28,906 nucleotides of DNA from a virus. The stretch is taken from the IMG/VR virus record IMGVR_UViG_3300047998_000076, positions 1 through 28,906 of that record. One strand, 5' to 3'. This document shows, in pieces, positions 1 through 28,906 of this stretch. The notes beneath the pieces are model-generated. The model had not been told where the DNA came from, ran no database searches, and was given only the letters and a program-made list of their open reading frames with translations. Numbering within the stretch: the first letter of the stretch is position 1; each line of letters starts with the position of its first letter. Position numbers and translations under genes: made by a program.

Positions 1-1
1 T

Positions 2-121
2 GAAGGCGCGGGTATCTCATATGTAAAAGATGATTTAGAAAACGAAGTGGAGTTAACGGTAACTGATGAAGATGGTAGCCAGACTGTCATTGTTATTCCT
101 ATCGGCGATTTTGGTTTCTAG
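2..121 (+). CDS. csgF: CsgF-like curli assembly protein, C-terminal end only
   Basis: This is the last 39 codons of a gene that begins before the window; the frame is open from base 2 to the TAG at 119-121. The visible peptide includes ELTVTDEDGSQTVIV and ends IGDFGF. It matches in pattern the end of CsgF, where a strand rich in V/D is followed by L-x-V-T-D-x-x-x-G-Q-T and a short tail. CsgF is a secreted partner that caps the CsgG pore in curli systems. Its stop lies 56 bases inside the next gene, which encodes CsgG, and this tight pairing supports the call. Only the tail is visible, so the N-terminal CsgG-binding region cannot be checked. Confidence 0.6.
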   Translation, partial: EGAGISYVKDDLENEVELTVTDEDGSQTVIVIPIGDFGF

Positions 122-869
122 TTGCACGACCCACAAATGGGATGTCCCCTCGCAACCAGAATCAGCAAAAGTTCAAGTGGCTCTTCTGACAGAAGAATTA
201 CAGAATATTGAACCTCCGATACGAAGACCAACGGTGGCGTTATATGCGTTCACCGACCAAACAGGACAGAAGAAACAAAACGCAAACGGCGGAACATCAT
301 TTAGTTCTGCGGTTACCCAAGCACCAGAAGTTTATCTGATTCGTGCTTTGACTCGTGCGGCTAACGGTCAGTTCTTTAAGGTGGTTGATAGGTCTGCACT
401 AGATTGGTTAACGAGAGAGAGACAACTCATAAGACAGACACGAAGTTCTTATGAAGGTGATGGTGCAAAAAAATTACCGGCATTGACCTTTGCTGGTATG
501 ATAATTGCAGGCGGTATAGTAGGATATGACCACTCTACCGAAAGCGGAGGTGCGGGTGCGAGATATCTCGGCATCGGCTCTTCCAGAGAGTTTAGTCGTG
601 ACACAGTGACAATCAACATGAGGTTGATAAGTGTTGCGACTGGCGAGGTTTTACTTGATGTCATAACAAGTAAGACCATACTATCTGTCGCGTTTGGCGG
701 AGACGTATTTCGTTATGTGGAACAGGGCACTCGACTCGTTGAGATTGAGTCTGGGACTGCCCGAAACGAAAGCGTTTCGATTGCCACTCAACGAGCGATT
801 GAAACAGGTGTCTTAGAACTTATAAAACTCGGAAATAGAAAAAAGTTCTGGACATTCAAAGGAGAGTAA
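66..869 (+). CDS. csgG: CsgG-like curli secretion pore lipoprotein
   Basis: The product has 267 residues, close to the usual size of CsgG (about 270-280). CsgG is an outer-membrane lipoprotein that forms a nonameric pore for export of curli subunits. The N-terminus is a lipoprotein signal ending LVSSC with Cys20 as the lipidation site. The family pattern follows: RRPTVALYAFTDQTGQ, then VTQAPEVYLIRAL, then FFKVVDRSALDWLTRERQLI, the GMIIAGGIVGYD strand, and RDTVTINMRLISVATGEVLL. ATG at 66 is chosen; ATG at 72 would shorten the signal peptide slightly. The gene overlaps csgF by 56 bases and is followed after one base by a curlin-like gene. CsgG homologues are, from memory, known in a few marine myophages, so the family is secure, but its role in a phage is not established. 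Confidence 0.92.
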   Translation: MKMVARLSLLFLSAILVSSCTTHKWDVPSQPESAKVQVALLTEELQNIEPPIRRPTVALYAFTDQTGQKKQNANGGTSFSSAVTQAPEVYLIRALTRAANGQFFKVVDRSALDWLTRERQLIRQTRSSYEGDGAKKLPALTFAGMIIAGGIVGYDHSTESGGAGARYLGIGSSREFSRDTVTINMRLISVATGEVLLDVITSKTILSVAFGGDVFRYVEQGTRLVEIESGTARNESVSIATQRAIETGVLELIKLGNRKKFWTFKGE

Positions 870-870
870 G

Positions 871-1608
871 ATGAACACTTTACAAAGAATTTTTGTGATG
901 TTGTTCCTAGTAAACGCAGGGACATCGCCCGTATGGGCTGATAATGCGGTCTACATTGACCAAGTAGGGTCAGGTGTAGATATCGATGTTACTCAAGACG
1001 GTAGTGGAAACACAATTAGTAACAATGCTAATGACACAACCAAAATGAAGGTTGATGGCGATGACATCAATTTGAGTATCGATACCGTTGGTGATACCAA
1101 CAAAGTTCTTGGTGCTATTATAGGTGACAACAGTGATGTTGATTTAGACATCGATGGCGACACCAATACAGTCACAATCGACATTGATGGAACTGACACC
1201 TATGGTGCTGGTAACGGCAATGTGGTAATCGATTTGGACGGCGGTAATAACACACTGGACTTGAGCATTGGTAACAACGACCAAGCAACGGGCGCAGATG
1301 TTGACTGGATTGTTGACGGTGACTATAACAGTGTAACTGCTGATATTGACATCAACAACGCAACAAATAGCATTGACTTCGCTGGAGACAATGTAACAAT
1401 CGATTATGATGGTGACGGATATGATGGTCACTCTGTAACAATCGATGGCGTTGGAACAACAAACTACTGGGATATTCAAATAGACCAACAGTCAACGTTA
1501 CAGTCTGATACATTGAGCATTGAAATCGAGGGTTCAGGTGACACGACTACAGATAATACCTTATGTGTTTCTCAGTCTGATTCTGGCACCGCTACCGGCT
1601 GTCAGTAA
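871..1608 (+). CDS. Secreted curlin-like Asp-rich repeat protein (candidate CsgA/CsgB-type fibre subunit)
   Basis: The product has 245 residues with a Sec signal peptide ending VWA at residue 23. The mature protein is made of repeated short beta strands separated by G/N/D turns, such as VDIDVTQDGSGN, VDLDIDGDTNTVTIDIDG and VVIDLDGGNNTLDLSIG. The first unit keeps the curlin-like pattern IDQVGSG and Q-D-G-S-G-N. In later units the curlin Gln positions are mostly Asp, making the chain very acidic. Two Cys lie near the C-terminus (CVSQSDSGTATGC). AAAGGAG at 858-864 is a strong ribosome binding site six bases before ATG 871. Position right after csgF-csgG suggests it is the cargo of that pore (inference). 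The main alternative is an unrelated secreted beta-solenoid adhesin. Confidence 0.7.
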   Translation: MNTLQRIFVMLFLVNAGTSPVWADNAVYIDQVGSGVDIDVTQDGSGNTISNNANDTTKMKVDGDDINLSIDTVGDTNKVLGAIIGDNSDVDLDIDGDTNTVTIDIDGTDTYGAGNGNVVIDLDGGNNTLDLSIGNNDQATGADVDWIVDGDYNSVTADIDINNATNSIDFAGDNVTIDYDGDGYDGHSVTIDGVGTTNYWDIQIDQQSTLQSDTLSIEIEGSGDTTTDNTLCVSQSDSGTATGCQ

Positions 1609-2644
1609 GGATGTCGGTCTCATAGACCGTGCAGTCGGCTGGAGACAAGTAGTTAGAGACACAAATGAAATCGAACCTGAAAAGGGGTTTGATATAATAG
1701 CAAAAGACGACCTTCGCACAGGCGAGGGGCGTATGCAAGTGAAGTTCGTTGATGATTCGAAACTTCGCATGACCGAACACACACGCATTGTGATTGACAA
1801 TGTGGTGTTTGATGATGACCCAAGTAAGTCTGACCTTGCAATGACATTCGCGCAGGGAACTGCTCGTTTCATTACGGGTAAACTTGGGACGATTGAGAAA
1901 GAGAATATTAGATTGAGAACACCGACTGCCTCAATCGGTATTCGCGGCACAGACTTTACTGTGACCGTAGACGAGTTTGGTCGCACACTTGTAGTATTAT
2001 TACCTGATGTGAATGGTATATCATCGGGTGAGATTATTGTTTCGACAATGACTGGTGAGGTAGTGTTGAACAAACCGTTTCAATCCACCACAACCTCTGT
2101 GACTGAGGCGCCTCCCAGCAATCCTGCCATTCTAGACTTGACTCTAGATATGTTGGATAATATCTTGATTATCAATCCACCCAAAGAGAGAATGACAGAA
2201 CAAGAGTTCTATACGTCTGTGGACAGTCGTAAGAATATCAATCCTCTTGATATTGACTTTCTCGATGAACAACTATTAGATAACGAGGAGTTTGAACGTG
2301 ACTATCTGGAATTTACTGAACTTGATATCAATTTCCTTGATGTGGAACTCCTCGAAAACCTATTAGATAGTTACTCTGACCTAGATGCAGAATTGTTGAA
2401 AGAGAAAGAGGATAAGAGTGATACTGTCGTAGAAGGGACGAGTGAGGGCTTTGACACGGTGACTCAAATCAGCACCGTTGTTGAGGGCGATAAGATTACG
2501 ATGATTCGTAATGTTCAATCTATCGTGGAGATATCTGTTTCGAACAGCGAAGAGACATCTATAAATCTAGATGTTGATGGAAAGGAACTTGACCCCATTA
2601 CGGTCAATGGTGGCGGTAATACCACTATAAGTATTAAACAATGA
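1538..2644 (+). CDS. FecR-domain periplasmic protein with acidic C-terminal repeats
   Basis: I choose GTG 1538 as start because GAGGG at 1528-1532 lies five bases upstream and a signal peptide follows at once (TRLQIIPYVFLSLILAPLP, cleavage near AVS/KD); TTG 1520 is an alternative. The product is about 368 residues. A FecR domain follows: AVGWRQVVRD, then LRTGEGRMQVKFVDDSKLRM, and IRLRTPTASIGIRGTDFTV, the hallmark RTP-x-A-x-x-G-I-R-G-T. The C-terminal third has two similar acidic units (LDIDFLDEQLLDNEEF and LDINFLDVELLENLLD). FecR domains are periplasmic sensor or scaffold modules, and stand-alone ones often sit beside CHASE2 cyclases in bacteria. The first 71 bases overlap the curlin-like gene in another frame, and the stop overlaps the cyclase start (ATGA). 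Confidence 0.85.
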   Translation: MTRLQIIPYVFLSLILAPLPAVSKDVGLIDRAVGWRQVVRDTNEIEPEKGFDIIAKDDLRTGEGRMQVKFVDDSKLRMTEHTRIVIDNVVFDDDPSKSDLAMTFAQGTARFITGKLGTIEKENIRLRTPTASIGIRGTDFTVTVDEFGRTLVVLLPDVNGISSGEIIVSTMTGEVVLNKPFQSTTTSVTEAPPSNPAILDLTLDMLDNILIINPPKERMTEQEFYTSVDSRKNINPLDIDFLDEQLLDNEEFERDYLEFTELDINFLDVELLENLLDSYSDLDAELLKEKEDKSDTVVEGTSEGFDTVTQISTVVEGDKITMIRNVQSIVEISVSNSEETSINLDVDGKELDPITVNGGGNTTISIKQ

Positions 2645-4473
2645 AAACATGGCATGTCCTTATTACACTGGGGTTGATGATAACCCTGAGACTGCTCGAC
2701 CCCTTTCTCCTTGAAAGTGCGAGACTGTCTTTCTTTGACTCGATGCAAAGAGGACAGGAATCAAAACAATCTGAACAGATTGTCCTTATTGATATTGACG
2801 AATCGACCCTAGAGAAGTTCGGTCAGTATCCAATCCCCCGCGAAACAATGGCAGACGAGTTGGCAAAACTTGGCAATCAGTCAGTGTTAGGTATCAATAT
2901 CTTATTATCAGAACCAGACAGGTTCGGAGGGGATGACGCATTTTCAAATATGTTGTTTGAAATGGAAGCGGTAATTGCTATTGCACCAAGCGATAAGACA
3001 AACACAGACTCCCGACCAACACCTGTAGGTGTGGCAACATTCGGTGACCGCGATGCGGTAGAGTTTCGACCTGAACTAGATGGGATGTTATTTGCACTAC
3101 CTGACTTCATGACAACTGCAATGGGTCATGGAACAATCTCTGCAACACAGGATATCGATGGTATCACACGGAGAGTTCCTCTGATTGAGAACTTCGAGGG
3201 TCGCATGTATCCTGCCTTTGCACTGGATATCCTTCGCGTGGCTGCGGGTGACATATCATATCAAATCAAGACAGACGATTACGGAATACGATTTGTTCGC
3301 ATACCGAAGTTTGATGTAGTGCAGACAGACGATAATAGTAATGTGCGTATCGCATTCTGGAATGAGTTCAAGAGATATTCTTTCACAGAGATAGACCAGA
3401 TACCAAGCGGAAGTATTGCGATACTGGGTGCGACCTTTAAGGGGACATCTGTCGTATCAACTCCTGTCGGTGCGATGTATCCGCATGACATTCAGGCGAA
3501 CCTGTTGAAGACGATGATTGATGGTGTGACTATCATACGGATGCCAGAGTTCAAGTTTTATGAACTTTTCGCAACGATTTTAGTGTCAATAATGATACTA
3601 TTCATGTTATCTAAACTCTCTATCGTCATTTCGGGGGTATTTTTCCTGATTATCAGTTCAAGTTTCGTGAATGGTGCATCACTGATATTCGACAATACCT
3701 TTATGCTTCTTGACCCCATTTTCCCTGTTATAACATTTGTTATAATCTTTGCACATGGTTCGTTTGTCCAGTTCTATACACAATTCAAAGCGAAACAAAT
3801 GATTAAGGGTCAGTTCGGAACGTATCTAAGTCCTGACATGGTTGACATGCTTGCTAACGACCCGTCACTGATGAAACTGGGCGGTGAACGCAAAGAGATG
3901 ACATTCTTGTTCATGGACATCTGTGGATTCACCCCGATATCAGAACACTACAAAAACAACGATGACCCCGAAGGATTAGTTAATCTAATCAACGAATACC
4001 TGAACGAGATGACCAACATCATTCTACACAACGGTGGAACTATAGATAAGTATATGGGCGATTGTATTATGGCGTTTTGGAACGCCCCTCTACCATGTGA
4101 GAATCATGCAGAGATGGCAGTGAAGTCTGCTATCGAGATAGAGGAGAAGACAAATGAACTTAAAAAGAAATATGAGTCTCGCGGTCTCCCGCCTATTAAT
4201 GTGGGGACTGGCATTAATACTGGCGATTGTATTGTTGGAAACATGGGCTCTGAAAGCAGATTCGACTATTCGGTCATTGGAGATGCCGTCAACCTTGCCG
4301 CAAGACTCGAAGCGACTGCCGCAAGAGAAGACTATGTTGATTTCAAAACAATCTATTCCAGTCACACAATGGAACAACTCACCGATATCAAGTCAAGACC
4401 TATAGGTAAAATCAAGGTCAAGGGTAAAGATGAATTGATTGAGATATACACACATGATACAGATAATCGATAA
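2641..4473 (+). CDS. Membrane CHASE2-domain class III nucleotide cyclase (probable adenylate cyclase)
   Basis: This 610-residue protein has one N-terminal membrane segment (about 5-25), a large extracytoplasmic CHASE2 sensor (QIVLIDIDESTLEKFGQYP and later VLGINILLSEPDRFGG are typical), then about three membrane helices near 305-375, then a cytoplasmic cyclase domain. The catalytic set looks complete: metal-binding Asp426 (FLFMDICGFT) and Asp474 (DKYMGD), Lys470 at the purine-specificity position that favours ATP, and Asn551/Arg555 (VNLAARLE) for the transition state. Ser544 stands where bacterial adenylate cyclases usually have Thr or Asp. Making cAMP is therefore likely but not certain. The start overlaps the FecR gene by four bases (ATGA), so the two are probably coupled: FecR in the periplasm and CHASE2 as receptor. 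A phage-borne membrane cyclase is very unusual. Confidence 0.9.
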   Translation: MKTWHVLITLGLMITLRLLDPFLLESARLSFFDSMQRGQESKQSEQIVLIDIDESTLEKFGQYPIPRETMADELAKLGNQSVLGINILLSEPDRFGGDDAFSNMLFEMEAVIAIAPSDKTNTDSRPTPVGVATFGDRDAVEFRPELDGMLFALPDFMTTAMGHGTISATQDIDGITRRVPLIENFEGRMYPAFALDILRVAAGDISYQIKTDDYGIRFVRIPKFDVVQTDDNSNVRIAFWNEFKRYSFTEIDQIPSGSIAILGATFKGTSVVSTPVGAMYPHDIQANLLKTMIDGVTIIRMPEFKFYELFATILVSIMILFMLSKLSIVISGVFFLIISSSFVNGASLIFDNTFMLLDPIFPVITFVIIFAHGSFVQFYTQFKAKQMIKGQFGTYLSPDMVDMLANDPSLMKLGGERKEMTFLFMDICGFTPISEHYKNNDDPEGLVNLINEYLNEMTNIILHNGGTIDKYMGDCIMAFWNAPLPCENHAEMAVKSAIEIEEKTNELKKKYESRGLPPINVGTGINTGDCIVGNMGSESRFDYSVIGDAVNLAARLEATAAREDYVDFKTIYSSHTMEQLTDIKSRPIGKIKVKGKDELIEIYTHDTDNR

Positions 4474-4945
4474 TTTCCTAGATGAAGAACTCTGGGATGA
4501 ACTGATTGAAGACTATCATCGATGTCGTATGTATAGTGCATATGAATATGGTGAGAGACTAGGCAGTGAGTATTATAGAGTTCAGTCTTGGGTGGGGTGT
4601 TATCGTAGTGATAATCTGACAGACATTTATTCAGAAGTGACAGAGAAAATAAAAGGCGAACTGGGTATTGAAGTTCAAAAGATGACCTTCTTCAAACATC
4701 CTAAAGAGAGTTTTCCCGAACCGATGACATACGGCATGAATATTCCTCAACACATCGATGCGAATTTCGAAAGGTCGGGGGTTCTCTACATGGTAGGAAA
4801 AGAAGGTATGGGGACAACTATCAAGGATGAATATGTAGAGTGGCAACCAAATCGTGCAATTGCATTTGACGCACAGACTTATCATAATCCAAACTTTGGT
4901 GGAAAAGATAGGATTTCTTTAACTTTTTTTGGAAAAAAGACTTGA
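4454..4945 (+). CDS. 2-oxoglutarate/Fe(II)-dependent oxygenase, small phage type
   Basis: I start at ATG 4454, 20 bases inside the cyclase gene; a TTG at 4439 in the same frame is less likely. The product has 163 residues. It shows the 2OG oxygenase facial triad and co-substrate residue: His100 and Asp102 in QHIDAN, His144 in AQTYHNPNFG, and an Arg near 154 in DRISLTFF that would bind 2-oxoglutarate. The opening IIDNFLDEELWDELIEDY is the usual N-terminal helix of phage and marine prolyl-hydroxylase-like enzymes. The substrate is unknown. The stop codon overlaps the -35 box of the next promoter, so this gene may close the upstream transcription unit. Confidence 0.8.
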   Translation: MIQIIDNFLDEELWDELIEDYHRCRMYSAYEYGERLGSEYYRVQSWVGCYRSDNLTDIYSEVTEKIKGELGIEVQKMTFFKHPKESFPEPMTYGMNIPQHIDANFERSGVLYMVGKEGMGTTIKDEYVEWQPNRAIAFDAQTYHNPNFGGKDRISLTFFGKKT

Positions 4946-4970
4946 CATTTTATTCTTGTTGTGATAATAT
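4942..4970 (+). promoter_or_regulatory. Strong sigma70-like promoter
   Basis: TTGACA (4942-4947) and TAATAT (4965-4970) are separated by exactly 17 bases. The next gene, encoding a DUF932 protein, starts 35 bases after the -10 box with a clear AAGGAG site. The -35 box overlaps the stop codon of the upstream oxygenase. The match to a host housekeeping promoter suggests early transcription. Confidence 0.85.
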
Positions 4971-5004
4971 AAGAACATAATCACAAACTAGAAGGAGATT
5001 GATT

Positions 5005-5955
5005 ATGGCACATGCAGTAGAAACAATGGCGTATGCGGGAGAAGTTCCGTGGCACGGACTTGGTGTTCCTGTATCGAATGACCTGACTCCCCGTCAGATG
5101 ATGGATAAGGCTGGTCTGGACTGGACGGTTGAGAAGGAAGACCTTGTAACATCGTCTGGCGCAACAGTGGAAGGCAAACAAGCACTTGTGCGTTCCTCTG
5201 ACAACAAGGTTCTGGATGTCATCGGTAAAGGATGGAATCCTGTTCAGAATGAAGAAGCATTTGAGTTCTTCTCTGAGTATGTCCTTGCGGGTGACATGGA
5301 AATGCACACCGCTGGTTCACTCAAAGACGGTAACATGGTGTGGGGTCTTGCAAAGGTGAAAGATACCTTTGATATTCTTGGTGGTGACCAAGTTGACTCA
5401 TATCTCTTGTTTTCCAATCCACACCAGTATGGTAAGTCAATCGACATTCGGTTCACACCGATTCGTGTAGTGTGCAATAACACATTGTCACTCTCACTTG
5501 GTCAGAAGGTTGCAAACTCGGTGTCTCTGAACCACCGCACTACATTCAATCCTGACTCAGTAAAAGAGACTTTGGGTATTGCATCTGAAAAGTTTGCACA
5601 ATACAAAGAGACCGCAGAGTTTCTTTCATCCAAACGTTTTGGTATTAGCGAATTGATTCAATACTACAACGAAGTATTCCCTCGCACCTATCAAGGTAAG
5701 AAGGAAGTCAATGTCAAGACTGTTGGAGACCTGACTACCAATGCTCAAAAAGCATACGAGGTTCTGGAAACTCAGCCTGGCGCAGAGTTCGGTGAAGGAA
5801 CATGGTGGCAGGCACTGAACAGTGTGACCTACCTGACCGACCACCAGATGGGTCGTGAGGCAGACACACGTTTGACTTCTGCATGGTTTGGTTCAAACCA
5901 GACACGCAAAGTCCGTGCTGTAGAAAAAGCGGTGGAGTATGCACTCGCCGCTTAA
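5005..5955 (+). CDS. DUF932 (phage/plasmid-like) protein
   Basis: ATG 5005 is chosen because AAGGAG (4992-4997) lies seven bases upstream; TTG 4999 is unlikely. The 316-residue product follows the DUF932/phage-plasmid protein pattern: AYAGEVPWHGLGVPV at the N-terminus, VIGKGWNPVQNEEAFEFF, then IDIRFTPIRVVCNNTLSLSL in the middle, and NSVTYLTDHQMG with a final short basic helix. Members occur widely in phages and plasmids, with no settled biochemical function. It is the first gene after a strong sigma70-like promoter, which fits an early role. The next gene begins 17 bases before this one ends. Confidence 0.85.
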   Translation: MAHAVETMAYAGEVPWHGLGVPVSNDLTPRQMMDKAGLDWTVEKEDLVTSSGATVEGKQALVRSSDNKVLDVIGKGWNPVQNEEAFEFFSEYVLAGDMEMHTAGSLKDGNMVWGLAKVKDTFDILGGDQVDSYLLFSNPHQYGKSIDIRFTPIRVVCNNTLSLSLGQKVANSVSLNHRTTFNPDSVKETLGIASEKFAQYKETAEFLSSKRFGISELIQYYNEVFPRTYQGKKEVNVKTVGDLTTNAQKAYEVLETQPGAEFGEGTWWQALNSVTYLTDHQMGREADTRLTSAWFGSNQTRKVRAVEKAVEYALAA

Positions 5956-6583
5956 AAATATCAAAGTCTTGGGAGAGGTTGACGTAATCACTTACGTCAA
6001 TCTCTTTTCAAATATCGATGATAGAGATTGGATGGGTGAATTCAATAAATTCACTAAACATTATATTCCAGGCTTCCAAGAACTTGAAATACTCCCTATG
6101 TTATATTCTCTCAAGAAGACACATGTAACTAAATTTAGAGACGATTATACTGTTGAGGAAGCCGCAAGTAATTGGTCGATTGATAACGCAGTGGACTATA
6201 GAACAGGCGGTGGTCTTGGCGAAGATTATGTTACCTTGAAAGGTAGGTTGTATGAAAAGTTTTATGATGAAAGATTACTGACCGATATAAAAAAATTACT
6301 ATCCGATAAATTCGGTGACGGAACAATCAGTATGTTTTTGTTAAACCTTATGAATCCACATTCAAATATTGAACCACATGTTGATGATACAACAGGAAAC
6401 AAAAGGCGTATACACATACCACTCGTAACACACCCTGATATTAAATTTCGTAACGGTAATGATGAGATACATATGGAAGTTGGTAAGGTTTATTTGTTTG
6501 ACCATGAAAAAGAACACTCAGTCATAAATCCAACAGATTATGAACGTATTCATCTGATAATGGATTGGAGACCAAATGATTAA
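5939..6583 (+). CDS. Aspartyl/asparaginyl beta-hydroxylase-like 2OG oxygenase, paralogue 1
   Basis: The 214-residue product ends with a complete Asp/Asn beta-hydroxylase-type core: PHVDD with His147 and Asp149, then RRIHIPLVTHPDIKF, then VGKVYLFDHEKEHSVIN with the distal His193, and ERIHLIMDW with Arg203 as likely 2-oxoglutarate ligand. Related domains hydroxylate Asp/Asn side chains; some act on small molecules or lipids. The N-terminal 120 residues are specific to this pair. ATG 5939 overlaps the DUF932 gene by 17 bases. A GGTGGAG stretch lies almost on top of the ATG, so the start is somewhat uncertain. The next gene is a diverged copy of this one. Confidence 0.8.
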   Translation: MHSPLKNIKVLGEVDVITYVNLFSNIDDRDWMGEFNKFTKHYIPGFQELEILPMLYSLKKTHVTKFRDDYTVEEAASNWSIDNAVDYRTGGGLGEDYVTLKGRLYEKFYDERLLTDIKKLLSDKFGDGTISMFLLNLMNPHSNIEPHVDDTTGNKRRIHIPLVTHPDIKFRNGNDEIHMEVGKVYLFDHEKEHSVINPTDYERIHLIMDWRPND

Positions 6584-7102
6584 AGTTCTTGGTGAAGTTG
6601 ATGTAAGTTATTATATTAATCTCTTCTCTAATATTGATGATGCAGACTGGATAGATGAATTTTCAAAATTCAGTAAAAAATATATTCCTTTCTTTCGAGA
6701 ATTGGATAGACTGCCACTTTTGTTAAATATGAGAAAAGACTATGAAAATAACTATGAAAGTATTGAAGAGATTATTACTACTTCAGACGTTGGTAATAAT
6801 CATGATGTTGTTGAGTTTCTAAATGAAGGCGACTTAAATGATGACATAACCATTAAAGGCAAATTCTACGAAAAATATTACAACAAAAAGTTTTTCGATG
6901 AACTTTTCGAAGTTGTCAGAAATGAGTTCGGTGATGGACAATGTATGACATTGATTTTTAATTTAATGAATCCTCACTCTAGGATTTATCCACACGCAGA
7001 CGAGAGAACTGGTAATAAGAAACGTATACATATTCCTATCATTACACATCCTGATATTAAGTTTCGTAACGGTAATGATGAGATACATATGGAAGTTGGT
7101 AA
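6446..7102 (+). repeat. Direct 41-base repeat within the two tandem hydroxylase genes
   Basis: Bases 6446-6486 and 7062-7102 are identical over 41 positions, beginning TTTCGTAACGG and ending GAAGTTGGTAA. The identity reaches further upstream with a single mismatch (A against G). The surrounding parts of the two genes differ at many third positions. The repeat encodes the stretch from FRNGNDE to MEVGK in both proteins. It marks recent duplication or gene conversion. Confidence 0.9.
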
Positions 7103-7199
7103 AGTATACAAAATAGAACATTCTATAGAACACTCTGTTGATAATCCGACAGATTGTGAACGTATTCATTTAGTGATTGATTGGAAGATTAATGATTAA
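6576..7199 (+). CDS. Aspartyl/asparaginyl beta-hydroxylase-like 2OG oxygenase, paralogue 2
   Basis: This 207-residue protein is a tandem copy of the preceding gene. Both share (I)KVLGEVDV near the start, NLFSNIDD, the YEK(F/Y)Y centre and the same core. The catalytic set is intact: PHAD with His140 and Asp142, HSVDN with His186, and ERIHLVIDW with Arg196. The start ATG lies inside the stop region of the first copy (ATGATTAA, 8-base overlap), suggesting translational coupling. Part of the core is identical to copy 1 over 41 DNA bases, far more than the rest of the gene. The substrate is unknown; two intact copies may form a heterodimer or act on two substrates (inference). Confidence 0.8.
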   Translation: MIKVLGEVDVSYYINLFSNIDDADWIDEFSKFSKKYIPFFRELDRLPLLLNMRKDYENNYESIEEIITTSDVGNNHDVVEFLNEGDLNDDITIKGKFYEKYYNKKFFDELFEVVRNEFGDGQCMTLIFNLMNPHSRIYPHADERTGNKKRIHIPIITHPDIKFRNGNDEIHMEVGKVYKIEHSIEHSVDNPTDCERIHLVIDWKIND

Positions 7200-7353
7200 A
7201 TTATTAAACTGGATTGGTAGAGTTTTCTCTACTCAAGATATCGACTATGAGGAAACTCTAGGCGAGGAAGCTCGTCCTCATTGGGTGAAAAACGATGATG
7301 ACGAATATATTGAAGCAATGTTAAATAGTGAAAAGGTTATAACAGATGATTAA
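7192..7353 (+). CDS. Small acidic protein of unknown function
   Basis: This is a 53-codon gene between the second hydroxylase and the peroxiredoxin. It begins with ATGATTAAA overlapping the previous stop by 8 bases and ends by overlapping the next start by 8 bases. The N-terminus MIKLLNWIGRVFS is amphipathic and mildly hydrophobic. The rest is acidic and polar (DYEETLGEEARPHW, NDDDEYIEAML). I recognise no family. Overlaps at both ends and the lack of any other use for this 150-base stretch support it as real. The amphipathic start could associate with a membrane or a partner protein (speculative). Confidence 0.65.
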   Translation: MIKLLNWIGRVFSTQDIDYEETLGEEARPHWVKNDDDEYIEAMLNSEKVITDD

Positions 7354-7915
7354 AGGTGTAACATTACCTCAAGTAACATTTCCAACCCGTGTTCGTAATG
7401 ATGAACTGGGTGGAGACAACCCATTTGAATGGCGGAACGTGAGCAGTTCGTTTCTGTTCGGTAGTCAAGATTTGAAAAAACGTGTGGTGGTGTTCTCACT
7501 GCCAGGCGCATTTACTCCAACATGTTCGACATATCAATTACCTGACTTTGAGAAACTCGTGGCAGAAGGTGAGTTTGGGAAGTATGGTATCGATGATATT
7601 TACTGCGTATCAGTGAATGACACATTTGTAATGAACTGTTGGGCAAAAGACCAGAACCTCGAACATGTCAAAGTCGTGCCAGATGGCACGGGTGAGTTCA
7701 CTCGCAAGATGGGTATGTTGGTTGACAAGTCGAATATCGGATTTGGTATGCGGTCATGGCGTTATGCGATGATTGTCAAAAACGGTGTGGTTGAGGAATT
7801 CTTACCAGAGCCAGGGTTTGCAGACAATCATGGTGAAGACCCATATGGCGAATCATCTCCACAGAATGTTCTAAAAGTTCTTGAAGGACTCGAAGTTTCG
7901 GGCGCCCCTGTCTAA
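7346..7915 (+). CDS. Peroxiredoxin, Prx5/AhpE-like thiol peroxidase
   Basis: The 189-residue protein has the peroxiredoxin active site PGAFTPTCSTYQLPDFE, with peroxidatic Cys60 and Thr57. The Prx5-type features around it are VVVFSLPG before the site, IYCVSVNDTFVMNCWAKDQ after it, and GFGMRSWRYAMIVKNGVVE towards the end. Cys90-region and Cys98-region cysteines in YCVSVNDTFVMNCW could serve as resolving partners, but reduction by glutaredoxin or thioredoxin is also typical. It would remove hydroperoxides in the infected cell. It sits downstream of three Fe(II)/2OG oxygenases in a chain of overlapping genes, so protection of iron enzymes during infection is a plausible context. Peroxiredoxins are known in some marine T4-like phages. 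Confidence 0.9.
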   Translation: MIKGVTLPQVTFPTRVRNDELGGDNPFEWRNVSSSFLFGSQDLKKRVVVFSLPGAFTPTCSTYQLPDFEKLVAEGEFGKYGIDDIYCVSVNDTFVMNCWAKDQNLEHVKVVPDGTGEFTRKMGMLVDKSNIGFGMRSWRYAMIVKNGVVEEFLPEPGFADNHGEDPYGESSPQNVLKVLEGLEVSGAPV

Positions 7916-7944
7916 GTCATTGATATTATTGTGAAACAAAGTTC

Positions 7945-7973
7945 TTGACAATTTCTGCCGAGGCCTTTAATAT
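7945..7973 (+). promoter_or_regulatory. Sigma70-like promoter
   Basis: TTGACA (7945-7950) and TAATAT (7968-7973) have a 17-base spacer. The 85-base gap after the peroxiredoxin gene contains nothing else obvious. AGAGG at 7991-7995 precedes the first ATG at 8001. Boxes and spacing match the promoter at 4942 closely. Confidence 0.85.
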
Positions 7974-8000
7974 AAAGGTATAGTGAGAAGAGAGGTTGTT

Positions 8001-8447
8001 ATGGAAATTTACTTGGAAGACAATGGATATGACGTTGAGGATTACATCAACGCTGTAGCCGCTGTTCTTGTCCTTGACCAATATGAAGGTGACCTTCGCA
8101 TCGAACTCAAAAGAAAATGTGATGCAGATGCTGGTGGTTACTGTTATGGTGACGAGGATGATATTGATATCGAGATTGCTACGCACGTTCAAGGCGAAGC
8201 GCTCGATATCGATACCATCAAAGTGAATATCGCTCATGAGATGGTTCATGCTCAACAGATTGCAAGTGGTCGTTTGAAAGACCACGGTATCAAGATTATC
8301 GATGACCGTCTGGTCAAAGTTGCAGAGTGGGATGGTGAGTATCATACGAATACGAAGTATGATGACCAACCGTGGGAAATCGATGCGTATGGTCGTGAAG
8401 CACAAGTAGCACAAGAAGCAAAGGAGATGCTGGCACAATGGATGTAA
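8001..8447 (+). CDS. Zinc metallopeptidase-like protein (HExxH)
   Basis: ATG 8001 with AGAGG five bases upstream is chosen over a GTG at 7983. The 148-residue product has a zincin helix IAHEMVHAQQIASG with His79, Glu80 and His83; a later acidic helix (PWEIDAYGREAQVAQEA) could supply the third ligand. The size and layout fit small SprT-like or phage-associated peptidases, but I cannot place it in a specific family. The first third is strongly acidic (EDNGYDVEDY, GDEDDIDIEI). It is first in a sigma70-driven unit and overlaps the next zincin gene by 10 bases. Confidence 0.7.
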   Translation: MEIYLEDNGYDVEDYINAVAAVLVLDQYEGDLRIELKRKCDADAGGYCYGDEDDIDIEIATHVQGEALDIDTIKVNIAHEMVHAQQIASGRLKDHGIKIIDDRLVKVAEWDGEYHTNTKYDDQPWEIDAYGREAQVAQEAKEMLAQWM

Positions 8448-9028
8448 ACTTGAAACAGGCGTATAATGAATATCTGCGAAAGCATCGGTTCAAACAGAAT
8501 CGTGGTGCTAATGGTCGTAATGATACTGAAAAGTCCAAGACCTATCAGGCAGAGTTTGCTTTCCAGAGACGATACAAAGTCAAAGACTTCAAGACTATTG
8601 AGGAAGCACAGAAACGTGCGAAACAAATCTACAAGACCAAAAAGTGGCAGAAGGTTTGGAAACTAGAAAGTCGCACAGACCGTGACCTTATAAAACAACC
8701 CGCAGTCGTTCTCAAAGAACGTAACACAGGTAGAGGTTTTGCTGGTTGGACTGATGGTTGGGCAGTAGTCCTAGATAGTAAAGCAGGGTTGGATGAATAC
8801 ACTCTGTTGCATGAGTTGACACACTGTTTGGGTCACATGCATCATGGTCGTTCTTTCCGCCGTGCTTTGTTGGAACTAGTCGGTGCATTCATCGGTGCAG
8901 ATGCCAAGAAGATACTCAAGGAAGAGTTTACCAAACGCAAACTCAAGTATGGTGTAGCTCGTCAACCATTGACCTACACTCAGTGGAATGCCGCACGAAA
9001 GAAAATGGAAAAGATACGAAATGTTTAA
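8438..9028 (+). CDS. Putative metallohydrolase with HExxHxxGxxH motif
   Basis: The 196-residue product contains LLHELTHCLGHMHHGRSFR, giving His125, Glu126, His129 and His135 as zinc ligands and base in an HExxHxxGxxH arrangement like that of metzincins. The N-terminal half is basic and rich in aromatic residues (YNEYLRKHRF, YQAEFAFQRRYKVKDF), and the C-terminus is a basic helix. It resembles the small putative metallohydrolases seen in actinobacteria and phages (the TIGR04338 style), though I cannot confirm membership. It follows another HExxH protein and precedes a nuclease, all in one overlapping transcription unit. The target is unknown. Confidence 0.7.
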   Translation: MDVNLKQAYNEYLRKHRFKQNRGANGRNDTEKSKTYQAEFAFQRRYKVKDFKTIEEAQKRAKQIYKTKKWQKVWKLESRTDRDLIKQPAVVLKERNTGRGFAGWTDGWAVVLDSKAGLDEYTLLHELTHCLGHMHHGRSFRRALLELVGAFIGADAKKILKEEFTKRKLKYGVARQPLTYTQWNAARKKMEKIRNV

Positions 9029-9701
9029 TCATCAACCTACACAACTCAATGAAATGGAATCGGTCACCACGGAGAAGGGTCGCAAGTATAAGACCCCCGA
9101 AGGGATTGACCTTCCGTCTATTACTACTGTCCTGTCTATTCTTTCGCGGGATAGTATCGCCGCATGGCGTAAACGGGTTGGTGAGGAAGAAGCAAATCGT
9201 ATCTCCCACCGTGCATCGTCACGGGGAACAAAGGTTCATGAAATCATCGAGAAGTATGTTGACAACGATGAAAATTACAAAGAGGGTTATACCCCCGATG
9301 TGATTGAGTCGTTTCTTATTATGAAACCAATTCTCGATGGTTTTATCGGCACAGTCTACGCACAGGAAGCACCTCTCTATTCAACTCACTTAGGCGTTGC
9401 TGGTCGCGTAGACTGTGTTGCCGAATTCGATGGACAACTATCTATCATCGACTTTAAGACCAGTCGCAAAAAGAAAAAGAAAGACTGGGTGAAGAATTAT
9501 TTCATGCAAGAGGCTGCATATGCGGTCATGTGGGAAGAACGCACGGGACAACCTATCACCCAACTCGTTACACTTATCAGTGTTGACGGTGAAGACAAAC
9601 CACAAATCTTTGTCGAACATCGAGACAATTGGATTAATTCTTTGCGTGATACCATCAAAAAGTATAATGAAGAACAAGATTCGACTTCCATTTTATTATA
9701 A
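9021..9701 (+). CDS. RecB/MGME1-type PD-(D/E)XK exonuclease
   Basis: ATG 9021 is preferred because it gives an 8-base overlap with the previous stop; an in-frame ATG at 8988 lies well inside the upstream gene. The 226-residue product shows the RecB nuclease motif order: SSRGTKVHEIIEKYV with His73/Glu74, VAGRVDCVAEFDGQ with Asp131, SIIDFKTS with Asp144 and Lys146, and QEAAYAVMW with Gln163 and Tyr167. A run of lysines follows the DxK motif. Such enzymes degrade or process DNA ends in recombination or host-DNA breakdown. It closes the unit started by the promoter at 7945; its stop overlaps a late promoter. Confidence 0.85.
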   Translation: MFNHQPTQLNEMESVTTEKGRKYKTPEGIDLPSITTVLSILSRDSIAAWRKRVGEEEANRISHRASSRGTKVHEIIEKYVDNDENYKEGYTPDVIESFLIMKPILDGFIGTVYAQEAPLYSTHLGVAGRVDCVAEFDGQLSIIDFKTSRKKKKKDWVKNYFMQEAAYAVMWEERTGQPITQLVTLISVDGEDKPQIFVEHRDNWINSLRDTIKKYNEEQDSTSILL

Positions 9702-9704
9702 ATA
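9697..9704 (+). promoter_or_regulatory. T4-type late promoter TATAAATA
   Basis: TATAAATA overlaps the stop of the nuclease gene and lies 34 bases before the ATG of the first late-block gene. In T4-like phages this box is read by a phage sigma-like factor. A second A/T-rich element (TATAAT at 9709-9714) lies just after it. The gene downstream begins with a capsid-targeting-like peptide, which agrees with late expression. Confidence 0.75.
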
Positions 9705-9738
9705 GTGGTATAATACTATTTGTGTAAATAGGAAATCG

Positions 9739-10806
9739 ATGCAAAAGTTTGACAATTTCATTACAGAAGCACTGAAGGCTGAGGACTATGAGGCAGCGAT
9801 TGTCATGGGGTTCTATGAACTCACTGGCAAACCGATGACTAGTGCAGACCACGGCATCTCTGATAAAGTTTTCAAAGCAATTCAAGAAAACCCTCAAGCA
9901 CAAGAGGCGGGTCGTAAGATTGCTCAATCAGTTCTAAATAAGTATCCAAAACTCAAGAAGGGAAAGGCAGAACAGTATGGTCGTGCGAAAGCATCTCTAA
10001 CTTCTTTTTGGAAATCTTATGGTGCAAGTGATATTACACCCAAAACAGATGTTCTCATAGGTGATATGAGATTCTCTGTTAAAATTGGTCTGGCACAATT
10101 GATGTCGGGTGGTAAATCAGAGTCAACTGCAACATTCGAAGCCGCCATCAAAAATTCTAATCCAGACCTTGTAAAATCTCCACAATATGAAAAAACCACC
10201 GAAGTTCTTGAAGGGTTTGTAAAAAATACTCTTGCACCATCTCAACTAAGACCGATAATCAAAGCAGGAACGAATGAAGTAGTCAATCGTGCAGAGAAGG
10301 CGCATAAGGATGCAATGTCAGAACTAGGTGCGATGTTTGATGAATCCAAATCTTTCAAAGTTGAATTTGCACGAGAGGCGATGTCTGGGTTTGAAAAGTT
10401 TGGTGAAAACTCTAATGCGGCCGCAGAGTTTATGTTGGTTGCATCGGCTGACGGCGATAAGGTTGTTATTCATTCTGTTTATGATGATGACTATTGTCTC
10501 AAAATTGCGAATGCAATGAAATTGCAGGCGAGGTTCAAAACCTCATCTCGTAAGATAAAGGGAAAGAAAACTGGTGAGTATAATTTCTGGTCAGTGATAT
10601 CCTTAATTGTAGATTCGATGCAAGAGGGTTATGAACATGACCAAGAAGAACTTTTGATAGAAGTATCCATTATGAGAAAAATTGGTAACTTTGTGAGAGG
10701 GACTTGGAGTAAGGTCTCATCATATTTCAAGAAAGGTGCGAGTAAACTCTATAAGTTTCTCGGCGCAACCCCAATAATTTCAACAAAGAAAAATATTAGG
10801 TTTTAG
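9739..10806 (+). CDS. Probable packaged protein with PD-(D/E)XK-like domain
   Basis: The 355-residue product starts MQKFDNFITEALKAE. This matches the T4 capsid-targeting sequence (F-x-x-F-I-x-E-A), with a prohead-protease site I-T-E/A at residues 9-11. A central region reads TPKTDVLIGDMRFSVKIG, followed by a G- and S-rich LMSGGKSES. Asp104 and Lys115 are placed as in PD-(D/E)XK nucleases, but the acidic residue two before the Lys is Ser113, so catalysis is doubtful. The C-terminal end is basic. If targeting is right, the protein is cut during head maturation and injected with DNA (inference). It leads the late block behind TATAAATA. Confidence 0.6.
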   Translation: MQKFDNFITEALKAEDYEAAIVMGFYELTGKPMTSADHGISDKVFKAIQENPQAQEAGRKIAQSVLNKYPKLKKGKAEQYGRAKASLTSFWKSYGASDITPKTDVLIGDMRFSVKIGLAQLMSGGKSESTATFEAAIKNSNPDLVKSPQYEKTTEVLEGFVKNTLAPSQLRPIIKAGTNEVVNRAEKAHKDAMSELGAMFDESKSFKVEFAREAMSGFEKFGENSNAAAEFMLVASADGDKVVIHSVYDDDYCLKIANAMKLQARFKTSSRKIKGKKTGEYNFWSVISLIVDSMQEGYEHDQEELLIEVSIMRKIGNFVRGTWSKVSSYFKKGASKLYKFLGATPIISTKKNIRF

Positions 10807-10808
10807 TA

Positions 10809-12041
10809 ATGACAACGATACTTCATATCCCAGATTTTCTTTACGAACAAAAGAATACTCACATGACTCATATTGAGGACAAGGTTCTCTATGGTGGTGT
10901 GAACGGGACTCGTCAGGCAATCAATGCATTGCGTGAACTTCGTGACATGCTTGCGGGTGAGACTAGTTCCAAACTGTCGGTCAAGTGGGACGGTGCGCCT
11001 GCAATCTTCTGTGGTCAAGACCCACGCGATGGTGAGTTCTTTGTTGCGAAGAAAGGTATCTTTGCCAAGAACCCGAAGGTTTACAAGACTAATGACGAGA
11101 TTGACGCAGACATGTCAGGCGACCTTGCAGATAAGATGAAAGCCGCACTACGTTACCTTCCTGAACTGGGCATCAAAGGTGTCATTCAGGGAGACTTCTT
11201 GTTCTCAAAAGGAGACTTAAAGAATGAAGATATTGAGGGTCAACGCTATACAACCTTCCACCCCAACACAATCATATACGCAATCCCATACGAACAGGCA
11301 GAAGCAGTTCGCAAAGCGCAAATCGGAATCGTCTGGCACACAACCTACAACGGAAAAGACTTTGAAAGCATGAAGGCATCCTACGGTGTCGATGTATCGA
11401 AGTTCAAGTCTTCAAAGAACGTATACTCTGCTGATGCGATGTTACGCGAAACTGGTGGTGCGACAATGAATGCAAAAGAGACTGCCGCTGTCACTAAACA
11501 CCTATCAGATGCGGGTAAGATATTCAATAAGATTTCTGGTTCGACTTTGCGTGAGTTAGAAGGTAATCCAGACCTTGCACAACTCATCGAACAATATAAC
11601 AATACATATGTGCGTGAAGGACAGATGATTCCAAACAGTCGTAGTCATGTGACGGGTCTTATTAGATGGATTAATACAAAGTTCAAAGCAGAGATGGACA
11701 AGCGTAAATCAGAGAAGGGACGCATGGTTCAACAGGCAAAGTTGGACGAAATCATGAAGTTCTTCTCCACAAAAAACAAAAAGTCGCTGATAAACATGTT
11801 TGAACTACAGAAAAATATTGTATTAGCAAAACTAAAACTTATAAATAAACTTAATAGTATTGCAAAGTATGATGCATTTGTGCAAACTAAAAAAGGATAC
11901 AAGGTTCGCACCGGCGCAGAAGGTTTTGTCGCTATTGATAAATTAGGTGGTGATGCGGTCAAGTTGGTTGACCGCCTTGAGTTTTCGTATAACAACTTCA
12001 GTCCAGATATACTGAAGGGATGGGAAAAACCAAAGAGGTAG
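10809..12041 (+). CDS. ATP-dependent ligase-like nucleotidyltransferase (KxDG; DUF6267-like)
   Basis: The 410-residue protein carries motifs of the covalent nucleotidyltransferase superfamily (DNA/RNA ligases and capping enzymes). Motif I is KWDGAP with nucleophile Lys59. A motif III-like stretch GVIQGDFLFSKGD surrounds residue 128. Motif IV is AEGFVAIDK with Glu371 and Lys378, and AVKLVDR follows as a possible motif V with Lys385. The N-terminus HIPDFLYEQKNTHMTHIED has F-L-Y-E, a weak version of the capsid-targeting peptide seen in neighbours. Similar proteins in marine T4-like phages are grouped, as I recall, as DUF6267. Whether it seals DNA, RNA or modifies another target cannot be told. 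Confidence 0.75.
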   Translation: MTTILHIPDFLYEQKNTHMTHIEDKVLYGGVNGTRQAINALRELRDMLAGETSSKLSVKWDGAPAIFCGQDPRDGEFFVAKKGIFAKNPKVYKTNDEIDADMSGDLADKMKAALRYLPELGIKGVIQGDFLFSKGDLKNEDIEGQRYTTFHPNTIIYAIPYEQAEAVRKAQIGIVWHTTYNGKDFESMKASYGVDVSKFKSSKNVYSADAMLRETGGATMNAKETAAVTKHLSDAGKIFNKISGSTLRELEGNPDLAQLIEQYNNTYVREGQMIPNSRSHVTGLIRWINTKFKAEMDKRKSEKGRMVQQAKLDEIMKFFSTKNKKSLINMFELQKNIVLAKLKLINKLNSIAKYDAFVQTKKGYKVRTGAEGFVAIDKLGGDAVKLVDRLEFSYNNFSPDILKGWEKPKR

Positions 12042-12045
12042 TAAG

Positions 12046-12492
12046 ATGGCTAAACCAATGAGCCTGAAAACATTTTTGAATGTGGACTACACCCAAACGG
12101 GTGATGAGTTCCAAGCAACCAACGCGAAGAAAAGAAAACGCGATTCTGGTGAAGGCACTCACGAAGCACTCAGTATGCAACAACGCCTAAAACTCGCGCG
12201 CTCTCTCAAGAAAAATAAAGCAAAAATTGCAATGGGTCGCAAACGTGCTGCCCGTAAAGTTGCATCTACTGATAAATTGAAAACAAGAGCGCAGAAACAA
12301 GCACGAAATACCTTCCTCAAGAAAATGACTAAAGGTGTTGAAAAAGGTGAACTCTCAATGGCTCGTAGACAGGGACTTGAGAAACGCCTAGATAAACTGA
12401 AACCAAAGATTGATAAACTAGCGAGAAAACTTCTTCCGAAGGTTCGTAAAGCAGAAATCGCGAAGAAACGAGGAAATCAACAAAGTGATTAA
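12046..12492 (+). CDS. Basic coiled-coil head-associated protein
   Basis: The 148-residue protein is very basic and almost wholly helical in pattern. It begins SLKTFLNVDYTQTGDEFQ, which could be a degenerate head-targeting peptide. Then come Lys/Arg-rich segments such as GRKRAARKVASTDKLKTRAQ and ARRQGLEKRLDKLKPKIDKL. From memory, this RKRAARK...DKLK.RAQK.AR pattern recurs in T4-like marine phages near head genes. A role in DNA compaction or in the prohead core fits the charge and location (inference). It overlaps the next gene by 8 bases (GTGATTAA). Confidence 0.65.
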   Translation: MAKPMSLKTFLNVDYTQTGDEFQATNAKKRKRDSGEGTHEALSMQQRLKLARSLKKNKAKIAMGRKRAARKVASTDKLKTRAQKQARNTFLKKMTKGVEKGELSMARRQGLEKRLDKLKPKIDKLARKLLPKVRKAEIAKKRGNQQSD

Positions 12493-14002
12493 GAATTTCC
12501 AACAATACTTGGTCGAAGAAGAACGTGAGGTATTTTTCACGTTTGGTCGGATGAATCCGCCAACGATTGGTCATGGCAAAGTTATTGACACTATTGTCAA
12601 GAAGTCAAAGGGGTCTGACTATAAAATCTTTTTGTCCCAATCACAGGGCGCAAAAGACCCACTGTCGTATTCTGACAAAGTAAAACATATGCGTAAGATG
12701 TTCCCAAAACATGGTCGTAACATCATCGTAGATAAAAAAGTAAAGAATGTATTTGATGTCGCTTCTAAACTGTATGACATGGGTTACAAGAAAATCACGA
12801 TGGTGGTCGGTGAAGACCGTTTGCGTGAGTTCGATGTCCTGTTGAATAAATACAACGGTAAGAAAGCAAAACACGGTTTCTATAACTTCGAATCAATCAA
12901 TATCGTATCTGCGGGTCAACGCGACCCTGACGCAGAAGGTGTAGAGGGAATGTCTGCATCTAAACAACGTGCAAACGCAAAGGAAAATGACTATCAATCA
13001 TTTAGTCAAGGTGTCCCGTCAAGTATGTCAGACCGCGACACTCGCAAACTCTTCAACGATGTTCGCACGGGATTGGGACTAAAAGAAGAACGCTCCTTCA
13101 AACGACACATTGACTTGGGTAAACTGGATGACACTCGCGAGGCATATGTCGAAGGTAAACTATTTGAATTGGGTGACACTGTTGTTATCAAAGAAAGTGA
13201 TGAAGTCGGTATCATATCTGTTCTGGGTGCGAACTATGTCATCGTTGAATGTGGTAATAAGAGACTCCGTAAATGGTTGAATGCAATAGAACTGGTCGAG
13301 AAGAAATCACGCCAAGACACAGAGATTGGTAAGGATGTCAAGGGGACGCAACCCGCAAAGTATTATGCGAAGGATGCTGAAGGCGATGACATGTCAAAGT
13401 CAACCAAGAAGAAACGTGCCGCACATTTCAAGAAAGGTGCTGCAAAAGACGATGATGACCCGTCTGCATACAAACCAGCGCCAGGTGACAAGGATGCAAA
13501 GACGAAACCGTCTAAGTATACCAAAGCATTCAAGGACATGTATGAAGAGTCAGAACTTGACGAAAGAGTATTTGGTAAGACTGGCCCATTTGGTGGTAAG
13601 GGTGGTTCAATAGTTTTACTCCCTGATTTGGATAAGAAACTTGACCAAATTATTAACAAAAAAGACTACAGGGATGCGGTTCGTGCGTATCTAAACTTTA
13701 GAAGAAAAAACAAATCTGACCCTAAAAAACAGGGTAGGAGTAGAGAGAATATTGCATTTGACTTTTTCAAAAGTTATGGATTGAGTAGTCCTAGACAAAT
13801 GATTAAGTATATTGATGGTCTTGTTCAGAAGGGTAAACTGCCGAAACAATTAGCGATTGCAGAAGTAAGTGAAGACGCAGTAAAACAGGCGAAAGACCGT
13901 ATCAAATCAGAGAAAGAACGTGATAAACAAAAACACGATACCATGTTAGACCGTGCAAGAATCGCACGAGCAAAAGCAAAAAACAAGGCGACAAGACCAT
14001 GA
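12485..14002 (+). CDS. HxGH-type nucleotidyltransferase with head-protein C-terminal region
   Basis: A GTG start overlaps the previous stop by 8 bases. The 505-residue product has a capsid-targeting-like N-terminus (MIKNFQQYLVEEERE, predicted cut after L-V-E). A nucleotidyltransferase domain covers about 14-185: FTFGRMNPPTIGHGKVI with T27-I-G-H30, TMVVGEDRLREFD, and SASKQRANA (157-165), which matches the ISxxKxR motif. This fold includes NMN/nicotinate, cytidylyl and pantetheine-phosphate transferases; the substrate is unclear. A small beta domain follows near 220-275 (FELGDTVVIKESDEVGIISV). The remainder is charged and low-complexity, with a SKSTKKKRAAHFKKGAAKDD segment typical of marine phage head proteins. 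Confidence 0.75.
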   Translation: MIKNFQQYLVEEEREVFFTFGRMNPPTIGHGKVIDTIVKKSKGSDYKIFLSQSQGAKDPLSYSDKVKHMRKMFPKHGRNIIVDKKVKNVFDVASKLYDMGYKKITMVVGEDRLREFDVLLNKYNGKKAKHGFYNFESINIVSAGQRDPDAEGVEGMSASKQRANAKENDYQSFSQGVPSSMSDRDTRKLFNDVRTGLGLKEERSFKRHIDLGKLDDTREAYVEGKLFELGDTVVIKESDEVGIISVLGANYVIVECGNKRLRKWLNAIELVEKKSRQDTEIGKDVKGTQPAKYYAKDAEGDDMSKSTKKKRAAHFKKGAAKDDDDPSAYKPAPGDKDAKTKPSKYTKAFKDMYEESELDERVFGKTGPFGGKGGSIVLLPDLDKKLDQIINKKDYRDAVRAYLNFRRKNKSDPKKQGRSRENIAFDFFKSYGLSSPRQMIKYIDGLVQKGKLPKQLAIAEVSEDAVKQAKDRIKSEKERDKQKHDTMLDRARIARAKAKNKATRP

Positions 14003-14232
14003 ACAGTTTCACTCAATTTATCACTGAGGCAGATAAAGCACTCACAAAGAAAGCAGAGAAGTCTGGTATCTCATATGGCACACTGAAGAAGGTCTATGAC
14101 CGTGGTGTTGCCGCATGGAGAACTGGACACAGGCCAGGCACCACTCCATCACAGTGGGGATATGCACGGGTCAATGCTTTTATCGTTAAAAAGAAAAAGG
14201 GTGGGTTGAACCACGATAAGGATTTAGCATAA
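13999..14232 (+). CDS. DUF5824-like small protein with capsid-targeting N-terminus
   Basis: The 77-residue product starts MNSFTQFITEADKAL, nearly the T4 internal-protein targeting peptide, with a protease site I-T-E/A. The rest, KKAEKSGISYGTLKKVYDRG and then AAWRTGHRPGTTPSQWGYAR, is the conserved DUF5824-type sequence found in many phages. Its function is unknown. The ATG overlaps the previous stop (ATGA), and its stop shares one base with the next ATG. It would be cleaved to a roughly 67-residue mature protein if the site is used. Confidence 0.8.
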   Translation: MNSFTQFITEADKALTKKAEKSGISYGTLKKVYDRGVAAWRTGHRPGTTPSQWGYARVNAFIVKKKKGGLNHDKDLA

Positions 14233-15467
14233 TGTCACTCTGGGATAATATCAACAAGAAGAGACAACGAATCAAACAGGGTTCGGGTGAGAAGATGAGA
14301 AAAAAAGGTGACAAGGGCGCACCGACTCCAGACCAAATAAAAAGAGCAAAAGGCGAAGAGATGGAAGAAGGTAAAATGAAACAGGCGATGATGCGCCGAC
14401 AAGACATGGCGAAACTTGCGAGTCTGTATTCCAAAGCAATGAAAGCAATGCCAGGTTCACCCGCACAGAAAAAAATAAAAGCACAAATTGACCAGTATCG
14501 TAAGGAGTTAGGTATGAACGAATCTACAGAATCTCTAGAAGAAGCCACCGATTTATACAATAAAGGCGGTATACAAATAGTAAGGTTTGCGGCTGGTAAA
14601 GGAAAACTAGGAGTTGAGATAACTGTCAAAAAAGGCACAAGCGCAAGCGAAATTGGTGGCCAAATTATCTTATCTGATGCTCAGTTCAAAAATCTTCAAA
14701 GAGCATTACCTAAAATCAAACTTAAACAAGGTTTAGGTGAAGCAGTCTCTCCTGCTCAACAAGCTGCGATTGCAATCTCAAAGAAAGAACGTGGTGAGAA
14801 ACCAAAGAACGAATGTGCATCTGAAGATGATTTCAAACCGCATATGATGTATGACCCAAAGACGGGTAAAGGTTACATGGCAAAGAAGTATGAAGACCAT
14901 GTTCGTATGGACAAGATGGGTTACACTCACGAGAAACCAGAAGTCAAAGAAGGTAAAGATGACCTCTTCCAAGTAAATGTCAAAGGTGAAGGTGGTGCAA
15001 CTGTCAGAGCAACAAGTGAAAAAGATGCAATCAACAAGGCATTTAGAAAACTTGGTATAGCAACAAGGTTTACTCGTGATAGACGATTCATGACCAAAGT
15101 TCAAGTTGTCCCTGCTGAGTCTGTCGAAGAAGTCAAGGAGTCTCGCGCATATCGTGATGCCATGCGTAATATGAGCGCTCGCGGTGCAACCAAAGGTATG
15201 GCACGAACTAAAAAAGATAGAGATATCGAAGCAACCGATGATGACCGTAAGGCAGCATCAAAGAATATTATTATGCAGTTGCGTAAAGCGGCTGATTTAC
15301 CAACAGGAGCAAACATTGAATTTGACAGAGGAAAAGGAAAAGTTACTCGCGACCAAGCGAAAACGGCACTGGCGCGTTTTAATGCATTATCAAAACCAAA
15401 TGAAAAAGAGAAATTCCAAAAGAGCATCAAATCTCTTGCAGACATCAAAAAACTTTTAGGTAGGTAA
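14232..15467 (+). CDS. Head-associated protein with internal prohead-protease-like sites
   Basis: The 411-residue protein is basic, glutamine- and lysine-rich, and has no enzyme motif. Recognisable stretches from marine T4-like phage head regions are DDFKPHMMYDPKTGKGYMAK followed by YEDHVRMDKMGYTHEKPEV, and the C-terminal SRAYRDAMRNMSARGATKGM. Sites of the T4 gp21 type (L-x-E/A) occur at SLEEAT near residue 100 and GLGEAVS near 170, so it may be processed into pieces during capsid maturation. A middle part (GGIQIVRFAAGKGKLGVEIT) looks like a compact beta domain. It overlaps its upstream neighbour by one base and is followed directly by the next gene. Confidence 0.65.
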   Translation: MSLWDNINKKRQRIKQGSGEKMRKKGDKGAPTPDQIKRAKGEEMEEGKMKQAMMRRQDMAKLASLYSKAMKAMPGSPAQKKIKAQIDQYRKELGMNESTESLEEATDLYNKGGIQIVRFAAGKGKLGVEITVKKGTSASEIGGQIILSDAQFKNLQRALPKIKLKQGLGEAVSPAQQAAIAISKKERGEKPKNECASEDDFKPHMMYDPKTGKGYMAKKYEDHVRMDKMGYTHEKPEVKEGKDDLFQVNVKGEGGATVRATSEKDAINKAFRKLGIATRFTRDRRFMTKVQVVPAESVEEVKESRAYRDAMRNMSARGATKGMARTKKDRDIEATDDDRKAASKNIIMQLRKAADLPTGANIEFDRGKGKVTRDQAKTALARFNALSKPNEKEKFQKSIKSLADIKKLLGR

Positions 15468-16001
15468 ATGCAAAGATTCACAGAACACACAGATTGTGGA
15501 ACTGACGAGTGTTGTGGGACTTGTTCGTCTCTTATTGAAAACAACATTTTTCGGGTCGGGTCAGAAAAGTATTATGAATACTTCCGTGAAGCACGGGAAC
15601 AATACTATGCGGGTAATCTCGAACTGGATGCCGCAGATGTAGATATCATGGAGTCTAACTTAGGTGAGTTTGCACAATGGCGTGGTGAACACGTTGCACT
15701 AGACTGCATCTTTGAAGAAGACAAACAAGATGTGCCTCTGAATCAACCGAAGAGAGGTGGGCCGAAAAAATACTATGTATATGTTCGTGACCCTTCAACT
15801 GGTAATGTTAAGAAAGTATCATGGGGTGATACCACAGGACTGAAGGTTAAACTCAATGACCCTAAGGCGCGTAAGTCATTCGCTGCCCGTCATAAGTGTG
15901 ACCAACAGAACGATAAAACTAAGGCTGCATACTGGGCATGTCGTTTGCCTAGATATGCGAAACAACTTGGTCTATCAGGAGGAGGCAGTTTCTTTTGGTA
16001 A
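15468..16001 (+). CDS. Protein with C-terminal DUF5872-like domain
   Basis: The 177-residue product has a Cys-rich N-terminus (HTDCGTDECCGTCSSL), perhaps a metal or redox site, and an acidic middle. The C-terminal half matches the DUF5872 pattern: KKYYVYVRDPSTGNVKKVSW, then KVKLNDPKARKSFAARHKC, then TKAAYWACRLPRYAKQLGL. This small domain is common in T4-like marine phages and often forms the tail of larger proteins; its role is unknown. The start MQRFTEHTD could be a worn head-targeting peptide. The gene follows the previous one with no gap. Confidence 0.7.
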   Translation: MQRFTEHTDCGTDECCGTCSSLIENNIFRVGSEKYYEYFREAREQYYAGNLELDAADVDIMESNLGEFAQWRGEHVALDCIFEEDKQDVPLNQPKRGGPKKYYVYVRDPSTGNVKKVSWGDTTGLKVKLNDPKARKSFAARHKCDQQNDKTKAAYWACRLPRYAKQLGLSGGGSFFW

Positions 16002-16273
16002 AACCCTATACGGATATCTTCAGTCCTGACAAATGTGAAAGAGTCAGAACTTTTGGGGAAGATATCCAAGAAATGGATTTGATATGGCATCGTGACTCCT
16101 GTAATCGTGAGGTTACTGTTCTCGATGGTGATAACTGGAAATTGCAACTAGACAATCAGTTGCCTTTTATTATGGAAAAGGGTCGATTGTATCGCATACC
16201 GAAGATGGTCTATCACAGAATCATCAAAGGTAAAGGAGACTTGAGACTGAGAATTTGGGATGAAGTTAATTAA
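15995..16273 (+). CDS. Small cupin-like conserved phage protein
   Basis: The start is TTG 15995, supported by AGGAGGAGG at 15977-15985; the gene overlaps the previous stop by 7 bases. The 92-residue product has a short beta pattern: MDLIWHRDSCNREVTVLDGD, then WKLQLDNQLPFIMEKGRLYR, then IPKMVYHRIIKGKGDLRLRI. The spacing of His-Arg-Asp, a Gly turn and a later Tyr-His-Arg is like a single-domain cupin. I recall similar small proteins from T4-like cyanophages, without a known function. A metal-binding cupin is only one interpretation. Confidence 0.7.
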   Translation: MVKPYTDIFSPDKCERVRTFGEDIQEMDLIWHRDSCNREVTVLDGDNWKLQLDNQLPFIMEKGRLYRIPKMVYHRIIKGKGDLRLRIWDEVN

Positions 16274-16940
16274 TGTTCTCTATCGCGGTGGCGGTGGAGG
16301 TGAGTTTCTGGGAAGTCTTCTGACGGAACACAGTGATGTTGTTACAAAGAAGGTGGAACATGATGAATCAGTTGAGAGATGGTTTCTAGAGAGAAACGAT
16401 GAAATCTCTCAATATTATATGGATGGTAGTCAACCTGTATCGGGTAAAGATTGGGATGACACTCTTTGGAACATACGACTAGACCACGGGTATGGTTTTC
16501 ATGTTCACAAAGAATACTATCGAGACTATCTTTGGAATGATTGGAGCGAAACAAAGACTATCTTGCTCCAGTCAAGAACAGAGAAGAGTGTTAAATACAT
16601 AGACCAACTTGCGAGAGCAAAACTTGGTCTAGGACAGAATAATCCTGATGGTCACTGGTTGATTCAGAATGGATTTGATGTTGATAAGTTTTGGAATCGT
16701 CCGTGGGAGTCGTGTCAAGAACTGACCGAACTATACAAGAATATGATTCCAGAGGGACATGATTGGATTGGGGTTGACCCATACGATTTGTTCCATAATG
16801 ATGAAGAGTGGTCAGAGAATGTTCTCTATACCATTATAAATTATTTAGGACTGGATGACTCTTTATTTGATGAATGGTCGGTAAAAATAGAAAAATATCG
16901 AATAAAGAACAAACAACTTATAAATAGAACTATAGTTTAA
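16260..16940 (+). CDS. Putative sulfotransferase-like P-loop protein
   Basis: The 226-residue product opens INVLYRGGGGGEFLGSLLTE, a Gly-rich loop after a hydrophobic strand, as at the PAPS-binding start of sulfotransferase-like proteins. The middle has TILLQSRTEKSVKYIDQLAR, which resembles the 3'-phosphate-binding strand-helix, and the end has DPYDLFHNDEEWSENVLYTI with a helix typical of that fold. The loop lacks the usual Ser/Thr next to Lys, so activity is uncertain. It overlaps the cupin-like gene by 14 bases and ends just after a late promoter box. Confidence 0.4.
   Translation: MKLINVLYRGGGGGEFLGSLLTEHSDVVTKKVEHDESVERWFLERNDEISQYYMDGSQPVSGKDWDDTLWNIRLDHGYGFHVHKEYYRDYLWNDWSETKTILLQSRTEKSVKYIDQLARAKLGLGQNNPDGHWLIQNGFDVDKFWNRPWESCQELTELYKNMIPEGHDWIGVDPYDLFHNDEEWSENVLYTIINYLGLDDSLFDEWSVKIEKYRIKNKQLINRTIV
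16919..16926 (+). promoter_or_regulatory. T4-type late promoter TATAAATA
   Basis: TATAAATA is followed by GAACTAT. The same 15 bases occur at 19206-19220, which argues for a conserved promoter rather than chance. The next gene starts 24 bases downstream at 16950, giving room for a short leader with GGGAAG as ribosome site. Confidence 0.75.
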
Positions 16941-16949
16941 TGGGAAGAC

Positions 16950-17264
16950 ATGGCTAAGGAAACACAATTAGAACGCCTCGCAAGGATTGAGACAGAATCC
17001 TCTGTAAGATTTGACCGTCTTGAAGATAAGATAGACAAACTTGCGGATGCATTGATTTCTCTTGCTCGTGTGGAAGAGAAATTATCTAATCTTGAAAGTA
17101 ATAATCAGAATAATTTCGAGCGCATGAATAAATTTTCTAAGAAACTAGACGAGATTGAGAAAAAGGTAGACGATAATGCTCGAACCGTCTCAATCATTAA
17201 CAAGGTAGTATACCTTATCAGTGCAGCGATAATCGCTGGTCTGGTTAAATTTATGTGGATGTAA
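16950..17264 (+). CDS. Coiled-coil protein with C-terminal membrane anchor
   Basis: The 104-residue product is a long heptad-patterned helix (ESSVRFDRLEDKIDKLADAL, then EKLSNLESNNQNNFERMNKF and KKLDEIEKKVDDNARTV) followed by one membrane segment VVYLISAAIIAGLVKFMWM at the very end. This layout is like XhlA-type haemolysin/holin-associated proteins and some phage membrane anchors. It follows a late promoter, which fits a lysis or envelope role, but a 3-TM holin-like gene also lies further downstream. The exact role is unknown. Confidence 0.7.
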   Translation: MAKETQLERLARIETESSVRFDRLEDKIDKLADALISLARVEEKLSNLESNNQNNFERMNKFSKKLDEIEKKVDDNARTVSIINKVVYLISAAIIAGLVKFMWM

Positions 17265-17276
17265 ACGGAGATAACA

Positions 17277-18479
17277 ATGAGAACATCAGATATGAAAAGA
17301 TTGGGTGAAGCGTGGGCATCCGTGACATCCAAGAAACAACAAGGTTACACAGAAGAAGAAATTCGTGAACTGTGTCATTCAAAAGACCACAACTGTGCAA
17401 TCACAGTCAACCACCCTGAATGGGGTCTTGGAAAACCTGTCTATGAATCACACGCGATTCCTACAGACGATGGTTTTGTTGAGTGGTATGATGTCCAGTT
17501 CAAACATGGTATCGAGGAACGTGTCCCTGTCGCCGACATGGAAGTCATCGAAGAATCCAGTCATACGAAGAAAGATAAAAAGAAAACTGATGAAGGTAAT
17601 GCCTTCACAGCAGCATTGCAAGCCGCCAAAGAAAAAGGTGATGATACATTTGTTGTTGCCGGTAAAAAATATGATGTGAAAACAGAAGAAGCAAGACTTG
17701 CAAAAGAAGACGCTTCTAATGATAAGTCAGATGACGGTGATGGTCTTGATAAGGCCGACCCAAAGGCTGCTAAGAAGAAATTCAAAGACCGTAAAGACAA
17801 AGACATCGACAATGATGGCGATGTTGATGACTCTGATGAATTCTTACACAAACGCCGTAAAGCAATCGGTAAAGCGATGGCAAAAGATGAAGAAAACGGC
17901 GAAGAAGAGAATGGTGGCGAAGAAGACGGCGAAGAAAAGAAAGATATGCCAAAGGTCGCTGGTAAAAAAGATGACAAGAAGAAAGTTGCATCTAACGCCA
18001 AGACTGCGGAAATCAGTAAAATCGGTGAGTCAACTGAACAGTTGATTGCGATGCTTGAGACTGCTGCAAAACAACAGAAGTCCAATGCCACCAAACCAGA
18101 AGGTATGATGGACAAGGAATCTGGAAAGTCTAAAGAATTTGCGAATGCTCATAACAAGTCTGACAAGAAAATGGAAGACGATGTAGAAGACGCTAAAGAC
18201 AAGACTACCAAAGCTGGTCAAGCAACCAAACCAAAATCTGGTAAACGCCCACAGGACAATGCATCAGGTGATACAAATGTTGTGAAGTCAACCGAAGCGC
18301 CTGTCAAAGAAGATACCGCTGATGAACTTGTAGCAAAAGCACAAGACATAATCTCTGGTAAGACAATGAGTGAAATTGCTGAACTGGGTCAAAAAGAAAA
18401 GAATCCACATGATGCAAGAACAAGAGAAGCAAGAAAGTTTCTCGAAAGAATGGCAAAACGCCGTGGTTATGTAAAATAA
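17277..18479 (+). CDS. Acidic, disordered head-associated protein with EF-hand-like loop
   Basis: The 400-residue product has a small ordered N-terminal domain (about 45-90: WGLGKPVYESHAIPTDDGFV, VQFKHGIEERVPVADMEVIE), then long Lys/Asp/Glu-rich low-complexity sequence. DIDNDGDVDDSD near residues 176-187 is a Ca2+-binding EF-hand or dockerin-like loop followed by EFLHKRRKAIG, a combination seen in marine T4-like phage structural proteins. The C-terminus is helical and basic (DARTREARKFLERMAKRRG). Possible protease sites include KIGESTEQ. CGGAG precedes the ATG by seven bases. A capsid-interior or scaffold role is likely but not proved. Confidence 0.65.
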   Translation: MRTSDMKRLGEAWASVTSKKQQGYTEEEIRELCHSKDHNCAITVNHPEWGLGKPVYESHAIPTDDGFVEWYDVQFKHGIEERVPVADMEVIEESSHTKKDKKKTDEGNAFTAALQAAKEKGDDTFVVAGKKYDVKTEEARLAKEDASNDKSDDGDGLDKADPKAAKKKFKDRKDKDIDNDGDVDDSDEFLHKRRKAIGKAMAKDEENGEEENGGEEDGEEKKDMPKVAGKKDDKKKVASNAKTAEISKIGESTEQLIAMLETAAKQQKSNATKPEGMMDKESGKSKEFANAHNKSDKKMEDDVEDAKDKTTKAGQATKPKSGKRPQDNASGDTNVVKSTEAPVKEDTADELVAKAQDIISGKTMSEIAELGQKEKNPHDARTREARKFLERMAKRRGYVK

Positions 18480-18490
18480 GGATGATAAAG

Positions 18491-18817
18491 ATGACAATTA
18501 AAGCCCCTGCTTGGTGTGAAAACGCTATCCCTACTGCCCGTGGATGGGAAGACCCTGACACTGGTGAATTGTATGCATCTGGTGGTTTCACCCAAGAACA
18601 GATTGATGAGTTCTTTGGTGTTACACCAGTTGTAGAACAAGTTGAAGTCCCTGTGGAAGTTCAGACATTGACCGAAGCACCTGTTGGTGATAAGTCACTT
18701 GATGATATGTCAAAGGTTGAACTTGAAGCATTGGGTCGCCAACATGGCGTAGAACTTGACCGCCGTAAAAAGAAGTCAACCCTTGTTGAAAGAATGACTG
18801 GCATACTGAAAGACTAG
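18491..18817 (+). CDS. Small phage protein with SAP/HeH-like C-terminal motif
   Basis: ATG 18491 with AAGGAT (18478-18483) seven bases upstream is preferred to ATG 18482. The 108-residue product starts KAPAWCENAIPTARGWEDP followed by TGELYASGGFTQEQID, a conserved start of small phage virion proteins. After a Val/Glu/Pro linker, the end LDDMSKVELEALGRQHGVEL continuing to a basic KKKSTLVERM forms the helix-extended loop-helix typical of SAP or HeH/LEM motifs, which often bind nucleic acids. It could be a capsid decoration or DNA-contacting protein. Confidence 0.65.
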   Translation: MTIKAPAWCENAIPTARGWEDPDTGELYASGGFTQEQIDEFFGVTPVVEQVEVPVEVQTLTEAPVGDKSLDDMSKVELEALGRQHGVELDRRKKKSTLVERMTGILKD

Positions 18818-18819
18818 AT

Positions 18820-18849
18820 AGAGGTAATATACCCTCTGTTTGGATTTTT
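18820..18849 (+). terminator. Weak hairpin-plus-T-run, possible terminator
   Basis: AGAGGTA and TACCCTCT form a seven-pair stem with one bulged base around a three-base loop. A TTTTT run follows after seven more bases (18845-18849), which is further than ideal. It sits directly after the stop at 18817 and before the next gene at 18854. Confidence 0.35.
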
Positions 18850-18853
18850 CATA

Positions 18854-19210
18854 ATGCAATTAACAAAAGATAATTTAATAGTATACGCTGCGAAGCACTA
18901 TTATAATCCTAAATGTATCGACAGTGAGGAGTTTTTTGAGGACTTAAAAAGATTTAAGTATATCAAAAGACTTCTCAATCGATACAAAACTACAGGTGAG
19001 TTGTCTGAAAGACTCATCATTAATCATCTCATAGTAATTTTCAACGTATTTGGTCATGAGGCAGGACTAGACATCCTCGAACTCAAGATTGAACTCGACC
19101 ATTGGGAAACACTCAAACCATTTCTTATCTTTCTCAAGGCAATCAAAAACGATATGTATACCAATATTGAAATGGATAAATTAGTCATTGAAAGACTTCG
19201 AAACATATAA
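18854..19210 (+). CDS. Conserved T4-like phage protein of unknown function
   Basis: The 118-residue helical protein starts QLTKDNLIVYAAKHYYNPKC and continues FFEDLKRFKYIKRLLNRYKT, ERLIINHLIVIFNVFGHEAG. I recognise this pattern from T4-like cyanophages, where it lies among structural genes and has no assigned function. No enzyme motif, signal or membrane segment is visible. Its stop codon lies inside a late promoter box for the following gene. Confidence 0.75.
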   Translation: MQLTKDNLIVYAAKHYYNPKCIDSEEFFEDLKRFKYIKRLLNRYKTTGELSERLIINHLIVIFNVFGHEAGLDILELKIELDHWETLKPFLIFLKAIKNDMYTNIEMDKLVIERLRNI

Positions 19211-19213
19211 ATA
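19206..19213 (+). promoter_or_regulatory. T4-type late promoter TATAAATA, almost touching the next ATG
   Basis: TATAAATA ends five bases before the ATG at 19219 and shares 15 bases (TATAAATAGAACTAT) with the box at 16919. T4 late promoters start RNA roughly six or seven bases after the box, so the transcript would begin at or within the start codon. No ribosome binding site is visible upstream of the ATG. Confidence 0.6.
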
Positions 19214-19218
19214 GAACT

Positions 19219-19818
19219 ATGGGTATATTAAAGTCAGCAGCAGACCTCGTTTATACGATTCGATTCCTGAAACTTCTCGTAACACCATTCGAGAAGATGG
19301 GTGCGTATAAGGCAGGCATCATCGATGCAGATGGTAAGAAGAATCCAGACTTCAACACTTTGAAGACTGATGACCGTGAGGCATATAGAACACACTATAC
19401 TCCCTTCATCAGACTTGTTATCAATCTAAAAAGAATAATGGCAAAGGCGCCAGGCGGTCAATCTGTCATTGCACGTTATGGTGCAGCACTCGCACTCATA
19501 CGAGAACATGGTGAATTATCAGATGATAGAGTGATGCAAATTCACGAAGAAACGGGGATTGATATTCTAGATGTTCTGGTTGAGGACTCCCAGTGGTTTG
19601 TGATTGATAATAATGAACTATCGCCAGGCATATACCGAATGAGATACGATACACTAACTGTTCAATGTGAAGATGTCGTAAAGAAGGATGATAAGATTCG
19701 TGTTGTTGAGACCGATGCATCTCCGATTGATGAAATTTTAGGTATCAACATATACAAGGGTATCCACGAAAACTCTAAACAGTGGGTATACTTTTCGACA
19801 GGGGAGATTACCCGATGA
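19219..19818 (+). CDS. Conserved T4-like phage structural-type protein
   Basis: The 199-residue product starts GILKSAADLVYTIRFLKLLV with TPFEKMGAYKAGIIDADGKK, a start I recognise from marine T4-like phages. It has a helical middle (YTPFIRLVINLKRIMAKAPG, then SVIARYGAALALIREHG) and a beta-rich C-terminal half (LSPGIYRMRYDTLTVQCEDV). The exact function is unknown; a virion-morphogenesis role is inferred from neighbours and late promoter. There is no Shine-Dalgarno sequence before the ATG. It overlaps the next gene by four bases (ATGA). Confidence 0.7.
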   Translation: MGILKSAADLVYTIRFLKLLVTPFEKMGAYKAGIIDADGKKNPDFNTLKTDDREAYRTHYTPFIRLVINLKRIMAKAPGGQSVIARYGAALALIREHGELSDDRVMQIHEETGIDILDVLVEDSQWFVIDNNELSPGIYRMRYDTLTVQCEDVVKKDDKIRVVETDASPIDEILGINIYKGIHENSKQWVYFSTGEITR

Positions 19819-19982
19819 AGAGTTTTAGAGAATTTATGGGCACATCTGCGGTTGCGGGTGCGGGAGAAAATCCAGAAAAGATTGTCCCTGTCCATATGAA
19901 AAAGAAAAAGAAGAAGGATATTGAAGTCCTCAAAAGATTTATAGATAAACGTGAAGAAAGTAAAACATATTGGAGTAAATAA
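19815..19982 (+). CDS. Small basic protein with capsid-targeting-like N-terminus
   Basis: The ATG at 19815 overlaps the previous stop (ATGA), and the stop shares a base with the next ATG. The 55-residue product starts MKSFREFMGTSAVAGAGE, with F-x-x-F-M in the position of the T4 targeting peptide but no Glu at the usual cleavage site. It is then strongly basic (VPVHMKKKKKKDIEVLKRFI). It could be a packaged DNA-binding peptide. Confidence is limited by its size. Confidence 0.65.
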   Translation: MKSFREFMGTSAVAGAGENPEKIVPVHMKKKKKKDIEVLKRFIDKREESKTYWSK

Positions 19983-20440
19983 TGTTAAGTGGATTATTAG
20001 GTAGTGTGTTAGGGTTTGGTGGTTCGGTTGTCCCTGCTATCACAGACCATTTCAAACAAAAAGGTCAACAGAAGTTTGAACTAGAAAAAATGAAAACTAT
20101 GGCAGAACTGCGTAAAGCAGGGTTCGACCATGAGTTAAGGGCATGGGAAGCACAGGCCGCAGATAATGAACATGATAGGTTAATTCAACATGATATCTCT
20201 ATTAATCAAGGCACAGGGTTTATTGCTGGTTTACAGAAGTCAGTTCGCCCTATTATCACATACTGTTTTTTTGGGTTGTTTGCTGTTATTGAGATAACAC
20301 TCCTAATGGAGGCATTAGAGAAGGGAACAGACTTCGCTGATGCAATTAATATTCTCTGGGATGACGATACAAAAGCAATCTTCGCTGCCATTATCTCGTT
20401 CTGGTTTGGTTCTCGTGCGATTGATAAGGCTCGTAGATAA
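19982..20440 (+). CDS. 3-TM holin-like protein (GTA_holin_3TM-like)
   Basis: The 152-residue product has an N-terminal hydrophobic/amphipathic stretch (LLGSVLGFGGSVVPAITDHF), a charged helical hairpin (FELEKMKTMAELRKAGFDHE), then two membrane segments, SVRPIITYCFFGLFAVIEIT and KAIFAAIISFWFGSRAI. This order and the SVRP before the first helix are typical of the '3TM holin for gene-transfer-agent release' group. It would form the inner-membrane lesion at lysis if it is a true holin; no endolysin is visible nearby. It is followed with a one-base overlap by an outer-membrane protein gene. Confidence 0.75.
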   Translation: MLSGLLGSVLGFGGSVVPAITDHFKQKGQQKFELEKMKTMAELRKAGFDHELRAWEAQAADNEHDRLIQHDISINQGTGFIAGLQKSVRPIITYCFFGLFAVIEITLLMEALEKGTDFADAINILWDDDTKAIFAAIISFWFGSRAIDKARR

Positions 20441-21120
20441 TGAATAAAATATTCTTAGTTTTATTAACAACACTGGTTACTGCTTGTGTTGTTTGGTCAG
20501 GGCCTGCATTCGGTAAGAACTATATCAAACTTGGTTACAAAGTAGAAGATAGTAATACCAAGAGTTTCAATCTACATCAAAAGTTTATATGGGAGCCTGA
20601 AGGTAAAGACTTTCAGATTGAAACTGAAACCAATGTCTATAAAACTTCAGTGAATGGTGAAGACCTTACTGACCGCGCAGATGGTGAGTATGAGTTTATT
20701 CTTAATTTCACACCAAGACATTATGGTATTGCAAACTTTGGTTTTAACTACAATGCCAATCGTTTGATGGCAGAGTTCCGGCCGCATACAGGTGTGGGAT
20801 GGGGATATAAGTTCTTCCGCAACGATAAATGGAAGATGTCTCATGAGTTCACCATCACACAGATGGGAACTGAGGACTATACAGAACTCGTTTGGCGAAA
20901 CTCTACTTGGATTAGATACAAACACCCTGACTCTCCTATCAGTATCACTAACAAGTATTTGTGGGAAAATGGTGACTATCATGAGTTGACCAAGAATCAG
21001 TTCAGTATCGATTACCATGTCAGTAAGAATTTAATGTTCTCTCTCAACGACCTTTATATCAGCGATGATTCCGAAGAAGAATATAGTGTGACCTATATTT
21101 CACTTGGTTACAATTTTTGA
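20440..21120 (+). CDS. Outer-membrane beta-barrel protein, DUF481-like
   Basis: The 226-residue product has a signal peptide (about 1-25, ending PAFG/KN); the LVTAC at 12-16 could alternatively be a lipobox. The mature chain is alternating hydrophobic strands with aromatic girdles: NYIKLGYKVEDSNTKSF, YEFILNFTPRHYGIANFGFN, GVGWGYKFFRNDKWKMSHEF, and the closing YSVTYISLGYNF with terminal Phe, the signal for outer-membrane barrel insertion. The pattern matches DUF481 (YdiY-like) barrels. A phage-made outer-membrane protein could block superinfection or change permeability (inference). Its gene is fused in context to the holin-like gene by a one-base overlap. Confidence 0.8.
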   Translation: MNKIFLVLLTTLVTACVVWSGPAFGKNYIKLGYKVEDSNTKSFNLHQKFIWEPEGKDFQIETETNVYKTSVNGEDLTDRADGEYEFILNFTPRHYGIANFGFNYNANRLMAEFRPHTGVGWGYKFFRNDKWKMSHEFTITQMGTEDYTELVWRNSTWIRYKHPDSPISITNKYLWENGDYHELTKNQFSIDYHVSKNLMFSLNDLYISDDSEEEYSVTYISLGYNF

Positions 21121-21130
21121 TAAAAAAAGT

Positions 21131-21159
21131 TTGACTTTTCCGCCCATTTAGGGTATAAT
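21131..21159 (+). promoter_or_regulatory. Sigma70-like promoter for the nrd unit
   Basis: TTGACT (21131-21136) and TATAAT (21154-21159) are 17 bases apart. A second TATAAT follows at 21162-21167. The 115-base gap between the outer-membrane protein and nrdA contains this promoter and an untranslated leader ending in AAGGA (21223-21227). Confidence 0.85.
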
Positions 21160-21235
21160 ACTATAATCTGAAAACTCGTCTGGGTATAGATATAACTATC
21201 CCCAAACAAAACCTTTGACTCTAAGGACACCCTCA

Positions 21236-23221
21236 ATGCCCGTAAAGATTGACCGAAACAAAGATGACATCCTTGCAGAATACGCTGTCGGAATGTTAAA
21301 AGATTTCTACCTACTAGATTATGAAGATTCACCACAGGAAGGTTTTGCAAGAGCAGCAAGGGCGTGGTCAAAATATAGAGAGGAAATAGATGATGCACTC
21401 GCACAACGTCTATATGATTATGTTAGTAATAAGCATTTTATGTTTGCTAGTCCAGTATTATCTAACGCTCCCAACGGAAAGAAAAAAGACAAAGGGATGC
21501 CTATCTCTTGTTTCCTCACATATGTCCCCGATACTCTTGAGGGTCTTATTAGCCATTCTAGTGAGCTTCGGTGGCTTTCTGTTTACGGTGGCGGTGTTGG
21601 CGGACATTGGTCTAGTGTGCGAACGGTCAGTGACATTGCGCCAGGGCCAATCCCATTTCTGCATACGGTAGATGCAGACATGATTGCTTACCGTCAGGGT
21701 AAGACACGCAAGGGTTCTTATGCCGCATATATGGATATCTCACATCCTGACGTTGTAGAATTTATGAACATGAGAATTCCTACAGGTGATGTGCAAAGAA
21801 AGGCGTTGAACCTTCATAACGCTATAAATATAACTGATGAGTTCATGGAGTGTGTCAGAGAAGACAAAGACTTTGACCTTCGTGACCCAAAGAATAGTGA
21901 AGTAAAAGAAACAGTTAATGCTCGTAAGTTGTGGGAACGTCTCCTTGAGATTCGTTTTCGAACAGGTGAACCTTATCTTAACTTCATAGATACGGCAAAC
22001 AATGCGTTACCGCAACCGTTAAAAGATAAAGGACTAAAGATTCACGGGTCAAACCTGTGTAATGAGATTCACCTACCAACCAGCGCAGACAGAACTGCGG
22101 TGTGTTGCCTGTCATCTCTGAATTTAGAATACTACGATGAATGGAAAGATACAACTATTGTGCGTGACCTTGTTAGGATGCTCGATAATGTCTTGCAATA
22201 CTTTATCGACAACGCACCCGACACCATTGCCAGAGCAAAATACAGTGCAGCAAGAGAACGGTCAATCGGACTTGGAGCAATGGGATTCCACAGTCTCCTC
22301 CAAAAACATGGAGTCGCATGGGAGTCTGAAGCCGCAAGAGAAATCAACCGAACCGTGTTTGACCACATTAAATCAGAAGCAGTTGCAGAAACTGAACTCC
22401 TTGCCCAAGAACGTGGTGAATATCCTGATGGCGATGGGTCTGGAAGGCGCAACTCACACTTGCTTGCCATTGCGCCCAACGCAAGTTCAGGAATAATTCT
22501 ATCAACAAGTCCTTCTATCGAACCGCTGAAGGCAAATGCATATACTCATCGAACTCGTGCGGGTTCATTCTTGGTAAAGAACAAATACCTCGAACAACTG
22601 CTTGATGAGAGAAGTGAGAACACCGAATCCACTTGGACATCTATTATTACCAAGAAAGGTTCTGTTCAACATCTACCGTTCCTTACCGAAGGTGAGAAGG
22701 CAGTATTCAAGACCGCAGATGAACTTGACCAGATGTGGGTGGTGCAACACTCCGCAGAACGTCAACAGTTTGTTTGTCAAGGTCAATCTGTGAACCTGTT
22801 CTTCCCGTCTGGTGCGGATAAGTCTTATGTAAACAAGGTTCACTATAGTGCATGGGCGAAAGGATTGAAAGGTCTCTATTACCTACGCACCGAATCAAAA
22901 CAACGGGCAGAGAACGTGTCTGAGAAGGTAGAACGTGTCGCACTACAAGGTGATATGCGTTCTATCGTCTATGGTAAGTCCGACTGTCCATTCTGTTCTA
23001 TGGCAAAGGAAGAACTCCGCTTGAGGGGTATTCCTTTTGATTACATCGACCTGAAAGAGATAGGTAAGACCGCTCGTGAAGTGACAGGCCGAGATGTCAA
23101 AACAGTCCCACAGATTTATCTGGAAGGAGAATATGTGGGCGGATATGAAGAACTTATGGAATACCTAAACAAATCATTAGAAACACAAGAAGACGATGAA
23201 TGTCGTGCTTGCGAGGGATAA
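21236..23221 (+). CDS. nrdA: Class I ribonucleotide reductase large subunit with built-in glutaredoxin
   Basis: ATG 21236 with AAGGA eight bases upstream is chosen over TTG 21215. The 661-residue enzyme reduces ribonucleotides for phage DNA synthesis. Catalytic residues are visible: Cys92 (PISCFLTYV), Asn273/Cys275/Glu277 (SNLCNE), the partner Cys290 (VCCLSSLNL), and Tyr548-Tyr549 (GLYYLRTES) for radical transfer. There is no ATP-cone domain at the N-terminus. A glutaredoxin domain (about 572-645) with CPFC at 584-587 and KTVPQIYLEGEYVGGYEEL is inserted before the C-terminal redox tail ECRACEG (Cys656, Cys659). It is followed after three bases by nrdB. Confidence 0.95.
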   Translation: MPVKIDRNKDDILAEYAVGMLKDFYLLDYEDSPQEGFARAARAWSKYREEIDDALAQRLYDYVSNKHFMFASPVLSNAPNGKKKDKGMPISCFLTYVPDTLEGLISHSSELRWLSVYGGGVGGHWSSVRTVSDIAPGPIPFLHTVDADMIAYRQGKTRKGSYAAYMDISHPDVVEFMNMRIPTGDVQRKALNLHNAINITDEFMECVREDKDFDLRDPKNSEVKETVNARKLWERLLEIRFRTGEPYLNFIDTANNALPQPLKDKGLKIHGSNLCNEIHLPTSADRTAVCCLSSLNLEYYDEWKDTTIVRDLVRMLDNVLQYFIDNAPDTIARAKYSAARERSIGLGAMGFHSLLQKHGVAWESEAAREINRTVFDHIKSEAVAETELLAQERGEYPDGDGSGRRNSHLLAIAPNASSGIILSTSPSIEPLKANAYTHRTRAGSFLVKNKYLEQLLDERSENTESTWTSIITKKGSVQHLPFLTEGEKAVFKTADELDQMWVVQHSAERQQFVCQGQSVNLFFPSGADKSYVNKVHYSAWAKGLKGLYYLRTESKQRAENVSEKVERVALQGDMRSIVYGKSDCPFCSMAKEELRLRGIPFDYIDLKEIGKTAREVTGRDVKTVPQIYLEGEYVGGYEELMEYLNKSLETQEDDECRACEG

Positions 23222-23224
23222 AAA

Positions 23225-24187
23225 ATGTCATTACTAGATTTTTCAAAAACATACCGGCCGTTCCTCTACCCGTGGGCAGTGGAACTATCAAAGAAACACG
23301 AAGAGATACACTGGATTGAAGACGAAGCAGAACTGTCCGAAGACGTTCAGGATTGGAAGACTAAACTGAGTGAACCAGAGAAGAACTTTATCACACAGGT
23401 TCTCCGTCTGTTTACACAATCAGATGTTCAAGTTGGTGAGAACTACCACGAACTTCTGATTCCAAAGTTCAAGAATAATGAAGTCCGTAATATGTTATCA
23501 TCGTTTGCGGGTCGAGAAGCAGTTCACCAACGTGCATATGCATTGTTGAATGATACTCTGGGTCTGCCTGATGAGGACTTCCATATGTTCCTCGAATACA
23601 AAGAGATGTCCGACAAGATTGACTTCATGAAACAGGGTGACATCAACAGTCATACGGGTCTGGCATTGGCCCTCGCACAGTCTGTATTCAACGAAGGTCT
23701 GTCAGTGTTCGCATCGTTTGTGATGTTGTTGAACTTCCAACGGTATGGTAAGATGAAGGGTATGGGAACAATTGTTGAGTGGTCTATTCGTGACGAGACT
23801 CTGCATGTTCAGGGTAACGCGAAACTATTCCGTGAGTTCTGTGAAGAACATCCGCGCATCGTGAACGATGAACTGAAATCTAAAATCTATCAGATGGCAA
23901 AAGATGTAGTCAAACTCGAAGACCGTTTCATCAAACTTGCTTTTGATGGTATGGAGATGGAAGGTCTGACCGAAGAGGATGTCAAACAATATATCCGTCA
24001 CATCGCAGACCGTAGACTCCTACAACTTGGTATGAAACCAAAGTTTGGTGTCAAGGATAATCCCCTACCGTGGTTAGACTGGGTATTAAATGGTGCATCG
24101 CATGACAACTTCTTCGAGAAACGTGTTACCGAATACTCTGTAAATGGTATGGAAGGTGACTGGGGTTGGGATGAAGTTGCAGCATAA
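23225..24187 (+). CDS. nrdB: Class I ribonucleotide reductase small subunit
   Basis: The 320-residue protein carries the diiron and radical set: Asp67 (TQSDVQVGE), Glu98, His101 and Tyr105 in REAVHQRAYALL (the EXXHXXXY arrangement of Glu115-His118-Tyr122 in E. coli), Glu157 (FNEGLS), Glu191 and His194 (RDETLHVQG). The C-terminal tail, ending EYSVNGMEGDWGWDEVAA, should dock on NrdA. Length is slightly below the bacterial norm but normal for phage versions. It ends overlapping a zinc-ribbon microprotein gene by one base, which suggests one transcription unit. Confidence 0.95.
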   Translation: MSLLDFSKTYRPFLYPWAVELSKKHEEIHWIEDEAELSEDVQDWKTKLSEPEKNFITQVLRLFTQSDVQVGENYHELLIPKFKNNEVRNMLSSFAGREAVHQRAYALLNDTLGLPDEDFHMFLEYKEMSDKIDFMKQGDINSHTGLALALAQSVFNEGLSVFASFVMLLNFQRYGKMKGMGTIVEWSIRDETLHVQGNAKLFREFCEEHPRIVNDELKSKIYQMAKDVVKLEDRFIKLAFDGMEMEGLTEEDVKQYIRHIADRRLLQLGMKPKFGVKDNPLPWLDWVLNGASHDNFFEKRVTEYSVNGMEGDWGWDEVAA

Positions 24188-24303
24188 TGGACGAATCGTA
24201 TGAACTCGAATGTGAAGTTTGTGACCATCGAACTGAAGTCCTAGTTTACGATAGCGAGGAAGAGCCCTCATTCTGCCCTATGTGCGGAACACCAATATCA
24301 TAA
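24187..24303 (+). CDS. Zinc-ribbon microprotein
   Basis: This 38-codon gene starts in the stop of nrdB (TAATG). The product has two Cys pairs, LECEVCDH and SFCPMCGT, the knuckles of a zinc ribbon, separated by about 20 acidic residues. No other domain fits. Such small zinc ribbons are frequent in T4-like phages and are often missed because of size. A partner or nucleic-acid role is possible. Confidence 0.75.
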   Translation: MDESYELECEVCDHRTEVLVYDSEEEPSFCPMCGTPIS

Positions 24304-24317
24304 CCATATATACATTC

Positions 24318-24722
24318 ATGTGGATGTATGAAAATAAAGTATTTGAACCAGTAGACGAATTCCTTGAAGAATATCAGGGGTTCGTCTACTGTATTACAAA
24401 TCTACAGAACGGTAAAAAGTATATTGGTAAAAAGTTTTTCTGGAAACCCAAAGTGTTACCCAAGACAAAAACCAGAAAGAGAAAAGTGAGGACAAGAGTC
24501 CAGTCTGATTGGCAAAGTTACCACGGGTCTTCTGGCGCCGTTCTAGACCTATTAGAACAGGGTGTTTCCTTCAATCGAGAGATACTACGACTTTGTAAGA
24601 CTAAAGGTGAATGTTCTTACTATGAGGCAAAACTGCAATTTGAAAATGACGTATTGTTAAATGATGACTACTACAATGAATTCATCGGGTGTAAAATACA
24701 CTCAAGACATCTTAAATCGTGA
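24318..24722 (+). CDS. GIY-YIG nuclease-like protein
   Basis: ATG 24318 is taken as start; 24324 is nearly equal, and an upstream ATG at 24282 lies inside the zinc-ribbon gene. No clear ribosome site is visible. The 134-residue product has GFVYCITNLQNGKKYIGKKF, where VYC and YIG are the two GIY-YIG strands, then a basic segment (KTKTRKRKVRTRVQSDWQSY), and SYYEAKLQ with a Glu in the expected later helix. I recognise relatives in T4-like phages. It may be a free-standing homing-type or a repair nuclease. It lies between nrdB and an unusual ANL gene pair. Confidence 0.75.
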   Translation: MWMYENKVFEPVDEFLEEYQGFVYCITNLQNGKKYIGKKFFWKPKVLPKTKTRKRKVRTRVQSDWQSYHGSSGAVLDLLEQGVSFNREILRLCKTKGECSYYEAKLQFENDVLLNDDYYNEFIGCKIHSRHLKS

Positions 24723-25929
24723 TATAATCAATAGAGAGATTTGGTGGTCTGACCATCAAAACCAACCAGAACCTAGAGAATCACGCGAATATTTTATTCG
24801 ACTAATCAATAGATGGAAACATCTATTAGAACTTAGTGGTGTAGTAAAAGGCAATCTCGTAACAATTTCACTCCTAAGTGTTGATACTATGCATGTCTCT
24901 GCAATCATCGCATGTGCAGAGATGGGTCTAAAGATTATATTGTTAGACAGTCCCGCGACAGAAGAATCTCTTCCATACACCAAACTTGCGCTACATGGGC
25001 CATCTGATTTTTATCTACATTTTAGTCATGAGGGTGATGGTGTGTATGGTGGTCTCCACGGTGAGATGATGAGACGATATGGGGGACAATCGATAGATGC
25101 GGTAAAACTGCCAGAAATGTCAACTGAAGATACAACGTTTAATTATGAAATTTCTCCTGATGACCCTCTATTGATGAGTTCTACTTCTGGAACAACTAAA
25201 CCATCTAGACCAGTTTACTTCTCTCATCGAGAAGTTATGACAATCTCCCGTAGGAATGTGGATATATTTAAGTTTGATGAGAACTCAAAGGTTGTTCACT
25301 CAAGAAACCTACATCATGCTTCTGCAATGTTGACATCTCTCATTCCATCTCTAATGGTTGCAAATAGACATCTGACTCTTCCAATAAGTCACGATACAAA
25401 CCTAGATGTGAATGGTGCGAATGAGAGTTCATGGCAGATGATTTATAATGACGAGTTTACTCATGTTATGATAGCAAACGAAAAGTCGTTGAGACTATTT
25501 CTCGATAAATTTGATAAACCATTTAAGAAACCCCTGAACATCAATATGTGTGGGTTCACTCTTAATGAGACTTTCGTAGACCTCGCACGAGAATATAATG
25601 TGAAGTTTCATTCTCACTACGGGTCTATTGATACTGCAATCCCTTTACTGATAAACTTTGTTGACGAGGATAGTGTGGTCAAAGAAAATGGTCTGGGTGT
25701 GTTGGCAGATGACTTCTATCAGTTCGATGGTAAAGAGATTCGGTGTGAACTCTGGGACGAACCACGATATATCGAGGACACGTTATATCTGATTGACGGT
25801 CATTTCTTTATCGAACCAAGAGAACTACCCGAAGTTCCAGATGATGTTGACCTAGAACCCTTCTTTCAAGATACGAAGATAAACTTCGAACAACTTCGTG
25901 GATATCTAAATGAACGCAATAAGTCGTGA
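24676..25929 (+). CDS. ANL-superfamily (AMP-forming ligase-like) protein, C-terminal domain absent
   Basis: I start at ATG 24676 (24661 is an alternative); both overlap the GIY-YIG gene. The roughly 417-residue product has the ANL fold signature: GVVKGNLVTISLLSVDTMHV with IIACAEMGLKIILLDSP near the N-terminus; the A3 phosphate loop SSTSGTTKPSRPVYFSHREV (168-187) in which the second Gly is replaced by Lys; and an A5-like HSHYGSIDTAIP (Asp319 where Glu is usual). There is no C-terminal lid domain or A10 Lys, so it could form an acyl- or aryl-AMP but lack the second half-reaction. It is followed by a diverged paralogue that overlaps by 20 bases. Confidence 0.75.
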   Translation: MNSSGVKYTQDILNRDIINREIWWSDHQNQPEPRESREYFIRLINRWKHLLELSGVVKGNLVTISLLSVDTMHVSAIIACAEMGLKIILLDSPATEESLPYTKLALHGPSDFYLHFSHEGDGVYGGLHGEMMRRYGGQSIDAVKLPEMSTEDTTFNYEISPDDPLLMSSTSGTTKPSRPVYFSHREVMTISRRNVDIFKFDENSKVVHSRNLHHASAMLTSLIPSLMVANRHLTLPISHDTNLDVNGANESSWQMIYNDEFTHVMIANEKSLRLFLDKFDKPFKKPLNINMCGFTLNETFVDLAREYNVKFHSHYGSIDTAIPLLINFVDEDSVVKENGLGVLADDFYQFDGKEIRCELWDEPRYIEDTLYLIDGHFFIEPRELPEVPDDVDLEPFFQDTKINFEQLRGYLNERNKS

Positions 25930-26869
25930 GATTATTCGGAAAGACCTCCTAATCGATGATGTCGATTATGAGAATCTATGTCTTTCTATCAACCAACACA
26001 AACGTTTCTTTCTGTCAAAGGGTATGGAGAAGGGTGATGTCGTATGTCTCAACCTTCCGCCTGATGGTGTATCATATATTGCATCCTATATCGCATGTCT
26101 TGAACTGGGACTACCACTATTCATATGGGATGACTTTCTCTGGGATATCACAAATGACGAACACATACATGGCGGCGCGAAAGATTTTGTAAAGAGAAGT
26201 GATAGGGTCATTGACAATATCACCAACTGGACATCTAAGTTTAATACCAATCGTCATTTCATTCAACATACGATATTTGATGAAGACCTAAACTATGAGT
26301 TGTTTCCTTACTGGGCAAAGGCAATGGATGCTCTCAGGGAGACTGGATTTAGACATTCGTATGAGGGTGTAAAGGGTATGCCGACAGATGATATCCAACC
26401 GTGGTGGGTCAGTAAAGAAGATGTTGCAATCGTGGTGAACTATAATCTGGATTCGGACGAACCTAAATTCAAAGATGTTACCCATCAAGAACTTCTATCT
26501 GGATTGAAAGACTTTCCGAAGGATGAGGTGTTTGGATTCAGCACATCACTTCACCACCATGACATTCTACAAAAAGGTATCCTACCCGCATTGATGAACT
26601 CAAAAAGATTGGTGTATCTGTTCACTCCGTCTCCTAAACTATATGGTGAGAGAGTGAAAGTGTTTCTTCGTAGAACAACACGCAAAATGAAACGATACGG
26701 TGTCAATGCGATGTATACGGATGGGCCTGATAGTATGAGTAATTTGTTTGAAATAATGGGAGATGATGACTTTCTTGAGACTATCAGGATTATAATTACC
26801 GAAGAAAGAGGAGAATTCCACGATTATTGGGAGGCAGAAAAAAATATTATTTTCGAAAAAAGTGCTTGA
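25910..26869 (+). CDS. Degenerate ANL-like paralogue (probable pseudoenzyme)
   Basis: The 319-residue product resembles the N-terminal half of the previous protein: MEKGDVVCLNLPPDGVSYIA with YIACLELGLPLFIWDD matches its ligand-binding start. Where the A3 loop should lie there is only IVVNYNLDSDEPKFKDVTHQ, with no Ser/Thr/Gly run, so ATP binding by this motif is lost. The later half (HHHDILQKGILPALMNSKRL, KVFLRRTTRKMKRYGVNAMY) keeps the helix-strand order of the fold. It overlaps the catalytic-looking copy by 20 bases, so both are made together. A structural or substrate-binding partner is a reasonable inference. Confidence 0.65.
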   Translation: MNAISREIIRKDLLIDDVDYENLCLSINQHKRFFLSKGMEKGDVVCLNLPPDGVSYIASYIACLELGLPLFIWDDFLWDITNDEHIHGGAKDFVKRSDRVIDNITNWTSKFNTNRHFIQHTIFDEDLNYELFPYWAKAMDALRETGFRHSYEGVKGMPTDDIQPWWVSKEDVAIVVNYNLDSDEPKFKDVTHQELLSGLKDFPKDEVFGFSTSLHHHDILQKGILPALMNSKRLVYLFTPSPKLYGERVKVFLRRTTRKMKRYGVNAMYTDGPDSMSNLFEIMGDDDFLETIRIIITEERGEFHDYWEAEKNIIFEKSA

Positions 26870-26894
26870 CATATCATGTTCTTTTTGTTATAGT
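26866..26894 (+). promoter_or_regulatory. Sigma70-like promoter
   Basis: TTGACA (26866-26871) and TATAGT (26889-26894) have a 17-base spacer. The -35 box overlaps the stop of the ANL-like gene. AAGGAG at 26911-26916 and ATG 26924 follow. Confidence 0.85.
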
Positions 26895-26923
26895 AAGATA
26901 TAGTTGAGAAAAGGAGAGAAACT

Positions 26924-27352
26924 ATGGCTTATGTAACACAAGAGATGAAAAAAGAGTTGGCGCCTGGCATCAAGGCGGTTCTCAAGAAGTATGGTATGAA
27001 AGGTTCTATCAGTATCAACAACTATAGTTCTTTGGTTGTGACCCTGAAAGAAGGGCCTTTGTCTTTTACTGGTGTTGACCGGCGTGGTGAGAATATTTAC
27101 TACCCTGCTACTGATGGCAATATCCACAGTCAAGTCAATACATACCACGTTGATAAATTTTACACTGGAGAGACTGCTGACTTTCTGAATGAGTTGGTTG
27201 CCGCCATGAAAGGTGTAACGAGTCGTGGTGAGTGGTATGACAAGACCGATATCATGACTGACTACTTTGACATCGCATACTATGTAAACGTCAATGTTGG
27301 TAAGTTTGATAAAGGTTACATCCAAACGGGTGTGGAGTCGCTCGCCGCATAA
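26924..27352 (+). CDS. Conserved phage protein of unknown function
   Basis: The 142-residue product starts AYVTQEMKKELAPGIKAVLK with KKYGMKGSISINNYSSLVVT, and has a later aromatic stretch ILMTDYFDIAYY-like (DIMTDYFDIAYYVNVNVG). I recall this layout from phage and polyvalent-protein-associated domains, where it has no known function. It has its own strong sigma70-like promoter and AAGGAG seven bases before ATG, and is followed by a terminator, so it is probably a single-gene early transcript, expressed strongly. Confidence 0.75.
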   Translation: MAYVTQEMKKELAPGIKAVLKKYGMKGSISINNYSSLVVTLKEGPLSFTGVDRRGENIYYPATDGNIHSQVNTYHVDKFYTGETADFLNELVAAMKGVTSRGEWYDKTDIMTDYFDIAYYVNVNVGKFDKGYIQTGVESLAA

Positions 27353-27360
27353 ATAGGAAT

Positions 27361-27375
27361 ACGGGACATCCCCGT
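27361..27375 (+). other. Short RNA hairpin
   Basis: ACGGG and CCCGT form a five-pair stem around a five-base loop, directly after the stop at 27352. A run of purines (27391-27416) lies between it and the terminator at 27417. It may stabilise the 3' end of the transcript. Confidence 0.4.
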
Positions 27376-27416
27376 TATAAGTGCGAAACCTATCTCTGCG
27401 GAGTAGGGAGTAGGGT

Positions 27417-27450
27417 AAAGGGGGCGGTGTCAGACTGCCCCTTTTATTTT
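27417..27450 (+). terminator. Rho-independent terminator
   Basis: AAAGGGGGC (27417-27425) pairs with GCCCCTTTT (27437-27445) with one extra G, and TTTTATTTT follows. It separates the short unit starting at 26866 from the next promoter at 27455. This is the clearest terminator in the window. Confidence 0.8.
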
Positions 27451-27454
27451 GTGC

Positions 27455-27483
27455 TTGACAAAAGTTGGAAAATATGTTAGTAT
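27455..27483 (+). promoter_or_regulatory. Sigma70-like promoter
   Basis: TTGACA (27455-27460) and TAGTAT (27478-27483) have a 17-base spacer; the -10 box is weaker than at the other four sites. AAAGGA lies eight bases before ATG 27508. Confidence 0.75.
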
Positions 27484-27507
27484 ACATATGATGAAAGGAA
27501 TATTGTT

Positions 27508-27696
27508 ATGAAACTAAATCTTGACCCAGAAATTTTGCAGAAGAGGTATGCAATCAAAGGGTTTCTAGAGTCGGCTGAAAATGACCTAGAGAAGGCACAG
27601 AAGCGTGGAAACAAGGAATCTGTGGCAACTTATACATATCTTGTAGGTGAATATCAGATAATGTTAGAAGAATTTGATGAATATTACGACCTGTAG
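27508..27696 (+). CDS. Small coiled-coil protein of unknown function
   Basis: The 62-residue product is predicted helical: LDPEILQKRYAIKGFLESAE then NDLEKAQKRGNKESVATYTY and an acidic end (MLEEFDEYYDL). It has its own sigma70-like promoter and a good ribosome site. I recognise no family. Small acidic helical early proteins in T4-like phages often bind host proteins, which is a possibility here only. Confidence 0.65.
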   Translation: MKLNLDPEILQKRYAIKGFLESAENDLEKAQKRGNKESVATYTYLVGEYQIMLEEFDEYYDL

Positions 27697-27713
27697 AGAA
27701 CCCTAAAACACTA

Positions 27714-27719
27714 TATAAT
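27714..27719 (+). promoter_or_regulatory. Possible -10 box TATAAT without clear -35
   Basis: TATAAT lies 15 bases before the ATG of the next gene in an A/T-rich gap. No TTGACA-like box is visible 17 bases upstream, so it may need a phage activator or may be chance. Confidence 0.35.
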
Positions 27720-27734
27720 ATATACGGAGAAATA

Positions 27735-28154
27735 ATGGAACTTGAAGTTTTTGAAATTTTTCACCAGTTTTCGCAAATGAAAACTCGAAAAGATAAGATT
27801 GCTTTTCTAAAAGAAAAAGGCAATATCCCCGCAGTCAAGGATGTCATTCGCGGTGCATTTGATGACCGACTACAATTCATCCTTCCCGCAGGCAAACCCC
27901 CATACACCCCTAATCGACCAGAGAGTGTTCCCTCAACTTTGAGAAAGAAACACCGTGAGTTTGGCGACTATGTGAAAGGCGCTCGTTCTGCACAGTTGAA
28001 ACAGTTCCAAATCGAAAAACAATTCATTCAAATGTTAGAAGCAATTCATCCAGAAGATGCACTTATCGTTCTGGACATGGTGAACAAGAAGTCACCAGTT
28101 AAAGGTTTGACTAAAAAGATTGCAGAGGAGGCATTCCCGAATCTGATATCTTAA
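27735..28154 (+). CDS. DUF6433-like T4-type phage protein
   Basis: The 139-residue product follows a T4-like pattern I recognise: KTRKDKIAFLKEKGNIPAVK then VIRGAFDDRLQFILPAGKPP with YTPNRPESVPSTLRKKHREF, IEKQFIQMLEAIHPEDA, and a final GLTKKIAEEAFPNL. The family is common to T4-like phages and has no assigned function; the DUF6433 name is from memory. CGGAG five bases before the ATG is the ribosome site. No enzyme motif is visible. Confidence 0.75.
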   Translation: MELEVFEIFHQFSQMKTRKDKIAFLKEKGNIPAVKDVIRGAFDDRLQFILPAGKPPYTPNRPESVPSTLRKKHREFGDYVKGARSAQLKQFQIEKQFIQMLEAIHPEDALIVLDMVNKKSPVKGLTKKIAEEAFPNLIS

Positions 28155-28198
28155 CTTTTCGTTATGTTTTCTTTCAACTCTAACAACAAGGAGCAATT

Positions 28199-28366
28199 AT
28201 GCCAAGAACGCAAATAGAGAGATTGAAAAACGACAGTAGAGAACTCGATAACTATATCCACCGTCTCAAGAAAAAGGGAAGAGACAACCTTGCTCATAGG
28301 TTATCGAAAAAACAAAGTTTTCTCAATCAGACTATTGCCGAATACGAAAGTTCAATTCTAGCATAA
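28199..28366 (+). CDS. Small basic coiled-coil protein
   Basis: This 55-codon gene has AAGGAG (28188-28193) five bases before ATG. The product PRTQIERLKNDSRELDNYIH then RLKKKGRDNLAHRLSKKQSF is a basic helix rich in Arg and Lys, ending in an acidic helix. I recognise no family. It is bounded by a 44-base gap before it and a strong hairpin after it. Confidence 0.65.
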   Translation: MPRTQIERLKNDSRELDNYIHRLKKKGRDNLAHRLSKKQSFLNQTIAEYESSILA

Positions 28367-28377
28367 AGGTAGGTGGT

Positions 28378-28420
28378 CAAGTATCTCGTTGGGGGTGCTA
28401 GCCACCCTCAACGTTACTTG
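28378..28420 (+). other. Strong RNA hairpin just before a ribosome binding site
   Basis: CAAGTA (28378-28383) pairs with TACTTG (28415-28420), and CGTTGGGGGTG (28387-28397) pairs with CACCCTCAACG (28403-28413) including one G-U pair; the loop is CTAGC. Only a small internal bulge interrupts the stem. There is no T-run, so it is not a terminator. The next gene's GGAG (28420-28423) begins at the last stem base. Confidence 0.8.
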
Positions 28421-28428
28421 GAGACAAA

Positions 28429-28662
28429 ATGCCAACATATACAATGATGCATAAAGAGACTGAAGAAGAGAAAGATATCTTCTGTTCTTATGATGAGTCT
28501 CAAAAATTTCTTGAAGAAAACCCTGATTGGTGTCGAGTAATCGGTGCGCCTGCACTGGTGACACAAACAGGCAATGTAATCAACAAAACATCAGGTGATT
28601 GGAAAAACTTGATGGAGAATGTCAAAAAAGGTTCGGGTAAAGGGAATACTATCAAGACATGA
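28429..28662 (+). CDS. Small conserved T4-like phage protein
   Basis: The 77-residue product starts PTYTMMHKETEEEKDIFCSY and contains SQKFLEENPDWCRVIGAPAL then VTQTGNVINKTSGDWKNLME. The start and the F-L-x-x-N-P-D-W motif recall small marine T4-like proteins related in layout to the FmdB-type zinc ribbon, but the Cys pairs are mostly missing here. Function is unknown. Its ribosome site directly abuts a strong hairpin, and its stop overlaps the phoH start (ATGA). Confidence 0.75.
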   Translation: MPTYTMMHKETEEEKDIFCSYDESQKFLEENPDWCRVIGAPALVTQTGNVINKTSGDWKNLMENVKKGSGKGNTIKT

Positions 28663-28906
28663 CTATGAAACGTCTCAAGATAGACCACCTGTTAACCTAC
28701 GAAGCAATCACACAAAATCAAAGAATAGCATACGACTCGTGGGATGACAGAGACCATTTGGTTCTCTGTGGTTCGGCAGGAACGGGTAAGACCTTTATCG
28801 GAATGTATCTCGCACTCGCGGATGTTCTAGATAAATCGTATGAACAAGACAAACTTGTTATCGTAAGGAGCGTTGTTCCGACACGGGAGATGGGGTATCT
28901 GCCTGG
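28659..28906 (+). CDS. phoH: PhoH-like ATPase, N-terminal part (cut by window end)
   Basis: ATG 28659 overlaps the previous stop (ATGA); ATG 28665 is a close alternative. The 82 visible codons have an N-terminal TQNQRIAYDSW, then the Walker A loop LVLCGSAGTGKTFIGMYLAL and KLVIVRSVVPTREMGYLPG, which are diagnostic for PhoH proteins. These are ATPases widespread in marine phages, with a debated role in phosphate-stress or RNA metabolism. The rest lies beyond the window. Confidence 0.95.
   Translation, partial: MTMKRLKIDHLLTYEAITQNQRIAYDSWDDRDHLVLCGSAGTGKTFIGMYLALADVLDKSYEQDKLVIVRSVVPTREMGYLP

Follow-up and report, generated by a model that had tools for sequence, protein, structure and literature searches.

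A 28,906-bp IMG/VR virus record (the window; GC content 41%) carries, on a single strand, the gene order csgF-csgG-curlin-FecR-cyclase. Curli export genes of a phage are here linked to a pair made up of a FecR-domain protein and a CHASE2 receptor with a class III cyclase domain. This agrees with the T8SS-FecR-AC arrangement already published. All five features noted in the first-pass annotation were recovered in place with Pfam, PHROG and tblastn, and the T4-like context it proposed proved to be that of a Kyanoviridae-like marine phage. We read the locus, with slightly more doubt than belief, as a further occurrence, in a phage of this kind, of the type VIII secretion (curli) module already described from phages, acting in steps from the pore through FecR read-out and the cyclase to the host. 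The C-terminal tail of the FecR protein suggests how the curli half and the sensor half might be linked.

Gene layout, integrity of the record and known relatives

The left end of the record lies inside csgF, therefore everything upstream of this gene is absent from it, and only the C-terminal 39 codons and the stop remain (2..121, + strand; phrog_35372 positions 120-158, 1.1e-6). This remnant aligns with the C-terminal ends of CsgF from Pelagibacter phage HTVC008M and Methylophilales phage Melnitz, and the complete CsgF of a matching IMG/VR contig (L102) is 175 aa long (Pfam CsgF PF10614, 3.6e-13). After an overlap of 56 nt follows csgG (66..869, +; 267 aa; PF03783 2.3e-45, phrog_20175 2.4e-60), a homologue of the outer-membrane curli secretion pore with 47% and 39% tblastn identity to HTVC008M and Melnitz, respectively, and an N-terminus that by eye is lipoprotein-like (LVSSC). 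The curlin-like gene (871..1608, +) lies 1 nt further and overlaps the FecR gene (1520..2644, +; 374 aa; PF04773 1.1e-11) by 89 nt if the latter starts at TTG 1520, or by 71 nt if it starts at the alternative GTG at 1538. The cyclase gene (2641..4473, +) overlaps FecR by 4 nt. Scanning the window for tRNAs and Rfam families gave no match.

That the left part is a chimeric assembly or a host insertion, a doubt raised already in the first-pass annotation, has practically no chance of being right. The junction is spanned by L102, which is 100% identical to window positions 1-12,470, by contig L084 at 99.8% identity and by L086, from another metagenome, at 94-95%, and the isolates HTVC008M and Melnitz show identical order; nothing was found in support of either possibility, and with these contigs and isolates the chimera reading was dropped. 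The arrangement is also stable among related loci with sufficient flanking sequence: CsgF is upstream in 79/79 CsgG loci, curlin, FecR and cyclase are all downstream in 36/37, and 47 of 48 cyclase loci are preceded by CsgG, curlin and FecR. All four complete genes are under purifying selection (dN/dS 0.095-0.22 against L086, L117 and L108), FecR residues 301-374 included (0.07-0.14 against the same three); against L103, as fourth relative, three of the four genes were saturated, and values were obtained for CsgG (0.16) and the FecR C-terminal region (0.18). The cyclase frame is interrupted in the 144-kb relative L108, which counts against the explanation we prefer. A scan of genomes for CsgG gave a single locus, on a 6.8-kb contig in a MAG; the patterns were derived from phages, so this is not a bacterial census.

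The first-pass annotation expected a curlin and a cyclase next to CsgF and CsgG to be unfamiliar, and here it was mistaken. HTVC008M (NC_020484.1) has csgF-csgG-curlin-FecR-(second curlin)-adenylate cyclase on the same strand and in the same order, and Melnitz (MZ577097.1, PMC9004378) has the identical module order; the window differs from both in lacking the second curlin gene, which in HTVC008M lies between FecR and cyclase, and its proteins are 31-47% identical to those of HTVC008M. The module, FecR and adenylate cyclase included, is described in pelagiphages in the accessible text of PMC9599517, so the idea that it is new was dropped. That annotation was right that phage curli genes are here coupled to a FecR/CHASE2-cyclase pair. 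Reports of curli genes in marine phages go back to 2020 or earlier (PMC7029224), and there is no agreement on their function; superinfection exclusion and aggregation were proposed earlier, as far as the accessible parts of PMC9599517 and PMC7029224 show. Curli are reportedly absent from the hosts of HTVC008M and Melnitz. In E. coli csgBAC/csgDEFG, CsgG and CsgF homologues and, with less certainty, curlin-type repeats are shared with the phages, whereas CsgD, CsgE and CsgC are not annotated in the HTVC008M and Melnitz regions, and the E. coli curli stretch has neither FecR nor cyclase annotated.

The curlin-like protein and the pore

The curlin-like protein (245 aa) is predicted to be a secreted beta-solenoid, and its gene matches annotated phage curlins in tblastn (HTVC008M 1e-7, Melnitz 6e-8). 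It has no Pfam match at E 0.01; Curlin_rpt reaches 15.4 bits (E 0.018), under the 20.7-bit cut-off. The same model is found at E<=10 in 29/37 members of the family (best 2.7e-5), exceeds the cut-off in Melnitz curlin1 (26.0 bits) and gives no match at E 0.01 in HTVC008M curlin1, while the profiles of the window family and of the second curlin family match at 99.65%. The AF2 model (pLDDT 79.2, pTM 0.77) had no Foldseek match at E<=0.001, and a second structure search returned beta-helices up to Z 17.1 and no curlin, which neither favours nor rules out a curlin fold. Melnitz is held in the accessible part of PMC9004378 to be without csgA and csgB; its record MZ577097.1 nonetheless annotates curlin-repeat proteins. 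By homology, CsgG and CsgF would form an outer-membrane pore which exports this beta-solenoid protein from the infected cell.

The pore could instead have been repurposed as a gated, pinholin- or secretin-like channel which helps to time lysis, with small membrane proteins encoded upstream as its inner-membrane partners and the cyclase as timer. For Melnitz, the accessible text of PMC9004378 proposes a pinholin or secretin role and the timing of lysis. It also states that infected cells did not clump under the culture conditions used, which counts against the explanation we prefer. One or two small membrane proteins like PHROG 18771 directly precede csgF in 115/120 loci; in L102 they are 93 and 82 aa long and have no Pfam match at E<=10, and we found no description of such proteins in the available part of PMC9599517, according to which the podophage form of the T8SS-FecR-AC module has histidine kinase gene(s) before csgF. 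Of six PHROG 18771-like proteins scanned, two resemble holins (phrog_4898; E 1e-4 for one, 5e-3 for the other) and another reaches 0.08, but this similarity is weak, and a bare pore would need no curlin-like gene, which nevertheless follows csgG in 36 of the 37 loci and is kept by purifying selection. We therefore consider a gated pore of this kind unlikely.

FecR, its tail and the cyclase

The FecR protein begins with a hydrophobic helix, followed by the FecR domain (about residues 33-192), a low-confidence linker and a strand-rich C-terminal region (301-374; AF2 mean pLDDT 74, pTM 0.49). The domain has the fold of the PupR signalling domain (6ovk; Z 15.2, rmsd 2.6, 135 residues aligned). Classical FecR regulators carry a cytoplasmic anti-sigma segment before this domain. 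A start at about residue 33 leaves little space for such a segment, and no sigma factor or TonB-dependent receptor was found in a Pfam search of 26 proteins from the window, the record being a fragment. It is thus highly unlikely that FecR is, as PMC9599517 suggests, an iron-citrate type regulator which senses iron or siderophores, beside a pore importing nutrients, in spite of the genuine fold and of cofactor or siderophore uptake being among the ideas in the accessible text of PMC9599517; the short N-terminus and the missing FecI/FecA-type partners led us to disfavour it, and FecR domains adjoin CHASE2 cyclases in bacteria as well.

In all nine bacterial loci fetched, a FecR match (one of them weak) adjoins the CHASE2 cyclase or is one gene off. 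Such cassettes occur on alphaproteobacterial plasmids and, according to the available part of PMC9239204, in Campylobacterota, where a FecR-domain protein clusters with CHASE2 cyclases. These nine differ from the phage locus in having no CsgG and no curlin-like FecR tail, and four of them have FecR and cyclase on opposite strands. Neither FecR nor cyclase was found in eight CsgG loci. Because the cyclase loci are without CsgG and the CsgG loci without FecR or cyclase, the phage operon seems to have been put together from two bacterial cassettes. A related design is the Burkholderia BiofilmReg operon, where a periplasmic FecR(LysM) protein accompanies a CHASE2 receptor with a link to biofilms; its output is a histidine kinase and not a cyclase, and curli are unmentioned in the accessible part of PMC5192318.

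The last 13 residues of the FecR protein, VNGGGNTTISIKQ (2603..2641, +), form a candidate curlin-like strand. The motif G-x-x-N/T/S-x-I-x-I-x-Q is present within the last 14 residues of 85/95 phage FecR sequences and in 16 of 22 divergent representatives (shuffles: mean 0.85, maximum 5 in 2000), with I/V370 and I/V372 conserved in 45/45 and Q374 in 44/45. In hhalign the tail scores against curlins above shuffled and reversed nulls with a probability of just 8-34%, and its region aligns to the C-terminal part of the curlin-like protein. With a matrix of E. coli CsgA/CsgB, the best-scoring segment is C-terminal in 51 of 92 FecR proteins (1.3 expected), compared with 0/96 for CsgG, 1/93 for cyclase, 3/90 for CsgF and 0/6 for bacterial FecR. 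The median best score of FecR (4.7 bits) is below those of CsgG (6.4), cyclase (5.2) and six bacterial FecR proteins (6.7) and far below the curlin medians of 10.5 and 12.9 bits, so the matrix favours the tail by position and not by score height. Pfam Curlin_rpt was found in 0/45 FecR proteins at E<=10, and the motif stands at the very end of 0/104 curlin1 and 4/31 curlin2 sequences; it is absent from the FecR partners in the nine bacterial loci. No description of such a tail was found in the literature, the available part of PMC9599517 included, in a search which left subscription journals and preprints mostly uncovered.

The tail might also be a part of the assembly itself, FecR being a minor curli subunit or CsgB-like nucleator anchored by its folded domain while the cyclase senses something else. 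The alignment to the curlin-like protein described above is consistent with this, as is the absence of the tail from bacterial FecR proteins situated away from curli. We give this reading a small chance: the overlap of the FecR and cyclase genes, together with bacterial FecR-CHASE2 pairs without curli, points to a signalling role.

The cyclase (610 aa) combines the CHASE2 sensor (PF05226, 1.2e-31) and the catalytic domain (PF00211, 1.2e-19) in one protein adjoining FecR. It possesses D426, K470, D474, N551 and R555, which we take to have the catalytic and substrate roles; the first three and R555 are present in 33/33 aligned phage homologues and N551 in 29/33. Given the lysine presumed to select the substrate, the product is most likely cAMP. 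The Melnitz cyclase domain belongs to another subgroup: positions 544 and 551 are S and N in the window, but D and S in Melnitz. The cNMP-binding domain PF00027 was found in 0/3 long, possibly incomplete viral contigs bearing the module, and a phage-encoded cAMP effector was dropped from consideration; for the same reason we tentatively assign the signal to host proteins.

A possible path from export to signal

Since FecR has a curlin-like C-terminal strand, it may pair with the curlin, either in the periplasm or at the pore. The cassette found in bacteria apart from curli is here joined to a curli operon, and occupancy of the tail would act through the FecR domain on CHASE2 and so set the cyclase output, and the cyclic nucleotide would act on host proteins, tuning the infected cell during the coating of its surface. 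FecR would in this way read the state of the fibre or of export, and the benefit to the phage would most plausibly be to block co-infection or to time lysis. In its most specific form, where curlin subunits or the growing fibre capture the FecR tail and the receptor turns curli export into a cyclic-nucleotide signal, we regard this as rather improbable, more so than the general order of steps.

Such a checkpoint, if true, would be a new signalling principle, in which a sensor reads an amyloid by carrying one of its strands. With the FecR tail and the bacterial FecR-CHASE2 pairs without curli, what was described as curli plus regulators becomes a testable machine. It would also explain why phages keep so many genes together, and may represent a general design for amyloid-reading sensors.

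The curli module in the window and its integrity

The five-gene run proposed in the first-pass annotation is present: the last 39 codons of csgF (2-121), csgG (66-869), the curlin-like gene (871-1608), the FecR gene (1520-2644) and the CHASE2 cyclase gene (2641-4473) are consecutive on the + strand. The curlin-like protein does not reach the Pfam cut-off. It belongs to the same family as the annotated phage curlins; with a threshold of E<=10, Curlin_rpt hits were obtained for 29 of 37 relatives, and comparison of the family profile with that of the second phage curlin gave a 99.65% match. Its AlphaFold2 model has 19 short strands (mean pLDDT 79) and gave no Foldseek hit at E<=0.001, while on a second look the nearest solved folds were parallel beta-helices, such as chain 5awg_B from the SufB-SufC-SufD complex (Z 17.1, rmsd 2.8, 193 aligned).

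The possibility that this part is a chimera or another artefact is rejected, since L102, the IMG/VR contig which supplies the whole csgF, is 100% identical to window 1-12,470. Contig L084 shows 99.8% identity, L004 and L085 99.9% over 4,398 bp and L086 94-95%, although the source metagenomes of matching contigs may not be independent samples. With overlapping frames left unmasked, dN/dS of the four complete module genes is 0.095-0.22 in relation to L086, L117 and the 144-kb relative L108; in relation to L103, dS is saturated for three of the four. In some relatives a module gene is broken into two open frames (the cyclase in L108:7980-9816 and L163:4825-6663, CsgG in L006:6514-7297, FecR in L140:4438-5589), due either to sequencing error or to decay.

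The window is a complete IMG/VR virus record of 28,906 bp, itself a fragment, with 41% GC, no tRNA in a tRNA scan and no match in an Rfam scan. The rest of its gene content is that of a phage, including exonuclease, cytidyltransferase, ribonucleotide reductase, SegE-type endonuclease and a DUF6267 protein. Matches to this last protein come from 468 phage records, for the most part cyanophages, the best being Phage C48C1 (Kyanoviridae, 64%). The C48C1 region also contains, in the same order as here, peroxiredoxin, exonuclease, cytidyltransferase, ribonucleotide reductase and an annotated NAD synthetase; C48C1 is absent from the seven phage-collection records with a CsgG match. Two tandem proteins at 5939-7199, related by eye and the first matching Asp/Asn beta-hydroxylase, have GC of 35% and 30% vs 41% for the window, a possible recent duplication or import. 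Sub-threshold matches are a GTA-type holin at 19982-20440 (PF11351, E 0.002) and an AMP-binding enzyme at 24661-25929 (PF00501, 1.3e-5).

Conservation of the module in phages and its bacterial counterparts

Co-occurrence of the module genes was confirmed in viral contigs, among the best 80 of 122 CsgG relatives and the best 80 of at least 525 cyclase relatives. CsgF lies upstream of CsgG in all 79 loci with room, and curlin, FecR and cyclase lie downstream in 36/37, the exception being L076, where these three are on the other strand. Among 48 cyclase loci with room, 47 have CsgG, curlin and FecR upstream of the cyclase, and in the remaining one (L149) CsgG was not within view. These two sets of counts are not independent, because some contigs are common to both and members of the module served to build the profiles. 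A second curlin was found in 11/37 CsgG loci, probably an undercount.

When the window's cyclase, CsgG, FecR and curlin were compared with the phage collection, all four matched the same two operons, that of HTVC008M in two records and that of Melnitz in four. Both have the same gene order with a second curlin gene in addition. The presumed unfamiliarity of a curlin subunit and a coupled cyclase thus does not hold, as both operons already contain them. Beyond these operons, two records of Acinetobacter phages gave a match to the cyclase domain, and OR851715.1, a 1,499-bp record named Salmonella phage S.Kent 1-2-1 and possibly host DNA, gave one to csgG. A first report is claimed in the available text of PMC7029224, and that of PMC9004378 proposes lysis timing, states that clumping was not seen and describes Melnitz as lacking csgA and csgB. 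Contrary to the latter, the Melnitz record annotates two curlin-repeat proteins, both above the Pfam cut-off (26.0 and 21.8 bits). The second curlin gene of HTVC008M (L002:6639-7964) matches a PA14 domain (2.7e-6) as well as the curlin repeat, and its product is a possible sugar-binding part of the fibre.

Directly before csgF in each of L102, HTVC008M and Melnitz are two paralogous PHROG 18771 proteins of 82-115 aa with an N-terminal hydrophobic stretch (L102:4441-4970 for the tandem pair upstream of csgF in L102, one of them weakly holin-like). A profile of these six proteins, applied to the 120 loci that extend 1.3 kb before csgF, found two copies in 89, one in 26 and none in 5; six further copies sit elsewhere in these loci. 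They are probably unannotated parts of the module. PMC9599517, in the part available, places one or two histidine kinase genes at this position and describes HK and CsgA/B as short, diverged or paralogous. The genes so reported might encode these PHROG 18771 proteins, whose length is too small for a kinase. The jumbo-size viral contig L054 (357,559 bp) has the curli-FecR-cyclase module, with no such pair found near it. L102:1923-2360, also upstream of the module, encodes a plastocyanin/azurin-type copper protein (PF00127, 3e-15).

In bacteria, the loci taken were nine with a CHASE2 cyclase, all from alphaproteobacterial plasmids (9 of 584 matching records), and eight with CsgG (8 of 47). In each of the nine cyclase loci a FecR match adjoins the cyclase or, in L173, lies one gene away; that of L185 is weak. 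The match shares the cyclase strand in five (L174, L175, L176, L181, L185) and is on the opposite strand in four (L173, L182, L183, L184). CsgG was found in none of these nine, and neither FecR nor cyclase in the eight CsgG loci, searched over <=6 kb with some stretches shorter. The phage operon therefore looks like two cassettes joined. As far as the accessible text of each source goes, the FecR-CHASE2-cyclase association has already been published for Campylobacterota (PMC9239204), and in Burkholderia a FecR-CHASE2 kinase pair is tied to biofilm (PMC5192318). Near the cassette of Paracoccus pAMI5 lies a cyclic nucleotide-binding patatin-like phospholipase (L176:212-2038), a possible effector.

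The C-terminal end of phage FecR proteins

The last residues of phage FecR proteins follow the pattern G-x-x-N/T/S-x-I-x-I-x-Q. Among 45 aligned proteins, some with as little as 23% identity to that of the window, G365 is kept in 40, N/T/S368 in 41, I/V370 and I/V372 in all and Q374 in 44. The motif lies within the last 14 residues of 85/95 phage sequences, fragments counted, and of 16/22 divergent ones, whereas 2,000 shuffles gave a mean of 0.85 and never more than 5; five of the six divergent proteins without it still end in a hydrophobic-x-hydrophobic-x-Q strand, and the sixth (L045) is without the Q. The motif is missing from the C-terminal end of all nine bacterial FecR proteins. Inside the two curlins it occurs 7.8 and 16.7 times per 1,000 positions vs 0.56 in CsgG and 0.35 in cyclase, with the FecR body (2.7) below the curlins, and it is at the very end of curlin1, the gene product after CsgG, in 0/104.

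The AlphaFold2 model shows a low-confidence linker followed by a strand-rich region at residues 301-374, with pLDDT near 80. Profile comparison of this C-terminal region with the two curlin families scored 27.5 and 22.5, vs means of 9-10 in 60 column shuffles each (sd 1.6-1.7, maximum 14.5), 11-14 for reversed profiles and 15.8 and 14.5 for the cyclase and CsgG controls. The hhalign probability is low (8-34%), the Pfam curlin repeat is not reported in this region and its score under the E. coli curlin matrix is modest. The tail is best called curlin-like rather than a curlin repeat.

A putative signalling chain

The cyclase residues which we take to be the metal, lysine and arginine residues are kept in 33/33 phage homologues. 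According to the available portions of two reports, an outer-membrane barrel relays a signal to CHASE2 cyclases in S. meliloti (PMC13001267), and a cyclase version without CHASE2 produces cAMP constitutively (PMC5498481). On this basis the operon can be read as a unit. From their homology, CsgG and CsgF would presumably act in export in the phage-infected cell, and the outer-membrane pore, the fibre, FecR with its fibre-like end and the CHASE2 cyclase would form a single signalling chain, of which the physical links, sign and benefit are putative.
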